Part shown: piece by piece, positions 1 through 64,000 of the stretch
Numbering within the stretch: the stretch's first letter is position 1
Layout: the number at the start of each line of letters is the position of its first letter
Source: Cyclobacteriaceae bacterium
GTDB taxonomy: Bacteria; Bacteroidota; Bacteroidia; Cytophagales; Cyclobacteriaceae
Length of the DNA: 64,000 bases
Reading direction: 5' to 3'
Assembly: GCA_016787645.1 (NCBI GenBank)
Contig: JAEUUF010000016.1
Coordinates: 62,001-126,000, forward strand
Notes under the pieces: model-generated
What the model was told of the DNA's origin: nothing
The model's input: the letters and a program-made list of their open reading frames with translations, nothing else
Databases searched by the model: none
Translations under genes and position numbers: made by a program

Positions 1-122
1 CCATCGAGAAAATTTTGGCTGAGGGAACAGGGGCCGACCGGCAGTTAGCGGTATTTGAGCAGACGAAAAGCCTGCCAGCGGTCGTCGATTATATTGTTGA
101 GCAGACGCTGAAGGACTGCTGA
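1..122 (+). CDS. Carboxylate-amine ligase (GCS2/YbdK family), 3' end only
   Basis: The first 122 bases encode the last 39 residues of a protein whose start lies outside the window (codons begin at position 3, TGA at 120-122). The segment GTGADRQLAVFEQT followed by a VVDYIVEQT-like end is the usual C-terminus of glutamate-cysteine ligase family 2 / carboxylate-amine ligases, where the GADRQL stretch sits near the active site. Family members join a carboxylate to an amine using ATP. The next two genes, a glutamine amidotransferase and an ATP-grasp-like protein, are typical partners of such amidoligases in Bacteroidota, which supports the call. The substrate is unknown. Confidence 0.75.
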   Translation, partial: IEKILAEGTGADRQLAVFEQTKSLPAVVDYIVEQTLKDC

Positions 123-167
123 GATGATTGGCCAGGCGCCTGTCATTTCTTTCCAAATAGGGTTAAC

Positions 168-1019
168 TTGCGTTCCCGTTTGAAGCACGCCGACACCATC
201 CGAATCGCCATCCTCGACATGTATGAGGGCACCCCCAACGAAGGAATGCGGGGAATACGGGAGATTATCGAGGAATTCGGTTCAGAAAATCAACTCAACA
301 TACACTACGACATTTTTGATGTCCGCTCGAAGGCGGAGGTTCCTGGGGTCGACTATGACGCATACATTTCCACTGGTGGCCCTGGAAGCCCATTGGACAG
401 CGAGGGCTCTGTATGGGAACAAAAGTATTTTGAGCTGATCGAGAATATCAAGGAGCACAATCGCCAGCATCCTGAAAGCCAGAAACATGTTTTTCTTATT
501 TGTCACTCCTTCCAGGTGTTCTGCCGGTACTACGGCTACGGACTGGTTTCGAAGCGGAAGAGCACTTCGTTCGGTGTGATGCCGGAACACAAAACCGAGG
601 ATGGAAAGCATGAACCGCTTTTGGCGGGATTGAGTGATCCCTTTTGGGCTGTCGATTCCCGCGATTACCAGCTGACGAAACCTAATTTGAAGAAGATGGA
701 GGAAGAAGGAGGGGTTGTCTTGTGTATCGAAAAATACCGGCCGCATGTGGCGCTCGAGCGGGCGGTGATGGCGATCCGCTTCGACGAAGCTTTCTTTGGC
801 ACCCAATTTCATCCCGAAGCCGATGCGGAAGGTATGCGCAAGTATTTGCTCAGGGACGACAAGCGGGAGATCGTAACTGAAAAATTTGGAGAGACGAAAT
901 ATCGCGACATGCTGGAGCATTTGAATGACCCCGACAAGATCATGCTCACGCATAATACCATTCTCCCTGGCTTTCTCACCCGGGCTCTGCGTCACCGGCT
1001 TACCGAAGTAACTTCATGA
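168..1019 (+). CDS. Class I glutamine amidotransferase domain protein
   Basis: This 283-residue protein has a single class I glutamine amidotransferase (GMP-synthase-like) domain. A GGPGSP oxyanion turn lies near residue 70, the presumed nucleophile Cys112 sits in LICHSFQ, and His215/Glu217 lie in QFHPEAD. The nucleophile elbow reads C-H-S-F-Q instead of the usual C-x-G-x-Q, so the pocket may be altered. Such domains release ammonia from glutamine or cleave gamma-glutamyl bonds. The chosen start is a TTG; the next in-frame ATG (LDMYEG) would cut into the first beta strand. The gene lies 45 bases after the carboxylate-amine ligase and overlaps the next gene by four bases, so the three are probably one operon. 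Confidence 0.8.
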   Translation: MRSRLKHADTIRIAILDMYEGTPNEGMRGIREIIEEFGSENQLNIHYDIFDVRSKAEVPGVDYDAYISTGGPGSPLDSEGSVWEQKYFELIENIKEHNRQHPESQKHVFLICHSFQVFCRYYGYGLVSKRKSTSFGVMPEHKTEDGKHEPLLAGLSDPFWAVDSRDYQLTKPNLKKMEEEGGVVLCIEKYRPHVALERAVMAIRFDEAFFGTQFHPEADAEGMRKYLLRDDKREIVTEKFGETKYRDMLEHLNDPDKIMLTHNTILPGFLTRALRHRLTEVTS

Positions 1020-2209
1020 TCCCTTCCGTCCGCCAGGCTTACAACCAGCAATTCTCGGAAGAAAAATACCGCCGCTTTATCGGCGATCTGAACCGCATTT
1101 TCCATCGGGAGATCACCTTTCGCGTGGCGGAGACTCCGGTTTTTGTTGGAAAGGATTTTGAAGCCCAACTGAGAAAGGCAGGTGACGACATTATTGATTT
1201 TCTCGTGCGGCCGGATTTTAAGACAATTACCGAAAAGGCCATTCCTGAAAAGCTTCGCGTACCCAATGAAACGGACCGGTCATTGTTTCTCGCACTGGAT
1301 TTTGGTGTGGTTGATATCAATGGGAAACCGGAACCAAGACTCATTGAGATGCAAGGATTCCCATCGTTGTTTGGATGGCAGGATGTGTTGTCAGCCAAGT
1401 ACCGGGAGCACTTTGCTGTACCGGCGAAAATGCAGAGTCATTTTGGATTGAATTCCGCGGATTACCGTGCGCTGCTGAAGCAGTTGCTGCTGGATAACCA
1501 CGACCCGAACGAGACTATCTTGCTGGAGATTGACCCCATGAAGCAAAACACGGCGGTTGATTTTCTGGCCACGCAGGCGATGACCGGCATCACGCCTGTT
1601 CATATCGGTGACTTGGTGCGTAAAGGAAAGAAACTCTTTTACACTCGTGAGGGCAAAAGCATTGAGGTGAAGCGCATTTACAACCGGGTAATCTTTGACG
1701 AATTGGTGAAGCGCCCTGATCTAATCATGGATTTCAACCTAACCGAAGACGTGGACGTTTCATGGGCCGGTCATCCGAACTGGTTTTTCCGGATCAGCAA
1801 GTACACCATGCCGATGATCCAAAGCCGGTATATCCCTGAATGCAAATTCTTGTCAGACTTCACCCAATATCCCGCGGACCTTGAGAACTATGTTTTGAAG
1901 CCTTTGTTTTCTTTCTCCGGTACCGGCGTAATCTTTCATGTGACCCCCGATGATTTGAAGAATGTTCGTGAGGAAGATCGTTCCAACTTCATGTTGCAGC
2001 GGAAGGTGCAATACCTTCCGGTGGTGGAAGCGCCCGATGGTCATGTGAAAGTGGAAATACGATTGCTTTACCTCTGGGAGCCGGGCGCGCCACGCCCCAG
2101 ACTGGTGACCAACCTGGCCCGGCTCAGCCGGGGTGAAATGATTGGTGTGAAATACAATAAAGACAAAACCTGGGTGGGGGGATCGGTTTGCTTTTTTGAA
2201 GGCAGCTAG
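1016..2209 (+). CDS. ATP-grasp-like protein associated with carboxylate-amine ligase
   Basis: This is a 397-residue soluble protein of a family I recall only as conserved-hypothetical in Bacteroidota. The C-terminal half has features reminiscent of ATP-grasp or glutathionylspermidine-synthetase-like ligases: a FVLKPLFSFSGTG-type glycine-rich loop (here YVLKPLFSFSGTG, about residue 295), then VEIRLLYLW and NLARLSRGEMIGV near the end. The fold assignment is an inference and weak without a profile search. The ATG overlaps the amidotransferase stop (ATGA), so the two are translationally coupled. With the upstream carboxylate-amine ligase it forms a three-gene set likely to make a peptide-like or amide-bonded small molecule. 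Confidence 0.55.
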   Translation: MIPSVRQAYNQQFSEEKYRRFIGDLNRIFHREITFRVAETPVFVGKDFEAQLRKAGDDIIDFLVRPDFKTITEKAIPEKLRVPNETDRSLFLALDFGVVDINGKPEPRLIEMQGFPSLFGWQDVLSAKYREHFAVPAKMQSHFGLNSADYRALLKQLLLDNHDPNETILLEIDPMKQNTAVDFLATQAMTGITPVHIGDLVRKGKKLFYTREGKSIEVKRIYNRVIFDELVKRPDLIMDFNLTEDVDVSWAGHPNWFFRISKYTMPMIQSRYIPECKFLSDFTQYPADLENYVLKPLFSFSGTGVIFHVTPDDLKNVREEDRSNFMLQRKVQYLPVVEAPDGHVKVEIRLLYLWEPGAPRPRLVTNLARLSRGEMIGVKYNKDKTWVGGSVCFFEGS

Positions 2210-2246
2210 ATCATTCCCTGTTGCCCTACAGGTTCAAACAACATAG

Positions 2247-3059
2247 TCAGAGTTGCTTGGCTCGTTCCCAATACTCATTCATTTCCGCCAGTGTCATTTC
2301 GCCCAATTTCTTGCCTTCCTTGGCTGATTCGGTCTCCAGGTATTGGAACCGCTTGATGAATTTCTTATTGGTTCGTTCCAGCGCTTCCTCTGGATCAATG
2401 TTAATGAATCGGGCGTAGTTGACGAGGGAGAACAGCAAGTCTCCAAACTCAGATTGAACACGGGCTATATCCGGCGGTGCACCGGCATCAGGCTGGAATT
2501 CCTTCTTGAACTCGGCCATCTCTTCTTCCACTTTCTGCCACACTTGCTCCTTCTTCTCCCAGTCAAACCCAACGCCGCGGGCCTTGTCCTGGATGCGGAT
2601 GGCCTTGACGAGGGCTGGGAGGGAGGCAGGCACTCCTTCGAGTACGCTTTTGTTTCCTGATTTCAGCTTGATCTTCTCCCAGTTGGCCTTTACCGTTTCT
2701 TCGTCGGTGGCCACGACATCGCCATAGACATGCGGATGTCGTTCGATGAGTTTGTCACAGATGCCGTTCAGCACATCGGCCATGTCAAACTGATTCTTTT
2801 CAGCGGCAATGCGGGCGTAAAATACATTGTGCAACATGAGGTCGCCGAGTTCCTTTTTTACTTCAGGTACATCATTGTCCAGGATCGCGTCGCCGAGTTC
2901 GTAGGTTTCCTCGATTGTAAGGTGGCGCAGTGACTCCCAGGTTTGTTTCTTGTCCCAGGGGCAATTCTCTCGCAGTTCATCCATCACCGTCAGGAGGCGA
3001 TCGAAGGCCTTGAGTTTGGCTTCGCGGTTGGGGTCCGGGGCGGATAGGGGCTTCTTCAT
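2247..3059 (-). CDS. mazG: Nucleoside triphosphate pyrophosphohydrolase MazG
   Basis: This 270-residue protein is full-length for MazG, which hydrolyses (d)NTPs to monophosphates and pyrophosphate and so cleans the nucleotide pool. The N-terminal signature LRENCPWDKKQTWESL is followed by the metal-binding helix IEETYELGDAI, and there is a second MazG-type helix pair in the C-terminal half (EEEMAEFKKEF and the SEFGDLLFSLVNYAR region). The two-domain layout matches E. coli MazG. It is convergent with the preceding operon, with 37 bases between stops and no clear terminator. Confidence 0.95.
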   Translation of the reverse strand: MKKPLSAPDPNREAKLKAFDRLLTVMDELRENCPWDKKQTWESLRHLTIEETYELGDAILDNDVPEVKKELGDLMLHNVFYARIAAEKNQFDMADVLNGICDKLIERHPHVYGDVVATDEETVKANWEKIKLKSGNKSVLEGVPASLPALVKAIRIQDKARGVGFDWEKKEQVWQKVEEEMAEFKKEFQPDAGAPPDIARVQSEFGDLLFSLVNYARFINIDPEEALERTNKKFIKRFQYLETESAKEGKKLGEMTLAEMNEYWERAKQL

Positions 3060-3097
3060 AATGGGAAACTTAGTGGGCGCAGCGACTGTTTTTACAG

Positions 3098-3105
3098 TAA
3101 CTTTG
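3098..3105 (+). promoter_or_regulatory. Candidate -7 box (TAACTTTG) for the small membrane protein gene
   Basis: TAACTTTG matches the Bacteroidota -7 consensus TAnnTTTG exactly and lies 48 bases upstream of the ATG at 3154. No TTTG is present at the usual 19-21 bp upstream, so the assignment rests on the -7 element alone. Confidence 0.4.
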
Positions 3106-3153
3106 AGCCCAAGTTCCGGTTAGTACTTCGGCATTCCAAATAGAAGCATAGCC

Positions 3154-3405
3154 ATGATGACGTTCCTGTTTGCCCTCGGTGTTTTCGCCCTCTTTTTCGC
3201 CCTGATGTCGGTGCGCCTGTTTTTCGTCAAGAACGGCGAGTTTCGCGGCACCTGCGCGACACAGAGCCCGTTCCTTGCCAAGGAGGGGATTGTTTGTGGC
3301 TATTGTGGAAAGACAATCGGGGAAGGTGAATCGTGTCCTAACGCAGACAAGCAGGACCCCATGCTCACACCACTGCCCGAAGTAAGTTTAAAGTCAAAGG
3401 TCTAA
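3154..3405 (+). CDS. Small membrane protein with cysteine motif
   Basis: This is an 83-residue protein with one N-terminal transmembrane segment (about residues 3-26, ending at LFFVKNG) followed by a cytoplasmic or periplasmic tail carrying four cysteines, including a CGYCGK knuckle (two Cys three residues apart) and a later SCPNADK. It resembles small one-pass membrane or secreted proteins with Cys clusters that are common in Bacteroidota; the function is unknown. The tail could bind zinc or form a disulfide. It stands alone, divergent from mazG and upstream of glmM with about 105 bases of repeat-rich DNA between. Confidence 0.6.
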   Translation: MMTFLFALGVFALFFALMSVRLFFVKNGEFRGTCATQSPFLAKEGIVCGYCGKTIGEGESCPNADKQDPMLTPLPEVSLKSKV

Positions 3406-3488
3406 AGTTTAGGGTTAATACAGGATGATGTCGAGGGGATCAACCTTAGGTTTTCGACATTAAACCTTAAACCTAAACCCCTACCTTG
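3396..3488. repeat. Imperfect nested inverted repeat, intergenic
   Basis: An inner perfect 7-bp inverted repeat (ATGTCGA at 3428-3434, TCGACAT at 3454-3460) is flanked by A+T-rich arms of the form CTAAAGTTTAGGGTTAA (left) and TTAAACCTTAAACCTAAACCC (right) that are roughly complementary. The left arm overlaps the stop of the upstream gene. It may be an RNA hairpin/terminator or a copy of a dispersed intergenic repeat; only one copy is in this window. Confidence 0.45.
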
Positions 3489-3510
3489 TTGCTGAATTTA
3501 CAGATTTGCT

Positions 3511-4902
3511 GTGACCCTCATTAAATCTATCTCCGGCATCCGCGGCACCATCGGTGGTTCACCTGGCGATGCACTTACCCCGGTTGACATTGTAAAATAC
3601 GCTGCCGCCTTTGGCACCTGGATAGTTTCCCGCAAGGGGAAAAAAGTGGTCATCGGACGTGATGCCCGCATCTCAGGAGAGATGGTCACCACATTGGTCA
3701 GTGCAACCTTGCAAGGCTTGGGCCTGGATGTCATTGACCTGGGTCTCTCCACCACACCCACGGTGGAGATCGCCGTGCCGCGCGAGAAGGCCGGGGGAGG
3801 AATTATCCTGACGGCCAGCCATAATCCCATCCAGTGGAATGCACTGAAGTTACTGAATGAAAAGGGAGAATTTATTTCCGCTGCCGATGGCCAGGAAGTA
3901 TTGGCGATTGCCGCCGCCGAAAAATTTCAGTTCGCGGAAGTGCTGAAACTGGGCTGCTACACCCGACGAGACGACTATATCAAGAAACACATTGATCTCA
4001 TCATCCGTCACAAGCTGGTGGATGTGAAAGCAATCCGCAAGGCCAAATTCAGTGTGGTGGTGGATGCCGTGAACTCAACCGGAGGTATTGCTGTGCCCGA
4101 GTTGTTGAAGGCTCTCGGCGTTTCAAAAGTTAAGAAGCTCTATTGCGAACCAACCGGCAAGTTCGTTCATAACCCGGAGCCATTGCCGGAAAACATCGTG
4201 ACGATCTGCAAGGAAGTAAAGAAAGGCAAACACGATCTTGGCATTGTGGTTGATCCTGATGTTGATCGCCTTGCCCTGGTTCAGGAGGACGGCAAACCGT
4301 TCGGCGAAGAGTATACCCTAGTTGCTATCGCAGATTATGTATTGAGTCGCAAGAAAGGTAACACGGTTTCCAACCTGTCATCCACCCGGGCGCTTCGGGA
4401 TGTGACAGAAAGAGCAGGAGGCAAGTACACTGCTGCTGCCGTTGGTGAAGTGAACGTGGTCATTGCCATGAAAGAGACCAAAGCTGTTATCGGCGGTGAG
4501 GGCAACGGCGGCATCATTGTTCCCGATCTCCATTATGGCCGCGACGCCCTGATCGGAATTGCGTTGTTTCTTACGCACCTTGCCCGTAGCGGGAAAACTG
4601 CGTCCGAATTAAGAAGGAGCTACCCGCCCTATTTCATTTCGAAAAACAAAATCGAACTCACCGCCGGCATCAACGTCGATAAAGTCCTTGATACCGTACG
4701 GGGAAAATATAGTGCAGAGCGGATAAGTACGGTAGATGGTGTGAAGATTGATTTTGAAAAAGAGAAGGAATGGGTTCATCTCCGGAAGTCCAACACAGAA
4801 CCCATCATTCGGATTTACGCTGAATCGCGGGATGAAGCGAAAGCGGATGCGCTGGCCAAGCGAATTATCCGTGACATCGAGGCGCTGATAACATCCGTGT
4901 AA
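3511..4902 (+). CDS. glmM: Phosphoglucosamine mutase / phosphomannomutase
   Basis: This 463-residue alpha-D-phosphohexomutase family protein converts glucosamine-6-phosphate to glucosamine-1-phosphate for peptidoglycan and LPS precursors; a phosphomannomutase activity cannot be excluded. The phosphoserine loop is TASHNP (Ser103), the metal loop is DPDVDRLA, the sugar-binding loop is GEGNGG, and the C-terminal phosphate-binding motif is RKSNTEPIIRIY. All four domains are present and the length is normal. The start is GTG at 3511, giving MTLIKSISGIRGT; the SGIRG motif is always within the first residues in this family. Confidence 0.9.
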   Translation: MTLIKSISGIRGTIGGSPGDALTPVDIVKYAAAFGTWIVSRKGKKVVIGRDARISGEMVTTLVSATLQGLGLDVIDLGLSTTPTVEIAVPREKAGGGIILTASHNPIQWNALKLLNEKGEFISAADGQEVLAIAAAEKFQFAEVLKLGCYTRRDDYIKKHIDLIIRHKLVDVKAIRKAKFSVVVDAVNSTGGIAVPELLKALGVSKVKKLYCEPTGKFVHNPEPLPENIVTICKEVKKGKHDLGIVVDPDVDRLALVQEDGKPFGEEYTLVAIADYVLSRKKGNTVSNLSSTRALRDVTERAGGKYTAAAVGEVNVVIAMKETKAVIGGEGNGGIIVPDLHYGRDALIGIALFLTHLARSGKTASELRRSYPPYFISKNKIELTAGINVDKVLDTVRGKYSAERISTVDGVKIDFEKEKEWVHLRKSNTEPIIRIYAESRDEAKADALAKRIIRDIEALITSV

Positions 4903-4972
4903 ATCCGCGCCATCCGTAGCAACCAATAATCGCCGGGATATGCGGGATGACCACCTATTTTGGGGTTATTCG

Positions 4973-4980
4973 TACTTTTG
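4973..4980 (+). promoter_or_regulatory. -7 box TACTTTTG just before the cysteine desulfurase start
   Basis: An exact TAnnTTTG match ends only five bases before the ATG at 4986, so transcription from it would give a leaderless or nearly leaderless mRNA. This also argues for the 4986 start rather than an upstream one. The TTTTG at 4958-4962 is only 10 bp away and cannot be its -33 element. Confidence 0.55.
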
Positions 4981-4985
4981 CAGTC

Positions 4986-6125
4986 ATGCGCGTTTATCTT
5001 GACAACGCGGCCACCACGCCGCTCGATCCCGAAGTATTTGAGGCGATGAAACCGTTCATGCTGGAGGATTTTGGCAATCCCTCTTCCACACATGCCCATG
5101 GAAGGAAGGTAAGGGCCGCGATCGAATCATCGCGCAAGAAAATAGCGGAACTGCTCAATTGCACCCCGGGCGAGATCATCTTCACGTCTGGCGGCACCGA
5201 GGCAGACAATACCTTGATCATTAGCGGCATCCACACGTATGGACTGAAGCATGCCATCACTTCGCCCATAGAACACCATGCCGTCAAGCATACCCTGGAG
5301 GTAATGCAAAAGGAGGAAGGGATACAACTTCATTACGTAAGACTTGATGAGAAGGGCCACGTTGACCTGAATCACCTCGAGCAGTTGTTAAAAGAACACC
5401 CGAAGGCGATCATCTCACTGATGCACGCTAATAACGAAATTGGGAACCTCCTTGACATCAAGCGCGTGGGCGAACTGGCGAAATCCTACGACGCCTTCTT
5501 TCAGTCAGACACAGTACAGACGATGGGTCACTACCGCCACAACATGAAAGAACTCTATGTGTGCGGGATGACTGCGGGTGCACACAAGTTTCACGGGCCG
5601 AAGGGTGTAGGGTTTATGTACATCCAAAAAGACCATAAGATTGGTCAGTTCATCCATGGCGGAGCACAGGAGCGCAATATGCGCGGGGGAACGGAAAATG
5701 TTACCGGGATCATCGGGATGGCCAAAGCGCTGGAGATTGCTTACCGGGACATGGTTGCTCATGAGCGCCATATCCGTGGACTAAAAGCCCGGATGATAGA
5801 AAAGCTGAAGGAGAATATCCCCGGTATTTCATTTCATGGCGATTCTGAAAACCTCGACCGAAGCTTGTATACGGTACTAAATGTGTCGGTCCCGGAATCG
5901 GATGAGAACGACATGCTGCTGTTCAACCTTGACCTTCATGGCATATCGGCGTCGGGTGGCAGTGCCTGCAGCAGCGGTGCTTCAACAGGATCACATGTGC
6001 TTGCTGCGCTTTACCCGGAATCAAAGCGGGGCGCTGTTCGGTTTTCGTTCAGCAAATACAACACTACAGAGGAAATCGATTTTGCCGTAGGTAAGCTCAT
6101 GGAAATCTGCCGCGTGCCGGTATAA
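4986..6125 (+). CDS. Cysteine desulfurase (NifS/IscS class V aminotransferase)
   Basis: A 379-residue PLP enzyme that takes sulfur from cysteine to form a persulfide for Fe-S clusters, thiolated tRNA or other sulfur transfer. Visible motifs are YLDNAATTPLD at the N-terminus, TSGGTEADN for phosphate contact, the PLP lysine region AHKFHGPKGVGF, and the catalytic-cysteine loop GGSACSSGAS. The start is ATG 4986, directly before the RVYLDNAATT motif; the longer reading frame from 4947 adds 13 unconserved residues and includes the promoter box. The next gene follows after one base, suggesting an operon with the DUF2520 protein. No iscU or suf partner is nearby. Confidence 0.92.
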   Translation: MRVYLDNAATTPLDPEVFEAMKPFMLEDFGNPSSTHAHGRKVRAAIESSRKKIAELLNCTPGEIIFTSGGTEADNTLIISGIHTYGLKHAITSPIEHHAVKHTLEVMQKEEGIQLHYVRLDEKGHVDLNHLEQLLKEHPKAIISLMHANNEIGNLLDIKRVGELAKSYDAFFQSDTVQTMGHYRHNMKELYVCGMTAGAHKFHGPKGVGFMYIQKDHKIGQFIHGGAQERNMRGGTENVTGIIGMAKALEIAYRDMVAHERHIRGLKARMIEKLKENIPGISFHGDSENLDRSLYTVLNVSVPESDENDMLLFNLDLHGISASGGSACSSGASTGSHVLAALYPESKRGAVRFSFSKYNTTEEIDFAVGKLMEICRVPV

Positions 6126-6126
6126 C

Positions 6127-6912
6127 ATGGATGTTTCCTTCATCGGCTCCGGCCAATTGGCTTGGCACCTCGCCCCCGCGCTCGATAATGCGGGTTACGT
6201 GGTAAGGGAAGTCTACAGCCGCAATCCACGCCACGCCGAGGCGCTTACTGAGCGCCTCTACCAGGCCGATGTGAAAGCCTCACTCGATTTCTCTACAAGC
6301 AAATCCCGCGTGTTTATCATCGCGACCTCTGATGATGCCATCGACCAGGTGGCGATGGATATGGTGTTGCCCGAAGAGGCGACCCTGGTTCACTGTTCGG
6401 GCAGTCAGCCGCTCAGCTTGTTGCAATACGCGGCGGCTCAGAACATAGGCGTATTCTTTCCCCTGCAAACCTTCAGCAAGTCGAAACGGGTTGACTTTAA
6501 GACGGTGCCCGTGTTTGTGGAGAGCGGCAATGACGAGGGCGAACGAATCTTGATGACCATGGCCCGTGCCATCAGTCAGAAGGTGAAGAAGATTACCTCC
6601 GAGGAAAGAAAGGCACTTCATGTGGCTGCCGTGTTTGCGTCTCATTTTCCGAATCATTTGCTGGCCATCGCGAAGAGCATCCTGAAAGCTAATAGTCTCG
6701 ACTTTGAACTGCTGAAGCCGTTGATCCAGGAAACCGTTAACAAAAGCCTTTCGGTTGGTCCCGAGCAGGCACAGACCGGGCCTGCCGCGCACAGCGAGCT
6801 CGAAGTGTTGGACCGGCACCTTGAATTTCTGCAGGAGGATGAAAAAATTGCGGAGATTTACCGGGTCATCAGCCAGCACATTATTGATACATACGGAACC
6901 CCGGAAGACTAA
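6127..6912 (+). CDS. Rossmann-like / DUF2520 domain protein
   Basis: A 261-residue protein starting [19 protein letters not shown], a dinucleotide-binding beta-alpha-beta with a GSGQLA variant of GxGxxG, followed by a DUF2520 helical domain (from about residue 130, including [13 protein letters not shown]). The architecture resembles NADP-binding oxidoreductases of the ketopantoate/6-phosphogluconate dehydrogenase kind; the substrate is not known. It is one base after the cysteine desulfurase stop. Confidence 0.8.
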
Positions 6913-6925
6913 ATGGATTGAAGCC

Positions 6926-7678
6926 ATGAATTACATCAGGAGCATTTCTTTGATTTTCTTCGTGACCCTTTGGACGCCTATTCATGCCCAGGATGAATGG
7001 CGCGAGAAACTGGATTCAAAATCAACCGAACTTTGGCAACCAGTGCCGCCGGTGATCACACCGGGTAGTGTTGTTGGGCAGCCACCGTCCGATGCCATCA
7101 TCCTCTTCGATGGCAAGGACCTCAGCCAGTGGACAGCCACCAAAGGAGGAGATCCGAAATGGCTAGTGAATGATGGCGCGATGACTGTTCAGCGCGGCGC
7201 CAGCAGTATCAAATCCAGGAAAGTCTTTGGCGATATTCAGCTTCACCTGGAGTGGCGCACTCCGACGGAAATCAAGCGGAATGGGCAGGAGCGGGGCAAC
7301 AGCGGGGTATACCTCCAGGAGCGATATGAAGTCCAGGTGCTGGATAGTTACGAAAACCAGACCTACTCGAACGGCCAGGCCGGCGCGCTGTATAAACAGG
7401 AAATCCCGATGGTGAATGCGAGCCGAAAGCCAGGAGAGTGGCAGAGCTACGACATTATCTTCACCGCGCCAAGGTTCAGCGATAAAGGTACCGTGGTTAC
7501 CCCCGCCTATGTTACTGTATTTCACAACGGGGTGTTGATCCACAACCATGTAGCGCTCAAAGGCCCTACGCAGAACCAGGGGTTTCCGGTGTATGAGGTA
7601 CATGGCAAAGCCTCCATCCTTTTACAGGATCATGGCGACCCGGTGAGTTACCGGAACATCTGGGTTCGGGAGTTATAA
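6926..7678 (+). CDS. Secreted DUF1080 (3-keto-disaccharide hydrolase-like) protein
   Basis: A 250-residue exported protein. Residues 1-20 form a signal peptide ([12 protein letters not shown], cleavage after HAQ). The rest is a DUF1080 jelly-roll domain, beginning at the [12 protein letters not shown] motif and ending [14 protein letters not shown]. This domain is found in secreted sugar-active proteins, including 3-keto-disaccharide hydrolases and LamG-like lectins, so a glycan-related role in the periplasm or outside is likely. The ATG at 6926 is chosen because it begins the signal peptide; the frame extends upstream only as overlap with the previous gene. It follows the DUF2520 gene by 13 bases. 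Confidence 0.82.
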
Positions 7679-7700
7679 CCCGGCATTAATTCCGGGGCAA

Positions 7701-7728
7701 GAAAAAAGGCCAGGAATTGTCCTGGCCT
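7701..7728 (-). terminator. Intrinsic terminator of the DUF1573 gene
   Basis: A perfect 9-bp stem (AGGCCAGGA 7707-7715, TCCTGGCCT 7720-7728, loop ATTG) is followed on the minus strand by a T6 run. It terminates the minus-strand gene ending at 7776; for the plus-strand gene ending at 7678 it lacks a T tract but may also act as a barrier. Confidence 0.85.
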
Positions 7729-7775
7729 CTCATTCGCGTCAGGCTAAGCTAATGTAAAGCCTGCAAAAAAATCTC

Positions 7776-8189
7776 TTAATTATTCGGTGTGTTCGCCATC
7801 ACCTCGCCGCGGATGCGGAGCATGATGACACCATTTTCTACGTTAGCAGTAACGGTCACCGATTTGTCAAATGCGCCGGGAGCGGCAGCATTGAACGTTG
7901 CTTTCACAAATCCGGAGCCACCGGGAGGAATCGGGTCTTTGGTCCAGGAAGGCACCGTGCAACCGCAGCTAGGTTGCGCATTGGTGATGATCATGGGCAC
8001 TTTGCCCTTGTTGACGAACACAAATTCGTGTGTAACCGGAACACCTTGTTTGATCTTGCCAAAATCGTGCGTGGGGTTGTCCACGGTAGCCACTGCATAA
8101 TCAGCGGAAGATTGGCTCGCTGCGGCAGCCTGGGCGAATGTCACCTGGGCGGCCAGAACAAAAGCGGCAAGGAACAGTAGTTTTTTCAT
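7776..8189 (-). CDS. Exported DUF1573 domain protein
   Basis: A 137-residue protein with a clear signal peptide (MKKLLFLAAFVLAAQVTFAQA) and one DUF1573 immunoglobulin-like domain: the conserved THDFGKIKQG opening, the NAQPSCGCTVP motif with two cysteines, and the PIPPGGSGFV turn. DUF1573 proteins are abundant periplasmic or surface proteins in Bacteroidota with no settled function. It is a single-gene unit with its own promoter and terminator, divergent from two-component system 1. Confidence 0.85.
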   Translation of the reverse strand: MKKLLFLAAFVLAAQVTFAQAAAASQSSADYAVATVDNPTHDFGKIKQGVPVTHEFVFVNKGKVPMIITNAQPSCGCTVPSWTKDPIPPGGSGFVKATFNAAAPGAFDKSVTVTANVENGVIMLRIRGEVMANTPNN

Positions 8190-8208
8190 GTCGTGTGTTT
8201 TAGAGGTT

Positions 8209-8240
8209 TAAAATTAGGTGGTCTGTGTGATCGGTACAAA
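8209..8240 (-). promoter_or_regulatory. Promoter of the DUF1573 gene (TTTG-N20-TAATTTTA)
   Basis: On the minus strand TTTG (complement of 8237-8240) is followed after 20 bp by TAATTTTA (complement of 8209-8216), one mismatch from TAnnTTTG, 19 bases before the ATG. Spacing is typical of Bacteroidota sigma-ABfr promoters. Confidence 0.65.
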
Positions 8241-8267
8241 CATCGCATCAAATCCCACGCCAGCCTG

Positions 8268-8306
8268 TTAATAAGCCCTTAAACGATGTTAATGACTTGT
8301 TAACCC
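8268..8306 (+). promoter_or_regulatory. Tandem TTAA boxes upstream of two-component system 1
   Basis: TTAA occurs at 8268, 8279, 8289 and 8300, spacings of 11, 10 and 11 bp, so all four face the same side of the helix. Direct repeats with this period are the usual recognition pattern of OmpR/PhoB-type response regulators. The array lies between the divergent DUF1573 and sensor kinase genes. A similar array precedes the operon at 59036. Autoregulation by the response regulator at 9608 or its paralogue is an inference. Confidence 0.5.
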
Positions 8307-8330
8307 GGGAGGGCTCACCTGTATACTCCT

Positions 8331-8338
8331 TACTTTTG
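8331..8338 (+). promoter_or_regulatory. -7 box TACTTTTG of two-component system 1
   Basis: An exact TAnnTTTG match ends four bases before the GTG start at 8343. The surrounding 14 bases (8330-8343) are identical to those at the promoter of the second sensor kinase (58889-58902, minus strand). Confidence 0.6.
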
Positions 8339-8342
8339 CCAG

Positions 8343-9611
8343 GTGAGCAGGCATACCCTTCGGATCGTCATTATTCTGGCGGTAATCAGCATTTCGGGCA
8401 TTACCGTTACCCAGATTTATTGGGTGCGGAAGGCTTTTGATATACGCGAAAATCAGTTTTATCGTGATGTCAATTCCGCCTTGAATACTGTGGCGAAAAA
8501 TATCTACGAGATCAACCAGGCCTCGGTGCCCTCCACCAACCCGGTGGAACAGGTTTCGACCAACTATTTCATTGTTCATGTCAATGGACCTATCAACGCG
8601 AGCGTACTCGAGTTTCTGTTGGTGACTGAATTTAAGAACCGCAATGTCACGGCCGATTTCGAATATGGTATCTATGACTGTGTCGAAAAGTGCATGGTGG
8701 GAGGAAACTATATCTCACCCAGGAATATCAAGTCCGTTTCCAAGTTTCCTGAAACTCCGAAAATGAGCACCGACGGTTATTACTTTGCTGTGCAATTTCC
8801 GTTCCTGGAGGCGAACCTCATCAGCCAGATGGGGATCTGGGGATTTTCTTCGGCTGTCACGCTGGTGGTGATCTTCTTTTTTGGCTATACGCTGTTTGTC
8901 ATCTTAAGGCAGCGCCGGCTTTCCGCAGTGCAGAAGGATTTCATCAACAATATGACGCATGAATTCAAAACGCCGATCTCCACCATCGCCATCTCGGCGC
9001 AGGTATTGCGCGACCCGGGTATTGTACATACACCGGATCGGTTGCTGAATTATGCTACCATCATTGAGAACGAAAATCTACGACTCCGCCAGCAGGTGGA
9101 ACGCGTACTCCAGGTTGCCCAGTTGGACCAGGAGGATATTGGTTTCAAACAGGAGCATGTAGACGTGCACGCAATGATAAGTGAAACGGTCGCTAGTCGA
9201 AAAGTTGGATTGAGTGGAGAAATTCAACTGGACCTGGAAGCCGACCATCACCGGGTGCAGGGCGACAAATTGCACTTGTCCAACGTGCTGTACAATCTGC
9301 TGGACAATGCTGTGAAGTACTGCCAGACCCAACCCCAGGTAATCATCCGTACAAGCAATCCCGACGACCATCACATCGCAATTCGTGTCACAGATAATGG
9401 TATAGGGATAGCTCCCTCTGAAAAGAACAGAATCTTTGAGAAATTCTACCGTGTGCATACAGGCAATGTGCACAACGTGAAAGGCTTTGGACTGGGATTG
9501 AGTTATGTGAAGGAGATTGTCGGCCGGCACAAGGGCCGGGTCACTGTTGAGAGCTCACCGGGGCAAGGGAGCACATTCGAAATAGTTTTACCTGTTACAC
9601 GTCACGCATGA
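8343..9611 (+). CDS. Sensor histidine kinase (two-component system 1)
   Basis: A 422-residue inner-membrane kinase: TM1 at about residues 6-25, a periplasmic region of about 140 residues with two cysteines (DCVEKC), TM2 at about 163-187, then a HisKA dimerisation domain with phospho-acceptor His206 (NNMTHEFKTPI) and an HATPase domain with N-box YNLLDNAVKYC, DNGIGI and the G2 loop KGFGLGLSYV. It phosphorylates the response regulator encoded next, with which it overlaps by four bases. The start is GTG at 8343. It is RprX-like in architecture and a paralogue of the kinase at 57381-58874. The signal is unknown. Confidence 0.92.
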   Translation: MSRHTLRIVIILAVISISGITVTQIYWVRKAFDIRENQFYRDVNSALNTVAKNIYEINQASVPSTNPVEQVSTNYFIVHVNGPINASVLEFLLVTEFKNRNVTADFEYGIYDCVEKCMVGGNYISPRNIKSVSKFPETPKMSTDGYYFAVQFPFLEANLISQMGIWGFSSAVTLVVIFFFGYTLFVILRQRRLSAVQKDFINNMTHEFKTPISTIAISAQVLRDPGIVHTPDRLLNYATIIENENLRLRQQVERVLQVAQLDQEDIGFKQEHVDVHAMISETVASRKVGLSGEIQLDLEADHHRVQGDKLHLSNVLYNLLDNAVKYCQTQPQVIIRTSNPDDHHIAIRVTDNGIGIAPSEKNRIFEKFYRVHTGNVHNVKGFGLGLSYVKEIVGRHKGRVTVESSPGQGSTFEIVLPVTRHA

Positions 9612-10294
9612 GCCGAAAGATTCTGCTGGTGGAAGATGATCCATCCCTTGGCTTCGTCGTTAAGGACGGCCTCACGCAGAGGGGTTTCGAGGTGGATTGG
9701 TGTACAGATGGCGAAAAGGGTCAGGCCGCGTTTAATGCAGGTTCGTATGATTTGTGCATCCTGGACGTGATGCTGCCGAAGAAAGATGGATTCGCGCTGG
9801 CGCAAGGTATACGTACAACCAACCCCACCATTCCCATTTTGTTTGTGACGGCCAAGGGTATGCTCGAAGATAAAGTGACCGGCTTTATGTCGGGCGGAGA
9901 CGACTACCTGGTAAAGCCCTTCAGCATGGAGGAATTGGTACTTCGCATGGAAGTTTTCCTGCGCCGCTCCCGGAACCCAGGACAAGCCGTGCATACATTG
10001 GGGTCGTACCGGTTTGATCCCCGCACGTACACACTCCATCATCCGACTGGCGAAAAAGTGCTTACCCAAAAGGAGTCGGAGGTACTGGAGTTGTTGTGCG
10101 GCAACCGGGATCGGGTGCTCAAGCGGGAGGAGATCCTCAAGAAGGTGTGGGGCAACGACGACTATTTCCTCGGGCGCAGCCTGGATGTGTTTATTTCAAA
10201 ACTCAGGAAGTACCTGAAGGAAGACCCTTCCCTGCAGATCACCAACTATCACGGAGTGGGGTTCAGGTTGGAAGCGAAGGCTGACCAGGTGTAG
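9608..10294 (+). CDS. OmpR/PhoB-type response regulator (two-component system 1)
   Basis: A 228-residue regulator: receiver domain (residues 1-120; acidic pocket ED at 9-10, phospho-acceptor Asp53 in LCILDVMLP, switch Thr and Lys in FVTAKG and LVKPFS) and a C-terminal winged-helix trans_reg_C domain (EVLELLCGNRDRVLKREEI to GVGFRLE). It is coupled by ATGA overlap to its kinase. Its 3' end overlaps the convergent methyltransferase gene by 32 bases. RprY-like. Probable targets are the TTAA arrays described at 8268-8306 and 58931-58967 (inference). Confidence 0.92.
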   Translation: MSRKILLVEDDPSLGFVVKDGLTQRGFEVDWCTDGEKGQAAFNAGSYDLCILDVMLPKKDGFALAQGIRTTNPTIPILFVTAKGMLEDKVTGFMSGGDDYLVKPFSMEELVLRMEVFLRRSRNPGQAVHTLGSYRFDPRTYTLHHPTGEKVLTQKESEVLELLCGNRDRVLKREEILKKVWGNDDYFLGRSLDVFISKLRKYLKEDPSLQITNYHGVGFRLEAKADQV

Positions 10295-11453
10295 TAGCCC
10301 GCTTGCTACCCTCGTACAACTCGTACTCCAACAGTCTGCAATCCAGCTTCGCGCTGTAGAATTCAATTCGCCGGCTGGCGCGCAATCCAATCTTCTTGGC
10401 GAGATCGAGGTTGCCCGTGTAAATATAGCCGCGATAGCCCCGGCACTTCTGCTTGAGAAAGTCGCCGATTTGCTTGTAGGTCACTTCAAGTTCAGCCAGT
10501 TCGCCCATTCGTTCACCATACTCCGGGTTGATGCACACCACACCAGGCGCGGGTGGAATTTCAGTTTCAGTAAAATCGCACACCGCGAATTTCAACAAAT
10601 GCTCTACACCGGCCTCCTGGGCATTGATGTGTGAGATATCAATAGCATCCTGCCGGTTGTCGGTCGCGATAACGGTGAGGTTGGGAATTTCTCTTACCTG
10701 CTCGTTGAGGCGTGTCCTTTCTTTCTCATACATCTCTTTTCGATAACCCGAAATGTGCATGAACCCATAATTTGAACGAAAAAGACCCGGGCGACGGTTT
10801 GTGGCGATCAGCACCGCCTCAATCGCCAGCGTCCCGGAGCCACACATCGGGTTGACGAACGGAGTAGTTCCATCCCATTTGGTGGCCATCACCACCGCGC
10901 TGGCCAGGGCTTCCAGCATGGGTGCTTTGCCGGGTATCTTTCGATAGCCGTGTTTGGCGAGGGTATGGCCGGATGAATCAAGAAAAATTTCAGCGCTTTC
11001 TTCCTTCCAATAGAGGTGCACCACCGCCTGCCCCAGGTCGGGTCCCGAATCGGGGCGCGCCCCTGTCTGACGACGAATCCGATCAACGATGGCATCTTTG
11101 ACCTTCACATTGACGAACAGGTTGTTGTTTACTGTGAAATGATCTACCGTACTTGTGACGGAGAAGTAGCCATTGTTGGCCAGGAGCTTCTCCCACGGAA
11201 TTGACAATAACTGACTGTAAACATCTTCGGGGCGGTTGGCCTTAAACGCCCGCAATGAATACAGGACCTGGCTGGCGCAACGCAGGTTTAAGTTTAGGCG
11301 GATGCAATCTTCCAGTGTGCCCAGCACCTCCACTCCAGTCTGGAAACTCCGCTGCAAGGCAAAACCAAGTTCGCCGACCTCCTCCGCGAGAAACGGCGTG
11401 AGGCGTTTGTTGCAAGTGATGACAATCTTCGCGCGGGTATTGAATGGATTCAC
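10263..11453 (-). CDS. THUMP-domain class I SAM-dependent RNA methyltransferase
   Basis: A 396-residue protein with an N-terminal ferredoxin-like/THUMP RNA-binding region (to about residue 160) and a C-terminal Rossmann methyltransferase domain with the SAM motif FVNPMCGSGTLAIEA and the NPEYGERMG (NPxY-like) catalytic motif typical of base N-methylation in the RlmL/TrmN group. It probably methylates guanine in 23S rRNA or tRNA. It is the last gene of a probable minus-strand operon tdk-recO-methyltransferase. Confidence 0.88.
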   Translation of the reverse strand: MNPFNTRAKIVITCNKRLTPFLAEEVGELGFALQRSFQTGVEVLGTLEDCIRLNLNLRCASQVLYSLRAFKANRPEDVYSQLLSIPWEKLLANNGYFSVTSTVDHFTVNNNLFVNVKVKDAIVDRIRRQTGARPDSGPDLGQAVVHLYWKEESAEIFLDSSGHTLAKHGYRKIPGKAPMLEALASAVVMATKWDGTTPFVNPMCGSGTLAIEAVLIATNRRPGLFRSNYGFMHISGYRKEMYEKERTRLNEQVREIPNLTVIATDNRQDAIDISHINAQEAGVEHLLKFAVCDFTETEIPPAPGVVCINPEYGERMGELAELEVTYKQIGDFLKQKCRGYRGYIYTGNLDLAKKIGLRASRRIEFYSAKLDCRLLEYELYEGSKRATTPGQPSLPT

Positions 11454-11464
11454 GGTCTGGGGGA

Positions 11465-12130
11465 CTAACGCAATACTTCTTTGAGGACGTCGACGGATCT
11501 GATTTCACCCAGACTTTCGACGTGACGATGATAAAAGGCAAGCAACGATTCGAGGAGACTTCTGCGGGTTTCATAGCTAAGTTCCGGAGGCGCTTCGTAT
11601 CCGCAGGTGAGCAGCGTCTGCAAGGCTTGTGTGGTTTCAGGCAAGGATTGCCCTCCTTCGAGGACCTCGCGTGTTTCATGGGCACCAAATCCCAGGTGCC
11701 GGCTTAGCTGGATGAGAAACTGCAAATGGAAATTTTCTACCGCTTCGAGCTGGTCCAATGAAATGAAGGACCGCATGAGAAAGTCAAAGAGCGACTCGGC
11801 ATTGCTTTGATCCTTGATGACTTTGTTGATCACTTCATTCAGGAATAAGGCAATGGTGGTTTTGCGAATGTCCTGGTGAATGTGCTGGTAAGAGTGGAGG
11901 CATTTCACTTCCTTGATGCGGAGGATGTTGGCGTTCTCCCGATGATAAACGACCATGTCCAGCAACGTGAGTGGCTGATAGAGGGAAATAGAACCCCGCC
12001 CGGATTTGCTGCGCACGCCGTTGACGAGGTAGGTCTGCAGGCCAAAAACATGCGTGAAAATGTTTACAATAATGGAAGTGTCACCGTACTTGGTGAACCG
12101 GAAGACGATGCCACGGGTCTTGTACAGCAT
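11465..12130 (-). CDS. recO: DNA repair protein RecO
   Basis: A 221-residue RecO: N-terminal OB fold starting MLYKTRGIVFRFTKYGDTSI and including YLVNGVRSKSG, then a helical C-terminal domain. RecO anneals ssDNA and loads RecA with RecR. Length is normal for Bacteroidota. The gene lies five bases after tdk and 11 bases before the methyltransferase gene. Confidence 0.92.
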   Translation of the reverse strand: MLYKTRGIVFRFTKYGDTSIIVNIFTHVFGLQTYLVNGVRSKSGRGSISLYQPLTLLDMVVYHRENANILRIKEVKCLHSYQHIHQDIRKTTIALFLNEVINKVIKDQSNAESLFDFLMRSFISLDQLEAVENFHLQFLIQLSRHLGFGAHETREVLEGGQSLPETTQALQTLLTCGYEAPPELSYETRRSLLESLLAFYHRHVESLGEIRSVDVLKEVLR

Positions 12131-12135
12131 GTCGT

Positions 12136-12738
12136 TCAGGATTTCTTCTTCCGGTTCTTCATTCCTTCGAAGAACGCCTTTCGGCTGCGTGCCTCGTACT
12201 TGTCCTTCTCGCCGAGCACCACCTGGCTGCTGTCATCGCCCAGTCGATAGGAGTAGGAGGCCATGGCTCCGGTCTGGCTGCATATCGCGTGTACTTTAGT
12301 CACGAATTCCGCGATTGCCAGTAGGTTTGGCATGGGTCCGAACGGCCTCCCTTCAAAATCCATGTCAAGTCCGGCGACTATGACCCGCTTGCCGGAATTA
12401 GCCAGGTTGTTGCAAACATCGACGATACCTGCGTCAAAGAATTGGGCTTCATCGATTCCCACTACATCGCAGTCACCGGACAGGAGGATAATGTCGTTGG
12501 CGAAATCAACGGGCGTGGAGCGGATCTCGCGCGAAGCGTGGGAGACGATCTTTTCTTCGTGGTAGCGCGTGTCGAGCTTGGGCTTGAAGATTTCCACTTT
12601 TTGTTTCGCGATCAGCGCCCGGGTGAGACGACGGATCAGCTCCTCTGTTTTGCCGGAGAACATGGATCCGCAGATCACTTCGATCCAGCCGGAGCGGCCG
12701 TCGCGTTCACGCGTTTCCAGGTGAGGTTCGAGAAACAT
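12136..12738 (-). CDS. tdk: Thymidine kinase
   Basis: A 200-residue type II thymidine kinase that phosphorylates thymidine for salvage. Visible are the P-loop [10 protein letters not shown], the DEAQFF motif, the lasso region, and a C-terminal [12 protein letters not shown]. The two Cys pairs that usually bind structural zinc are not clear (only CSQTG is evident), so zinc may be absent or bound differently. First gene of a minus-strand set with recO. The 81-bp region to the divergent aminotransferase holds promoters for both. Confidence 0.93.
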
Positions 12739-12794
12739 ACGCGCAAGTTACATGGTTGGCGGAAATGTGGGTACCTCGTTTCCGGCCTATTCAA

Positions 12795-12802
12795 TACCTT
12801 TG
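12795..12802 (+). promoter_or_regulatory. -7 box TACCTTTG upstream of the aminotransferase
   Basis: Exact TAnnTTTG match, 17 bases before the proposed TTG start at 12820. It rules out the much longer upstream reading frame that runs through tdk. Confidence 0.5.
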
Positions 12803-12819
12803 TTTACAAGCCGTTTCCT

Positions 12820-13962
12820 TTGAACCTATCCTCACGTCTTCCCGACACCGGAACATCCATCTTTTCAGTGATGTCCAAAATGGCGTTGGAACATGGAGCC
12901 ATCAACCTCTCGCAGGGATTTCCCGACTTTCCGGTATCCGCCGAACTGGTGGAGCTGATCTACGAAAACCTCAAAGCCGGCCATAATCAATATGCGCCAA
13001 TGCCCGGGGTGCCAGCCCTGCGCCAGGTGATTGCAGAGACCATTCAGAAAACCTACCAGCGAGCTACCGATCCTGACACAGAGATTACCATCACGGCTGG
13101 AGGGACAGAAGCACTGTTCTCAACGATTGCCGCACTCGTTCGCCCCGGCGATGAGGTAATTCTATTCGATCCCTCCTATGATTCGTATTCACCGGCTATC
13201 CGGCTGAATGGAGGAATACCGGTACCGATCAACCTGTCTGCTCCCGACTTTTCCATTGACTGGGCAGAAGTGGAACTGCATGTAAGAGACTGTACACGGA
13301 TGATCATCATCAATACGCCGCACAATCCCAGTGGTGCGGTATTGAAGGAAAGTGATCTGCAAGCAGTCGAACGAATCGCGCTTGAACACGAGTTGATTGT
13401 ACTGAGCGACGAGGTATATGAGCGCATCATCTTCGATGAAATTCAGCACGAGAGTGTTCTGAAGTACCCTAACCTCGCGGGCCAATGTGTCGCGGTGTTT
13501 TCATTTGGCAAGACCTTTCACGCCACCGGCTGGAAGATCGGGTACACCGTGGCCTCACCGGCCTTGACGACAGAAATCCGGAAAGCACACCAGTTTATCA
13601 CGTTTGCGGTGAACACACCCATTCAACATGCCTTGGCTGCTTACATGAAAGAACCCTCACACTACCGGGCGCTGGGTAAATTCTATCAGGCAAAGCGGGA
13701 TTTTTTCCTGGAACAACTCAAAGGATCTTCGTTTCAACCATTGCCTTGTCATGGAAGTTATTTTCAGCTGCTTTCCTATCGCACTGTTTCGTCGAAAAGA
13801 GAGATGGAGATGGCGGAATGGCTGACCAAGGAACATAAGTTGGCCTCAATCCCGGTTTCAGCTTTCTACCACAGCAAGCAGGAAGATCACCTGCTTCGCT
13901 TCTGTTTTGCCAAGAAGGAGGAGACGCTCCAGGCCGCAGGAAAAATTCTACGCAACCTTTGA
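12820..13962 (+). CDS. Methionine/2-oxoacid aminotransferase (class I, PLP)
   Basis: A 380-residue fold-type I aminotransferase of the YbdL / glutamine transaminase K group: LPDTGTSIFSVMSKMA and INLSQGFPDFPV at the N-terminus, NTPHNPSG, SDEVYERIIFD, and the PLP lysine in FGKTFHATGWKIGY. These enzymes transaminate 2-oxo-4-methylthiobutyrate and aromatic 2-oxoacids, often with glutamine as donor. The start is inferred as TTG 12820 because family members begin at the SRLPDTG region and no ATG fits. It is four bases upstream of an omega-amidase gene, which would remove the 2-oxoglutaramate made when glutamine is the donor. Confidence 0.87.
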   Translation: MNLSSRLPDTGTSIFSVMSKMALEHGAINLSQGFPDFPVSAELVELIYENLKAGHNQYAPMPGVPALRQVIAETIQKTYQRATDPDTEITITAGGTEALFSTIAALVRPGDEVILFDPSYDSYSPAIRLNGGIPVPINLSAPDFSIDWAEVELHVRDCTRMIIINTPHNPSGAVLKESDLQAVERIALEHELIVLSDEVYERIIFDEIQHESVLKYPNLAGQCVAVFSFGKTFHATGWKIGYTVASPALTTEIRKAHQFITFAVNTPIQHALAAYMKEPSHYRALGKFYQAKRDFFLEQLKGSSFQPLPCHGSYFQLLSYRTVSSKREMEMAEWLTKEHKLASIPVSAFYHSKQEDHLLRFCFAKKEETLQAAGKILRNL

Positions 13963-13966
13963 GCCG

Positions 13967-14761
13967 ATGAACAACCTGACTGTTACTGCCATCCAGACCG
14001 CCCTCCATTGGGAGGACCCGGTGGCGAATCGCGCGATGCTGGAGGAAAAGATCTGGAGGATTAGTGAATCCACTGATGTGATCATTCTCCCCGAGATGTT
14101 CAGCACGGGGTTCACTATGAATGCGGCCTCGGTAGCGGAAGTCATGAACCAGGAGACGACCCGTTGGATGAAGCAGATGGCTGACCAGACAGGAGCACTG
14201 ATCCTCGGCAGTGTCATTATCAAGGAATCAGGCAATTACTTCAATCGATTGATCTGGTCAGAGCCCGGAGGTATTATCCGCACGTATGATAAGCGCCACC
14301 TCTTCCGTATGGCCAAGGAGAATTCGGTTTTTTCGGGTGGAAGCTCGCGTCTGGTGGCTTCCTGGAAGGGATGGAACATCTGCCCACTGGTTTGCTATGA
14401 CCTGAGGTTCCCGGTCTGGAGCCGCAACCGCTGGGATGCGGGTCGAAATTCGCTGGAATACGACCTGCTGGTGTATGTTGCCAACTGGCCGGAGCCCCGG
14501 GTGACGATGTGGGACGCACTGCTCAGAGCCAGGGCCATTGAGAACCTCAGTTATGTAGTGGGGGTAAACCGCGTTGGGCCGGATGCGCAGGGGACAGTTT
14601 ACAATGGGCACTCTGCTATGGTTGACCCCAAAGGGAATGTGGCCTGGTTCGGTGAGGACGCTGACACCCTTAAGACCCTTTCCCTTGATGCCGGGTTATT
14701 ACGGGATTATCGTGTGCGATTCCCGGCCTACCTCGATGCCGATGACTTCCGGATGTCTTGA
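13967..14761 (+). CDS. Omega-amidase (YafV/Nit2-like nitrilase superfamily)
   Basis: A 264-residue carbon-nitrogen hydrolase. The catalytic triad is visible as Glu in LPEMFSTGF, Lys in YDKRHLFRM and Cys in LVCYDLRFPVWSRN. The Phe/Trp-rich context and length match YafV and mammalian Nit2, which hydrolyse 2-oxoglutaramate or 2-oxosuccinamate to the oxoacid plus ammonia. ATG 13967 begins MNNLTVTAIQTALHWED, the normal family start. Immediately downstream of the aminotransferase; together they form the transaminase/omega-amidase pair that makes glutamine transamination irreversible, known in methionine salvage. Confidence 0.9.
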   Translation: MNNLTVTAIQTALHWEDPVANRAMLEEKIWRISESTDVIILPEMFSTGFTMNAASVAEVMNQETTRWMKQMADQTGALILGSVIIKESGNYFNRLIWSEPGGIIRTYDKRHLFRMAKENSVFSGGSSRLVASWKGWNICPLVCYDLRFPVWSRNRWDAGRNSLEYDLLVYVANWPEPRVTMWDALLRARAIENLSYVVGVNRVGPDAQGTVYNGHSAMVDPKGNVAWFGEDADTLKTLSLDAGLLRDYRVRFPAYLDADDFRMS

Positions 14762-14804
14762 GGATTTATTGAGATTCGTCATCCCCAATCTTGCTTTCGT
14801 GCCT

Positions 14805-14812
14805 TACTTTTG
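14805..14812 (+). promoter_or_regulatory. -7 box TACTTTTG upstream of purH
   Basis: Exact TAnnTTTG match 16 bases before the purH ATG. No -33 TTTG at the expected distance. Confidence 0.5.
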
Positions 14813-14828
14813 CGGCTCTGCCTGACCC

Positions 14829-16355
14829 ATGAATACCCAGCCCATCACCCGCGCCCTGATTTCAGTTTATTACAAAGACAATCTCGAGCCCATCATCCAC
14901 GAACTTGGCAAGGCCGGGGTGGAATTTGTATCTACCGGCGGTACCCAGCAATTTATCGAATCACTGGGGTACAAAGTCACTCCCGTTGAAACCCTGACCG
15001 GTTACCCTTCCATCTTTGGTGGCCGGGTGAAGACCTTGCATCCCGCGGTGTTTGGCGGCATTCTTTTCCGACGGGAAGATGAAGGAGACCGAGGCCAGGC
15101 CAAGGAATTCAAGATTAACCCTATTGATCTCGTCCTTGTCGACCTGTACCCTTTTGAAGAGACCGTCTCCATGAGCGCCGGTGAATCTGAGATTATCGAG
15201 AAGATTGATATCGGTGGCGTTTCACTGATCCGGGCTGCCGCCAAGAATTTCAAGGATGTTCTCATTGTATCCTCCCGTAAACACTATGCGGAACTCCTTA
15301 CGTTGCTCCAGGCCAAGAAGGTCTCCACAGACTTGTCAGACCGTAAGCGGTTCGCGGCGATGGCGTTTGAAGTGACCTCCCATTACGACACGGCCATTTT
15401 CCACTATTTCAACCAGGAGCAGCGGATACCGGCATTTAAAGCAAGTTATTCCCAGGGAATCACCTTGCGCTATGGGGAGAACCCGCATCAGCAGGGGGTA
15501 TATTATGGAAAGCTCCATGACCTGTTTGAGCAGCTCAATGGCAAAGAGCTCTCTTACAATAACCTTGTCGATATTGACGCGGCCCTTGACCTGGTCCGGG
15601 AGTTCTACGACGAGGCAGCCTTTGTAATCATCAAGCACACGAATGCCTGTGGCGTGGCAACAGGAGAAACGGTCAAAGAAGCCTATGAGAAAGCTTTCCG
15701 GGCGGATACGCTTTCTGCGTTTGGAGGGGTGCTAGCCACCAACCAATGCGTGGACATGGCTGCCGCCGAGGCCATGAACAGTCTTTTCTTCGAGATTCTC
15801 ATTGCGCCGGATTATGACGCGAACGCGTTGGAGCTGCTTCGCCTGAAGAAGAACCGGATAATCCTGCTTCAAAAGCAACCACTCATACGCGGGAAACAGG
15901 TAAAAACCCTGCTAAATGGCGTCATTGAGCAGGATTATGACTGGAAGACCGATGAGCTTTCTGACTTAAAAGTGGTGACCAAGCGGGAGCCTTCACCTAC
16001 AGAGATAAATGCTATGCTCTTCGCCAGCAAGATTTGCAAGCACTCCAAGTCAAATACCATTATCCTGGCAGTGGATGGCCAATTGCTGGCAAGCGGCGTT
16101 GGCCAGACCAGCCGCGTGGATGCCCTCAAACAAGCGATTGAGAAGGCCAGGGCATTTGGTTTCAGTCTCGATCACGCCGTCATGGCCTCCGATGCCTTTT
16201 TCCCCTTCCCCGACTGTGTGGAGATCGCCCACCAATACAACATCAAGGCCGTCATACAGCCCGGCGGCTCCATCAAGGACAAGGACTCCATCGCTTACTG
16301 CGATGAGCACGATATGGCGATGGTCTTTACCGGCTACCGCCATTTTAAACACTGA
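14829..16355 (+). CDS. purH: Bifunctional AICAR transformylase/IMP cyclohydrolase
   Basis: A 508-residue PurH, which carries out the last two steps of IMP synthesis. The N-terminal MGS-like IMP cyclohydrolase domain (about 1-190) shows FVSTGGTQQFIESLGY and FGGRVKTLHPAVFGGIL. The AICAR transformylase domain includes LRYGENPHQQG and the catalytic Lys-His in IIKHTNACGVATGE, ending with FFPFPD and QPGGSIKD. Length is normal. It lies 74 bases upstream of mreB, an arrangement I recall as common in Bacteroidota. Confidence 0.97.
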   Translation: MNTQPITRALISVYYKDNLEPIIHELGKAGVEFVSTGGTQQFIESLGYKVTPVETLTGYPSIFGGRVKTLHPAVFGGILFRREDEGDRGQAKEFKINPIDLVLVDLYPFEETVSMSAGESEIIEKIDIGGVSLIRAAAKNFKDVLIVSSRKHYAELLTLLQAKKVSTDLSDRKRFAAMAFEVTSHYDTAIFHYFNQEQRIPAFKASYSQGITLRYGENPHQQGVYYGKLHDLFEQLNGKELSYNNLVDIDAALDLVREFYDEAAFVIIKHTNACGVATGETVKEAYEKAFRADTLSAFGGVLATNQCVDMAAAEAMNSLFFEILIAPDYDANALELLRLKKNRIILLQKQPLIRGKQVKTLLNGVIEQDYDWKTDELSDLKVVTKREPSPTEINAMLFASKICKHSKSNTIILAVDGQLLASGVGQTSRVDALKQAIEKARAFGFSLDHAVMASDAFFPFPDCVEIAHQYNIKAVIQPGGSIKDKDSIAYCDEHDMAMVFTGYRHFKH

Positions 16356-16357
16356 CC

Positions 16358-16390
16358 TTGATATTTGACCTGATTATTTCTGTAATTTCG
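16358..16390 (+). promoter_or_regulatory. Candidate mreB operon promoter (TTG-N22-TAATTTCG)
   Basis: TAATTTCG at 16383-16390 is one base off TAnnTTTG; TTG at 16358-16360 gives 22-bp spacing. TTTG at 16364-16367 is closer (15 bp). The AUG of mreB is 39 bases further on. Moderate support only. Confidence 0.4.
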
Positions 16391-16429
16391 GGGCACTTTT
16401 AACCAGAACATAAGGAGGAACTTCTGCCC

Positions 16430-17455
16430 ATGGGCCTATTTGATTTTTTTACCAGCGACATTGCCATTGACTTGGGAACCGCCAACACGCTGATCATACA
16501 CAAGGATAAAGTTGTCGTAGACGAACCATCCATTATTGCCCTTGATAAACTCAACGGCAAGGTGCTGGCCATCGGTCGTGAGGCGATGCAGATGCACGAG
16601 AAGACACACGAGAATATTAAGACCATACGTCCGCTCAAGGAAGGAGTGATCGCCGACTTTCACGCCGCCGAAATGATGATCCGTGGAATGATCAAGATGA
16701 TCGACACCGGCCGTCGATTGTTTCCGCCGTCACTGCGGATGGTGATCTGCATTCCTTCCGCCATCACCGAAGTGGAGAAGAGAGCCGTTCGCGACAGCGC
16801 CGAGCACGCCAACGCGAAGGAAGTATACATGATCCACGAGCCGATCGCAGCGGCCATCGGTATTGGTATTGATATTGAGCAGCCGGTAGGCAACATGATT
16901 GTAGACATTGGCGGGGGAACAACCGACATTGCGGTTATTGCACTTTCGGGCATCGTCTGTGACCAATCTATCCGGATTGCCGGTGATACATTCAATCGTG
17001 ATATTCTCGATTATATGCGGCGGCAGCATAACCTGCTGATTGGCGAGCGCACCGCTGAGCGGGTGAAGATTGAAGTCGGATCCGCCTTGACCGAGCTGGA
17101 CGACGGCCCGGACGACTATGAAATTCGCGGCCGTGACCTCATGACCGGCATTCCGAAGACCATCAAGATTTCCTACAGTGAGATTGCCTTTGCGCTGGAC
17201 AAGTCGATTTCCAAACTGGAGGAGGCCGTACTGAAAGCACTGGAATTGTCTCCACCCGAATTGTCGGCGGATATTTATGAGCGGGGCATTTACCTTACCG
17301 GGGGCGGAGCGTTACTCCGCGGCTTGGACAAGCGATTGTCGCTCAAGACCAAGCTCAGCGTGCATGTGGCCGACGATCCGTTGAGGGCCGTGGTCCGGGG
17401 AACGGGAGCAGCGCTCAAGAACCTCGATCATTATCGCAAGGTACTGATGACCTGA
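16430..17455 (+). CDS. mreB: Rod shape-determining protein MreB
   Basis: A 341-residue bacterial actin that positions lateral cell-wall synthesis. Motifs: AIDLGTANTLIIHKD (phosphate 1), the MVICIPSAITEVEKRAVRDSA helix region, IVDIGGGTTDIAVIALSG (phosphate 2) and GIYLTGGGALLRGLD (adenosine). An N-terminal amphipathic MGLFDFFTSD can bind membrane. First gene of the mreBCD-mrdA-rodA operon. Confidence 0.97.
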   Translation: MGLFDFFTSDIAIDLGTANTLIIHKDKVVVDEPSIIALDKLNGKVLAIGREAMQMHEKTHENIKTIRPLKEGVIADFHAAEMMIRGMIKMIDTGRRLFPPSLRMVICIPSAITEVEKRAVRDSAEHANAKEVYMIHEPIAAAIGIGIDIEQPVGNMIVDIGGGTTDIAVIALSGIVCDQSIRIAGDTFNRDILDYMRRQHNLLIGERTAERVKIEVGSALTELDDGPDDYEIRGRDLMTGIPKTIKISYSEIAFALDKSISKLEEAVLKALELSPPELSADIYERGIYLTGGGALLRGLDKRLSLKTKLSVHVADDPLRAVVRGTGAALKNLDHYRKVLMT

Positions 17456-17459
17456 TGCA

Positions 17460-18287
17460 ATGCTGCGTCTACTCAATTTCCTCTACAACTACCGCGCGTT
17501 TCTCACCTTCCTTTTTCTAGAAATTCTCTGCGCGTGGTTGTGGGTGGGAAACAGCCAGTACCAAAACACCCGTTTTTTTAATTCTGCCAACCGCACCGTA
17601 GCGAGCATCATCCGTTTTTCAGAAGGCGTGCGCGAGTATGTATCGCTTCGCGATGTAAACCGTGAGCTCGCTGAGGAAAACGCCGGGCTCCGCACCCTGG
17701 TGGAGCAGCTCACGGCTCAAACGGATCTCCTGACTACTACCCCGGATACGGTGCTCCATTTTGATTATGTCAGTGCACGGGTGATCAATAATTCGGTGGC
17801 CCAGTTTAAGAATCACATCACCATCAACCGTGGAATGGATATGGGCCTTGCTCCTGGCATGGCCGTTATCTCCACTTCGGGTGCTGTAGGAAAAGTCAAG
17901 TCGGTTTCGGAGCATTTTGCCGTAGTCACTTCACTGCTCAATACCGACGAACAGGTCTCCAGCGTGCTGAAACGAACAGGGAACTTCGGAACGGCTCAAT
18001 GGGACGGCACGGATCCGCGCATGATTAACCTGCTCTACATTCCGCGCCATGTACAGCCCCAACCGGGTGATACCGTAGTGACTTCGGGTTACAACGCGGT
18101 TTTCCCCGAAGGCATCCTGGTAGGAATTGTCCGGGAAGTTGACCTGAAGAAAGAGGCCCAGTTTTATGACGTGCGGGTAGAGTTGGCCCAGGACTTTCGA
18201 CGCCTGGCTTATGTGAAAGTGGTGAAGAGTTATCTCAAGGGAGAGTTGGATTCTTTGGAGCGCGTAACCCTGGGAAATCAGCCATGA
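17460..18287 (+). CDS. mreC: Rod shape-determining protein MreC
   Basis: A 275-residue bitopic membrane protein: short cytoplasmic tail, TM at about 11-30, a coiled-coil stretch at about 60-90 (VNRELAEENAGLRTLVEQL), then the periplasmic beta-barrel MreC domain (residues about 110-265; GLAPGMAVISTSGAVGKV and GDTVVTSGYNAVFPEGILVG). It links MreB to PBP2. Four bases after mreB; overlaps mreD by four. Confidence 0.94.
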   Translation: MLRLLNFLYNYRAFLTFLFLEILCAWLWVGNSQYQNTRFFNSANRTVASIIRFSEGVREYVSLRDVNRELAEENAGLRTLVEQLTAQTDLLTTTPDTVLHFDYVSARVINNSVAQFKNHITINRGMDMGLAPGMAVISTSGAVGKVKSVSEHFAVVTSLLNTDEQVSSVLKRTGNFGTAQWDGTDPRMINLLYIPRHVQPQPGDTVVTSGYNAVFPEGILVGIVREVDLKKEAQFYDVRVELAQDFRRLAYVKVVKSYLKGELDSLERVTLGNQP

Positions 18288-18796
18288 ACCGATCCGGACT
18301 CTTTGCGGTGATCTATTTCGTCCTTTACCTCTTGGCGCAGGTGATGTTGTTTCGTCAACTTGTGCTGTTCAATACAGCATTCTGTTTTATTTATGTTGCT
18401 TTCATTCTTCTTCTTCCCATCGAAACCAATACCATTACCCTGATGTTATCAGGTTTTCTACTTGGATTTGGGATCGACATCTTTTATGACAGCCTCGGGC
18501 TCCATGCCCTCAGCCTGGTGCTGGTGGCCTATGTCCGCAATTATTGGCTCACCACGATTACTCCGCAAGGTGGATATGACGCGGGAGAAGGACCGACGTT
18601 GGCCTCTAATGGCCTCCAATGGTTCCTGGTATATAGCTTGCCGCTTCTCTTTATTCATCATGCGGTACTTTTCTTTTTGGAGGCAGGAGGATTTAGCGTG
18701 TTTTGGTATACCATGTCGAAAATTGTGACGAGTCTCCTGTTTACCATGACGATACTGCTGTTATTCCAGTACTTCTCATTTAGACGCAGGCGATGA
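18284..18796 (+). CDS. mreD: Rod shape-determining protein MreD
   Basis: A 170-residue integral membrane protein with five to six predicted transmembrane helices and few charged residues. Sequence conservation in MreD is low; the call rests on size, topology, the GFGIDIFYDSLGLHA segment seen in Bacteroidota MreD, and position between mreC and mrdA with ATGA overlaps on both sides. Confidence 0.9.
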   Translation: MNRSGLFAVIYFVLYLLAQVMLFRQLVLFNTAFCFIYVAFILLLPIETNTITLMLSGFLLGFGIDIFYDSLGLHALSLVLVAYVRNYWLTTITPQGGYDAGEGPTLASNGLQWFLVYSLPLLFIHHAVLFFLEAGGFSVFWYTMSKIVTSLLFTMTILLLFQYFSFRRRR

Positions 18797-20622
18797 ACGA
18801 AGGACGAAGAGAAATACTGCAACTGATCATTGTAGTTACCGGGATTATCTTCCTGGTCAAGCTTTTCTTTATCCAGGTGGTAGACAGTCGCTACCGGCAG
18901 ATGGCTGATAGCAACGCTATTCTTCGGCAAACCGAATACCCGGTGCGGGGTCTTATCACTGATCGCAATGGAAAATTGATTGTCTATAATACACCGGAGT
19001 TTAAATTGGAAGTCTTGTTGAAGGATGTCAGGGATTTTGATTCAGCAAAGTTTTGCCGGGTATTTCGGATGTCCCGCGAGGAGCTTCGAGCCACGTTCCG
19101 CGCAATGAAGGCCCGGAAGGAATTCTCACCCTACAAGCCAACCCTTTTCCTGGATCAGTTGTCCAACGAGGACTTTGCCCGTGTACAAGATTACATGGAC
19201 GAATTTTCAGGGTTCTATGTCCTGGCCCGGACCACGCGTTCGTATTCCACACCGGCCCTCGCCAATGCGTTAGGCTATGTGAGTGAGATCAGCAAGAAGC
19301 AGTTGGATGAAGATCCATCCGGAATCTACAAGCAGGGAGACTACGTAGGGCAAAGTGGTATTGAGGCATACTATGAAGAGCAATTGCGCGGAACCCGCGG
19401 AGTCCGGTTCAAGCTGAGAAATGTGAAAGGAATCATCCAGGGGTCTGTCGAAAGCGGCAAGTATGACACGCTTTCCACGCCCGGCCAGGACCTGGTTACG
19501 GGTATTGACCTCGATTTGCAGCAGTACGGGGAATTCTTAATGAAGGGGAAGTCCGGAAGCATCGTGGCCATCGAACCAGCCACGGGAGAAATTCTTGCCT
19601 TGGTGTCGGGACCTTCCTATGACCCGAACCTGCTTACCGGGCGGAAGTACAGTTCCAACTTCCGGATGATCAGCCTTGATTCCAACAAGCCCTTGTTCAA
19701 TCGTCCATTGATGGCGCAGTACCGGCCGGGATCGGTCTTTAAGATTGCGCAGGCCATGACGGCCCTGCAGGAGGGCGTGATTACGCCTGAGACGAGGATC
19801 CGCTGCGACCGGACCATTATCAATTGTCACGGGGCGCACACCAATGAGGATTTGCGTGGGGCGATTGCCAATTCATGCAACCCGTATTTTCATGGTGTAC
19901 TGCGTCGAATGCTCAACAAGGGCAAGTCGAATGATCCATATGAAGATACCCGGATGGGGCTGGCGGAATGGAACAAGCATATTACCAGTTTTGGTTTTGG
20001 TCAGCCGCTGGGAATTGATCTCCCCAATGAGAAGGGCGGTTTGATTCCGTCGCCGGCCTACTATGACGTGGCCTACCGTAACAGGCCGTGGAAATTCTCG
20101 AATATCTATTCCATCGCCATCGGCGAAGGTGAAAACCTCGTGGTACCCATACAGATGGCCAACTTCGCCGCCACCGTGGCCAACAAAGGATTTTATTATA
20201 CCCCCCATATCGTCAAGGCGATTGGAAAAGATGGCCTGCCCTTGTCACAATACCGGGAGCGGCATTACACGACCATTGACTCCGCTTATTTCAAAGTGGC
20301 GGCTGATGCCATGCAGCAAGTGGTTGAATCAGGTACTGGCCAATATCGCGCCCGTTTAGCAGATGTCATCGTTTGCGGCAAAACAGGAACAGTGGAGAAC
20401 AATCCGCCGCTGTTTGACCACAGTGTTTTCATCGCTTTTGCGCCAAGGCAAAATCCCCGCATTGCCGTGTCGGTTTATGTGGAGGATGCAGGGCAGGGGG
20501 CAAGGGCAGCGGCATCCATTGCGTCGTTGATGATTGAGAAGTACTTGTTTGGTGCCACGCGTCGCCCTTATATCGAACAGTATGTGCTCGCCGGTAATTT
20601 TGAGGATGTGAAGAAACAATGA
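18793..20622 (+). CDS. mrdA: Penicillin-binding protein 2 (elongasome transpeptidase)
   Basis: A 609-residue class B PBP: N-terminal TM at about 11-28, a PBP dimer domain (residues about 45-215), then the transpeptidase domain with SxxK at Ser314-Lys317 (RPGSVFK), SxN at Ser361-Asn363 (NSCNPY) and KTG at 530-532 (GKTGT). It crosslinks new lateral peptidoglycan and works with RodA, encoded next with an ATGA overlap. Confidence 0.95.
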   Translation: MNEGRREILQLIIVVTGIIFLVKLFFIQVVDSRYRQMADSNAILRQTEYPVRGLITDRNGKLIVYNTPEFKLEVLLKDVRDFDSAKFCRVFRMSREELRATFRAMKARKEFSPYKPTLFLDQLSNEDFARVQDYMDEFSGFYVLARTTRSYSTPALANALGYVSEISKKQLDEDPSGIYKQGDYVGQSGIEAYYEEQLRGTRGVRFKLRNVKGIIQGSVESGKYDTLSTPGQDLVTGIDLDLQQYGEFLMKGKSGSIVAIEPATGEILALVSGPSYDPNLLTGRKYSSNFRMISLDSNKPLFNRPLMAQYRPGSVFKIAQAMTALQEGVITPETRIRCDRTIINCHGAHTNEDLRGAIANSCNPYFHGVLRRMLNKGKSNDPYEDTRMGLAEWNKHITSFGFGQPLGIDLPNEKGGLIPSPAYYDVAYRNRPWKFSNIYSIAIGEGENLVVPIQMANFAATVANKGFYYTPHIVKAIGKDGLPLSQYRERHYTTIDSAYFKVAADAMQQVVESGTGQYRARLADVIVCGKTGTVENNPPLFDHSVFIAFAPRQNPRIAVSVYVEDAGQGARAAASIASLMIEKYLFGATRRPYIEQYVLAGNFEDVKKQ

Positions 20623-21890
20623 GACAGGAGAATATTTCCAGCTCTCTCGATTGGGTGTCGATCGGCTTGTATGCAGCAATGGTGTTGCTGGGCTGGCTGA
20701 ACATCTATGCCGTCGGGTATGATGAGGCAGTGGGTCAATCCATTTTTACATTGTCATTGAACTCTGGCCGTCAACTGATGTTTATCGGTGCGTCATTCTT
20801 CATCATTCTGGGGATTGTTATCCTGGATGTGCGATTCTATGACGCCATCGCCTACTTGCTCTATGGCCTCCTGATGGTCATGCTGATACTCGTTCCGGTC
20901 ATTGGCAAGGAAGTGGGCGGAAACAAAGCATGGCTGGGTATCGGCTCGTTTGGCGTTCAGCCTTCCGAGTTCGCCAAGGTTGCCACGGCACTCGTGGTGG
21001 CCAAATACATCGGATCGGTCGGTTTTCGAATGGACAACTTAAGAAACCAGGCGGTGCTCTTTGCGCTAATTGGAGTGCCAATGGTGCTGATTCTTTTACA
21101 GAAGGATACCGGAACCGCGTTGGTGTTCACCAGTTTCATGATTGTCTTTTTCCGGGAGGGCATGTCGCCATTCCTGATCATTGTCGGATTTTGCGCCGCC
21201 GCACTGTTCATTCTCACGCTGCTGGTACCTAATCCGTGGTACCTGCATACAGGAATTGTTTTCCTGCTGGTTGTGCTAATTGTAATGGGTAAGAAGAAAT
21301 TCAAGCGAATTGCCTTGCTCACGATCGGTGCAATCCTGATCATGGGGGTAGTGGAAAGTGTGGATTATGTTATTACAGATGTACTAAAACCACACCAACA
21401 GAATCGCATTAAAGCATTGATCAATCCGGATGCGGATCCTTTGGGTTATGGATGGAACGTTACACAATCAAAAATCGCCATTGGCAGCGGTGGATTTGGC
21501 GGGAAGGGGTTCCTCCAGGGAACCCAGACGAAATTTGATTTTGTACCTGAACAAAGCACGGACTTCATCTTCTGCACCATCGGCGAGGAAGAGGGTTGGA
21601 TCGGAAGCCTTTTAGTCATCGCGCTGTTTGTCGCCCTGCTCCTGCGCATCATTTACCTTGCTGAGCGGCAGAAGAATCGGTTTGCCCGGGTTTATGCCTA
21701 TGGGGCTGCCTCAATTTTCTTTTTTCACTTCGCCGTGAACATCGGGATGACCATCGGGCTGTTTCCGGTTATTGGGATTCCCTTGCCCTTTTTCAGTTAC
21801 GGGGGCTCCTCGTTATGGGGCTTTACAATTCTGTTGTTTATCCTGCTGAAGATTGACGCGCATCGCGGACAGATGCTCCAACGGATCTAG
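20619..21890 (+). CDS. rodA: Peptidoglycan glycosyltransferase RodA (SEDS)
   Basis: A 423-residue polytopic SEDS protein with about ten transmembrane helices. Family motifs: GNKAWLGIGSFGVQPSEFAK, LLQKDTGTALVF, GFGGKGFLQGTQTKFDFVPE, and IGLFPVIGIPLPFFSYGGSS near the C-terminus. It polymerises lipid II together with PBP2. Last gene of the operon; it converges on a minus-strand gene 18 bases away. Confidence 0.95.
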   Translation: MRQENISSSLDWVSIGLYAAMVLLGWLNIYAVGYDEAVGQSIFTLSLNSGRQLMFIGASFFIILGIVILDVRFYDAIAYLLYGLLMVMLILVPVIGKEVGGNKAWLGIGSFGVQPSEFAKVATALVVAKYIGSVGFRMDNLRNQAVLFALIGVPMVLILLQKDTGTALVFTSFMIVFFREGMSPFLIIVGFCAAALFILTLLVPNPWYLHTGIVFLLVVLIVMGKKKFKRIALLTIGAILIMGVVESVDYVITDVLKPHQQNRIKALINPDADPLGYGWNVTQSKIAIGSGGFGGKGFLQGTQTKFDFVPEQSTDFIFCTIGEEEGWIGSLLVIALFVALLLRIIYLAERQKNRFARVYAYGAASIFFFHFAVNIGMTIGLFPVIGIPLPFFSYGGSSLWGFTILLFILLKIDAHRGQMLQRI

Positions 21891-21907
21891 TGCTGTCGCC
21901 GAACTGC

Positions 21908-22990
21908 TCAGGAAAAGCGGCGTTCCACCATCTCCATAAATTCCTGGTACTCTTCGCTCTCCGCGTTCCATTCTCCATAATTGTTGCTCAGGTAGCTTTT
22001 GGCCTGGGTCAGGTTATCGAGCTCATCCAATCGCTCGACCGCCGCGGAGAAGAGTTCAAAATCGCCATTGAACAGAATCTTCGTAAACATGAATTTCTGG
22101 TTGATGGTCAGGCTGTCTTTGATCTTTTTGCGTTTCTGGAAATTTTCAGCCAGCGTAGTACCCTTGCCGGGCTGTTGATCATATAGCGGAATCTGGACGG
22201 GACCCGGTTTCTTGATTTCTTGTTTTGCTGGCTCTGGTTTTGGGGTCTCAGGGGCTGTCTTGGGTGCCGGAGCAGGAGAGACAATGGCTTCGGCTTTGGC
22301 AGGCGCCGCTTCTTTCTCCTGCGTTGTCGGTGGCTGGACAGGCTTTGATTCGGGTTCTTTTTGATCGTACAGCAAATCCAGGGTGAGCGGAACAACCTCC
22401 GAGAATCGCGACAAGTGTTCATCCAGCTCCTCCGGCGTAAAGTTTACCTCCTCGAGAATGTGATCCAGGGCAGCGAAAGCCTCGTTCCCGGTGATCGACG
22501 CTTGTTTCTTCTCTTCGAGCTCCTTTAAGAGCCGTTCAAGAGGCACGCGGTTGATACGGATGTATTTCACATCATTGCGCAAATCTTCCAGCCGGAGTGC
22601 AGTGCCATGACCGCCCAGTGTTTCTGAAAAGAAATCGTAGGGATTCAGAATCAAGGAAATTGTTTGGGCCACGGCCTTCTTCAGGAGGGGTTGAAAGTTT
22701 TCGCGCGAGATAGCAATGTGATTGGAGAGCAGGTTGTGAAACCGCGTAAGGGCGTCAGCAACCGGGGGTGCAGTGTAATCGAAGTACGGAGAACGCAACT
22801 TCTGACTTTCCAGTTTCCAGGCCCTCAGCAGCTCCCGGATTACAAACAGGTTGATCTGCTGAATATCGCAAAGGGTGAGAATCTCGGGGCCGGAAATCTT
22901 ATCTTTCGTGGAGAAAAATTGAGCGGTTACCTTCGAAGCGTAGTCATCGCTGTAGTCTTCCAGGGCCTTAACGCTGATTTTTTCATCCAT
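21908..22990 (-). CDS. Bacteroidota-specific conserved protein with Pro/Ala/Lys linker
   Basis: A 360-residue cytoplasmic protein of unknown function. An N-terminal alpha-helical domain (about 1-215) is followed by a low-complexity Pro/Ala/Lys/Glu linker of roughly 60 residues (about 220-280) and a compact C-terminal helical domain (KDSLTINQKFMFTKILFNGDF onward in the protein) that I recall at the end of many uncharacterised Bacteroidota proteins. The start is set at 22990 (MDEKISVKALEDYSDDY); the frame is open 35 codons further but that part overlaps the divergent ferredoxin gene and looks non-coding. No catalytic motif is seen. Confidence 0.65.
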   Translation of the reverse strand: MDEKISVKALEDYSDDYASKVTAQFFSTKDKISGPEILTLCDIQQINLFVIRELLRAWKLESQKLRSPYFDYTAPPVADALTRFHNLLSNHIAISRENFQPLLKKAVAQTISLILNPYDFFSETLGGHGTALRLEDLRNDVKYIRINRVPLERLLKELEEKKQASITGNEAFAALDHILEEVNFTPEELDEHLSRFSEVVPLTLDLLYDQKEPESKPVQPPTTQEKEAAPAKAEAIVSPAPAPKTAPETPKPEPAKQEIKKPGPVQIPLYDQQPGKGTTLAENFQKRKKIKDSLTINQKFMFTKILFNGDFELFSAAVERLDELDNLTQAKSYLSNNYGEWNAESEEYQEFMEMVERRFS

Positions 22991-23015
22991 GATGGTCTCC
23001 GCTAACGGGTGAGTG

Positions 23016-23339
23016 ATGGTAAAGATAATCATAGAAAACCTCGGACAAAAAGAAGTGCCGGTTACCCGCACCGACGAGCCGGCGCTTCGCCACATTCAGG
23101 CCCAGGGAGTAGACTGGATGCATGCCTGTGGGGCCAAAGGTAGGTGCACCACTTGCCGGATGATCGTCTTGAAAGGTGGCGAGGGAATGGGTCCGCACAC
23201 CGCAGCCGAGTTGAAATACCAGAAGGCCGGGCTACTGCTTCAGAACGAGCGCCTGGCTTGTCAGGCCTTGGTAAACGCAGATATTGTGGTCAGGGTTCCG
23301 GAGGATTCCAAGCTGCCGCACCTGAAGTATACGTCCTAG
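23016..23339 (+). CDS. [2Fe-2S] ferredoxin
   Basis: A 107-residue plant/vertebrate-type ferredoxin. Cluster ligands are Cys38, Cys44, Cys47 (HACGAKGRCTTCR, the C-x5-C-x2-C of adrenodoxin-like or chloroplast-type relatives) and Cys82 (RLACQ). It is a small soluble electron carrier; the partner is not indicated by its neighbours. ATG 23016 is preferred over the GTG at 23013. The start is only 25 bases from the start of the divergent gene, so promoters must overlap coding sequence, and its stop is three bases from the end of def. Confidence 0.88.
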   Translation: MVKIIIENLGQKEVPVTRTDEPALRHIQAQGVDWMHACGAKGRCTTCRMIVLKGGEGMGPHTAAELKYQKAGLLLQNERLACQALVNADIVVRVPEDSKLPHLKYTS

Positions 23340-23342
23340 CGA

Positions 23343-23909
23343 TTATTTCTTCAGGGGTGCGGAAATGCGATACTCGGTATCCACGTCACCCTTGCTGATG
23401 TTTGTGAGCTTTCCTTTGAGCATCCTCTTTTTGAGCGGAGACAGGTAATCAATGAAGAGTTTTCCGTCGAGATGATCGTATTCGTGCTGGATAATCCGGG
23501 CCTTGATGCCTGAATATTCCTCCTCCTGCTCGTTCCAGTTCTCGTCAAAGTAATGTATTCGCACGTTTTCTTGCCTTGACACATTTTCCCGGATGTTAGG
23601 GATGCTGAGACACCCCTCCTCAAACGACCAGGCGAGGCCATGTTCATCGACCAGCTCCGGGTTAATAAATACCTTTTTGAATCCCGTCATATCCTCTTCT
23701 TCTCCTTCTTCCTTGAGTGAAGTACCATCCACGACAAACAACCGGATGCCCTTGCCAATCTGCGGGGCCGCCAATCCAATACCATGAGCGGCATACATGG
23801 TATCAAACATGTCCTGGATCAAGGCGGGGAGGTCAGGGAAATCGCGGGGGATGTCCTGGGCACGCTTTCTTAAGATTGGATCACCGTAAACAACGATCGG
23901 GTATACCAT
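23343..23909 (-). CDS. def: Peptide deformylase
   Basis: A 188-residue Fe2+-type peptide deformylase, which removes the N-formyl group from nascent proteins. All three motifs are present: HGIGLAAPQIG, EEGCLSIP, and QHEYDHLDG (metal ligands Cys and two His, catalytic Glu). The start MVYPIVVYGDPILR at 23909 is the family start; the upstream extension lies in ruvX. It is 40 bases downstream of ruvX with its own -7 box between. Confidence 0.96.
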   Translation of the reverse strand: MVYPIVVYGDPILRKRAQDIPRDFPDLPALIQDMFDTMYAAHGIGLAAPQIGKGIRLFVVDGTSLKEEGEEEDMTGFKKVFINPELVDEHGLAWSFEEGCLSIPNIRENVSRQENVRIHYFDENWNEQEEEYSGIKARIIQHEYDHLDGKLFIDYLSPLKKRMLKGKLTNISKGDVDTEYRISAPLKK

Positions 23910-23929
23910 CGGCTTCCTGAAATTGACCA

Positions 23930-23937
23930 CAAAGGTA
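23930..23937 (-). promoter_or_regulatory. -7 box TACCTTTG upstream of def
   Basis: On the minus strand an exact TAnnTTTG match lies 20 bases before the def ATG, in the ruvX-def gap. It suggests def can be transcribed independently of ruvX. No -33 TTTG at the usual spacing. Confidence 0.4.
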
Positions 23938-23949
23938 ACTAATGAATGG

Positions 23950-24363
23950 TCATTTTTTGGAATCCATGTAGGACTGAAGAATAAGTACGGCACTGATCTT
24001 GTCGACATTCCCCTTTTCGCGCCGGTCCTTTTTCTTCATCCCGCCGGCGATCATTGCTGCCTTGGCCATGCTGCTGGTAAAGCGTTCATCGACCAGGCTG
24101 ATGGGGACCGTGGGGAATATCTTCTTTAGTTTTTCCTCCAGGTCACGAACGTGTGGAGTCATTTCATTGTCCTGGCTATTTAGCCGAATGGGGAATCCCA
24201 GGACAAACCGCTCTACTGTTTCCCTTGCCGTGTAGGCTTGCAGATAGGGAATCAGTTGGACGGTCTCTACGGTGTCGAGGGCAGTGGCAATGATTTGAAG
24301 CGGATCGGTTACTGCCAATCCAGTGCGCTTCAATCCTAAATCAATCGCCAGAATCCTGCTCAT
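23950..24363 (-). CDS. ruvX: Pre-16S rRNA nuclease / Holliday junction resolvase-like RuvX
   Basis: A 137-residue YqgF/RuvX family RNase H-fold protein: RILAIDLGLKRTGLAV carries the first catalytic Asp, VLGFPIRLN the second strand, VDERFTSSMA the Glu/Arg region. The family processes the 5' end of 16S rRNA; the Holliday junction role is older naming. First gene of the ruvX-def pair. Confidence 0.93.
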   Translation of the reverse strand: MSRILAIDLGLKRTGLAVTDPLQIIATALDTVETVQLIPYLQAYTARETVERFVLGFPIRLNSQDNEMTPHVRDLEEKLKKIFPTVPISLVDERFTSSMAKAAMIAGGMKKKDRREKGNVDKISAVLILQSYMDSKK

Positions 24364-24486
24364 CGTTTAACAGCCCTAAAGATAGGGCGCCAGGACTGGC
24401 AATGACAACGAAGTGATCCGGGAGAGTTTTCGCATCTGTGAACTTTGCTCCATCTTTGCCGTTCTATGAGGTATTAGACGGAAATA

Positions 24487-26109
24487 ATGGAAATAAACAA
24501 TAATACGCGACAGATTGCCTTACCCCTGGTGCTGGGGATTGGACTTGCCGCTGGGGTTCTTATCGGGGCCAGCCTTACCTCGAAGCCGGCCATGGGAGAC
24601 TCCGGCGAGGATGTCCGAAAATTGCGCGAAGTACTCGGGCTTATCCGGGATGAGTACGTGGATACCACGAAGACTGATCAGCTGGTGGATGAGGCAATCG
24701 AACACATGCTTCAGAAACTGGACCCCCACTCATCCTATATACCGATCAGCGAGCGCGTCGAAGCCAACGAAGATCTCCAGGGAAACTTTGAAGGCATTGG
24801 CATTGAGTTCAACATCTTTCACGATACGTTGGTGGTCGTCTCCGCGCTGAGCGGTGGACCTTCGGAAGCCGTCGGCCTTCGCCCGGGTGACAAGATTGTA
24901 AAAGTGGGAGACCGGGTGATAGCCAGTGTCGGGCTCACCAACTCGCAGGTGATGAAACTGCTCAAAGGTCCGAAGGGAACGGAAGCCAGGCTTGAAGTCA
25001 TTCGGCGGAATGAAAAACAACCGCTCCAATTCACCATCATCCGCGACAAGATTCCACAGTTTTCCGTCGATGTTTCTTACATGATCACACCGGAAATAGG
25101 GTACATCAAAGTCAATCGCTTCTCACAGACCACGTTTGAGGAATTCGAAAAGGCGATGGACACCCTCCGGACCCAGGGAATGAAACGGCTCGTGCTTGAC
25201 TTGCAGGGTAACCCCGGAGGGTACATGAACCAGGCGATCAATATGGCGGATGAGTTTCTGTCGGAGGGAAAGAAGATTGTCTTTACCCGGGGCAAGGACG
25301 GAAAGTATGACTCGGATGCCATGTCAACATCAGAAGGAGATTTTGAGCAGGGAGATTTGATTGTGCTTGTGAATGAAGGAAGCGCTTCAGCTGCCGAAAT
25401 TCTTGCCGGCGCCCTGCAGGACAACGACCGGGCCTTGGTGGTCGGCAGACGATCTTTTGGCAAAGGTCTTGTACAGTCACCGTTTGATCTCAGTGATGGG
25501 TCAGAACTTCGCCTTACCATTTCACGCTACTACACTCCCAGCGGCCGATCCATTCAGAAGCCGTACGGGAATATGGAGGAATACTCCAAAGATATCAGCA
25601 AACGGTTTCGCCGCGGGGAGTTCTTCCACGCTGACAGTATTCACTTCAGTGATTCGCTCAAATATCAAACCACCAGCGGACGCACCGTCTATGGCGGAGG
25701 AGGCATTATGCCCGACTATTTTGTTCCCCTGGACACCACACAAAACAGCCGATACCTCAATGACCTGTACATCAGCAATTCCATGCAGGAATACACATTC
25801 AACTACGCGAACGATCATGACAAGGAGCTAAGGAAAATGGGGTTGTCCAAATACCTTGAGCGTTTTGTGGTGACTGACGAGATGCTTACGCAACTGGTCA
25901 AGGTCGGTCAGCAGAACAAAGTCGCCCCCAATTTGAACGACCTTAACCGCCACAAGAGTATATTTCAGGTAAACGTGAAGGCACAAGTGGCTCGTCGCAT
26001 TTGGGGGAACGAAGGATTCTATCCCATCTTCAATGAGTCGAACGAAGTGCTCCAGCAGGCGATTCGTCTTTTTGATCGCATCCCCGACTTGAATCGGTCA
26101 AAGATGTAA
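24487..26109 (+). CDS. S41 family C-terminal processing peptidase
   Basis: A 540-residue membrane-anchored protease. TM/signal anchor at about 9-30, a PDZ domain at about 95-170 (FEGIGIEFN to VIRRNEKQ), and the S41 catalytic domain with Ser301 in NEGSASAAEI and Lys326 in RRSFGKGLVQ, 25 residues apart as in Prc and D1 protease. A C-terminal region of about 130 residues follows. It cleaves periplasmic proteins near hydrophobic C-termini. It stands alone on the plus strand, divergent from ruvX with 123 bases between. Confidence 0.93.
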   Translation: MEINNNTRQIALPLVLGIGLAAGVLIGASLTSKPAMGDSGEDVRKLREVLGLIRDEYVDTTKTDQLVDEAIEHMLQKLDPHSSYIPISERVEANEDLQGNFEGIGIEFNIFHDTLVVVSALSGGPSEAVGLRPGDKIVKVGDRVIASVGLTNSQVMKLLKGPKGTEARLEVIRRNEKQPLQFTIIRDKIPQFSVDVSYMITPEIGYIKVNRFSQTTFEEFEKAMDTLRTQGMKRLVLDLQGNPGGYMNQAINMADEFLSEGKKIVFTRGKDGKYDSDAMSTSEGDFEQGDLIVLVNEGSASAAEILAGALQDNDRALVVGRRSFGKGLVQSPFDLSDGSELRLTISRYYTPSGRSIQKPYGNMEEYSKDISKRFRRGEFFHADSIHFSDSLKYQTTSGRTVYGGGGIMPDYFVPLDTTQNSRYLNDLYISNSMQEYTFNYANDHDKELRKMGLSKYLERFVVTDEMLTQLVKVGQQNKVAPNLNDLNRHKSIFQVNVKAQVARRIWGNEGFYPIFNESNEVLQQAIRLFDRIPDLNRSKM

Positions 26110-26155
26110 GCCCGGGAGCCGGAAAGAGCCAGCGCTTCTGATAACAGGAATTTCC

Positions 26156-26185
26156 TAACTTCGGCTCCGTATCAATACGGACCGA
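26156..26185 (+). promoter_or_regulatory. hmgA promoter box overlapped by an inverted repeat
   Basis: TAACTTCG (26156-26163), one base off the -7 consensus, runs into a palindrome: TCCGTAT (26166-26172), CA, ATACGGA (26175-26181), extended by TCGG (26161-26164) pairing with CCGA (26182-26185). It lies across the expected transcription start, five bases before the hmgA ATG. It may be an operator or a 5' RNA hairpin. Confidence 0.5.
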
Positions 26186-26190
26186 CTATC

Positions 26191-27381
26191 ATGTTTTATC
26201 ATCACCTCGGATCGATTCCCCCCAAGCGGCATACCCAGTTTAAACAGCCGGATGGGACATTGTATAAAGAAGAAGTCGTCAGTTCGGAGGGATTTTCCGG
26301 GATCTACTCAATCCTGTACCACATCCATCCGCCAACGCGGATCAAGTCGCTTGGCGCACCGGTACCCTTCGGCCCGAAAATTCTTGAGAACTATGGCCTT
26401 CGGCAAACTCACCTGAATACTTCGAAGGTCGGCGTAACCGGCGAGGATTACCTCTCGGCGCGCAAAGTCCTGCTAATGAACGCGGACTGCTCGATGGCCA
26501 TCTGTTCGCCGAAAAAGCGGACCATGGACTATTTCTATAAGAACGCGGAAGGCGATGAAGTGGTGTTTGTTCACGATGGCAGCGGCAAACTAATCACCCA
26601 GTTTGGCGTAGTGGAATTCCGCCAGGGAGATTATGTAGTTATCCCTCGGACCGTGATCTATAAAATGGAATTCAATGAGGGCCCATTGAGACTACTCGTC
26701 ATCGAAAGCGCCTCTCCGGTTGAGACGGTAAAGCGGTATCGCAATCGCCTCGGACAGTTGTTGGAACATTCACCCTATTGCGAACGCGACATCCGTCCTC
26801 CGCAGCAATTGGTGACGGACACTTCCCGGGGCGAGTTTCTCGTCAAGATCAAGAAGCAGGGATATCTTCATCAATATGTTTACGACTACAGCCCTCTTGA
26901 TATCATAGGATGGGACGGCTTCCTGTGGCCCTATGCGTTTTCTATTCATGAATTTGAGCCCATCACCGGGCGCGTGCACCAGCCGCCACCCGTACATCAG
27001 ACCTTCGAAGCGCACAACTTTGTCATTTGTTCGTTTGTGCCCCGGCTGTTTGACTATCACCCGCTCGCCATCCCTGCGCCGTACAACCACAGCAACATCG
27101 ACAGCGATGAAGTGTTGTATTATGCCGAGGGAAATTTCATGAGTCGTCGTGGCATTGAACGTGGCTCGTTCACCTTGCACCCCGGCGGGCTCCCGCATGG
27201 TCCCCACCCGGGCACAGTGGAAAAGAGCATTGGCGCCAAAGAGACCCAAGAACTCGCCGTCATGCTCGACACCTTCCGTCCGTTGTTTCTCACGACGGAT
27301 GCGAAAGAATTCATTGATGCCAACTACCCCATGAGCTGGACCGATCACCAGGATGGTTTCAACGAGATCAATTCACCCTGA
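26191..27381 (+). CDS. hmgA: Homogentisate 1,2-dioxygenase
   Basis: A 396-residue cupin-fold dioxygenase that opens the homogentisate ring to maleylacetoacetate in tyrosine/phenylalanine breakdown. The sequence keeps the family blocks: FYHHLGSIPPKRHTQF, the GRVHQPPPVHQTFE iron-site region, and LHPGGLPHGPHPG with the metal His residues. Slightly shorter than the human enzyme but normal for Bacteroidota. No other gene of the pathway (hpd, maiA, fahA) is in this window. A small gene follows after two bases. Confidence 0.93.
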   Translation: MFYHHLGSIPPKRHTQFKQPDGTLYKEEVVSSEGFSGIYSILYHIHPPTRIKSLGAPVPFGPKILENYGLRQTHLNTSKVGVTGEDYLSARKVLLMNADCSMAICSPKKRTMDYFYKNAEGDEVVFVHDGSGKLITQFGVVEFRQGDYVVIPRTVIYKMEFNEGPLRLLVIESASPVETVKRYRNRLGQLLEHSPYCERDIRPPQQLVTDTSRGEFLVKIKKQGYLHQYVYDYSPLDIIGWDGFLWPYAFSIHEFEPITGRVHQPPPVHQTFEAHNFVICSFVPRLFDYHPLAIPAPYNHSNIDSDEVLYYAEGNFMSRRGIERGSFTLHPGGLPHGPHPGTVEKSIGAKETQELAVMLDTFRPLFLTTDAKEFIDANYPMSWTDHQDGFNEINSP

Positions 27382-27383
27382 CC

Positions 27384-27530
27384 ATGAAGAAAATCGCATT
27401 TAAGACCCTGGCTTTGCTGAATCGCGTGCTGCTTCCACGGATGAGTAAGCGAGACCTGACCAAACTGAAGAAGTGGGAGAAGGCGATTGTTGCGTGGCGG
27501 TATTGGGTGACCATCCACGCGATTGAGTAG
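27384..27530 (+). CDS. 48-residue conserved basic microprotein
   Basis: ATG 27384 to TAG 27530 encodes 48 residues beginning MKKIAFKTLALLNRVLLPR and ending AWRYWVTIHAIE. It is basic and probably helical. The LLNRVLLP and AWRYxVTxxA segments recur, as I recall, in a family of small Bacteroidota proteins sometimes mislabelled as SsrA-binding protein. The function is unknown. It begins two bases after the hmgA stop and ends just before a hairpin, so it probably is cotranscribed with hmgA. Confidence 0.65.
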   Translation: MKKIAFKTLALLNRVLLPRMSKRDLTKLKKWEKAIVAWRYWVTIHAIE

Positions 27531-27562
27531 TGGTTTAGGGTTGGTAAGTCCCCTCTAAACCA
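27531..27562. terminator. Hairpin between convergent transcripts
   Basis: TGGTTTAG (27531-27538) pairs perfectly with CTAAACCA (27555-27562), loop of 16 bases with possible further GGG/CCC pairing. It lies between the stop of the microprotein and the stop of the convergent transporter. No T tract on either side, so termination efficiency is uncertain. Confidence 0.45.
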
Positions 27563-27573
27563 ATGCCGTACAT

Positions 27574-28446
27574 TTAACCGACCTGGGCTTCCTTCCGCTT
27601 CAGGTTCACCAACATCCCGAAAACCGCAGCCGTAAAGAACATCAACACACCATACAGTGCGGGCGGCCAGGCCATGGTGGAGTTGTGCATCACATTAAGG
27701 GCAATGTAGATGGCCAACGTCCCGTTATGGAGGCCGATCTCCATACCGATGGCGATGGCCTGTTTCTTTTCCACACGGAAGAGCATGGGTAAGTAATATC
27801 CGACCGCCATACTGAGCACGTTGAAGGCAAGCACCGGCCCACCCAATCGTGGCAGAAATTTCACAATCCGGGAAAACTCATTGACAGAAATCATAATAAT
27901 GACCAACGCGAGAAAAAGAGCCGAGAGAATCTTTACCGGTTTTTCCATCCGTGCGGCAAATACCGGCAACCTGTTCTTGATGACCATGCCAAGTGTTACC
28001 GGAACAAGAACGATGGCGAACACTTCCATGACTTTCTTGAATTGCATCGGGAGATATTCTCCTGAATCCATAAAGAAGTCAAGCGAGAGGTTGACGATGA
28101 AAGGCAGACTGAACAACGTAAGTAGACTGTTGACGGCGGTGAGCGTGATGTTCAGCGCGACATCGCCATTTGAGAGGTGACTGTAGAGGTTCGCGGTGGG
28201 GCCGCCGGGTGATGCCGAGAGCAGCATCAGCCCAACCGCCAGTTCGGGTGGCATGTTGAATGCCAGGGCCAGTATGAAACAAAGTGCGGGGAGCAGTATC
28301 ATCTGGCACACCAGGGCAATCGAAATAGCCCGCGGGTACTGCGCCACCCGGCGGAAGTCTTCCAGCGTAAGGGAAAGACCGAGCCCGAGCATGATGACCC
28401 CCAGGGCCATGGGCATAATGACGGTGGTAAGAATGGAGGCCTGCAT
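27574..28446 (-). CDS. Bile acid:sodium symporter (BASS) family transporter
   Basis: A 290-residue membrane protein with about nine to ten transmembrane helices. Family marks: MALGVIMLGLGLSLTLEDF at the N-terminus, LMLLSASPGGPTANLYSHLS (helix break carrying sodium-site residues) and GMEIGLHNGTLAIYIAL. BASS proteins take up bile acids or small organic anions with sodium; in free-living bacteria the substrate is usually another organic acid such as pantoate, pyruvate or keto acids. Single gene. Confidence 0.88.
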   Translation of the reverse strand: MQASILTTVIMPMALGVIMLGLGLSLTLEDFRRVAQYPRAISIALVCQMILLPALCFILALAFNMPPELAVGLMLLSASPGGPTANLYSHLSNGDVALNITLTAVNSLLTLFSLPFIVNLSLDFFMDSGEYLPMQFKKVMEVFAIVLVPVTLGMVIKNRLPVFAARMEKPVKILSALFLALVIIMISVNEFSRIVKFLPRLGGPVLAFNVLSMAVGYYLPMLFRVEKKQAIAIGMEIGLHNGTLAIYIALNVMHNSTMAWPPALYGVLMFFTAAVFGMLVNLKRKEAQVG

Positions 28447-28505
28447 GATGAGGGTTTTGCGCGCTCAGGAAACAGTCACAAGATATGTATTTCTCAATAC
28501 CGTGA

Positions 28506-29087
28506 TTACCGTTCGCCGTGAACCCAGCGTTCAATTACGGGAGCGAAGTGCTTGTACTCCAGTTGATGCACTTTCCCGGCGATGGTTTGAGGCGTATCGT
28601 TGGGATATACCGGGCAGGAATCCTGGAAGATGATCCGGCCTTCGTCGAAGTGTTCGTTGACCAGGTGAATGGTAATCCCCGTTTCTTTATCACCAGCAGT
28701 TTTAACGGCTTCGTGAACACGATCGCCATACATGCCTTTACCGCCATGACGGGGAAGCAGCGCAGGATGAATGTTGAGGATGCGGTCGGGGAAAGCGTTG
28801 ATCAGCGCTGTTGGAACCAGCCAAAGGAAGCCCGCGAGTACCAGGTGCGTTATGTTTTCGTCACGAAGCCAACCAAGGACATCCGCTCCGCGAAATTGTT
28901 CGCGGGTAAAAACGCGCGCAGGCACATTGAATTTCCTCGCTCGCTGAAGGACAAATGCATCCGGGTTGTTGGTGAGCACCATGGCTACCTGGATGTCCGG
29001 GTGATGTTGAAAATACTGCATGATGGCTTCCGCATTGGTGCCGTTGCCGGAAGCCAGCAGGGCAAGTCGGGCAGGTTGAGTGTTCAC
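28506..29087 (-). CDS. purN: Phosphoribosylglycinamide formyltransferase
   Basis: A 193-residue GART domain enzyme that adds the formyl group from 10-formyl-THF to GAR in purine synthesis. Motifs: LLASGNGTNAEAI (phosphate loop), ILNIHPALLPRHGGKGMYGDRVHEA (catalytic Asn/His and substrate loop), and DKETGITIHLVNEHFDEGRII with the catalytic Asp region. The start is taken as GTG 29087, because the longer open frame runs into the UbiA gene. It is 14 bases after ubiA. Confidence 0.9.
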   Translation of the reverse strand: MNTQPARLALLASGNGTNAEAIMQYFQHHPDIQVAMVLTNNPDAFVLQRARKFNVPARVFTREQFRGADVLGWLRDENITHLVLAGFLWLVPTALINAFPDRILNIHPALLPRHGGKGMYGDRVHEAVKTAGDKETGITIHLVNEHFDEGRIIFQDSCPVYPNDTPQTIAGKVHQLEYKHFAPVIERWVHGER

Positions 29088-29101
29088 GGCTTCAAGATAG
29101 G

Positions 29102-29935
29102 CTAAAGGAAGGCCATACTGAAAATGCCCGCGAGCATGATCAGTTTGCTGAACTGACTCAGGAGATGGTAGTCCTTCCGCGTGTCGGCCCGGATCAGCCA
29201 GGCCACGAGCACGCCCATGGGCATAAGCAGAAAACCGGTAAAGAACCAGACCGGCATGGGGGTCACTTGCCAATGGATAACGATCACTACAATGCTGAAG
29301 AGCGCGATGAGCAGGTAGATGAATAATTTGGTGTTCCGCAGTCCCCAGACGATGGGAAGGGTCCGGCATCCGAACGTGTCATCGCCTTTCAGGTCTTCCA
29401 TGTCCTTGATGATTTCCCGAATGAGCGTCATGAAGAAGGCAAACAGGGCGTAGACTACAACAAGGGTGAGCAAAGGAGTAAAGAGAAGATTGACCACCAG
29501 GATCGACATTCCGGTAAGCAGCGCCACGGCAAAGTTTCCAACGAAGGGCATTCGTTTCAAGGCGTTGGAATACAGCCACAGGAGGAAGGCAGAAGTGAAA
29601 TTCACCACGCCGATGGGCCAGGAAAGGATGAATCCAAGCGCTGTGCCGGCCATCGAGTTCAGGCTGTGGAAGAGCAGCACGCTTCTCCGTGATAGAGTCT
29701 TTCCCACCACCACCCGCTCTGGCTTGTTGATGAGATCGATCTTGACGTCATAGTAGTCATTGATGGCATAACCGCCGGCGGCGATTAGAATGGTGGACAC
29801 CGCGAGAATAAGGAGTCGTGGGTCGGTGACGAGATCCCTGGAAATAAGCAGCCCTGCTGTACAGTACTGTGCCAGCCCGATGATCAGGAGGTTCCAGAGC
29901 CGGGTGAGCCGGACAAGGGCCTGCAGAGGTATCAT
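29102..29935 (-). CDS. UbiA-family prenyltransferase
   Basis: A 277-residue polytopic protein with about eight to nine helices. Both Asp-rich magnesium/diphosphate motifs are present: NDYYDVKIDLIN (about residue 60) and REIIKDMEDLKGDD (about residue 173). The family transfers isoprenyl chains to aromatic or glycerol-phosphate acceptors; Bacteroidota members close to this one are often called geranylgeranylglycerol-phosphate geranylgeranyltransferase-like, but the acceptor cannot be read from sequence. It may be cotranscribed with the downstream purN-like gene. Confidence 0.85.
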   Translation of the reverse strand: MIPLQALVRLTRLWNLLIIGLAQYCTAGLLISRDLVTDPRLLILAVSTILIAAGGYAINDYYDVKIDLINKPERVVVGKTLSRRSVLLFHSLNSMAGTALGFILSWPIGVVNFTSAFLLWLYSNALKRMPFVGNFAVALLTGMSILVVNLLFTPLLTLVVVYALFAFFMTLIREIIKDMEDLKGDDTFGCRTLPIVWGLRNTKLFIYLLIALFSIVVIVIHWQVTPMPVWFFTGFLLMPMGVLVAWLIRADTRKDYHLLSQFSKLIMLAGIFSMAFL

Positions 29936-29979
29936 GAGGAGATAAAGGTACGCAAGCCGGCTCGAATCAAAGGGGAGAA

Positions 29980-32457
29980 TCAGGGTTTCTCTTCCCAGTC
30001 GAAGTAGTCGTCTTTTTTCAGCTCCAGGTCCTTCTTCTTTTTCATCCCTTTAAGCCGGAAGGCCTCCTTCAACTCCTGTACCTCCTTCTTGATGTCGCTG
30101 GCGATCTTCTTTCGCACGGCGGCCTGGTCGTAGAGCACTTTGTAGTTGTCCGTGGTGCCGATGACTTTCAAATAGATTTTTGACCTCCCTTGCAAGTCCT
30201 CTTCGATGGCCCCGAACGCTTCATCGGGATCGACCTTCTTCTTGTTGCGCAACGGCGCGATGACGCGGTAGTCGATCTGCTGGTCAAAGGTGTGGGTGCC
30301 GCTGAGAACCAGCGACGTTACGTTGCTCCGGATTTCCATCTGGGGAATGTAAACCGTCTTTTTTTCAATGTGAATGTCGTTTTTGAGATCAGCGAACTTC
30401 AGTCGGTTGAGTCCTTCATCATCCAGGTATTTGTTGAGGGCATTGAGGGGTTCGAAATTATTCAGTTCCCCTTGACGGATGGTGGCGCTCGCATCGGCGA
30501 CGAGGGTTTCCGGGAAGATGCGGAGCGCCCCATTGAGGGTGGCCTCCAGGCTGATGGTGGCATCTGCCTGACCCTTCAGGTGTTTGTATTGAATGAATTG
30601 TTGCTGAAAATTTTCGAAGACATAAAACAGCGAGTCGATGTAGATCCCCTTCAGTTCGGCCGACGTGATGAGATCGATCGCTTTCGGGTTCCGGGCGTCG
30701 ACGATCCCGGACAGGTGTAACGCCCCACCCATGGCGTTGAGGTCAATGCTTCTCGACACGGCAACCTGTCCTTTGACCAGCAGGTCTCCTTTGACCTTAC
30801 GGGCATGGAATTTCTTGAAGGTGAGCGAATCCACAACGCAATTGAAATTCAGGTTCAGGGTGGGCGAGATTGAGAAAACGTAAGGTCCGCTGCCGGACGT
30901 GCTGAATCCTACCTCGAAGAGCCGATCCACATCCAGGAAATGGGAGGAAAGATCCGCCTCGACACCGATCGGCTGATTGTCGAAAATAGCATAGGTGACG
31001 ATGTTCTTGAAGAACCCGTTGAGGCGGAAGTCGCTTCGTTCGAAGGAGCCCGTGAGGTCGCTCATCGCGAGATCGTTGTTGTTGAACTGCAGGGTGCCGC
31101 GCAGGTTGGTGAACCGAAGTTTTCGTTGGCCCGCGGTGAAGTGAAGGCTGTCCAGTTCTACGGTCCCTTCCGTCTTCACTTGCTGGGCCGTGGTCTTGTT
31201 CTTCAGCAAGGCAATACGGCCGGCCAGGGATACGTGGGCTTTCAGCGATCCGGAAACATCGGTGACGCCTTCGACGGGATAGAAACGGAGCACATCAGCG
31301 GCCCGCGGCTCGCCATCCACGTCAAGGGCGACGTATGGGTCATTAAAGTTGATCATGCTGAAATTGCCCTTGAGGGGTCGACCGTTGAGGGTGGCGGAAA
31401 TGTTTTGCAGCGACACTTCGGCGCCACTGAAGTTGGAAAGGGAAGGCGTGCGAAATTTTCCTTCGAGGTTGACCTGTTCAAGTCGGGCAGTGTAGTCAGG
31501 GTGAGTGAGCGTAGCTTCCCGGAACCCGAAGGTGACGTCCAGGGCCGGGCTGCGTTTTCGTTTGATTTCTCCCTTCAGCCGGGCATCGAAGTACACTTCG
31601 CCCTGGCTGGCATAGCGAGCAAACCGCCGGGAGGTGGAGGAAGGAAGCAGGGCCAGGAGCGTTTGTAGATCCGTTTCTTTGCCGGCGACGACAAGATCAA
31701 TGAGGTTCTTATCCTTGAACCCGTAATTGCCGCTTACTTCAAACCGGTGCTTGCCGACGGCGAGGGTGCTCGGCTGAACGACGAGTTGCTTGGACGAATC
31801 ATTGTAATCTAGGGAGGCGGCCACGTCGAAGGTTTTTTGTTCGAGGAACCGGGCCTCGCCGAAGCCGAGTTGCACGACGGTGAGATCGCCGCGTGCGGTG
31901 ATCTGGTAGGCATTGCCGCGTGCGAGGATAGTGGCGTCCAGGGTCTCACTGGAGAACGCGTGGTGTTGCGTCACCGACAGGTCAACGTAGGTCACCGCGG
32001 AGGCCTTCAGGTGAACATTCTCGAGATCAAACGCCACCGTGCCTCCGCCTTTGCCCCCTGATTTGACGATGGCGTAGTTCGTTTTCCCTTCCTTGTTGAT
32101 GCGCAGGTTGGTTTCACTGTCAGTCACCGTGAGCCCCTGGACGATGTAACTGCCCTGGTAGACATCCCAGGGGTTGAGGGAAAACGAAACCGTTTTGGCG
32201 GTCAGCAAAGGGTACTGGCCGGGGTGGCTGTCCTCCACATACACGTCCGAGAAGACGATGGACAGCCGGGGAAAGTCGTCAAGGACGGTGACCTTGATCT
32301 GGCCGATCTTGACCGGCGTGCCGAGGCTTTTGTTGGCTTCCCGGATGAATTGCTGGATAATCCGGTCCTTGAAGAGGAAAAGGGAGGCGACGGTGGCGCT
32401 GACGAGCACCAGCAGGACCGCCAGGAAGACGAGGAAGATTTTCTTTACGCGTTTCAA
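29980..32457 (-). CDS. AsmA-like inner-membrane protein
   Basis: An 825-residue protein: N-terminal TM at about 8-28 followed by a long beta-rich periplasmic domain, with AsmA-type N-terminal features (FLFKDRIIQQFIREANKSLGTPVKIG and DFPRLSIVFSDVYVED) and an AsmA C-terminal region (RQGELNNFEPLNALNKYLDDEG to YRVIAPLRNKKK). AsmA/TamB-like proteins form bridge-like lipid conduits between membranes. A charged tail with many Lys/Asp ends the protein. The start is TTG 32457 (MKRVKKIFLVFLAVLL); no ATG gives the signal anchor. Confidence 0.85.
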   Translation of the reverse strand: MKRVKKIFLVFLAVLLVLVSATVASLFLFKDRIIQQFIREANKSLGTPVKIGQIKVTVLDDFPRLSIVFSDVYVEDSHPGQYPLLTAKTVSFSLNPWDVYQGSYIVQGLTVTDSETNLRINKEGKTNYAIVKSGGKGGGTVAFDLENVHLKASAVTYVDLSVTQHHAFSSETLDATILARGNAYQITARGDLTVVQLGFGEARFLEQKTFDVAASLDYNDSSKQLVVQPSTLAVGKHRFEVSGNYGFKDKNLIDLVVAGKETDLQTLLALLPSSTSRRFARYASQGEVYFDARLKGEIKRKRSPALDVTFGFREATLTHPDYTARLEQVNLEGKFRTPSLSNFSGAEVSLQNISATLNGRPLKGNFSMINFNDPYVALDVDGEPRAADVLRFYPVEGVTDVSGSLKAHVSLAGRIALLKNKTTAQQVKTEGTVELDSLHFTAGQRKLRFTNLRGTLQFNNNDLAMSDLTGSFERSDFRLNGFFKNIVTYAIFDNQPIGVEADLSSHFLDVDRLFEVGFSTSGSGPYVFSISPTLNLNFNCVVDSLTFKKFHARKVKGDLLVKGQVAVSRSIDLNAMGGALHLSGIVDARNPKAIDLITSAELKGIYIDSLFYVFENFQQQFIQYKHLKGQADATISLEATLNGALRIFPETLVADASATIRQGELNNFEPLNALNKYLDDEGLNRLKFADLKNDIHIEKKTVYIPQMEIRSNVTSLVLSGTHTFDQQIDYRVIAPLRNKKKVDPDEAFGAIEEDLQGRSKIYLKVIGTTDNYKVLYDQAAVRKKIASDIKKEVQELKEAFRLKGMKKKKDLELKKDDYFDWEEKP

Positions 32458-32471
32458 CGGACTGGATAACG

Positions 32472-32479
32472 CAAAAATA
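32472..32479 (-). promoter_or_regulatory. -7 box TATTTTTG upstream of the AsmA-like gene
   Basis: Exact TAnnTTTG on the minus strand, 14 bases before the TTG start, which supports that unusual start codon. Confidence 0.45.
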
Positions 32480-32561
32480 CGGCCTAAATTTTAGGGGCGG
32501 TAGTGGGAGGGAAAATAGGATGGGGAAGGAGAAAGTGGGAGATAGGAGTAAGACATAAATG

Positions 32562-32590
32562 AAAAAAGGCAGTCACTTTCGCAACTGCCT
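32562..32590 (-). terminator. Intrinsic terminator of tRNA-Val(UAC)
   Basis: AGGCAGT (32567-32573) pairs with ACTGCCT (32584-32590), 10-base loop, followed on the minus strand by a T tract (complement of the A run ending at 32567). It is 12 bases downstream of the tRNA 3' end. Confidence 0.85.
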
Positions 32591-32601
32591 GATTTTTCGT
32601 G

Positions 32602-32676
32602 TGGGAGCTGAGGGGTTCGAACCCCCGACCCTCTGCTTGTAAGGCAGATGCTCTGAACCAGCTGAGCTAAGCTCCC
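32602..32676 (-). tRNA. tRNA-Val (anticodon UAC)
   Basis: A 75-nt cloverleaf: acceptor arms GGGAGCT/AGCTCCC, D arm GCTCAGCTGGTTCAGAGC, anticodon stem CTGCC/GGCAG with loop TTACAAG-type and anticodon TAC (complement of 32639-32641), T arm GGGGG-TTCGAAC-CCCTC, discriminator A. CCA is not encoded. It reads GUA and related valine codons. Confidence 0.96.
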
Positions 32677-32689
32677 TTTTTAAGGAGTG

Positions 32690-32720
32690 CAAATGTAACA
32701 GAGAAATTCTTTCGGGCAAA
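32690..32720 (-). promoter_or_regulatory. tRNA-Val(UAC) promoter (TTTG-N19-TACATTTG)
   Basis: On the minus strand TTTG (complement of 32717-32720) is followed after 19 bp by TACATTTG (complement of 32690-32697), 13 bases before the mature tRNA 5' end. It is one of the clearest promoters here. Its -33 element overlaps the T tract of the upstream terminator. Confidence 0.8.
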
Positions 32721-32742
32721 AAGCAGGGGCAGGTGACCCCTG
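32717..32742 (-). terminator. Intrinsic terminator of the DUF5777 operon
   Basis: CAGGGG (32724-32729) pairs with CCCCTG (32737-32742), 7-base loop, followed on the minus strand by CTTTTTG. It ends the operon whose last gene stops at 32776. Confidence 0.75.
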
Positions 32743-32775
32743 AGATTGGTTCAAATGCCTTGTTACAACCCGCTT

Positions 32776-33660
32776 TCAGCCTTTTTTCCGGGGATCGCTG
32801 AGGGTAAATACCCTTGAAATGTGGAACCCAAAATGAATGTCGCCCTTGAAGAAATCGCCAGTGGTCTGTGTAATGAAGGCCCGCTCGTTGATACCCGTGG
32901 AATTGGTGAAGTAGAGCTGGAAGACGTGCCCGCCGGTCTCAATGTCAAAACCAAGGGCCAGGGAATTGGTGGTACCCGCGTATTGCGTATCCGGGATCTG
33001 GTAATAGTATTCGGCATTCATGCTGATGCGCTTCGAGAGTTTAAGCCGACCGCCTACACCCATCGCATATACATTGTTATTCATGTTGGGGGCCGGAGCC
33101 AGGTTGTAGTGAACCACCGAGGGCATCAACTGCAGTGAAAATGATTCCGTGAACTTTCTTGCGATGAGGCCTTGGAAAGCAAATGACATCCGCGAAGAAA
33201 AGTAATTCACACGGGTAGGGTCATCGTAGGGACCAGTCTTCACCATCGCTGAACTGAAGGCGGTAATTGTAACTGGCGCTCCATTGGTAGCCTGGCGCAC
33301 CAGTTTGAACTTGGCAAAACCATCCACCTCTTTCTGGTAGGAACTTCTCCCCACACCAACCATCAGGCGGTTGCTGATTCCATGCTCCAGGGCGAGTCGT
33401 GTGGTGGCCTGATCCAACCCGAAGAATTCATCGATACCTGTATTGATGTACCCGAACCGGTGTGAGATACGCACATCCAAAACTCCGGCTGCCAGTGTTT
33501 CGATGCTGTGGCCGTTGCTGAGTCGCGTGGCCTTGAAAGTGGCCGTAGCGTAGTCAGGCTTCTTGTCCTTTTCCAACTCGGCATCAAGCAGGTTGAGCAA
33601 GTCCTGGCCGTAGGCAGTGGAACTTGCCACGAGGAGGAGCAAGGAGAAGTAAACGCGCAT
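32776..33660 (-). CDS. DUF5777 family outer-membrane beta-barrel protein
   Basis: A 294-residue exported protein: signal peptide (MRVYFSLLLLVASSTAYGQ), then alternating hydrophobic strands with aromatic girdles and the recognisable family start LSNGHSIETLAAGVLDVRISHRFG and FFGLDQATTRLALEHGISNRL. DUF5777 proteins are restricted to Bacteroidota and are predicted barrels of unknown substrate. Last gene of an operon with YceI and haem c proteins. Confidence 0.85.
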   Translation of the reverse strand: MRVYFSLLLLVASSTAYGQDLLNLLDAELEKDKKPDYATATFKATRLSNGHSIETLAAGVLDVRISHRFGYINTGIDEFFGLDQATTRLALEHGISNRLMVGVGRSSYQKEVDGFAKFKLVRQATNGAPVTITAFSSAMVKTGPYDDPTRVNYFSSRMSFAFQGLIARKFTESFSLQLMPSVVHYNLAPAPNMNNNVYAMGVGGRLKLSKRISMNAEYYYQIPDTQYAGTTNSLALGFDIETGGHVFQLYFTNSTGINERAFITQTTGDFFKGDIHFGFHISRVFTLSDPRKKG

Positions 33661-33666
33661 GTTTAT

Positions 33667-34215
33667 TTATTTTGGCTGGTAACTGCACTCCACGGTCACG
33701 TCGATTACTTCCGCAATCTTTTCGGATACGACGCTGGGAACGGCAATATTGAAATCTTTGATCGTCAGCTTGAAAGCGGACTTCGAAGATAGTTTTCCTT
33801 GCTGAACGATCAATTCGCCGGTGGCCGATGTTTTTTTCGTGATCCCGTGGATCGTCAGGTCGCCCTCCACCTGGACGGGGTAGGTTCCGTCTTTCTTCAG
33901 GTCAATGGTGCCTGCATTCACAAATTTTCCATTGAAGGTGGCCTTGGGAAACTTCGTGGATTCCATGTAGTTCTCGTTGAAGTGTTCCTCCATGAGCGCC
34001 TTTTCGAAATGAAAACCTTTCACCAGAACCGCGAAAGCGATTTCTCCTTTCTTCAGGTCGATCACACTCAGTACCTCGTTGTTGACACCATCAATGTTTT
34101 CCATCGGGGTGCGGGAAAAGAAACTGATCTTTCCGTTGCGCGTCATGAACACGTCTTGTGAGAAAGAGGGAAATGCTGCAAGAAGCAGGAACAGAAGGCC
34201 ACTAAGCGTTTTCAT
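33667..34215 (-). CDS. YceI family periplasmic protein
   Basis: A 182-residue YceI-like lipocalin-shaped protein with a signal peptide (MKTLSGLLFLLLAAFPSFSQ). The family core is visible as FHFEKALMEEHFNENYMESTKFPKA, and the GDLTIHGITKK strand pair. Members bind polyisoprenoids or amides in the periplasm. The ATG at 34215 begins the signal peptide. It lies between a haem c lipoprotein gene and DUF5777 gene with 6-14 base gaps. Confidence 0.9.
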   Translation of the reverse strand: MKTLSGLLFLLLAAFPSFSQDVFMTRNGKISFFSRTPMENIDGVNNEVLSVIDLKKGEIAFAVLVKGFHFEKALMEEHFNENYMESTKFPKATFNGKFVNAGTIDLKKDGTYPVQVEGDLTIHGITKKTSATGELIVQQGKLSSKSAFKLTIKDFNIAVPSVVSEKIAEVIDVTVECSYQPK

Positions 34216-34228
34216 AAGGGTTCGAGTT

Positions 34229-34591
34229 TTAGTTGTTCGGGGCACCAGCGGTAACCCAGGCCTGAATCTTACTGATGTTACAGGAGGAAAGTTTGTTGCC
34301 GTTTTTGGGCATGGGCGAAACGCCGGAGGCCCAGGTAATGGAGCCAATGAGTTTGCCGTTGTCAACGTACTTTTTGACTTCCGGGTAGGAGTCAAGCAGG
34401 ATGCCGCCCGACGCGAATGCACCGGAATGACAGGAGGTACAATATTGAGACATGATCGGGGTCACGTCAGCCTGGTAAGATGGCGCGGCTGGCGGAACGC
34501 AATTCGTCTCAGGATACAGGATAGCTTCCTTGTCGTTGTAGCAGGCAGCGATCAGCAGTGAACTGAATACGAGGAGGGCGCGGGTTTTCAT
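34229..34591 (-). CDS. Haem c-binding lipoprotein
   Basis: A 120-residue lipoprotein (lipobox LIAAC at about residue 14) with one haem c motif, CTSCH, and a probable distal Met ligand in GVSPMPKNGNKL. The domain is closely similar to the C-terminal domain of the next-upstream product, including the GSITWASGVSPMPKNG/GSITHAVGFSPMPKGG block, so the two genes arose by duplication. It probably carries electrons at the periplasmic face of the inner or outer membrane. Confidence 0.82.
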   Translation of the reverse strand: MKTRALLVFSSLLIAACYNDKEAILYPETNCVPPAAPSYQADVTPIMSQYCTSCHSGAFASGGILLDSYPEVKKYVDNGKLIGSITWASGVSPMPKNGNKLSSCNISKIQAWVTAGAPNN

Positions 34592-34596
34592 GCTGG

Positions 34597-35331
34597 TCAA
34601 TTATTTAATGCTCCCGCGTTTACCCATTTCTTGACTTGGGTAATCTGGCACTGGGAGAGCTTGCCTCCTTTCGGCATGGGGGAGAAGCCAACCGCATGCG
34701 TGATCGATCCCATGAGCTTATTGTTCAGCGCCACAGTCTGTACGCCAGCATAGGTGGTGAGCAGGATATTGCCACCTGCGGAGGCCGGGTTGTGACATCC
34801 GACGCAGTACGAGTCCATCAACGGTTTGATGGATGCTGCGAAAGTAAATTTAGTGGTGTCGCATGAACAGTTGCAGTGCGTAGTGTTCTTGGCTCCCTGG
34901 TTAATCCATTTGGCGATGGAGTCGCGCTGGGCAGTGGTCAGCGGTGAATTTGGAGCAGGCGGCATCAAGTCCTCACCACTGTAGCCGGTGACCTGGTACA
35001 GCTTGCTTTGTGATGCATTACCTGGCACAATGCCTTTCCGCACAATGTTTTCGTAGGTGGTGAGGTTATAATCGGTTGCCGTGGTTGCGTCATGACACCC
35101 GCTCTTGGCACAGGAAGACTGGAAAATCGGCAGTACACTACTTTCAAAGCAGATGCCGACATACTTGCAGTCGGGTATGGTTCCGCCGTAGTCGTTTCCG
35201 GGGTTGACTTCAATCGGTGGAGCAACGGCCGGGAATGGGTCGTGCACACAGGCGTACAGGACGACTAAGACCGCAGCAGAACCACTGATCTTCTTAAGCC
35301 AATTGACAGATTTGTTCCGGTATTGCTTCAT
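34597..35331 (-). CDS. Two-domain c-type cytochrome lipoprotein
   Basis: A 244-residue exported protein with a lipobox-like LYAC at about residue 27. Domain 1 carries an expanded haem motif CAKSGCH (C-x4-CH) with LMPPAPNS as possible Met-ligand region; domain 2 carries canonical CVGCH and FSPMPKGG. Between them is a Cys-rich linker (HCNCSC). The second domain is a paralogue of the downstream lipoprotein. Its start overlaps the stop of the OB-fold gene by four bases. Confidence 0.8.
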   Translation of the reverse strand: MKQYRNKSVNWLKKISGSAAVLVVLYACVHDPFPAVAPPIEVNPGNDYGGTIPDCKYVGICFESSVLPIFQSSCAKSGCHDATTATDYNLTTYENIVRKGIVPGNASQSKLYQVTGYSGEDLMPPAPNSPLTTAQRDSIAKWINQGAKNTTHCNCSCDTTKFTFAASIKPLMDSYCVGCHNPASAGGNILLTTYAGVQTVALNNKLMGSITHAVGFSPMPKGGKLSQCQITQVKKWVNAGALNN

Positions 35332-35729
35332 GGATTCTTTTCAATGACAGCCTGGTTAATAACCACATCGGCGAGATAGCCGGTGCATATTCCCTTCACC
35401 ACTACCTCATCGCCTTCTTTCACAGGATACGCTTCTTCCAGTGCACAATTGATGCCAAACATCATGTCGCCGGTTTCCAACACAACTACCTGTTTGCCCT
35501 CCGTATTGTGCTCTACCGACTTGATTTTGCCACGAACGCGCAAAACCGCGTTCAGAAAACGGTTGTTAGCCGCCATCTCATCCTGCTGAAAAGCGAGGAA
35601 AAGAGAATCAGCCGAAATGGACATGCCCTCCTCGCTGCTGACCGACCGATGAGGTTGGTTAACATAGAGGTAACCCGCAAGCAACACAGCAGTAATGACG
35701 ACCAACCCAATGCCTATCCATTTTTTCAT
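35328..35729 (-). CDS. Membrane-anchored OB-fold (tRNA_anti-like) protein
   Basis: A 133-residue protein: N-terminal TM/signal anchor (about 4-23), then a small OB-fold with LRVRGKIKSVE, VVVLETGD and VVVKGICTGYLADVVINQAVI, typical of the tRNA_anti-like/OB_MXAN5187 group found beside cytochromes and YceI in Bacteroidota. One Cys pair (INCALEEA, GICTG) could form a disulfide. First gene of the operon 35729-32776. Function unknown. Confidence 0.75.
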   Translation of the reverse strand: MKKWIGIGLVVITAVLLAGYLYVNQPHRSVSSEEGMSISADSLFLAFQQDEMAANNRFLNAVLRVRGKIKSVEHNTEGKQVVVLETGDMMFGINCALEEAYPVKEGDEVVVKGICTGYLADVVINQAVIEKNP

Positions 35730-35901
35730 CTTGTCTAAGAGTCCTTCGACACCACAAAAGTAACCGACAAACTTGTCATGTATTGCCTGAATGCTTGCGG
35801 GACCGATAAGGTGTGCCTTTTTACAGGTGAAATGCAGGTTAGGTGAGAACAATCATCGATCGACATGATGACGGTCATCTGCCTCCACGTTCCCAGGCGC
35901 C

Positions 35902-36525
35902 TTACGAACGCTTGATAACCTTGAAGGCAATGCCTCTTCCGTGGCCCTGGAGGATGGCCAGGTTAATCCAACTCAAGGCGAACTTTTCCAGTAGCTCCAC
36001 TTTGTCATCACCGCCAAAATCCCAGCACTCCCCGAAACCAATATCGAGCGCCAGCTGACGTGCCACTTGTTTCCCCTTTTTGTCATTGCCTGCGCAAAAC
36101 ATATCAATCCCGCCGAAGCCGGGATAGGTGGGATTCAGCATGTTTTCGAAACCCGTGCTGTTGAAGCATTTGACCACTCCTTCCGACTTGGTAAGTGCCT
36201 TGATCGCATGAAAGGCAGTTGGATATGGCTCGGGCCGGGTACGAACGGAATTGGTGGCATCAATAATTAGTTTTGACCGGACATCGCCAAGTTGAGGCAC
36301 CAAGGAGAGCGCAGCTTCTGGCGGAGTAGTCACGATGATCACATCGGCATCTGCCGAGGCTTCCGGTACCGTTCGGAGAGGAACGGCTGACGCCAGGGTC
36401 CCTGCCTTCAATGATTTGGCGGACGCGGCATCGCGGACACCAAAGGAAACTGAATGACCTGAACGAACTAACCCGGGAGCTAGCGCACTGCCTACATTTC
36501 CGGAACCAAGGATGGCAATTTTCAT
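35902..36525 (-). CDS. NADP-binding oxidoreductase (F420-dependent-like)
   Basis: A 207-residue single Rossmann-fold protein: MKIAILGSGNVGSALAPGLVRSG is a classic GxGxxG dinucleotide site, followed by VIIVTTPPEA and IDATNSV. It belongs to the NADPH-dependent F420 reductase-like family (COG2085); in organisms without F420 these probably reduce other substrates with NADPH. ATG 36525 starts exactly at the Rossmann strand. It overlaps the TMEM175-like gene by four bases and is the last gene of the 39270-35902 operon. Confidence 0.85.
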   Translation of the reverse strand: MKIAILGSGNVGSALAPGLVRSGHSVSFGVRDAASAKSLKAGTLASAVPLRTVPEASADADVIIVTTPPEAALSLVPQLGDVRSKLIIDATNSVRTRPEPYPTAFHAIKALTKSEGVVKCFNSTGFENMLNPTYPGFGGIDMFCAGNDKKGKQVARQLALDIGFGECWDFGGDDKVELLEKFALSWINLAILQGHGRGIAFKVIKRS

Positions 36526-37133
36526 GTGGATGCAGGTTTTGGTCTTGGGAAGATAAAGTAGATGGGGATAAGAAAATAGACAATTACAGAAATCATCGGA
36601 TTGATCCACGCAAACAGTGCCCCCATCCAGTAGAGCGCCGGACCAAAAAGAAATGAACGAATCATTTCCTTTCGGAGCAATTGCGGGGTACCTGGATTCT
36701 TGAGCAGGTGAGGATGTTTACGAACATAATGACGTATCAATACAAATCCGAGCGCACTCAGGGACATGATGATACCAAAAAAAGATACGGCCAGGGGATT
36801 GTCGAAGTAGTCTCCCATCAATGCCGTAGGAAATGGAATAAAAGAACACCACAACAACAGGTTCGCATTCAGCCAAAACAAGGGATTGTCCATGGTGGCG
36901 ATGTTGTCAAGTATGCGATGATGGTTCACCCAGATAACACAGACAATAAGAAAACTGATGATCCAGCTGGCCAGCTTCGGCAACAATGCGATCAGGCTCT
37001 GTATCAACTCCTGAACAGAATACTGATCCTCGATGTGAGGAACCTTGATCTCCAAGACCAGTAAGGTAATGATGATGGCGAAGACTCCGTCACTGAAGGC
37101 TTCTACCCTTGTCTTTGAAAAATTGAAACTCAT
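36522..37133 (-). CDS. TMEM175-family (DUF1211) potassium channel-like protein
   Basis: A 203-residue membrane protein with about six helices. The signature RVEAFSDGVFAIIITLLVLEI in helix 1 (the FSD motif that forms the gate of bacterial TMEM175 channels) is intact, followed by WVNHHRI. Bacterial members are K+ channels. The start is ATG 37133 (MSFNFSKTR); the open frame runs much further upstream but that part overlaps another gene. Coupled on both sides in a four-gene operon. Confidence 0.88.
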   Translation of the reverse strand: MSFNFSKTRVEAFSDGVFAIIITLLVLEIKVPHIEDQYSVQELIQSLIALLPKLASWIISFLIVCVIWVNHHRILDNIATMDNPLFWLNANLLLWCSFIPFPTALMGDYFDNPLAVSFFGIIMSLSALGFVLIRHYVRKHPHLLKNPGTPQLLRKEMIRSFLFGPALYWMGALFAWINPMISVIVYFLIPIYFIFPRPKPAST

Positions 37134-37135
37134 AG

Positions 37136-37762
37136 CTAAAAGTCTTTGCGGATAAAAATACCGATGTTGGAAGAAGTAATGAATGAAGATTTGCCCACTT
37201 GCCCAAAATCCATGCCCAGGCCGGTTTGCCATCCTAACGGGAAACCCAGCCCTGCCCGAAGGCGTTGGATTAGCGCAAGATTCCCGTCCCAGTCGGTAGT
37301 GCTCAACAATTCCAATTGACTGAACAAGTTCAGTCGACGATTCAACCGGGGTTCCCACCGGCTCAGTAAAAACCAATCCAGTTTTTTCGATTGCAGCAGT
37401 TCTGCGGTTACCCATGAGAAGACCATCAACTGTCGCGAGCGCTTAAAGTATTGTACTCCCGCTTTCGGGGAGAACCCATTGTTGAAGAATTGACCGGACA
37501 ATACAACACCCCATCCGGAAGGGAGGTTGTAGGAAACAGCCAGGGTTGTACCAAACGTGGTTTGATTGCTGTAATCAACTGATGCCCGGCTGCGGTTGAA
37601 AAAGAGGAATCGCGATGAATTCCCCAAAGAGTCCTTGAAAGGCCTGAACCACAGCACATCGGCTGTGGTTCTTTGATGGCCTCCCAGGATCTCAATCGGC
37701 AGCTGAGCCTGGGATGGCCCGCCAATCAGCACCAGGAATACGATGATGCGCGCTATCCTCAT
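37136..37762 (-). CDS. Exported hypothetical protein, probable small beta-barrel
   Basis: A 208-residue protein with signal peptide (MRIARIIVFLVLIGGPSQAQ) and alternating amphipathic strands rich in aromatic residues, ending in Phe (FIRKDF), the usual end of an outer-membrane barrel. I do not recognise the family. It overlaps the upstream fusion gene by four bases and is two bases before the TMEM175-like gene. Confidence 0.6.
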   Translation of the reverse strand: MRIARIIVFLVLIGGPSQAQLPIEILGGHQRTTADVLWFRPFKDSLGNSSRFLFFNRSRASVDYSNQTTFGTTLAVSYNLPSGWGVVLSGQFFNNGFSPKAGVQYFKRSRQLMVFSWVTAELLQSKKLDWFLLSRWEPRLNRRLNLFSQLELLSTTDWDGNLALIQRLRAGLGFPLGWQTGLGMDFGQVGKSSFITSSNIGIFIRKDF

Positions 37763-39270
37763 TGCAGGCCTTGCAGCGCGTTGAGGAACTCAGCAGGCTT
37801 CACTACAAAGGGCAAATGGGAAGTCGGAAGTTCCTCCACCTTCTTGATGGATCCGTTCTTGCGGATCATTGCCTTTTGCAGTTCATACCCAACCGCTTGA
37901 TCGTTGGTAGTCGCAATATAGAATTTGGGAACGCGCCCGAAGTTTGCTTTGGTCAGCGTAACTTTTTCTCCCAGGGGACCCGTCGGTTCGGCTTTGTGAT
38001 ATTTTACCAGTACTTCCTTCATAAAATCGGGACAGTCTGCACATACGGCGGGTACAATGACTTCTTTCGCAAGGGTTGCAGCAGTTTTGCTCTCGTTGAA
38101 TTGCATGGCACCGCCTACTTTACTTTGCGTGTCAGCAGCGGATAGGGACAGAAGATCTTCGCCATTGGCCGGGAGGTAGGCCGCTACATAGACCAGTTTT
38201 TCAATTTTATCGGGGATCGTCTCAGCCACTTGTGAGATCACCATTCCGGCCATGCTGTGTCCCACCAGGATAACTTTTCCTTTTTGTTGCTTAATCACAT
38301 CGACCACCTGGTTGACGTAGTCGGTCATGCGCACGGCATTGGCGGTTGCCAGGTCCAATCCGTGTCCTTTCAAATTGACAGTGATTACGTTGGCACGGAC
38401 GGCCAATTGATTTCGTACAAATCCCCATGCGCTCTCATCCGCCCATGCGCCATGTACGAGTACATAGTTCGGATAGCGTGACGCCCCTTCCTCCAATGCT
38501 TTGAGTGTCAACCGGGCGGCAGCTGTGCCGCTGTTTTGCTGTTGACCGGTAATCAAATTTCCATCCTGGATGGCATGAGGTGCGAAGGGTGCACCTACCT
38601 CGAAGCGGCTATTCGGCATCTTGCGCGCCTCATCTTCGATGCGAAAAGGCTGAATCTTCATACCCACGAAGTTGTCGGCGTATTGTTCTTCGCTCGAAGC
38701 AAAGCCCGTCCATCGTTTTCCTTCTACCAGGAATTTACCGTTGGGAAGTTTTGTCTTCAGCAGAATGGCGGTACCATGACAGATTGCCGCAGCCGGTTTG
38801 CCCGTAAGGTAGAAGTCGGCAAAGAACTTGTGGAGTTCCGTGTTGTCAATGAAGGTATACATGGGGCCTTGCCCACCGCAAATGAAAAGGGCCTTGTAGT
38901 CGGCTGGATTGACGGTTGAAAGTTTTAAGGTATTCTCCAGGAGCGCCATCTTGGCGGGATCCTTCTTGAAGCCCAGGGAAATAAGATCGAAGGCGGAATA
39001 TTTGCTGACGTCTTCCGGGTCGCTGAATCCGTCGAACTTAACAGGTCCACCATCTGGACTGGCGATATCTACCGTGTAGCCGGCCTCTGAAAATTCCCAA
39101 TAAGGATGCGTTACTTCAGCTGCCCAGACGCCAATTGGCCAGCCCGTTTGTTTACTGACGGAGGGATTGGAAACTACAAGGAGCACTTTGCCTTTAGTGC
39201 CTGCGCCATGCTGTGCCCACGATAGGGTAGAGGCCACCAGCGCGAGAAGGAGAACAATGATTCGTTTCAT
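37759..39270 (-). CDS. Secreted fusion of DJ-1/PfpI domain and alpha/beta hydrolase
   Basis: A protein of about 503 residues. Signal peptide (MKRIIVLLLALVASTLSWAQ); DJ-1/PfpI (Hsp31-like) domain at about 27-260 with nucleophile elbow AAICHGTA (Cys about 164) and GGQGPM; then an alpha/beta hydrolase at about 268-500 with oxyanion motif VLVHGAWADES, nucleophile GHSMAG (Ser about 339), Asp in TTNDQAV and His in PTSHLPF. Hydrolase part resembles salicylate-esterase/hydroxynitrile-lyase-like enzymes. Both active sites appear intact. The ATG at 39270 begins the signal peptide. Head of a four-gene operon divergent from an HxlR regulator. Confidence 0.85.
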   Translation of the reverse strand: MKRIIVLLLALVASTLSWAQHGAGTKGKVLLVVSNPSVSKQTGWPIGVWAAEVTHPYWEFSEAGYTVDIASPDGGPVKFDGFSDPEDVSKYSAFDLISLGFKKDPAKMALLENTLKLSTVNPADYKALFICGGQGPMYTFIDNTELHKFFADFYLTGKPAAAICHGTAILLKTKLPNGKFLVEGKRWTGFASSEEQYADNFVGMKIQPFRIEDEARKMPNSRFEVGAPFAPHAIQDGNLITGQQQNSGTAAARLTLKALEEGASRYPNYVLVHGAWADESAWGFVRNQLAVRANVITVNLKGHGLDLATANAVRMTDYVNQVVDVIKQQKGKVILVGHSMAGMVISQVAETIPDKIEKLVYVAAYLPANGEDLLSLSAADTQSKVGGAMQFNESKTAATLAKEVIVPAVCADCPDFMKEVLVKYHKAEPTGPLGEKVTLTKANFGRVPKFYIATTNDQAVGYELQKAMIRKNGSIKKVEELPTSHLPFVVKPAEFLNALQGLQ

Positions 39271-39294
39271 TTGCTTTCTGTTTTGATTCGAACG

Positions 39295-39333
39295 CAAAAG
39301 TGAATGCATATTGTCCCCTGTTCAATATATGCA
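39295..39333 (-). promoter_or_regulatory. Promoter of the DJ-1/hydrolase operon with inverted repeat
   Basis: Minus-strand TTG (complement of 39323-39325), 20 bp, then CACTTTTG (complement of 39295-39302; one mismatch from TAnnTTTG). An inverted repeat TGCATATTG (39305-39313) and CAATATATGCA (39323-39333, two extra bases) covers the -33 and spacer. It is a natural operator candidate for the divergently encoded HxlR protein. Confidence 0.5.
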
Positions 39334-39449
39334 CTATTATGTAGGATACTACCGATTTGGAAAGAAATGGGAGAACGAACTAAATTCCTCTCATCTTTGC
39401 GCAGGGGATCCTGAGCGCTGAGTCACAAACCTTATGGAATCCTGCAATT

Positions 39450-39821
39450 ATGCCTGACTTCATCTACGACAAGAAACTCTATTATAACCCCGTGGAATTT
39501 GCCATGGACCGCATTGGCGGTACCTGGAAGATGCCGCTCTTGTGGAGGCTCCGGGAGAAAACGCTTCGATACGGGGAGCTGAAAAAGGAACTTCCGCACA
39601 TCACGCACAAAATGTTATCGTCGGTATTGCGGGAATTGGAGGCCGAAGGATTCATTACGAGAAAAGTATACCCGGTTGTCCCACCCAAAGTCGAGTATAC
39701 CATCACCCCCAGGGGAAGGCGGGTTATCCCTATCATCGAAGTAATTCGGAGTTTTGGTACGGACCTGATGAAGGAGTTCGGTGTGAAAGAAAGTAAAAGC
39801 GTAAAGGAGAAGAAGAATTAG
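39450..39821 (+). CDS. HxlR-family winged-helix regulator lacking the N-terminal Cys
   Basis: A 123-residue HxlR regulator: NPVEFAMDRIGGTWKMPLLWRL is the family entry motif, followed by the recognition region HKMLSSVLRELEAEGFITRKVY and the wing VEYTITPRGR. Redox/electrophile-sensing relatives (HypR, YodB) have a Cys directly before P-V; here the residue is Asn, so sensing must differ. Divergent from the DJ-1/hydrolase operon, 179 bases apart. Its stop abuts the stop of the convergent PfpI gene with no gap. Confidence 0.9.
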   Translation: MPDFIYDKKLYYNPVEFAMDRIGGTWKMPLLWRLREKTLRYGELKKELPHITHKMLSSVLRELEAEGFITRKVYPVVPPKVEYTITPRGRRVIPIIEVIRSFGTDLMKEFGVKESKSVKEKKN

Positions 39822-40430
39822 TTATTCCTTCCAGGCGTCATACTGCATGTATGCCGCCGTCTCACGGGCCACTTCAACACCCTGCAACCGCGCCACCAGG
39901 TAGAGCGACATGTCAATGCCGGCTGCGACTCCTGCGGAAATAATCACCTTCCCGTTATCTATCCACCGCTTTTCCGGCGAGATGCGGATAGCAGGCGAAA
40001 TAGAACGGAGCGCATCCATGGCGAGGTAATGGGTGGTGGCTTCCAGGTTTTCGAGAAGACCGGCTTTGCCGAGAATCAATGCTCCAGTGCAGACGCTCAA
40101 TACATTTTCTGCCACAGTGGCTCGCTGACGCACCCAGTCAAGCATTACCGCGTTATTCATTTCGCGACGACTGCCAAATGGGGTTCCATCCGGTTGATAT
40201 CCTCCCCCGCCAGGCACGAGGAACATTGAACACGGTGGGCAGTTCTGAAACGTGTAGGTAGGTGTAATCACCAGGTTGTTCCGCGCCGCAACCCGTTCGG
40301 TTTGAGCTACGGTGAACACCTCGTAGGGCTCACCCATCGAGCGCCGGCCAGTCACTGAAAATACCTCGAAAGGCCCCGCGAAATCAAGGACTTCAACCTC
40401 GTCAAACAGCACAATAGCGATCGATTTCAT
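39822..40430 (-). CDS. DJ-1/PfpI family protein (isonitrile hydratase-like)
   Basis: A 202-residue cytoplasmic single-domain protein: IVLFDEVEVLDFAGPFEVF, FLVPGGGGYQP, and the nucleophile elbow VLSVCTGALILGKAGLL, which matches the GATase1_AraC/isonitrile hydratase branch rather than glyoxalase Hsp31. Glu in FDEVEVLD region and Cys are present. Activity uncertain. Divergent from the aldo/keto reductase gene, 68 bases apart. Confidence 0.85.
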   Translation of the reverse strand: MKSIAIVLFDEVEVLDFAGPFEVFSVTGRRSMGEPYEVFTVAQTERVAARNNLVITPTYTFQNCPPCSMFLVPGGGGYQPDGTPFGSRREMNNAVMLDWVRQRATVAENVLSVCTGALILGKAGLLENLEATTHYLAMDALRSISPAIRISPEKRWIDNGKVIISAGVAAGIDMSLYLVARLQGVEVARETAAYMQYDAWKE

Positions 40431-40498
40431 CAGCGACTGAAAACTTTTTCTCTTCCTTTGTGATTATAAAGCTATTCAATTCATCCAATCACCGCATC

Positions 40499-41518
40499 AT
40501 GAACTATCACCTCTTTGGCCATTCCGGCCTCCGTGTCTCTGAACTCTCCCTGGGTACGATGGGTTTTGGCACCGAATGGAAGTGGGGTGCTGACCGGGAA
40601 GGCAGCCAAAAAATATTTGACCTGTACGCTCACGCGGGCGGCAATTTCATAGACACGGCGAACCGGTACACCGAGGGGACATCAGAAAAGTTCATAGGAG
40701 AATTTATCGCCGCAGACCGGGATCATTTCGTGGTAGCCACCAAGTATTCACTGCGTGACCGGCCCGGCGATCTGAATTTCTCCGGCAATCACCGCAAGAA
40801 CATGATGCGTAGCGTCCGCGAAAGCCTCAAGCGACTAAATACCGAATTTATCGATGTGCTGTGGGTCCACGCGTGGGACGGGTGGACACCAGCCGAAGAA
40901 ATTATGCGTGGCCTTGATGACTTGATCAGTCGCGGGTGGGTGCACTATATCGGAGTCAGTGATACTCCGGCCTGGGTGGTGAGCCAGGCGAATACCCTCG
41001 CCGAGCTGCGCGGGTGGAATCGCTTTGCCGGTTTGCAAATCGAGTACAACCTTCTTCAGCGCACCGTGGAACCTGAACTCCTGCCGATGGCCAAAGCGTT
41101 CAACCTCACGGTTACTCCCTGGGCACCGCTGGCGGGTGGAGCGCTGACCGGAAAGTACCTGAAAGGCAACCGGGGCCGGCTGCCCGAAACCAGTTCAAGG
41201 TTGTCAGAACGAGCTATCCTGATTACCCGGAAGGTCGTGGAAATTGCCGAGCGACTGGATGTCACCGGTTCGCAGGTAGCCATTAATTGGACCCGTCAGC
41301 ACAAAGGGCAATCAATGATTCCAATCGTAGGGGCAACAAAAATCAGCCAGCTGGAAGACACCCTTGGGTGCCTTGCCTGGGAATTGCCCGCTGATGCCGT
41401 AAATGAACTGAATGAGATTTCCCGCATCGAGCTCCCCTTTCCACAAAAGTTTTTTGCCGAGCCTGGTGTACTCGACGTGCTGTATGGGGGTCAAAAAGAG
41501 AAGGTGAAACATCCCTGA
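40499..41518 (+). CDS. Aldo/keto reductase
   Basis: A 339-residue AKR with the TIM-barrel motifs LGTMGFGTEW, FIDTANRYTEG (catalytic Asp and Tyr), VVATKYSL (Lys), WVHAWDGWTP (His), YNLLQRTVEPELLP and the NADPH site VGATKISQLEDTL. It reduces aldehydes or ketones with NADPH, probably detoxifying. ATG 40499 is the family start (MNYHLFGHSGLRVSEL). It ends 45 bases before the MarR gene, whose operator lies in the gap. Confidence 0.93.
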   Translation: MNYHLFGHSGLRVSELSLGTMGFGTEWKWGADREGSQKIFDLYAHAGGNFIDTANRYTEGTSEKFIGEFIAADRDHFVVATKYSLRDRPGDLNFSGNHRKNMMRSVRESLKRLNTEFIDVLWVHAWDGWTPAEEIMRGLDDLISRGWVHYIGVSDTPAWVVSQANTLAELRGWNRFAGLQIEYNLLQRTVEPELLPMAKAFNLTVTPWAPLAGGALTGKYLKGNRGRLPETSSRLSERAILITRKVVEIAERLDVTGSQVAINWTRQHKGQSMIPIVGATKISQLEDTLGCLAWELPADAVNELNEISRIELPFPQKFFAEPGVLDVLYGGQKEKVKHP

Positions 41519-41524
41519 CCTAGG

Positions 41525-41559
41525 TATTGTTGTATAGACAATAATACCCGCTACTTTTG
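41525..41559 (+). promoter_or_regulatory. marR promoter with palindromic operator over the -33 element
   Basis: TTG (41530-41532), 19 bp, TACTTTTG (41552-41559). The -33 element is inside GTTGTATAGACAAT (41529-41542), a near-perfect palindrome, itself within TATTGT (41525-41530)...ACAATA (41538-41543). It matches 12 of 14 bases of the perfect palindrome in the pirin operon promoter (51800-51813). The -7 box ends four bases before the ATG. Confidence 0.7.
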
Positions 41560-41563
41560 TTGT

Positions 41564-42043
41564 ATGGCCCTCGAAGACGAAATCCGGCAGGAGAAATTTG
41601 AAAGCGACTTTCACAAGACGGCTGTAAATATCCTGTTTACCAGCAGTTGGCTCTACAACCTCAATGCCATGCGGCTCAAGCCACATGACATCACCCCCGA
41701 ACAGTTCAATGTGTTAAGAATTTTGCGAGGCAGCCATCCTAAAGCACTCATGCTGGCTGACATTTCCTGCCGGATGATCGATAAAAGCAGCAATGCCACC
41801 CGCCTGGTGGAGAAGCTTCGCCAAAAGGGGATGGTTAGCCGGACGCAGTGTGAGAATAACCGCCGCCAGGTAGACATCCACATCACGTCCAAAGGGCTCC
41901 GCACCCTGGAGTCGATCGATAAGGAATCGAAGAACTGGACAGGAACCCTCAAGAATATTTCGAAGGAGGAAGCAAAGGAGCTTAATCGGATTCTCGACAA
42001 GCTCCGCGGCGGGAAACCGCAAAATGTAAAACGGGAAATGTAA
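41564..42043 (+). CDS. MarR-family transcriptional regulator
   Basis: A 159-residue MarR protein: N-terminal dimer helices, winged-helix core with LKPHDITPEQFNVLRILRG, recognition region DKSSNATRLVEKLRQKGMVSR and the wing NNRRQVDIHITSKG. Two cysteines (ISCRM near 69 and TQCEN near 96) could serve oxidant sensing. The palindrome over its own promoter implies autoregulation, and its copy before the pirin operon implies control of that operon. MarR genes of this type commonly neighbour pirin and YceI genes in Bacteroidota. Confidence 0.92.
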   Translation: MALEDEIRQEKFESDFHKTAVNILFTSSWLYNLNAMRLKPHDITPEQFNVLRILRGSHPKALMLADISCRMIDKSSNATRLVEKLRQKGMVSRTQCENNRRQVDIHITSKGLRTLESIDKESKNWTGTLKNISKEEAKELNRILDKLRGGKPQNVKREM

Positions 42044-42062
42044 AATGTAAAAGTGGCGTTTG

Positions 42063-42572
42063 TCAGTGCTTGCGGGCCTTGTTGGCTCGAATCATCTCTG
42101 GAAATCCCTGGCCACTTCCTAAAGCAATTACTGCCATAGTAATGCGTTTTGTTTTTGTTTCTACAGTCTTGGCCTCTTCGATCCACTTGCTAAAGTAACG
42201 CTGGTGTGATCCCGACAACGTTCTAAAATGAGAAATGGCCCGGGCATCGTCTTTCAGGCATTTCATGAAGTCGGCGGAAGGCGGGATCGTGCGCTGATCT
42301 ACCTCCAGGGAAACAGTGAGCGAATCGCCTTGTCCCTTCCCGATCGCTTTCCTCATTTTGGCGTTGAGCGGAATAATGAAAGCGCCTTCGCCCATCGGTA
42401 GAAGCGCCACTCGCTGGATCGGGTGCTGGTCCAGGGTACCCTTAACCCGGTATCCGGTCTTCTTGCCGGGGTTTAGTTTCTGGGCCTGGGATGCACTGAT
42501 CCGGATGTAGGTCCAACCCGTCTTTTCGCCCATTTTTCCAAAGCGCAGGATCTTGGTGGTGAATCGGACCAT
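42063..42572 (-). CDS. DUF1905 / YdeI-OmpD-associated domain protein
   Basis: A 169-residue cytoplasmic protein. The N-terminal DUF1905 beta domain includes TGWTYIRIS, GYRVKGTLDQHPIQRVALLPMGEGAFIIPLNAKMRKAIGKGQGDSL (conserved G-F-x-IPL-NA-R-K pattern); the C-terminal helical YdeI-like region includes SHQRYFSKWIEEAKTVETKTKRI. YdeI relatives are linked to resistance to peptides and stress in E. coli; the mechanism is unknown. ATG 42572 is preferred over a TTG two codons earlier. Confidence 0.82.
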   Translation of the reverse strand: MVRFTTKILRFGKMGEKTGWTYIRISASQAQKLNPGKKTGYRVKGTLDQHPIQRVALLPMGEGAFIIPLNAKMRKAIGKGQGDSLTVSLEVDQRTIPPSADFMKCLKDDARAISHFRTLSGSHQRYFSKWIEEAKTVETKTKRITMAVIALGSGQGFPEMIRANKARKH

Positions 42573-42594
42573 GACCAAAGATAAGGAGGCTCAA

Positions 42595-45183
42595 CTATTC
42601 GCTCCGGAGCGTCTGCGCAGGATTCTCTTTCACGACTCGTCTCATTTGCGAGCCTATCGTCAGTGCCACCGTCAGGAACATAATGGAGATGGCGACGGCA
42701 AAGGGAAATACCCCGGCAGGTTGCGGATCAGGATAGATAGCGTGAATCAGCTGGCTCATCAGAAAAAATCCTGCTGGAGCACCAACCAAAAAGGCGATTG
42801 TCAGGATCCAGGCGTAGTCGCGGTTCATCAGGCGAAAGATTTGAAGCGTGTTCGCTCCGAAAACCTTCCGTACACTGAACTCCTTGAGGCGTCGGGTAAT
42901 GTTGTAGGCCACGAGGCCAAACAACCCCAGGCACGCAAGGATGAGGGTAATGATCGCAACAGAAATGATGATGGTCATGTCGTTGCGGTTGTTGCGATTG
43001 AAGTTGTAAAAGACATCATTTTGTAAGATTCCCCGGTAGGGATCATCCGGGCCGATCTCTTTCCACAGCGTACGCATATCGGACTCAATCTGGCCGGCGT
43101 TTTCTTCCCGGGCTTTGATGGCAAGGTATCGGTAGGCAGTCTCTGGAGCCAGGGTAAACAGCGCGGGCCGAAGGCCCATATAGAAGTCATCATGGTGGAA
43201 ATCATGCACGACACCGATCACCGTCCGTTGCTTGCCATCATACATGAAGAACTGGTTGAGGCCGTCCACCCACCCCATGGCCTTCACAAAATTCTCGTTG
43301 ACGACCACCGAAGCTACCGAATCGGAAGGCATGGTACGGTCAAAGAACCGCCCGGTCTTCAGCCGGAGATTCATGGTCTCCAGGTAGTCGTAGCCCACAT
43401 CGAAGCGCAGCATCTCGAATTTGTTGCCAACGTGCTCCAATACCGTTCGTTCAGCGCTTGAGCCGATGTGATGTGCCGCGCCCGCATACTGAACAACATC
43501 CGTGCGGGTGGCTATTTTGTCGCGAAGTTTCAGGTATTGCTCCTGGTTATTCACCGGCACAACAACATTCTGATGGTGATCGTATCCCCAGTCTTTCCTG
43601 CGCATGTAAAGGCTGTTGTCAATGAAAAGAAAACAGCCGACGATCGTCATGAACGCGAGAATGAACTGCATGGTGAGCAGAATGCGGCTAAAAGCGCTGC
43701 GCTGCCCAAATTTCTCTTTGCCCTTCAGAATCTGCACCGGTTGAAAACCCGCGACATAGACTGCCGGGTACACCCCGGAAATCATGACGGTGAAGATAAG
43801 TATGCCCGTGAAGAAGGTCAGCATCATGGTCCCTGAAGAGAATGCGAATGGAATAGGATACCCCACCAGGGAGATAAGTCCCGGCATGAAAAGCAAGTAG
43901 GAAATAAGTAATCCAGCGATCACGGCAAACGCGCACATGAGGATGTTCTCCGCGATGAACTGTTGCACGATTTCCGATTTGCGTCCGCCCACCACTTTGC
44001 GTATGCCGATCTCTTTCAGCCGGGTCGTAATAGTAGCCACGGAAATGTTGGTGTAATTGAAGCAGGCCAAAAGCAGGAGCAGGAAGGCAATGACACACAT
44101 GGTGTAAATTCCCTGGGGTTGACCCGGTCCCATCATATTGCTTTCAATTTCGCCGCTGCTCGTGTTAAGATCGTCTTGACTGTAGAAGCGGAATTCTTCG
44201 ATGGGCCAGTCCGGCGAAGCTTCGTTCTGGAGTTTCTTGTATTTGGCCATCAGCGGTTGAAGCGATTCAATGGCCTGGCCCTCTTTCAGCATAACGAAGG
44301 TTGCGTCAGTCAGGTAATTCCAATCATAAACATCTTTGAGTTTCAAGCTTTGAAACACGTCCATCGAAAGAACGATGTTGAAATGCAGTGTGTTGTTGGC
44401 CGGAAGGTTGGCAACGGCGCTCACCACGAATTCGCGGGTGGCGTTGTTGGGAAATTTCATTGAGACGGTCTGGCCGACGGGATTGTGGTCGCCAAAGTAC
44501 TTTTCCGCCACGGGTTGAGTGATCACGATGCTGTTGGGGGATTTCAGCGCATCAGAAGGCACACCGAATTGGTCAAATGAAAAGATTTCAAAAAAGGCAG
44601 GATCGGTATACCATAGCCGCTCGAAGAAGACGGTTTCACCGTAGCGCAATGCCCCGTTTCCCACTTCTATCCGTGTCATTTTCTCAATGCTGGAGGCATC
44701 TTCCTGGAGCATAGGCCCCAACAAAAGTGGCGTATCACTCAGGATAACGTGGGCGCTGTCACGATTGACGATGTTGGTCACTTCATAGATGCGGTCCCGG
44801 TTCAGGTGATAGTCATCGGTATGAAACCACTGGTCAGCGAATATGAAAATGGTGATGGCCCCGGCAACACCAAGGGAAAGGCCCCCGATGTTAATCAGGG
44901 AGGTCAGGCCATTGCGGACCGCGTTGCGAAAGCCGATGAGGAGGTAATTGTAGAACATAGTCAGCGAGTAATTCTGATAGCGATCGGATGCCATTCGAAT
45001 ATTCTTTAGCCGGAAGAACCGGAATACATTCCACACAAACTGAAGCCGCGCCAACCGTAGGGATTGCCTCGCCTTCCGGTCGAAGAGCTCGTGCACATCG
45101 CCCTGGATTTCTTCCAGGCGGTCGGCCCGGCAGTACCATTCCAGGAAGCGATCCGCCCATCGGGGAGGCGCGTGTGTTTTCAT
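42595..45183 (-). CDS. FtsX/MacB-like ABC transporter permease with permease-prefix domain
   Basis: An 862-residue membrane protein. An N-terminal cytoplasmic permease-prefix domain (about 1-75; PPRWADRFLEWYCR, LEEIQGDVHELFDRKAR) is followed by two FtsX units: TM near 100, a MacB-type periplasmic domain, three TMs (about 370-490), a second periplasmic domain and three TMs at the C-terminus, with the conserved LKEIGIRKVVGGRKSEIVQQF and LKEFSVRKVFGANTLQIF coupling helices. There is no ATPase gene beside it, so it must use one encoded elsewhere. Overlaps its PadR regulator gene by four bases. Confidence 0.9.
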   Translation of the reverse strand: MKTHAPPRWADRFLEWYCRADRLEEIQGDVHELFDRKARQSLRLARLQFVWNVFRFFRLKNIRMASDRYQNYSLTMFYNYLLIGFRNAVRNGLTSLINIGGLSLGVAGAITIFIFADQWFHTDDYHLNRDRIYEVTNIVNRDSAHVILSDTPLLLGPMLQEDASSIEKMTRIEVGNGALRYGETVFFERLWYTDPAFFEIFSFDQFGVPSDALKSPNSIVITQPVAEKYFGDHNPVGQTVSMKFPNNATREFVVSAVANLPANNTLHFNIVLSMDVFQSLKLKDVYDWNYLTDATFVMLKEGQAIESLQPLMAKYKKLQNEASPDWPIEEFRFYSQDDLNTSSGEIESNMMGPGQPQGIYTMCVIAFLLLLLACFNYTNISVATITTRLKEIGIRKVVGGRKSEIVQQFIAENILMCAFAVIAGLLISYLLFMPGLISLVGYPIPFAFSSGTMMLTFFTGILIFTVMISGVYPAVYVAGFQPVQILKGKEKFGQRSAFSRILLTMQFILAFMTIVGCFLFIDNSLYMRRKDWGYDHHQNVVVPVNNQEQYLKLRDKIATRTDVVQYAGAAHHIGSSAERTVLEHVGNKFEMLRFDVGYDYLETMNLRLKTGRFFDRTMPSDSVASVVVNENFVKAMGWVDGLNQFFMYDGKQRTVIGVVHDFHHDDFYMGLRPALFTLAPETAYRYLAIKAREENAGQIESDMRTLWKEIGPDDPYRGILQNDVFYNFNRNNRNDMTIIISVAIITLILACLGLFGLVAYNITRRLKEFSVRKVFGANTLQIFRLMNRDYAWILTIAFLVGAPAGFFLMSQLIHAIYPDPQPAGVFPFAVAISIMFLTVALTIGSQMRRVVKENPAQTLRSE

Positions 45184-45518
45184 GCCAATCGGAACTGCAA
45201 AGCCACCTTGGGTATCTGATTGAATAGTTGAGTTCTTAATTCATTTGCGTCTTCCAGCGCGCGTTTGCCTGCAGCGGTAAGTAGAAAAATGCGTTTTCTA
45301 CGCCCGCCGCGTTCCTCGGTGGGTTCACTCATTCGGGACTTCAGCAATCCTTTGTCTTCCAGGCGGGTGAGTACCGAGTGGGCCGCGCTGATATTGAGAC
45401 TCCTCCCGGTTTGTTTTTCGATTTCATCCATTACAGCCACTCCATAGGCGTTGGGGTGCAGGATGCCAACATGCAGCAGGACAAGTTCTTCCAGCTCACC
45501 AAGATAGGTTCCTTTCAT
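45180..45518 (-). CDS. PadR-family transcriptional regulator
   Basis: A 112-residue PadR: GTYLGELEELVLLHVGILHPNAYGV is the typical N-terminus, followed by ISAAHSVLTRLEDKGLLKSRM and the wing GGRRKRIFLLTAAGKRAL. PadR genes in this position repress the downstream permease. An inverted repeat GTGAAA (45561-45566)...TTTCAC (45579-45584) lies about 43 bases upstream of the start and is a possible operator, though weakly supported. Confidence 0.9.
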   Translation of the reverse strand: MKGTYLGELEELVLLHVGILHPNAYGVAVMDEIEKQTGRSLNISAAHSVLTRLEDKGLLKSRMSEPTEERGGRRKRIFLLTAAGKRALEDANELRTQLFNQIPKVALQFRLA

Positions 45519-45699
45519 ACGTGTAAATTTTCGGTTAGGTCAGGTAATAGTTCTGCAAACGTGAAAGAAATGGCTATGTTTCACTTTTGTGGAAGAAATT
45601 CACCCGGGAACACAGAGAAACCTCATGGAAGGCAGAATCAATTATTTTTCAGGCTCGACCGTCTGACCCAAATCAGTACAAATCCAACACACCATTCCT

Positions 45700-45720
45700 T
45701 ATATTTGGTTTCTACCAAAT
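45700..45720 (+). promoter_or_regulatory. -7 box TATATTTG with overlapping hairpin
   Basis: TATATTTG (45700-45707) matches TAnnTTTG. It overlaps a perfect inverted repeat ATTTGGT (45703-45709), TTCT, ACCAAAT (45714-45720) that would sit at the transcription start, 10 bases before the ATG at 45730. Operator or 5' hairpin. Confidence 0.5.
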
Positions 45721-45729
45721 CCTGACCCA

Positions 45730-48700
45730 ATGAGAACTTCACCTGATTTTCGAACGCTATTTACCATGGCCTTTCTTCTGCTCTTCGCCACGTCAGTGGC
45801 TCAGACGCTGAAGCCCGAAGAAATCGATCAACTTAAATTCCGCCACATTGGCCCGATTGGAAACCGGGTAACCTGTGTTGCCGGCGTCCCCGGCAACGAT
45901 ATGGTTTATATCGTCGGTGCAGCCACCGGTGGTGTGTGGAAAACGGTTGATGGAGGATTGAGCTGGAAGGCCGTGTTTGACAAAGAGAATGTACATGCGA
46001 TCGGCGCAGTGGCCATATCCATGTCCGACCCGCGGGTCGTATACGTTGGCACAGGCGAGAGTTCCATTCGCTCCAACATCTCCATCGGCAATGGAGTCTA
46101 TAAATCAACCGACGGCGGCGAAACGTGGTCGCTGGTAGGCCTGGAGAATTCCGGCCGCGTGAGCCGGATCATCGTTCATCCTACCAACCCGGATATCGCC
46201 TGGGTGGGAGCGCTCGGTCATGCCTATGCCCCTCAAAAAGAACGCGGTCTCTACAAGACGACCGATGGGGGTAAGAGTTGGAAACAAGTGCTGTTTGTGG
46301 ACGAGAATACCGGCGTATCGGACATGACCATAGACCTGACGAACCCGCGTATCCTGTTTGCCGGGTTGTGGCAGTTGTCATTGAAAACCTGGAACCGCAC
46401 CAGCGGAGGCACAGGCAGCGGATTATATATGTCGAAAGACGGAGGAGACACCTGGACACGCCTGAAGGGCGCCGGGCTGCCGGAAACACCGGTTGGTAAA
46501 ATCTCGGTAAGCATGACGCCGGCTGCACCCGACCGTGTCTACGCCCTCATTGAAACGGGCGACGGCCTGGAGAAAATTGGCGACAAAGGCGAAACCGGCG
46601 AACTGTGGAGATCCGACGACAAGGGAAAATCCTGGCGCATGATCAATGCCAACCGCAACCTCACCGGGCGGCAGGCTTATTATACCCGGGTCGCGGCATC
46701 TCCCGACCAGATCAATGACGTGTACTTCATCTCGTCCACGTTCTTTAGCAGCATTGATGGCGGGCGATCCATCGAGCCCATCATGGATTTTCTGAGCCAG
46801 CCGAACTGGGATCACCACGAGATGTGGATTGATCCAACCAATGGCAATCGCATGTCGGTCGCTGGTGACGGTGGTATCTCCATTTCCAAGAACCGCGGGA
46901 AGACATGGCAGCGCACAATCCTGCCCGTTGCTCAATTATATCACGTAACCGTTGACAACGCCATTCCCTACAATGTGCTCACCAACCGCCAGGATGGACC
47001 TTCCATGCGTGGCCCCAGCCGGAGCAACACAGGCGGATTCTTCAACCTGGGAATTGCCACGGGCATGTGGCATGACGTAGGCGGCGGAGAAAGTGGTTTC
47101 GCCACACCCGATCCCAAGGATCCTAACATTGTTTATTCCAGTGCGTCTGGAACCGGGGCAGTTGGTGGAGTAGTGGTTCGATTCAATGAGAAGACACGCC
47201 AATATCGCCAGGTTGAAATATGGCCTGAATACACTGCCGGTCATCCGGCCAGCGAAGTGAAGTACCGCTTCCAGTGGACATTCCCGCTGCTCATCAGCCC
47301 GCATAACAACAATACTCTTTATGCGACCAGCCAGGTAGTTCATCGTACCACCAATGGCGGGCAGACCTGGGAAGTAATCAGTCCGGATCTGACACTCAAT
47401 GACAAAAACATGCAAAAGATGTCGGGCGGATTGACCCCCGACAACATTGGCGTTGAATATGCCAACGTGATCTATGCTTTTGAAGAGTCACCGGTGAAAC
47501 AGGGATTATTCTGGGCCGGGACAAATGACGGACAAGTACAGGTAAGCCGGGATGGCGGAAAAAGCTGGTCTAATGAGACGAAAAGTATTCCGGAACTGCC
47601 GCCGCTGGGAACCGTGCGAAACATTGAGGCCTCGAAGTGGAGCGAAGGCAAAGCTTACATTACCGTGGATTTGCATGAAGTAGGCAACTTCCAGCCGTTC
47701 GTATATCGCACTACCGATTTTGGGAAGACCTGGAAGAAAATTGTGAAAGGAATTCAGCCTGGCAATCTCAACTACTGCCGAAATATCAAGGAAGATCCGA
47801 TTCGCAAGGGTTTGCTTTATCTCGGTACAGAGAGCACACTTTACATTTCATTCGATGATGGCGAGAACTGGTCGGTGTTCATGCCGAACCTTCCTCATAC
47901 GCCCATGTACTGGCTCGAAGTGCAGGAACATTTCAACGACCTTGTTTTGGGAACTTACGGCCGCGGTGCGTGGATCCTCGATGACCTGACACCCCTGCAA
48001 CAACTTCCGGCAAATCCTTCGGCAGTGAAAGCGGCCCTCTTCAACCCGAAGGATGCTTATCGGTTCCAGTATCGCACCTCGACTATGCAAATCTTCCCGG
48101 AACCATCCACGGGCGAAGATCCACCCTATGGAGCGTCCATTAACTTCTGGGTAAATAATGACAAGGATAGCGTCAAGATTTTCATCACCGGTTCGGCCGG
48201 AGATACGGTGAAGACTTTCAAGATGAAAGGCAAGCCCGGCATCAATCGTGTTTGGTGGGACCTCCGCGGCAAAGAAGGAAAGAGCATCACGATGCGCACA
48301 TTGCCCACGGCCGGTGAGTGGGTAGGGCTCGACAAGAACCGTACCCGGAATGCCTACATCACCAACCCGATCCGCAACTTCCTGGTTCCCCCGGGCAAGT
48401 ATGGAGTAAGCATGGTGGCAGGAGATCAGAAATTCACCAGCTCGCTCAATATTGTCAAAGACCCCAGCTCGGAGGGGTCGGTGGCTGACATTCAGGCCCA
48501 AACAGAAATGTTGACCAAGTTGCAAGCTGACTACAACACGATAGCAGATATGGTCAATCAGATTGAATGGGTAAGGCGCCAGGTGTATGATTTGCGCGAT
48601 GTGCTCTCCTCGAAGGCGAAGTATAAGAACCTCGCGAAGTCGGCTGGAAAGCTGGACAGCACCTTGCAAGCAGTTGAAGGCAAGTTGGTACAGTTGAAAT

Positions 48701-48957
48701 ACACCGGCACCGGTCAGGACGACGTCCGTTACCCGGACATGCTGGCCGGCAAGCTTGGCTACCTTTTCAATGCCGTGTCTACCGGTGATTTCCCTCCCAC
48801 GGATTCACACAAAGAAGTGTATACCGTCCTGAAGGGTCGCCTCACGGAATCGCAGGCTGAATATGAAAAGGTGATGAGTACCGCGCTGGCGGATTTCCTG
48901 AAGCAACTGCAGGAGAACGATATTAAACCGATTGTGGCAGATTGGAAAAAGAAGTAG
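45730..48957 (+). CDS. Secreted Asp-box (sortilin/BNR-like) repeat protein
   Basis: A 1075-residue exported protein with signal peptide (ending SVAQ at about 25) and a large beta-propeller region. I count ten Asp-box-like repeats of the form S/T-x-D-G-G-x-T/S-W, e.g. VDGGLSW, TDGGETW, TDGGKSW, KDGGDTW, DDKGKSW, KNRGKTW, TNGGQTW, RDGGKSW, TDFGKTW, FDDGENW, spread over residues about 70-720. The C-terminal 250 residues have Ig-like and helical parts. It belongs to the VPS10/sortilin-like exo-proteins often labelled glycosyl hydrolase; no catalytic residues can be named. Single gene with strong terminator. Confidence 0.85.
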   Translation: MRTSPDFRTLFTMAFLLLFATSVAQTLKPEEIDQLKFRHIGPIGNRVTCVAGVPGNDMVYIVGAATGGVWKTVDGGLSWKAVFDKENVHAIGAVAISMSDPRVVYVGTGESSIRSNISIGNGVYKSTDGGETWSLVGLENSGRVSRIIVHPTNPDIAWVGALGHAYAPQKERGLYKTTDGGKSWKQVLFVDENTGVSDMTIDLTNPRILFAGLWQLSLKTWNRTSGGTGSGLYMSKDGGDTWTRLKGAGLPETPVGKISVSMTPAAPDRVYALIETGDGLEKIGDKGETGELWRSDDKGKSWRMINANRNLTGRQAYYTRVAASPDQINDVYFISSTFFSSIDGGRSIEPIMDFLSQPNWDHHEMWIDPTNGNRMSVAGDGGISISKNRGKTWQRTILPVAQLYHVTVDNAIPYNVLTNRQDGPSMRGPSRSNTGGFFNLGIATGMWHDVGGGESGFATPDPKDPNIVYSSASGTGAVGGVVVRFNEKTRQYRQVEIWPEYTAGHPASEVKYRFQWTFPLLISPHNNNTLYATSQVVHRTTNGGQTWEVISPDLTLNDKNMQKMSGGLTPDNIGVEYANVIYAFEESPVKQGLFWAGTNDGQVQVSRDGGKSWSNETKSIPELPPLGTVRNIEASKWSEGKAYITVDLHEVGNFQPFVYRTTDFGKTWKKIVKGIQPGNLNYCRNIKEDPIRKGLLYLGTESTLYISFDDGENWSVFMPNLPHTPMYWLEVQEHFNDLVLGTYGRGAWILDDLTPLQQLPANPSAVKAALFNPKDAYRFQYRTSTMQIFPEPSTGEDPPYGASINFWVNNDKDSVKIFITGSAGDTVKTFKMKGKPGINRVWWDLRGKEGKSITMRTLPTAGEWVGLDKNRTRNAYITNPIRNFLVPPGKYGVSMVAGDQKFTSSLNIVKDPSSEGSVADIQAQTEMLTKLQADYNTIADMVNQIEWVRRQVYDLRDVLSSKAKYKNLAKSAGKLDSTLQAVEGKLVQLKYTGTGQDDVRYPDMLAGKLGYLFNAVSTGDFPPTDSHKEVYTVLKGRLTESQAEYEKVMSTALADFLKQLQENDIKPIVADWKKK

Positions 48958-48971
48958 TGGTTGCTGCTTAA

Positions 48972-49013
48972 GAAATGACCCATGCGCCTGTAGTGCATGG
49001 GTCATTTCCTTTT
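48972..49013 (+). terminator. Strong intrinsic terminator
   Basis: A perfect 14-bp stem (GAAATGACCCATGC 48972-48985; GCATGGGTCATTTC 48995-49008), 9-base loop, followed by CTTTT. It ends the Asp-box protein gene 15 bases after its stop. Confidence 0.9.
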
Positions 49014-49044
49014 AAAACGGATTATTGGGTGAGCTTCTTATGGG

Positions 49045-49632
49045 TCAATTACCCTCGATTCTTACGGATGGCATTTCTGCTTCGATCACCTGATTTAAGA
49101 ATTTCATCCGGCGGTCCCCCAGGGCACTCAGAAATGGGGTAATCTCATCTTCATAGGCCCTATTCGAATAAGCAAAAATGAGTAAAGCTTTTCTGCCAGC
49201 TCCTGAATCGATTTGCCGGTATCGATAGATGTTAAATTCAACGATAGTCATGTGATCGCCTTTGCTTGCACCGAGCAAGAAATCAACAATGAACTCTTTC
49301 TGGTCAGGACTCTCGGTGATCGAGTAGTTGCAAATGGGGTCAGTCTGCTTCCTTTGTGTGAGTTCTTTCACTTTTACTTTCACTGCATCTTCTACCGGAA
49401 CTTCCGTGTCAAACAAATGAAGGGTAAGCATTTGATGGAAGGCCTCCACGGTCTCGCCGTCCGGCAGATATTCTTGAATGTAATATTTTTCATTGGGTTT
49501 GGCCGTCCATGCCAGTTTAAAATGGGTTTTGTCAAAAGTTAATGGTCCCTTCACACCCAGTCGGTCGACAGGGCTTTCAATGCCCGTGAAGGAAAGCAGT
49601 AGTGCGACCGCCAGGAGGAGCGTCAGTTTCAT
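49045..49632 (-). CDS. Exported hypothetical protein
   Basis: A 195-residue protein with an N-terminal signal peptide (MKLTLLLAVALLLSFTGIES). The remainder is a mixed alpha/beta domain with no motif that I recognise (contains one Cys, ICNYS, and IVEFNIYRYRQ). Its ATG overlaps the stop of the upstream alpha-amylase gene by four bases, so it is translated from the same mRNA and may act in the same periplasmic process. Confidence 0.65.
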   Translation of the reverse strand: MKLTLLLAVALLLSFTGIESPVDRLGVKGPLTFDKTHFKLAWTAKPNEKYYIQEYLPDGETVEAFHQMLTLHLFDTEVPVEDAVKVKVKELTQRKQTDPICNYSITESPDQKEFIVDFLLGASKGDHMTIVEFNIYRYRQIDSGAGRKALLIFAYSNRAYEDEITPFLSALGDRRMKFLNQVIEAEMPSVRIEGN

Positions 49633-50990
49633 TTTGCTTTGTCGGATTTAGAACGGCCTGCCACATACTCGTACACTGCATAACCCCACGGGCCTATGGA
49701 CACTGGTTTTGTGGTGAGGGTTTCCTTGCGGGACTCAAAGACATTGTAAACCTGGCCCGTCAAGGACTTGTCAGTGATCGTAGTGGGCTGTTGCGATCCT
49801 GAAAAATTCAGGATGACCAGCACTTTGTTCTTTCCCTTTTCACGAATAAACGCGTAAACAGCCTTATCATCGCCTATACTGACTTTTCGGAATGACCCGT
49901 CAGAAGCCAACGCGCTGTTGCGTTCCCGGAGAGAAAGCAACGTTTTATAAAAGGGGGCTCGTTCAAACTTTTGAAAAACCATGGGGTCTTTGTCAAAGAA
50001 CTTCAGGGGACGCAAGACCGGTTCTTCTTGTCCGTTGTAGATCAGTGGGACACTGTTCGCCATAGTTTGCGTGAAGACGGCGAAAGGAGCGTGCACGGAG
50101 CCGGGGAAAGTTCCGTAGTCGGCTTTGTTCCAGCTGTTCTCGTCATGATTGGAAGTAAAGTACATCTGGATAGTGCCCGATGGATAGAGTCGGTCTTGTT
50201 CAGCGTGGATGCTGTCGAGGCCGGTTGCAGTGCGTGTTCCTTTGGCCACTTTTTCCATCATTTTGAACATGTGCCAGGGATATACCGCGTCGAAACCACT
50301 CTGCGGAAGATAGGCGTTGTCTCCTTCGGCCAACATGAAGATGGATTTCATTTGCTTCAATTGTGGAATGGCCCGCTGCCAGAAGGAGCCGGGAACATTC
50401 CAGGCCACGTCGCATCGAAACCCATCAATGTCCGCCCGGGTGATCCAATATTTCATAGCCGCAATCATGCTGTCTTGCATCACGGTGTTCTTGTAGTTCA
50501 ATTGCCGGGTGTCGGCCCAGTCAACCGCAATGGCCGCTCTACCAAGACTGTCTTTTACAAAGAAATCCGGCTGCTGGGTTAACCAGCGATGATCGCCACC
50601 GGTATGGTTGGGCACCCAATCGATGATCACTTTCATTCCCCGATCATGGCTGGCCTTGACCAGTTTAATGAAATCGTCCATGGTTCCGAACTCAGGATTG
50701 AGAGCAGTGTAGTCAGATACGGCATAGTAACTTCCGAGGGAACCCTTACGATCCACGTGGCTGATCGGGTTGATTGGCATGAACCAAAGTGTTTGTACAC
50801 CCATATTCTTCAGCCGATCCAGGTGTTTGGCAAATGCATTTAACGTCCCTTCATCGGTGTACTGGCGGACATTGACTTCATAGATATTTCCTTGCAGAAT
50901 CCATGGGGGATGTTGTTGGTTGGCCGCAACCTGGCCAAATCCCTGCCGAAGGACTAATTGAAGGAGGAGAAGAAGGATTACTCTTTTCAT
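49629..50990 (-). CDS. Alpha-amylase family glycosidase (GH13), exported
   Basis: A 453-residue enzyme with signal peptide (MKRVILLLLLQLVLRQGFGQ). GH13 regions are all present: IIDWVPNHTGGDH, DGFRCDVAWN with nucleophile Asp194, MLAEGD with acid/base Glu222, and TSNHDENSW with the stabilising Asp283. A C-terminal beta domain (LVILNFSGSQQP) follows the barrel. It cleaves alpha-glucan or related maltooligosaccharide bonds in the periplasm. First gene of a two-gene unit. Confidence 0.93.
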   Translation of the reverse strand: MKRVILLLLLQLVLRQGFGQVAANQQHPPWILQGNIYEVNVRQYTDEGTLNAFAKHLDRLKNMGVQTLWFMPINPISHVDRKGSLGSYYAVSDYTALNPEFGTMDDFIKLVKASHDRGMKVIIDWVPNHTGGDHRWLTQQPDFFVKDSLGRAAIAVDWADTRQLNYKNTVMQDSMIAAMKYWITRADIDGFRCDVAWNVPGSFWQRAIPQLKQMKSIFMLAEGDNAYLPQSGFDAVYPWHMFKMMEKVAKGTRTATGLDSIHAEQDRLYPSGTIQMYFTSNHDENSWNKADYGTFPGSVHAPFAVFTQTMANSVPLIYNGQEEPVLRPLKFFDKDPMVFQKFERAPFYKTLLSLRERNSALASDGSFRKVSIGDDKAVYAFIREKGKNKVLVILNFSGSQQPTTITDKSLTGQVYNVFESRKETLTTKPVSIGPWGYAVYEYVAGRSKSDKAK

Positions 50991-51079
50991 TCTGTTAAAT
51001 TAATATTTATTAGCTATCGAATTGGCTAACCCTGTTGCCCATTTTAAACCTTCGTTTCGATCTAACCTAACTACCCTCC

Positions 51080-51754
51080 ATGAATACAACCAACCCCTTT
51101 CGCCTGACCGCCGCCACGGCCATTGGATTGCTCATCTCCCTCTTCGGGCTTGCCTTCTTTGCCATTTGGTACCGCGACTGGTATGGCATTAGTATCTCAT
51201 CTGTGCTGGTGCGTGAAGGACTGATCTTTGTTCTCGTTGGAATTCTCTTGTTCATTATACGCCTGGAAGGCCTTGGGCTGGAATCGGTCGGTCTGAAATT
51301 CAGTTCGATCGGAAAGTCGGTTGGCTTGGCCTTGCTGATTTGCTTAATTTCCATCGCAGGCGTCTTGCTATGCATAGTGCTCATGCAATACCTGGGATGG
51401 AAGGTGGGAGGGGAAGAGGCTGGCGCCTACAAGGATATCCCGGTGTGGGCTCTCTTTATCATGGTGCTTCGGGCGGGTATTGCCGAAGAGCTGTTTTATC
51501 GTGGTTATGCGATTGAGCGTATCAAAGCGCTTACCGGCAGCCAGTGGGTGGCGATTGCGGTTCCCCTCCTGATATTTTCCATTGGCCATTTTCGGCAGGG
51601 ACCAGGGGGTATACTCATTTCTTTTGTGGCCGGAGCGATTCTTACGGCCACCTACCTCTGGAAAAAGGACCTGCTGGCCAACATGATTGCACACTTCCTC
51701 GTCGACTTCATTCCTAATGTTGCCTTGCCACTGCTGGGCGTGGACAATAGCTAG
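51080..51754 (+). CDS. CPBP family intramembrane glutamic endopeptidase
   Basis: A 224-residue membrane protein with about six to seven helices and the Abi/CAAX-protease motifs: EELFYRG (Glu136, Glu137, Arg141), a conserved His in SIGHFRQG, and a C-terminal NMIAHFLVDF. Family members cleave within the membrane or protect against self-made bacteriocins; some process prenylated proteins. Single gene between a minus-strand amylase and the pirin operon. Confidence 0.9.
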   Translation: MNTTNPFRLTAATAIGLLISLFGLAFFAIWYRDWYGISISSVLVREGLIFVLVGILLFIIRLEGLGLESVGLKFSSIGKSVGLALLICLISIAGVLLCIVLMQYLGWKVGGEEAGAYKDIPVWALFIMVLRAGIAEELFYRGYAIERIKALTGSQWVAIAVPLLIFSIGHFRQGPGGILISFVAGAILTATYLWKKDLLANMIAHFLVDFIPNVALPLLGVDNS

Positions 51755-51799
51755 TACAGCGTGATTTTCCCCACCGCCCTGAACTTTTGGACTTGAATA

Positions 51800-51830
51800 G
51801 TTGTATATACAACAATGGTATATAACTTTA
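51800..51830 (+). promoter_or_regulatory. Pirin operon promoter with perfect MarR-type palindrome
   Basis: GTTGTATATACAAC (51800-51813) is a perfect 14-bp palindrome containing the -33 TTG (51801-51803). After 19 bp comes TAACTTTA (51823-51830), one base off the -7 consensus. The geometry is the same as at the marR promoter (41525-41559). The first gene starts at 51854. Confidence 0.72.
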
Positions 51831-51853
51831 TGTAAAAAATAGCCCCCAGTGTC

Positions 51854-52576
51854 ATGAAAACCGTCATTCACAAAGCCGAAACCCGGGGTCACGCCAATCA
51901 CGGCTGGCTTGATTCGTATCACACCTTCAGCTTCGCGGGATATTATGAGCCCTACCGCGTCCACTTTGGGCTCCTGCGGGTGCTCAACGACGATGTCGTG
52001 AAAGGCGGGATGGGCTTTGGCCAGCACCCGCACGACAATATGGAGATTGTCTCGATCCCGTTGCGGGGCGCTCTAGAGCATCGCGACAACACCGGAGGAC
52101 ACGCCATAATCAAATCCGGGGAAGTGCAGATCATGAGCGCGGGTTCGGGGATTGCCCACAGTGAAAAAAACGCATCCGCTTCGGAGGAAGTGAACTTCCT
52201 TCAGATCTGGGTATTTCCCAAGGAAAGAAATATTCAGCCACGGTATGAGCAGCGTGTATTCGCCAAGGCAGACCGCGTCAATAAACTTCAAACCGTAGTG
52301 TCACCAGGCAAAGAAAACGGTGCGCTCTGGATCAACCAGGACGCATGGTTCAGCCTGGCAGATATCTCTCAAGGAACAAGCCTTGAGTATACGTTGCGGA
52401 AGAAGGGGAGCGGTGTCTACGTGTTTGTGATCGAAGGCACCGTCACCATAGGCACCCAGGCCCTCAACAAAAGAGATGGCCTTGGGATTTATGACACAGA
52501 AGGTTTTGTCATGGAAGCCAACCAGGATACTGAAGTGTTATTGATGGAAGTACCCATGAACGGAATTGAACGATGA
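51854..52576 (+). CDS. Pirin family protein 1
   Basis: A 240-residue bicupin. Metal-site motifs in the N-terminal cupin: GFGQHPHDNMEIVSIPLRG (two His), ALEHRDNTGG and the AHSEKN region. Bacterial pirins such as YhhW have quercetinase-like or redox-sensing roles. First gene of a six-gene operon under a MarR-type operator; coupled by ATGA overlap to a second pirin. Confidence 0.93.
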   Translation: MKTVIHKAETRGHANHGWLDSYHTFSFAGYYEPYRVHFGLLRVLNDDVVKGGMGFGQHPHDNMEIVSIPLRGALEHRDNTGGHAIIKSGEVQIMSAGSGIAHSEKNASASEEVNFLQIWVFPKERNIQPRYEQRVFAKADRVNKLQTVVSPGKENGALWINQDAWFSLADISQGTSLEYTLRKKGSGVYVFVIEGTVTIGTQALNKRDGLGIYDTEGFVMEANQDTEVLLMEVPMNGIER

Positions 52577-53442
52577 AAAACAGAACGATATCCCGGCTGC
52601 TCTATGCACACCAGGTGGACATGGGCGGCCTTCCCGTTCGCCAACCTTTGCCTACTCAGCAAGTTGGTCAGGTCGATCCCTTCCTGCTGTTGCACCACGC
52701 GGACATTAAGGTGCCATCCACGATAGAGCCAGATCATGCCGGAGTCGGGCCGCACCCGCACCGTGGGTTTTCGCCGGTCACATTTATTTTCAAAGGAGGC
52801 GTGCACCATCGGGACAGCCGGGGCAATGACAGCACGATCTATGCCGGCGGCGCTCAATGGATGAATGCCGGTCGCGGTATTATTCACAGCGAACGGCCTA
52901 CCCACGATATTCATGAAATCGGCGGACGGCAAGAAATCATCCAGTTGTGGATCAACACGCCCGCCGAACGGAAAATGGATCAACCATCGTATTTCCCGCT
53001 GGAGGCCGATAAGGTGCCCGTCGTGAAATCAGCAGATAGACAGGTGGAGGCGAGAATATTTTCGGGACAATTGTTAGGTGTGCAAGGCCCGATCCCGTCG
53101 CCTGCCGATGTGAATGCGGCCACCCTCGCGTTTGCCAAGGGTGGCAAAATCTCGGTACCTGTTCCAGCACATCATAATGCCCTGGTGTATCTGCTCGACG
53201 GAAAACTTACCGTGGAGGGATTTGGCATGGTAGAAGCTTTGCACCTGGTCCATTTCAACAATGATGGTGATGGATTGACCCTGGAAGCTTTAGAAGATAC
53301 GCGTGCCCTGGTGCTAAGCGGCGCTCCACTTCATGAAGAAGTCGTATCGTACGGTCCTTTTGTGATGAATACCCAGACGCAGATCCTCGAAGCCATGCGC
53401 GATTACCGGGTCGGCAAAATGGGTGTACTGATTGAAGAGTAA
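52573..53442 (+). CDS. Pirin family protein 2
   Basis: A 289-residue bicupin, longer than its neighbour and with the fuller pirin signature: HPHRGFSPVTFIFKGGVHHRDS, IIHSERP and a complete Pirin_C domain (IPVPAHHNALVYLLDGK-like region and FGPFVMN near the end, read here as YGPFVMNT). The HPH and HxxxxHS metal ligands are present. It is only distantly similar to pirin 1, so the two are not a recent duplication. Confidence 0.93.
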   Translation: MKNRTISRLLYAHQVDMGGLPVRQPLPTQQVGQVDPFLLLHHADIKVPSTIEPDHAGVGPHPHRGFSPVTFIFKGGVHHRDSRGNDSTIYAGGAQWMNAGRGIIHSERPTHDIHEIGGRQEIIQLWINTPAERKMDQPSYFPLEADKVPVVKSADRQVEARIFSGQLLGVQGPIPSPADVNAATLAFAKGGKISVPVPAHHNALVYLLDGKLTVEGFGMVEALHLVHFNNDGDGLTLEALEDTRALVLSGAPLHEEVVSYGPFVMNTQTQILEAMRDYRVGKMGVLIEE

Positions 53443-53459
53443 ACTATAACCTATTGATC

Positions 53460-53858
53460 ATGGAAAACAATTCTGTTCGATTTACCCCCGTACTCAAAGC
53501 GGGAATTATTGCTGGCTTTTTTGGCGTTGGACTCAACAACCTGTGGAGCCTGTTGGCGGCGGCTTTCGGAGCAACCATTCCCCCGGCCTTTGCCATTGCG
53601 GTAACCTTGTCCTCCTTGTTACCGGTGATCGTGGCCTCATTGATCTATTTTGTTCTGGCCCGGTTTACCGCCAAGGGCACGCTTATCTTTACCGTATTGG
53701 GAACAGGCTTTTTGCTTTTCAGTTTCGTTCCCATCTTTTCTACAACGCAGCTACCGGATGGTACCGCCGTTGACGACACATTTCCATTGCTGGTGGCACC
53801 GATGCACGTTATTTCAGGCGCCCTGGCCCTGTATGGCATTCCGAAGTGGTCAAGGTGA
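53460..53858 (+). CDS. Small four-helix membrane protein (DUF6069-like)
   Basis: A 132-residue integral membrane protein with about four helices (FTPVLKAGIIAGFFGVGLNN; FAIAVTLSSLLPVIVASLIYF; LIFTVLGTGFLLFSFVPIF; PMHVISGALALYGI). It resembles DUF6069 proteins, of unknown function. ATG 53460 is preferred over a TTG two codons upstream. Its place inside the redox operon suggests a role in the same stress response. Confidence 0.7.
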   Translation: MENNSVRFTPVLKAGIIAGFFGVGLNNLWSLLAAAFGATIPPAFAIAVTLSSLLPVIVASLIYFVLARFTAKGTLIFTVLGTGFLLFSFVPIFSTTQLPDGTAVDDTFPLLVAPMHVISGALALYGIPKWSR

Positions 53859-53913
53859 ACCGTTTGGTCGAAGCGGTGTTATTACTCTAGAACGCTGAAA
53901 AACATTTTTAACT

Positions 53914-54495
53914 ATGATCGCCGAAATGCCTGATACCATTGAAATGCCTATCCTGGAGCCGATTGCTTCGCGCCGAAGCCGGAGGGCGTTTGCCCCGGAA
54001 ACGGTGTCACAGGATCAAATTGATACCTTGTTTGAAGCGGCGCGGTGGGCCCCGTCAAGCGTGAATGAGCAACCGTGGCGATATGTCTATGCCACCAAAG
54101 GACAACTTTTGTGGGAGACGATCTTTGAAGCGCTGAATGACGGCAACAAAGTATGGGCAAAGGAAGCCCAACTGTTCATCGTAAGCATGGCCAAAAAAGC
54201 ATTCAGCAGAAATGGGAGGCCAAATCCTACTGCCCTTTACGACCTGGGAGGTGCAAACGCTTTCCTCTCACTCCAGGCTGCCAGCATGGGGCTCAATGTT
54301 CACCAAATGGGCGGTTATGATCGCGATACACTTCGAATGAGCCTGAATATCCCGGAAGAACTGGAGCTCGGCGTAGTCATGGCTATTGGCTTCCCGGGTG
54401 ACGCGGCGCTTTTGCCCGAACCCTTGCGTACCCGTGAACTTTCGCCCCGGGTGAGGATGACCCGGTCGGAATTTGTTATGAACCAACCCTTCTGA
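53914..54495 (+). CDS. Nitroreductase family protein
   Basis: A 193-residue FMN-dependent nitroreductase: SRRSRRAFAPETVSQDQI, AARWAPSSVNEQPWRYV, and LGGANAFLSLQAASMGL with the MGGYDRD region. It reduces nitroaromatics, quinones or other electrophiles with NAD(P)H. A partner for the electrophile/oxidant defence suggested by the pirins and OsmC. Confidence 0.92.
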   Translation: MIAEMPDTIEMPILEPIASRRSRRAFAPETVSQDQIDTLFEAARWAPSSVNEQPWRYVYATKGQLLWETIFEALNDGNKVWAKEAQLFIVSMAKKAFSRNGRPNPTALYDLGGANAFLSLQAASMGLNVHQMGGYDRDTLRMSLNIPEELELGVVMAIGFPGDAALLPEPLRTRELSPRVRMTRSEFVMNQPF

Positions 54496-54496
54496 A

Positions 54497-54907
54497 ATGG
54501 AATCCAAGGAAGTTCAAACCGCGATCGCTGTTATCGGCAAAGATCATTACCGGACTACACTTCAATCGCGGACGCACACGCTGGTTGGAGATGAGCCACT
54601 TGAGATTGGAGGCAAGGACCTGGGTCCGCGCCCCGGTGATTTTGTTCGCATGGCGTTGGCGTCATGTACTGCGATTACCCTTCGGATGTATGCTGACCGA
54701 AAGCAATGGCCGGTCGACCAGATTGAAGTACGGGTATCGAACGGGCCCTTCCAAGAGAAGACAACCTATACCAGTGACATAGAAATTACGGGAAACCTCA
54801 GCGTAGAGCAGAAGGAACGGATGCTCCAGATTGCTAAATTGTGCCCGGTACATAAGACACTGACCAATCCGGTTGAGATTATCACTCACCTCTCACTGAT
54901 CCAATGA
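54497..54907 (+). CDS. OsmC family peroxiredoxin-like protein
   Basis: A 136-residue OsmC/Ohr fold protein. Two active-site cysteines are in place: MALASCTAITLRMY and AKLCPVHKTL. The family reduces organic hydroperoxides; this short branch (YhfA-like) is less studied. One base after the nitroreductase stop and overlapping the next gene by four. Confidence 0.9.
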   Translation: MESKEVQTAIAVIGKDHYRTTLQSRTHTLVGDEPLEIGGKDLGPRPGDFVRMALASCTAITLRMYADRKQWPVDQIEVRVSNGPFQEKTTYTSDIEITGNLSVEQKERMLQIAKLCPVHKTLTNPVEIITHLSLIQ

Positions 54908-55332
54908 AAGACATTGTCAAGAAATACTCCAACGGTGAAGTAACCATTGTCTGGAAACCTTCGCTTTGCATTCATTCCAGGAATTGCTTCACCGGTTTAG
55001 GTGAGGTCTTCCATCCCCAGGAACTGCCCTGGATCACCCCTCAGCGATCGACCACAGATAAGATTATCGACCAAATCAAGAAGTGCCCTTCCGGGGCGCT
55101 CAGCTATGTAATGAACAATGAGGTTCCTTCTGCCGAGGAGCCCACCGGACAAAGCACATTGGTAGAGCCTTCACCCAATGGGCCGCTGATGGTGCATGGC
55201 ACGCTTGCTATTAAGAAGCCGGACGGCACAATTACCCGCAAGGAGAAGGTTACCGCATTTTGCCGCTGCGGGGGCTCGGCCAACAAGCCCTTTTGCGACG
55301 GCACCCATCGGAAGATCGGTTTCCAGGACTAG
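54904..55332 (+). CDS. Fusion of 4Fe-4S mono-cluster (YjdI-type) and CDGSH iron-sulfur domains
   Basis: A 142-residue protein. N-terminal Fer4_19 domain with Cys22, Cys28 and Cys61 (LCIHSRNC, KKCPSGAL), and C-terminal CDGSH domain with Cys120, Cys122, Cys131 and His135 (FCRCGGSANKPFCDGTH), the usual 3Cys-1His site for a redox-active [2Fe-2S] cluster. In other bacteria these domains are often separate proteins. Last gene of the pirin operon. It may act as a redox sensor or electron donor to the nitroreductase (inference). Confidence 0.92.
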   Translation: MKDIVKKYSNGEVTIVWKPSLCIHSRNCFTGLGEVFHPQELPWITPQRSTTDKIIDQIKKCPSGALSYVMNNEVPSAEEPTGQSTLVEPSPNGPLMVHGTLAIKKPDGTITRKEKVTAFCRCGGSANKPFCDGTHRKIGFQD

Positions 55333-55344
55333 TCGAATCATTTT

Positions 55345-55376
55345 TTTGCACCCTGCGCGCTACATTTTTACATTTG
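55345..55376 (+). promoter_or_regulatory. tRNA-Val(GAC) promoter (TTTG-N20-TACATTTG)
   Basis: TTTG (55345-55348), 20 bp, TACATTTG (55369-55376), 38 bases before the tRNA. The -7 box is identical to that of the other tRNA-Val gene at 32690-32697. Confidence 0.8.
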
Positions 55377-55414
55377 CCACCCCGGTGGCGTTCGGGTGGA
55401 GTTTGAGACATTAG

Positions 55415-55489
55415 GGGTATTTAGCTCAGCTGGTTTAGAGCACTACCTTGACAGGGTAGGGGTCACAGGTTCGAATCCTGTAATACCCA
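55415..55489 (+). tRNA. tRNA-Val (anticodon GAC)
   Basis: A 75-nt cloverleaf: acceptor GGGTATT/AATACCC, D arm GCTCAGCTGGTTTAGAGC, anticodon stem CTACC/GGTAG with loop TTGACAG (anticodon GAC at 55450-55452), T arm CACAGGTTCGAATCCTGT, discriminator A. No encoded CCA. It reads GUC and GUU, complementing the UAC isoacceptor at 32602-32676. Confidence 0.96.
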
Positions 55490-55572
55490 CAAGTCCATGA
55501 CGTTTGGTGGGCGGCAAGCACCCCTTCACTGTAGTGCCTCAGAAATTGAGCTGAGGCCGTTGCTTCCTGGAT

Positions 55573-56514
55573 CTAGTTTTCCACTGCCATCACTCGCGTG
55601 TCTTGAACCTTCTTCACGGAATCAGGCAAATGCTTCTCGATTTCCTGCTTCAACACTTCCAGTAGCCGGACCCGGTGAAAATTCACGGCTGTGACCAGGC
55701 TGATTTCCCGGACGGGCTTGGGCGGGGCAAATTCGCGAATCTTCTCTTTCTGTTTCCTGGTAAGATCAAGGGTAGCCAGGTGAGGGAGAATCGTGATGCC
55801 CTGGTGATGATCTACCAGGTTTTTCAATGTCTCCAGGCTCCCGGTTTCATAATGAAGGCGGTCGCTCTCAAAATCCTTCTTCTTGAGCTCACAAAGATCC
55901 AGGACCTGGTTCCTCAGGCAATGCCCCTCTTCCAGCAGCCAAAGTTTACTCAAGTCAATGTCTTTGGGTAGCACATAACGTTTCCTGGATGCCCGTTCAT
56001 TCTCCGCCACATAGGCATGGAACTCTTCCTGGTAAATGGGATGTTCGACGAGCTTGGGATCATTCAATGGCGTGGCCAGCAAGGCGATATCCAGTTCATC
56101 CGTCTTCAGACCATGGATGATTTCGTCAGTGACCAATTCGCGAATGCTGATCTTCAAATGGGGATATTTTTCCGCAAAGGACTTGAGAAACAAAGGGAGC
56201 AGATAGGGTGCTACCGTGGGGATCACCGCCAGCCTGACCTCCCCGGATACCTCCTCCTTGAGCTGCCGGGCAAAATCCTTCAGGCGATTGACATCGGCGA
56301 GGATCTGCTTTGCCCGGTTGATTACTTCTTCCCCCTCCCGGGTGGGCGCGATTGGCTGACGCGAGCGATCAAAGATCCGGATGCCCAATTCGGTTTCGAG
56401 CTTCTGCACCATCATGCTCAGCGTGGGCTGTGTGACAAAACATTTTTCCGCGGCGCGCGCAAATTGCCGCTGGTGGTCCAGCGCAATGATGTACTCCAGT
56501 TGCTGCAGGTTCAT
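55573..56514 (-). CDS. oxyR: Peroxide-sensing LysR regulator OxyR
   Basis: A 313-residue LysR regulator. The N-terminal winged helix is MNLQQLEYIIALDHQRQFARAA with FVTQPTLSMMVQKLE as recognition region. The effector domain has the OxyR disulfide loop LLEEGHCLRNQVLDLC, placing Cys199 and Cys208 at exactly the E. coli positions, so H2O2 sensing by a reversible disulfide is expected. The palindrome over its promoter suggests autoregulation. Downstream, 80 bases of non-coding DNA separate it from tRNA-Val. Confidence 0.94.
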   Translation of the reverse strand: MNLQQLEYIIALDHQRQFARAAEKCFVTQPTLSMMVQKLETELGIRIFDRSRQPIAPTREGEEVINRAKQILADVNRLKDFARQLKEEVSGEVRLAVIPTVAPYLLPLFLKSFAEKYPHLKISIRELVTDEIIHGLKTDELDIALLATPLNDPKLVEHPIYQEEFHAYVAENERASRKRYVLPKDIDLSKLWLLEEGHCLRNQVLDLCELKKKDFESDRLHYETGSLETLKNLVDHHQGITILPHLATLDLTRKQKEKIREFAPPKPVREISLVTAVNFHRVRLLEVLKQEIEKHLPDSVKKVQDTRVMAVEN

Positions 56515-56521
56515 GGTATCA

Positions 56522-56547
56522 ATAGTATCTATGCAAAGATAGACTAT
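56522..56547 (-). promoter_or_regulatory. oxyR promoter with ATAG/CTAT palindrome
   Basis: ATAG (56522), CTAT (56529-56532), ATAG (56539-56542), CTAT (56544-56547) form a symmetric element resembling the OxyR consensus half-sites. It covers the -7 box TATCTTTG (complement of 56534-56541), 19 bases before the ATG, placing bound OxyR over its own promoter. Confidence 0.6.
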
Positions 56548-56564
56548 ATCAGTTTGATTTATTA

Positions 56565-56691
56565 GTCAGGCAGGACGACCTTAGTTGCCCGGAACAGCGA
56601 GCGCAAGGAAGAAAAATTGCAGCGTTTGGCTGCTGTTTAGTGTGGTGTAAGGGATTAGTGAAGGAAGGGGACGCAAGTCCCCTTTCATTTT
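56565..56691 (+). ncRNA. Candidate small RNA divergent from oxyR
   Basis: No reading frame occupies this plus-strand region, yet it ends in a textbook terminator. A hairpin GCAGC (56619-56623), loop GTTTG, GCTGC (56629-56633) precedes the terminator stem. The 5' end is arbitrary; no convincing TAnnTTTG box is seen (only TTTG at 56553-56556). Position next to the OxyR palindrome recalls oxyS in E. coli, but this is speculative; an antisense transcript end or a non-functional hairpin are alternatives. Confidence 0.25.
56665..56691 (+). terminator. Intrinsic terminator, plus-strand orientation
   Basis: AAGGGGAC (56665-56672), GCAA tetraloop, GTCCCCTT (56677-56684), then TCATTTTTTT. The T tract is only on the plus strand, yet both neighbouring genes are on the minus strand. 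It starts one base after the response regulator stop region (56693), so the hairpin alone may also stop that minus-strand transcript. Confidence 0.75.
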
Positions 56692-56692
56692 T

Positions 56693-57379
56693 TTATCCGG
56701 TCACAAACCGGTACCCGACGCCCTTGATGGTAACAATTTCAACAGCAGGATCTTCCCGTAAATAATCCCTGAGCTTCGTGATGTAGACATCCAGGTTTCG
56801 GGAATTGAAAAAAGAATCATCTCCCCACACCCGCATCAGGATATCTTTTCGTTGCACAATGACATTCATATTCTCGGCAAGCACGGCCAGCAGCATGGCT
56901 TCGCGATGGGAAAGCTTTCGCACTGTGTCTCCCCGCTTCAACTCGTACCGATTTGGGTGAAATTCAAATTGACCAATGGTGATGTGCGATGCGCCAGCGA
57001 CATCCGTCTTTTTGGAAAGCCGGAGGAGGTTGTTCACACGAACAATCAGCTCTTCCATGCTGAAGGGTTTGCGGAGGTAGTCGTTGCCCCCGGTCTCAAA
57101 GCCCTTCACAACATCCTCTGTCTGTGTTTTGGCGGTCACAAAAATGATGGGGACTTCCGGGTCGATGGATCGGATTTCCCGGGCAATGGTGTACCCGTCC
57201 TTGTTAGGGAGCATGATGTCCAGCACACAGATCTGGGGACGGCTCTGTCGAAATACAGCTATGGCATCGTTGCCATCGTTTACCATATGAACGGCATAGT
57301 CCCGGCTTTCCAGGCTCTCCTTTACAATGCGCCCCAGGAAGGGCTCGTCTTCAACGTAAAGAATCGTTATGCTCGCCAT
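56693..57379 (-). CDS. OmpR/PhoB-type response regulator (two-component system 2)
   Basis: A 228-residue regulator, same length as the one at 9608. Receiver domain with ED at 10-11, phospho-acceptor Asp54 (CVLDIMLP), FVTAKT and LRKPFS; C-terminal trans_reg_C domain with KLSHREAMLLAVL, NSRNLDVYITKLRDYL and IKGVGYRFV. It lies one base after the kinase stop. Likely target is the TTAA array upstream of the GLPGLI gene (inference). Confidence 0.93.
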   Translation of the reverse strand: MASITILYVEDEPFLGRIVKESLESRDYAVHMVNDGNDAIAVFRQSRPQICVLDIMLPNKDGYTIAREIRSIDPEVPIIFVTAKTQTEDVVKGFETGGNDYLRKPFSMEELIVRVNNLLRLSKKTDVAGASHITIGQFEFHPNRYELKRGDTVRKLSHREAMLLAVLAENMNVIVQRKDILMRVWGDDSFFNSRNLDVYITKLRDYLREDPAVEIVTIKGVGYRFVTG

Positions 57380-57380
57380 G

Positions 57381-58874
57381 TCAGGACGGTTGCTTGGGTA
57401 GGATAATCGTGAAGGTGCTTCCCTGCCCCGGAACGCTCATCACCGAAATGGTTCCGCCGTGTTTTCTTACTACCTGGTCCACATAACTTAACCCGAGTCC
57501 GTATCCCTTAATGTTGTGGACATCACCTGAAGGCATGCGGAAGAACCGCTCGAAAATCTTATCCTGGTATTCGGCCGGGATGCCCATGCCTTTGTCCGAT
57601 ACCGAAAGCTCCACCCTTGAAACCAGGTCCTTGATCGTCACTGCAATTTCAGGTTTCGAAGGGCTGTACTTCAGGGCGTTGTCAAGCAGGTTGTGTACCA
57701 CATTGGTCAGGTGCAATGCACTTCCATGGACCGTGAAGTCGGACCCTTCCTTTTGTAGCGTGACCGTGGCGTTGGCTTTTTCCCAGACTAATTTCTGCGA
57801 ACCCATTACCGCCGCAATCGCTTCCTCCAGGTCTACCGGCGCAAGATCAAATGACACCCCGTTCTCATCGAAAAGAGAAGTGGTTAATACTTTTTCAGTG
57901 AGCATCGAAAGCCGGGTCAATTCCAACTGCGCTATATCGAGGTATTCGGCGGTTAGTTTCGGATTATCAATGCCACGAAAATTCTTCAAAGCCTCGAGGG
58001 CGACGCTCACCGTCGCGATGGGCGTCTTCAGTTCATGCGTAATGTTACTGATGAAGTCGCTCTTGAGGGCCATCAACCGCTGTTGTGACCGGATGCTGCG
58101 GTACATGACGGCAAAGGAAAGAAAAGTGATCACGGTCAGAAAACATCCAAATAGAATCTGGGGTGCAATTTCTTTCAGCAGAAGAGGCCTCACCCGGGTC
58201 ATCACGGCAGAGTACCGCGACACCGGATCGACGCGCACCCACTCTGTTCTGAGTTCATTGCCCAGAAGGGGCCGATGATCATCCTGTCCTGACCGGTCAC
58301 CAATCCAGATTCGGTTGATCGAACTACCTCCGTGATTCATGCGCGGAAATGGAGGCAAGCTGGTCACCCGCCGAATTTCAAAAGGCAAATCTTTACCATT
58401 TCTCCGCAGGGCTCTCGCAAAAGTTGATTTGACGCTGTCGAGGTTCAGTGAGTCATTTCCGATACGTATAGTGAACCGGGAATTCTCCTTGAATTTCCCT
58501 TCACTGTATTGGGAAGCGATTGAGCGCAACAACAAACGGGTTGAATCTGGCGGCGCGTCGGATGAAACAAATACTTGTACCTGACCTTCCCTGCGCGGTG
58601 GAATGGAGTGACCCTTGGTACGGAGGGTGAAGGTGTCCAACTGTTGTGAAACAAGTATCCGTGAACTGTCCGGAGGGATGGCCTGGATGTTCTTCAAAAG
58701 GGCAGAATCACGGACGGCGAGTACAGCCTCGCGCAACAACCGGCTGGACTGCCCGCGGAAGTTATCATAGGCCTTTTCATAAGAGTTGCGAAGCCAGAAT
58801 GCCTGCAAAGCCACCAGCAAGATCAAGCTGGTGCTCATCAGGGCGAGGGTAATGTAATTCCTGGGTGCCTTCAC
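57381..58874 (-). CDS. Sensor histidine kinase (two-component system 2)
   Basis: A 497-residue inner-membrane kinase: TM1 at about 7-27, a periplasmic domain of about 210 residues rich in Arg/Ser, TM2 at about 237-258, HisKA domain with His280 (SNITHELKTPIATVSVALEAL) and HATPase with NLLDNALKYS, DKGMGIP and KGYGLGLSYV. Paralogue of the kinase at 8343, sharing the VHN(I/V)KG(F/Y)GLGLSYV block and the promoter 14-mer. The start is GTG 58874, 19 bases from its -7 box. Confidence 0.93.
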   Translation of the reverse strand: MKAPRNYITLALMSTSLILLVALQAFWLRNSYEKAYDNFRGQSSRLLREAVLAVRDSALLKNIQAIPPDSSRILVSQQLDTFTLRTKGHSIPPRREGQVQVFVSSDAPPDSTRLLLRSIASQYSEGKFKENSRFTIRIGNDSLNLDSVKSTFARALRRNGKDLPFEIRRVTSLPPFPRMNHGGSSINRIWIGDRSGQDDHRPLLGNELRTEWVRVDPVSRYSAVMTRVRPLLLKEIAPQILFGCFLTVITFLSFAVMYRSIRSQQRLMALKSDFISNITHELKTPIATVSVALEALKNFRGIDNPKLTAEYLDIAQLELTRLSMLTEKVLTTSLFDENGVSFDLAPVDLEEAIAAVMGSQKLVWEKANATVTLQKEGSDFTVHGSALHLTNVVHNLLDNALKYSPSKPEIAVTIKDLVSRVELSVSDKGMGIPAEYQDKIFERFFRMPSGDVHNIKGYGLGLSYVDQVVRKHGGTISVMSVPGQGSTFTIILPKQPS

Positions 58875-58893
58875 AATTTCCTTTCTGTCCTGG

Positions 58894-58901
58894 CAAAAGT
58901 A
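58894..58901 (-). promoter_or_regulatory. -7 box TACTTTTG of two-component system 2
   Basis: Exact consensus on the minus strand. The context TTACTTTTGCCAGG (58889-58902 complement) is identical over 14 bases to the promoter of two-component system 1 at 8330-8343. Confidence 0.6.
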
Positions 58902-58930
58902 ACGGCTTTGCTCTCTCCGGTGTTCACGGC

Positions 58931-58996
58931 TTAACCTTAATTAACCTTAGTTACAGAACTATTAACCGGCCCCGGTGCTCCTTAGCCGTAGATTTA
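58931..58996 (+). promoter_or_regulatory. Tandem TTAAC boxes and -7 box upstream of GLPGLI/receptor operon
   Basis: TTAACC at 58931, TTAACC at 58941, TTACAG at 58951 and TTAACC at 58962 have 10-, 10- and 11-bp spacing; TAGATTTA (58989-58996) is one base off the -7 consensus. The array lies between the divergent kinase gene and the exported-protein operon and resembles the TTAA array at 8268-8306. Confidence 0.55.
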
Positions 58997-59035
58997 CACC
59001 AGAACATGCAACAAACCATGCTAACCTCGAAAATC

Positions 59036-59791
59036 ATGAAAGGAATACTCGTTGTAATTGGCATCCTGGTCTCCATGGCAGCCGCCCAGGTTGTATTGGC
59101 CCAGGGCACGGATGGGGTGATCACCTATGAAGTGAAGGTTAATCTTCACCGTCGCATTCCCCCCGGCCAGGAAGACCGCAAGGCCATGATCCCGGAATTC
59201 AGAACAACCAAGCAGCAATTGTTTTTCAATGTCAATGAGTCACTCTACAAACCGATTATAGAAGACGAAGAGGAGGACATGGTGGCCGGTAGTGGCGGTG
59301 GCGGTGTGCGTATCCGCATGCAGCAACCTAATGATGAAGTCTACATCAACCCGGGTTCAAGCGCCGTGATCTCCAAGCGGGAATTCATGGGCAAAGATTA
59401 CCTCATCCAGGATACACTCAAGATTTCTCCCTGGAAGCTGGGAACGGAAACCAAGGAAATCCAGGGCTACCCCTGCAAGATGGCTTGGTATGTTGATGAA
59501 AGACAGCCGGATCGTAAACTCGAAATTACGGCGTGGTACACGGACCAGTTGCGCCCCATGCTGGGTCCGGAGTTGTTCGGGTCTTTGCCCGGAACAGTGC
59601 TGGCCATCGATGTCAACAATGGCGAGCGGGTGATTGTTGCCCGACAAATCGAGATGCGGGCCCTGAAGAAGAACGAAATGAAGATCCCTAACAGCGGACA
59701 AAAAGTGACACAGGCAGAGTTCCGCAAGATCGTAGATGAGACCATGAAGCAAATGGGTGGCGGGAATGGACGCATGATCATCCGCAATTAG
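59036..59791 (+). CDS. GLPGLI family exported protein
   Basis: A 251-residue exported protein (signal peptide MKGILVVIGILVSMAAAQVVLAQ). The family core appears as ITYEVKVNLHR near the start, then the GYPCKMAWY segment, WYTDQLRP, and GSLPGTVLAI, the local form of the GLPGLI motif. A Gly/Arg/Met-rich patch (SGGGGVRIRMQQ) and a Met/Gly-rich end (MKQMGGGNGRMII) are notable. GLPGLI proteins are usually encoded beside an outer-membrane receptor, as here. ATG 59006 and 59018 are alternative starts. Function unknown. Confidence 0.82.
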   Translation: MKGILVVIGILVSMAAAQVVLAQGTDGVITYEVKVNLHRRIPPGQEDRKAMIPEFRTTKQQLFFNVNESLYKPIIEDEEEDMVAGSGGGGVRIRMQQPNDEVYINPGSSAVISKREFMGKDYLIQDTLKISPWKLGTETKEIQGYPCKMAWYVDERQPDRKLEITAWYTDQLRPMLGPELFGSLPGTVLAIDVNNGERVIVARQIEMRALKKNEMKIPNSGQKVTQAEFRKIVDETMKQMGGGNGRMIIRN

Positions 59792-59836
59792 ATAATCCTC
59801 CCCGGGCATATTAGTTGAATCGTTAACCCACTTGCG

Positions 59837-62644
59837 ATGACCAGGATACTCTTGTCTGTATTTTTTGCGCTGGCTGTGTTGTCCAGCTCCGCCCAGAAAT
59901 TCACCTTGCGCGGTCAGGCTGTCGACACGGTGAGCAGCCCCATGCCCTCGGCTACCGTGATGTTGCTACAGGCGAAAGACTCCGCCTTGGTGAGTTTTGC
60001 GGCCACCGACCGCCAAGGCAACTTCGAATTAAAGAACATCAATCGTGGGGAATATCAATTGAAGATCACGTTCGTAGGCTATGCCTCAGCCATCAAGGAA
60101 ATCAAGTCGTCTGATTTTGTAACACCGGTCATGGAACTTGGACTTTTGCGCCTGGAGCCTGTGTCAAAGGAACTGGACGCGCTGGTCATCAAGGGCGAGA
60201 AGGCACCCGTTACGGTAAAACGGGATACGATTGAATTCAATGCAGGCTCGTTCAAAACAAAGACGAATGCCAACGTAGAAGACCTGCTGAAGCGAATGCC
60301 GGGTATTGAAGTGGAAACAGACGGATCGATCAAGGCCCAGGGAGAGCAAGTGCAACGCGTAATGGTGGATGGCCGCGAGTTCTTCGGCCGTGATCCCAAA
60401 CTGGCCACCCGTAATCTCCCGGCCGACGCCGTGGACAAGGTCCAGGTGTTTGACAAGAAATCGGACCAGGCGGTATTCACGGGTATTGAAGACGGTCAGC
60501 GCGAGAAGACGATTAATCTTGAATTAAAGGAAGAGAAACGGAAAGGAGCTTTTGGAAACCTGATGGGTGGATTGGGAACAGAAGAACGCTTCCAGGCGAA
60601 AGGCAGTGTCAACAAATTCACGAAGGGGGAACAACTTTCGTTCCTGGGGATGGGCAACAATATCAATGAGCAGGGCTTCTCCATGGATGACTACATGAAC
60701 TTCTCAGGGGGCTCCCAGCAGATGATGGGCGGGGGCGGCCGGATGACGATCCAACTGGACGGCAACAACCAGAATGGCGTGCCACTCAATTTCGGCGGCC
60801 GGCAAAACGGAATTGTTACCAACTACGCGGGCGGGATCAACACCAACCAGGATTTTGGCACGAAGTCAAAAATGAACGCCAGTTATTTCTACAATAACCT
60901 GAACCAAAACATCAGCCAGGTCCTGAACCGAATCAACTACCTTCCCAACGGCAGCTATGATTTCAACCAGGCTAGCCGGCAGGTAAATCAAAATGATAAT
61001 CACCGCGCCAACCTCACGCTCGACCAACAACTGGACTCGGCGAATTCATTCAAATTCATGGCCAGCGCGACCCTTACCAACAGCGAGCAGTCGATTCAGA
61101 GCAAGAGCCAGACCATGAACGTCAGCGGCGGGTTGCAGAATGAAAGTATCAGGGACAGCTACAGCAAAGGAAGTGGAACCAACCTGAATTCAAGCCTGCT
61201 GTTCCGTCACCGGTTCCCCAAAAAGGGACGGACGCTTTCTGCCACACTTACCCTGGGGTTGAGCCAAACTACTTCGAACGGTTCGCTCAGGTCGGACAAT
61301 GATTTCTATTCGACCATTCCAACTGAGAAAATTATCGAACAGACCAACACCCAAAAGAATGAGAGTCAAACCTACGGAGCACAGTTTTCATACACAGAAC
61401 CGCTGGGAAATCGAAAATACCTGGAGGCGAATTACTCGATTCGAACAAACCTGAATGATGTGATCCGGGACGTATACAATGTGAATTCCGGTGTACCGAT
61501 CTATAACGATACGCTGAGCAACCGGTACAAAAGCAATTATCTGTACAATCGCCCGGGGATCAACCTGCGCATGAATCGGCAGAAATTCAATGTGACCGTT
61601 GGCGCAAGCTACCAGCATACCCGTCTGAAGGGTGACCTGCTGCTGCGGGATACCACGATCGACCGGACGTTTGAAAACATCCTGCCGCAAGCCCACTTCA
61701 ACTACGATTTCACCAGCTTCAAACATTTCCGCCTGGATTATGAGACGGCTATGCAGGAACCGACTATTCAACAGTTGCAGCCGGTGATCGATAACAGTGA
61801 TCCATTAAACCTGTCGTCTGGAAACCCCAACCTGAAGCCCGGGTTTAGTCACACGCTCCGGTTGAACTATACCCAGTTTGATCCGGCATCCAACATTGGC
61901 TTTTTCGCCTTCCTGACGTCAATGTACACCACAAACGCGATTACCTATTCGCAATCAGTTGATCCGGAAACACTTGTAAGGCTCACTGTGCCCGTCAACG
62001 TGGCGGATAACATGCGCATCAACGGTAATTTCAATTTTGGATTCCCCATCCGCGCCATCAGCAGCCGGATCAGCCTGGGTCCGACTTTTACCTACAACCG
62101 CGGAATCACCCTCATCAACCTCAAGGAAAACCGCTCTGACCAGCGCACCTATGGGGGCACCATACGCTATGACTATACCTTCAAGGAAGTGCTTACCCTC
62201 GGGCTCAGTGCGAACCTTAGCCAGAACAAAACAGAATACAGTTTTAACACTGCGCAAAATCAACAATACCTGAATGAAACTTATTCTTCAGAACTGAACA
62301 TCAATTTCCTGAAGAACTATGCTTTTAATACCACGTTTGATTTTTATCATTACCGAAGCCAGACGACCGGCTTTGACCAGACTATTCCGCTGTTGAACCT
62401 TTCGGTGTCACGGTTCTTGCTGAAAAACAATGTAGGCGAACTCAAGTTAGGTGTGGTCAATGCGCTGGACAAGAGTATGAGTGTGAGTCAATCGGCCACG
62501 AGCAACTACCTTCAACAGGAGACGATGAACAACCTGGGCCGGTATTATATGGTGAGCTTCACCTACGTCCTCAATAAGCAACTCAATCCCATGGGCGGAG
62601 GCCGCGGAGGACGGCGGGGCATGCGCATGATGATGAACAACTAG
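59837..62644 (+). CDS. TonB-dependent receptor-like outer-membrane beta-barrel protein
   Basis: A 935-residue outer-membrane protein: signal peptide to about residue 18, a CarboxypepD_reg-like domain (FTLRGQAVDTVSSPMPSATVML to about 105), a plug-like domain (VEDLLKRMPGIEVETDGSIKAQGEQVQRVMVDGREFFG) and a long OMP_b-brl_3 barrel. No TonB box is evident. The C-terminus is unusual: it ends in a Gly/Arg/Met tail (GGRGGRRGMRMMMNN) instead of an aromatic residue. Downstream partner of the GLPGLI gene, 45 bases apart. Confidence 0.9.
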   Translation: MTRILLSVFFALAVLSSSAQKFTLRGQAVDTVSSPMPSATVMLLQAKDSALVSFAATDRQGNFELKNINRGEYQLKITFVGYASAIKEIKSSDFVTPVMELGLLRLEPVSKELDALVIKGEKAPVTVKRDTIEFNAGSFKTKTNANVEDLLKRMPGIEVETDGSIKAQGEQVQRVMVDGREFFGRDPKLATRNLPADAVDKVQVFDKKSDQAVFTGIEDGQREKTINLELKEEKRKGAFGNLMGGLGTEERFQAKGSVNKFTKGEQLSFLGMGNNINEQGFSMDDYMNFSGGSQQMMGGGGRMTIQLDGNNQNGVPLNFGGRQNGIVTNYAGGINTNQDFGTKSKMNASYFYNNLNQNISQVLNRINYLPNGSYDFNQASRQVNQNDNHRANLTLDQQLDSANSFKFMASATLTNSEQSIQSKSQTMNVSGGLQNESIRDSYSKGSGTNLNSSLLFRHRFPKKGRTLSATLTLGLSQTTSNGSLRSDNDFYSTIPTEKIIEQTNTQKNESQTYGAQFSYTEPLGNRKYLEANYSIRTNLNDVIRDVYNVNSGVPIYNDTLSNRYKSNYLYNRPGINLRMNRQKFNVTVGASYQHTRLKGDLLLRDTTIDRTFENILPQAHFNYDFTSFKHFRLDYETAMQEPTIQQLQPVIDNSDPLNLSSGNPNLKPGFSHTLRLNYTQFDPASNIGFFAFLTSMYTTNAITYSQSVDPETLVRLTVPVNVADNMRINGNFNFGFPIRAISSRISLGPTFTYNRGITLINLKENRSDQRTYGGTIRYDYTFKEVLTLGLSANLSQNKTEYSFNTAQNQQYLNETYSSELNINFLKNYAFNTTFDFYHYRSQTTGFDQTIPLLNLSVSRFLLKNNVGELKLGVVNALDKSMSVSQSATSNYLQQETMNNLGRYYMVSFTYVLNKQLNPMGGGRGGRRGMRMMMNN

Positions 62645-62680
62645 CCTTCCAGAAAGCAAGGGAAGAAGGAGGCGGATGGT

Positions 62681-62688
62681 TACCTTTG
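62681..62688 (+). promoter_or_regulatory. -7 box TACCTTTG directly before the GDPD gene
   Basis: Exact TAnnTTTG match ending four bases before the ATG at 62693; implies a leaderless mRNA. Confidence 0.5.
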
Positions 62689-62692
62689 AGGT

Positions 62693-63610
62693 ATGCATCG
62701 CTGCCTTCTTCTTTTTCTTTTGTTGGCAAGTTCACTTGTGACCATGGCTCAAAGCCAGGTGTACACACCCAAGTTTGATGTCCAGGGACACCGAGGCTGC
62801 CGTGGCCTCAGACCGGAAAACACCATTCCTGCCTTTCTCCTGGGGCTCGATTCCGGGGTTACTACCCTGGAGATGGATGTGGTGATTACCCGTGACCGGC
62901 AGGTAGTAGTCTCCCATGAACCCTGGATGTCAGGATCCATTTGTTTGGATCCGGGAGGAAACGAGATTGCGATCAAGGACTCCCTGAAGCATAATATTTT
63001 TTCGCTCTCTTACGACCAGGTTCGTAGCTACGATTGCGGTTCAAAGGGCAACGAACGTTTCCCCGAGCAGTTGAAGATGTCAGCCTATAAGCCGCTCTTG
63101 AAAGATGTAATCGTCGCCGTCGAAAATCATATCAAGAACCATACGAAGTACGAGGTTGATTATAACATTGAAATAAAGAGTGATAAACATAGCGATAACA
63201 AGTTCCACCCCAAACCGGAAGAGTTTTCAAAGCTGGTTTACGACCTCGTGGATCAATACCTCCCGATGGACCGCGTGGTCATACAATCGTTTGACTTTCG
63301 GGTGTTGAAGTACTGGCATAAGGAATATCCACAGATACGACTCGCCGCGTTGGTAGAAAACAAAAAAAACCTCCAGGAGAACCTGAATGAGCTGGGATTT
63401 ACACCCTCGATCTATAGCCCCTACTATAAGTTGGTGAATGAAGAAATGGTGAAGGGTTGCCATCAAAAGAAGATACGGCTTATACCGTGGACCGTGAACG
63501 ATGAGCGGGAAATGCTGGCGTTAAAAGGCCTGGGGGTGGATGGATTCATCACCGATTATCCTGACCGGGCCGCCAAGTATGAAATGACGCTGAAGATTGA
63601 ACGCAAATAG
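62693..63610 (+). CDS. Glycerophosphodiester phosphodiesterase, exported
   Basis: A 305-residue GDPD TIM-barrel enzyme with signal peptide (MHRCLLLFLLLASSLVTMAQ). Catalytic motifs: HRGCRGLRPENT (His-Arg and Glu), LEMDVVITRD (Glu and Asp metal ligands) and VVSHEPW (second His). It hydrolyses glycerophosphodiesters to glycerol-3-phosphate and alcohol in the periplasm. Alternatively a lysophospholipase-D-like activity. Confidence 0.93.
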   Translation: MHRCLLLFLLLASSLVTMAQSQVYTPKFDVQGHRGCRGLRPENTIPAFLLGLDSGVTTLEMDVVITRDRQVVVSHEPWMSGSICLDPGGNEIAIKDSLKHNIFSLSYDQVRSYDCGSKGNERFPEQLKMSAYKPLLKDVIVAVENHIKNHTKYEVDYNIEIKSDKHSDNKFHPKPEEFSKLVYDLVDQYLPMDRVVIQSFDFRVLKYWHKEYPQIRLAALVENKKNLQENLNELGFTPSIYSPYYKLVNEEMVKGCHQKKIRLIPWTVNDEREMLALKGLGVDGFITDYPDRAAKYEMTLKIERK

Positions 63611-63656
63611 ACCAAGGATAAAAGAGTTTGAAGATTCGGTGATGGCTGCTTTTCTC

Positions 63657-63664
63657 TATTTTTG
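63657..63664 (+). promoter_or_regulatory. -7 box TATTTTTG upstream of adenosine kinase-like gene
   Basis: Exact TAnnTTTG, 18 bases before the ATG at 63683. The nearest upstream TTTG (63627-63630) is 26 bp away, longer than usual. Confidence 0.4.
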
Positions 63665-63682
63665 ACCCCTTAATCAATACGT

Positions 63683-64000
63683 ATGAAGTACGACGTTTAT
63701 GGCATAGGCAATGCGATCGTGGATATTGTCACCGAAGTGGACATTGATTTCTTTCAACGCAACAATGTGGAGAAAGGAGTGATGACACTTGTTGATGAGA
63801 AGCGGCAGCTTGAGCTCATGAAGGCCATTGACATGCATCGCAGCAAGATGTCAGGCGGAGGGTCTGCCGGTAACACGGTAGTGGCGATCAACCAGTTGGG
63901 AGGAAGGTCGTATTATTCCTGCCTCGTTGCCCATGATGACCTTGGGCATTTCTTTCTCAAAGACCTCGACCGTAATGGTGTTCATACCAACCTGAAGTTC
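63683..64000 (+). CDS. Adenosine kinase-like PfkB sugar kinase, 5' part
   Basis: The first 106 codons of a ribokinase/PfkB-family kinase; the gene runs out of the window. YGIGNAIVDIVTEVD and KMSGGGSAGNTVVAINQLGG are the substrate-binding start of adenosine kinase-like members, with the GGSAGN motif complete, followed by SCLVAHDDLGHFF. It probably phosphorylates adenosine or a related nucleoside/sugar. The catalytic DTxGAGD motif lies beyond the end. Confidence 0.88.
   Translation, partial: MKYDVYGIGNAIVDIVTEVDIDFFQRNNVEKGVMTLVDEKRQLELMKAIDMHRSKMSGGGSAGNTVVAINQLGGRSYYSCLVAHDDLGHFFLKDLDRNGVHTNLKF

Follow-up and report, generated by a model that had tools for sequence, protein, structure and literature searches.

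Repressors of the OhrR type, which belong to the MarR family, carry a conserved N-terminal redox cysteine. In Bacillus subtilis and Staphylococcus aureus, the MhqR regulon is controlled by a quinone-sensing repressor of the MarR type, whose operator, an inverted repeat, lies at the promoter of its own operon (PMC6798810, PMC12893000). According to the available text of the first of these papers, that operator spans -6 to +12 and has the form of a 9-9 bp TATCTCGAA-type repeat (PMC6798810); MhqR of B. subtilis is also described as targeting redox detoxification genes, including the nitroreductase MhqN. In the Bacteroidota, oxygen induces the pirin genes pir1 and pir2 of Bacteroides fragilis, as does iron limitation, which acts independently of FurA; the available text names neither a MarR regulator nor an operator for these genes (PMC11304471). 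Promoters of this phylum are reported to follow a consensus of TTTG at -33 and TAnnTTTG at -7 (PMC2483708). A YceI-family gene near the regulator MgxR (PMC4349456) was considered and set aside as a different system, 'MarR' occurring only in the reference list of the text available. Among the open-licence literature matches listed, there was no MarR/pirin/YceI regulon or TTGTAnnTACAA operator in Bacteroidota (papers containing a 12-base variant were judged by title only).

The locus described here lies in a 64,000-nucleotide stretch of a Cyclobacteriaceae genome (the window) and consists of a marR gene and, about 10 kb away, a six-gene pirin operon. It resembles the MhqR system in having a MarR-family repressor gene with an inverted repeat at its own promoter and a nitroreductase gene in the putative regulon. 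It differs in its operator, which is no TATCTCGAA-type repeat but TTGTAnnTACAA placed over -33 (plus a second site, O2, over -7 in some relatives), and in its neighbours, which are pirin, OsmC, YceI, and CDGSH genes; the word pirin is absent from PMC6798810 and PMC12893000. As with OhrR, the regulator belongs to the MarR family and the predicted targets include an OsmC/Ohr-related gene, but this MarR lacks the N-terminal redox cysteine, and PDB entries 2pex and 2pfb, grouped with OhrR-type repressors, are weak sequence matches. As in B. fragilis, another member of the Bacteroidota, there are two pirin genes.

Two promoter sites in the window

The features of the locus are as follows.

41530 to 41541, plus strand: putative operator O1 of marR, TTGTATAGACAA (1 mismatch to TTGTAnnTACAA; its first 3 bases are the -33 TTG)
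41552 to 41559, plus strand: putative -7 box of the marR promoter, TACTTTTG (compare TAnnTTTG/TTTG in the available text of PMC2483708)
41564 to 42043, plus strand: marR, encoding MarR-A (159 aa), which is proposed to repress both its own gene and the pirin operon (PF01047, E = 1.4e-10)
51801 to 51812, plus strand: putative operator O1 of the pirin operon, perfect TTGTATATACAA (its first 3 bases are the -33 TTG)
51816 to 51827, plus strand: O2, candidate degenerate second site, TGGTATATAACT (15 bp downstream of O1, overlapping the -7 box)
51823 to 51830, plus strand: putative -7 box of the pirin operon promoter, TAACTTTA
51854 to 52576, plus strand: pirin 1, Pirin plus quercetinase-type C-terminal cupin (PF02678, PF17954)
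52573 to 53442, plus strand: pirin 2 (PF02678, PF05726)
53454 to 53858, plus strand: DUF6069-like protein (PF19545, E = 0.00045; 20.7 bits, below the Pfam cut-off of 27.2)
53914 to 54495, plus strand: nitroreductase (PF00881)
54497 to 54907, plus strand: OsmC-like protein (PF02566)
54904 to 55332, plus strand: Fer4_19 plus CDGSH iron-sulfur protein (PF06902, PF09360)

MarR-A passes the curated PF01047 cut-off for the MarR winged-helix domain (41.3 versus 24.6 bits). Read directly, the site at the marR promoter is GTTGTATAGACAAT (41529 to 41542), an imperfect palindrome, and that at the pirin operon promoter is GTTGTATATACAAC (51800 to 51813), a perfect one; the two are identical at 12 of 14 bases and differ at 2, as an earlier note on this DNA had stated. 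The identical promoter geometry that it also claimed holds insofar as the left arm of the palindrome supplies the -33 TTG at both promoters (41530 to 41532 and 51801 to 51803), with 19 bp from the TTG to the -7 box in each; part of this likeness is accounted for by the general Bacteroidota promoter consensus, and the palindrome and its register are the specific part. Neither promoter has the full TTTG of that consensus at -33, and the -7 box is TACTTTTG at marR and TAACTTTA, with A as its last base, at the pirin operon. The gap between palindrome and -7 box was exactly 10 bases in 20 of 30 genus matches when 8 to 26 were permitted (a tally computed from hand-entered lengths).

With up to 2 mismatches, GTTGTATANACAAY gave 7 strand-matches in the window versus a shuffle mean of 1.32, and 0 of 100 shuffles reached 7. 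Four of these matches are the two promoter sites counted on both strands and one lies inside marR; the remaining two weak matches (9021 and 18979) were rejected as further sites, both falling within other frames. A genome-wide scan (4,016,998 bases), the check proposed with the original observation, confined exact matches to the two promoters, and the 6 one-mismatch matches all fell within predicted genes. The pattern TTGTANNTACAA-N10-TANNTTTR, at up to 2 mismatches, likewise found just these two promoters in this genome (0 and 1 mismatch); this count alone is no excess, because the reversed control yielded 4 matches at the same loose setting. Because both sites had been used to build the pattern, the real case against chance comes from their conservation in relatives.

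O2 may be a second binding site. At the corresponding offset, genus pirin promoters carry the left-arm TGT in 16 of 19 cases and the right-arm TACA in 0 of 19, and genus marR promoters carry TGT in 5 of 23; the marR promoter of the window has no recognizable site there.

Conservation and linkage in related genomes

The sites are conserved within the genus at both of the promoters that the earlier note had proposed to compare. TTGTAnnTACAA with at most one mismatch was kept at 21 of 24 marR promoters (shuffles: mean, 0.28; maximum, 2) and at all 19 pirin promoters of the MarR-A-bearing genomes (shuffles: mean, 0.51; maximum, 3). The marR set leaves out two broken copies (G024 and G032) and one gene at a contig edge (G004). 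Three of its promoters failed the test, namely, G006 and G017 (2 mismatches each) and G008 (3 mismatches; no recognizable site), and the broken copy in G024 also had 3 mismatches. A (pseudo)palindromic site at the regulator's own promoter, one trait of the MarR family, is present in the sequence at 41530 to 41541 and in the same 21 of 24 orthologues.

The presence of the site also follows that of MarR-A. From 36 genus genomes (including the genome of the window), 11 without a pirin 1 orthologue and one whose upstream region lay off the contig (G026) were removed, leaving 24. MarR-A was called at 57% identity or higher, other genus matches being at most 45% identical (broken or partial copies aside), and G004 was counted among its carriers. 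All 19 genomes with MarR-A had the site at the pirin promoter, and none of the 5 lacking MarR-A did (Fisher P = 2.4e-5, a value that overstates independence because the genomes are related; G003, among the five, is only 77% complete). On the pirin tree, this pattern requires two separate changes, one of them in G025 beside G010 and G011. In G035, consecutive genes on one strand encode AKR, MarR, pirin 1, a 98-aa protein, pirin 2, DUF6069, nitroreductase, OsmC, and Fer4/CDGSH; marR adjoins pirin 1 in G004 and G006 as well.

Outside the genus, the operator match fades. At the order level, 7 of 22 parsed MarR promoters were within one mismatch, and 2 of these 7 look spurious (24 loci, 2 without a parsed marR frame; one of the 22 is a genus member). 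The site reads ATGTAnnTACAT in two loci outside the genus (L173 and L175). Among four related loci in genome contigs, Cyclobacteriaceae and Flammeovirgaceae MAGs carry TTGTATAGACAA and TTGTATAAACAA before marR, and two Flavobacteriales MAGs, judged by eye, have no such site there.

Class-wide, a fixed-geometry search of 295 genomes gave 24 matches versus 5 control matches, with 10 of the 24 beside MarR_A-like, pirin, or DUF6069 genes (window families only). Adding YceI and FMN reductase neighbours brings the linked matches to 13 of 24, although linkage counts that use YceI, FMN reductase, or OYE, here and below, are partly circular because the references came from the fixed-geometry matches themselves. 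The O1-O2 pattern gave 15 matches versus 0 reversed-control matches in 396 genomes, 14 of them beside pirin, YceI, MarR_A-like, or DUF6069 genes, a count with the same partial circularity; 7 of the 15 were loci already in the fixed-geometry search, and 7 of the 8 new ones lay beside the named genes. Among individual neighbours, that of L155 was rejected as an MhqD-like hydrolase, being a sedoheptulose-7-phosphate isomerase. That of L163, which may resemble MhqO, has Glyoxalase as its only Pfam match. A 132-aa protein had no Pfam or NCBIfam match, and its DoxX label was not used as evidence.

Regulator, inducer, and competing readings

The best explanation is that both sites are operators of the MarR encoded at 41564 to 42043, which very probably controls itself and the six-gene pirin operon. 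The link between marR and the pirin genes is well supported by sequence comparison, namely, by conservation, absence of the site where MarR-A is absent, marR-pirin adjacency, and class-wide linkage; binding and repression by the MarR protein are what we infer from it. A MarR dimer would bind TTGTAnnTACAA, covering the -33 TTG, and would keep RNA polymerase off the marR promoter and the pirin operon. The circuit in the window may be the local form of a class-wide regulon in which marR, pirin, and yceI promoters carry O1 over -33 and some have O2 as well, over the -7 box at a distance of exactly 15 bp. MarR would leave the DNA on meeting a small compound that is redox-active or electrophilic; our best guess, by analogy with MhqR, is a quinone or a phenol. 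The pirin operon would then detoxify or repair.

The earlier note had predicted both this repression and release by oxidant or electrophile; the comparison favours the former, and the latter is not borne out by the cysteines of the protein. The MarR of the window has Cys69 and Cys96 only, with no OhrR-type N-terminal cysteine, and the only N-terminal cysteines in 39 aligned MarR rows belong to L139, a different MarR. One could suppose that the operator does link both genes and that MarR-A senses oxidants not by a pocket ligand but by a thiol switch whose cysteine is Cys96 of the wing. A cysteine at position 96 occurs in 28 of the 39 aligned proteins (MarR-B, described below, among them) and in 23 of 24 within the genus, but of the 8 class-level MarR_A-like proteins encoded beside the same operator, 7 lack it. 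Moreover, the available texts report MhqR, whose regulon likewise includes a nitroreductase, without a thiol-based mechanism (PMC6798810) and with no conserved Cys (PMC12893000). We regard the thiol switch as unlikely.

Less probable still, and to be given little weight, is that another regulator reads the operator, alone or with MarR-A. Its most likely form is the paralogue MarR-B (42% identical to MarR-A), which is the sole other protein of this genome to match the query and the sole other above the Pfam MarR cut-off, making an overlapping specificity conceivable. However, all five genomes that lack both MarR-A and the operator retain a MarR that is 39 to 44% identical to the query and that we take for MarR-B, its orthology being presumed. 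The MarR-B promoter in the genome of the window is without the motif (best match, 3 mismatches in 400 bases), and class-wide the motif often adjoins MarR_A-like genes.

That the similarity is mostly general promoter consensus plus chance AT-rich palindromes is very improbable, and as the whole story it is rejected on conservation, co-occurrence, and class-wide controls: the TTG and -7 box do belong to the consensus (available text of PMC2483708), and the pattern was fitted to both sites and is no commoner in this genome than its reversed control, but the TACAA arm lies outside the consensus, is conserved at both promoters, is absent where MarR-A is absent, and turns up next to MarR, pirin, and YceI genes when the class is scanned against reversed controls.

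Control by MarR-A, the reading that we prefer, points to a widespread, otherwise ordinary stress-response circuit. We are evenly divided on a broader proposal, a Bacteroidota regulon in which one MarR subfamily would control pirin, YceI, nitroreductase, OsmC, and CDGSH genes by way of tandem sites, O1 at -33 and O2 at -7, 15 bp on, with two dimers that would cover the two points of sigma contact. Little is understood about bacterial pirins and YceI proteins, common as they are. Through the conserved operator and its putative regulator, they would form part of a single response together with nitroreductase, OsmC, OYE, and FMN reductase genes, and operator and regulator may serve both as an example of a repressor site built into the unusual Bacteroidota promoter and as a simple handle for finding the inducing chemical, and hence the function of these proteins.

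Two matching sites and their place in the genome

The marR and pirin promoters each carry a palindromic site, as the earlier note had reported, and direct reading of the sequence confirmed that the two copies agree at 12 of 14 bases.

41529-41542: marR promoter site, GTTGTATAGACAAT, with 21 bases between its end and the marR start codon
41564-42043 (+): marR, encoding MarR-A
51800-51813: pirin promoter site, GTTGTATATACAAC, with 40 bases between its end and the first pirin gene
51854-55332 (+): pirin operon (pirin 1, pirin 2, DUF6069-like, nitroreductase, OsmC, and Fer4_19-CDGSH)
C15:599631-600080 of the same genome, G000 (L108:5632-6078): MarR-B, a 42% identical paralogue

At both promoters, 19 bp separate the TTG of the left arm from a TAnnTTTG-like box (marR, TACTTTTG; pirin, TAACTTTA). 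What is specific is the palindrome with its register; part of the identical geometry claimed earlier is general, because the published Bacteroides promoter consensus, as excerpted from PMC2483708, has TAnnTTTG/TTTG at -7/-33.

An exact scan of the genome (4,016,998 bases; 28 contigs) with the 14-mer pattern matched the marR and pirin promoters only. With one mismatch allowed, there were six matches, all within predicted frames. The sequence TTGTANNTACAA occurs in a single place, the pirin promoter (reversed control, 4 places), and a promoter-shaped pattern with up to two mismatches matched the marR and pirin promoters only, versus four matches for its reversed control at the same loose setting. 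Because the pattern was derived from these two sites, such confinement alone does not prove function.

Conservation and co-occurrence with MarR-A

We collected matches to the MarR protein and pirin 1 in 58 genomes (own genome included) and searched the promoters of those in the genus for TTGTANNTACAA with at most one mismatch within 110 bases, using dinucleotide shuffles as the background. The sequence is retained in relatives: it was present in 21 of 24 genus marR promoters (10 exact; shuffled mean, 0.28; maximum, 2) and in 19/19 pirin promoters of genus genomes bearing MarR-A (17 exact; shuffled mean, 0.51; maximum, 3). The marR promoters that failed were those of G006 and G017 (two mismatches each) and G008 (three), which has kept MarR-A yet has no recognisable site there; in G024, marR is broken and the promoter site has three mismatches. 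Among 40 genus genomes, the palindrome and a -7 box lay 8 to 26 bases apart in 30 matches (reversed control, 9), and 20 of these had a distance of exactly 10 bases, which we read as 14 pirin promoters, 5 marR promoters, and 1 promoter of a gene resembling an ECF sigma factor.

The pattern also lies 5' of genes resembling ECF sigma factors by eye (L095 in G059; L141 in G123), followed in G059 by a gene resembling a carotenoid desaturase by eye. In five genomes (G010, G007, G058, G011, and G059; L079, L083, L089, L100, and L105), pirin 1 is extended at the N terminus by a signal-peptide-like segment, with the operator upstream in each; if the extension is a signal peptide, an exported pirin would be unusual.

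Either paralogue could in principle read the site. In 24 genus genomes, pirin 1 is present and the DNA upstream of it is readable; the pirin-promoter site was found in 19/19 with MarR-A and in 0/5 without it (Fisher p, 2.4e-5, kinship ignored). The five occupy two places on the pirin tree, namely a clade (G001, G002, G003, and G033) and G025, the sister of G010 and G011, both of which retain MarR-A and the site; four are 96 to 100% complete and G003 only 77%. All five encode a MarR with 39 to 44% identity to the query, presumably MarR-B. This co-occurrence, the best evidence in hand, points to MarR-A rather than MarR-B as the reader of the site, and the operator is absent from MarR-B's own promoter in the window genome. 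MarR-B-like matches occur in many genus genomes.

The two sites are thus very probably operators of MarR-A, which would repress its own promoter and the pirin operon; we stop short of a firmer statement because the orthology of MarR-B is presumed and the right arm of the second site is not conserved in the genus.

A putative second site and a proposed wider regulon

When 295 genomes of the class were searched with the geometry fixed, 24 matches emerged (reversed control, 5). Ten adjoin MarR_A-like, pirin, or DUF6069 genes, and 13 are linked once YceI and FMN reductase neighbours are counted, a linkage that is partly circular because the references for those two families came from the same 24 matches; the other 11 have no link to these families. 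Of 22 parsed MarR promoters at the order level, a set that mixes orthologues with paralogues and includes one from the genus itself, 7 match within one mismatch (2 doubtful). The operator in L173 and L175 reads ATGTAnnTACAT, and the sequence drifts outside the genus.

Promoter alignment showed a second site, O2, 15 bp past the first, O1. TGT stands at this offset in 16/19 genus pirin promoters (next best offset, 19, with 8), in 5/23 genus marR promoters, and in 7/13 family-linked class promoters versus 0/11 of the other class matches. TACA in the right arm, its TA fixed by the search pattern, is present in 9/13 family-linked versus 2/11 other class matches and in 0/19 genus pirin promoters. 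The double pattern gave 15 matches in 14 of 396 genomes (reversed control, 0), 14 of them adjoining pirin, YceI, MarR_A-like, or DUF6069 genes; seven were known from the fixed-geometry search, and seven of the eight new ones are family-linked. In the window, the pirin promoter has a degenerate O2 and the marR promoter no recognisable one, a difference that would be consistent with tighter repression of the pirin operon than of marR. At O1, a bound MarR dimer would mask the -33 contact of the sigma factor; where O2 exists, a second dimer there would mask the -7 box.

Gene neighbourhood and possible signal

In G035 (L113), genes for an aldo-keto reductase (AKR), marR, pirin 1, a 98-aa protein, pirin 2, DUF6069, nitroreductase, OsmC, and Fer4_19-CDGSH are consecutive on one strand. 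The window carries the same genes, but approximately 10 kb of other genes separates marR from the pirin operon. marR adjoins pirin 1 in G004 and G006 and lies less than 8 kb from it in G014, G015, G017, G023, and G028. The two promoters were thus plausibly once side by side. The intervening FtsX-like and PadR genes (42595-45518) recur between marR and the pirin operon in G014, G015, and G017, and the interval is thus partly conserved. HxlR, DJ-1-like, and AKR genes (39450-41518) adjoin marR; AKR does so in G035 too, which suggests a larger carbonyl/redox cluster. The protein that several relatives have between the pirins (~98 to 115 aa; L113:8867-9160, L109:1098-1394, L125:7291-7635, and L121:8886-9194) is missing from the window operon. 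By eye it resembles a receiver domain that lacks the acceptor aspartate, and the L113 copy had no Pfam/NCBIfam match at an E value of 0.01.

Release by an oxidant or electrophile, as proposed earlier, fits the target genes. Unlike OhrR, MarR-A lacks the OhrR-type cysteine, and Cys96 is present in only 28/39 aligned MarR rows (23/24 in the genus; 1/8 class-level MarR_A-like rows); a pocket ligand, by analogy with MhqR as described in excerpts of PMC6798810 and PMC12893000, seems likelier.

Among the matches listed from the open-licence literature, no paper described this regulon or its operator. The predicted system is of a known kind, an autorepressing MarR paired with a detoxification operon, and its most unusual trait is the putative in-phase double operator of its relatives.
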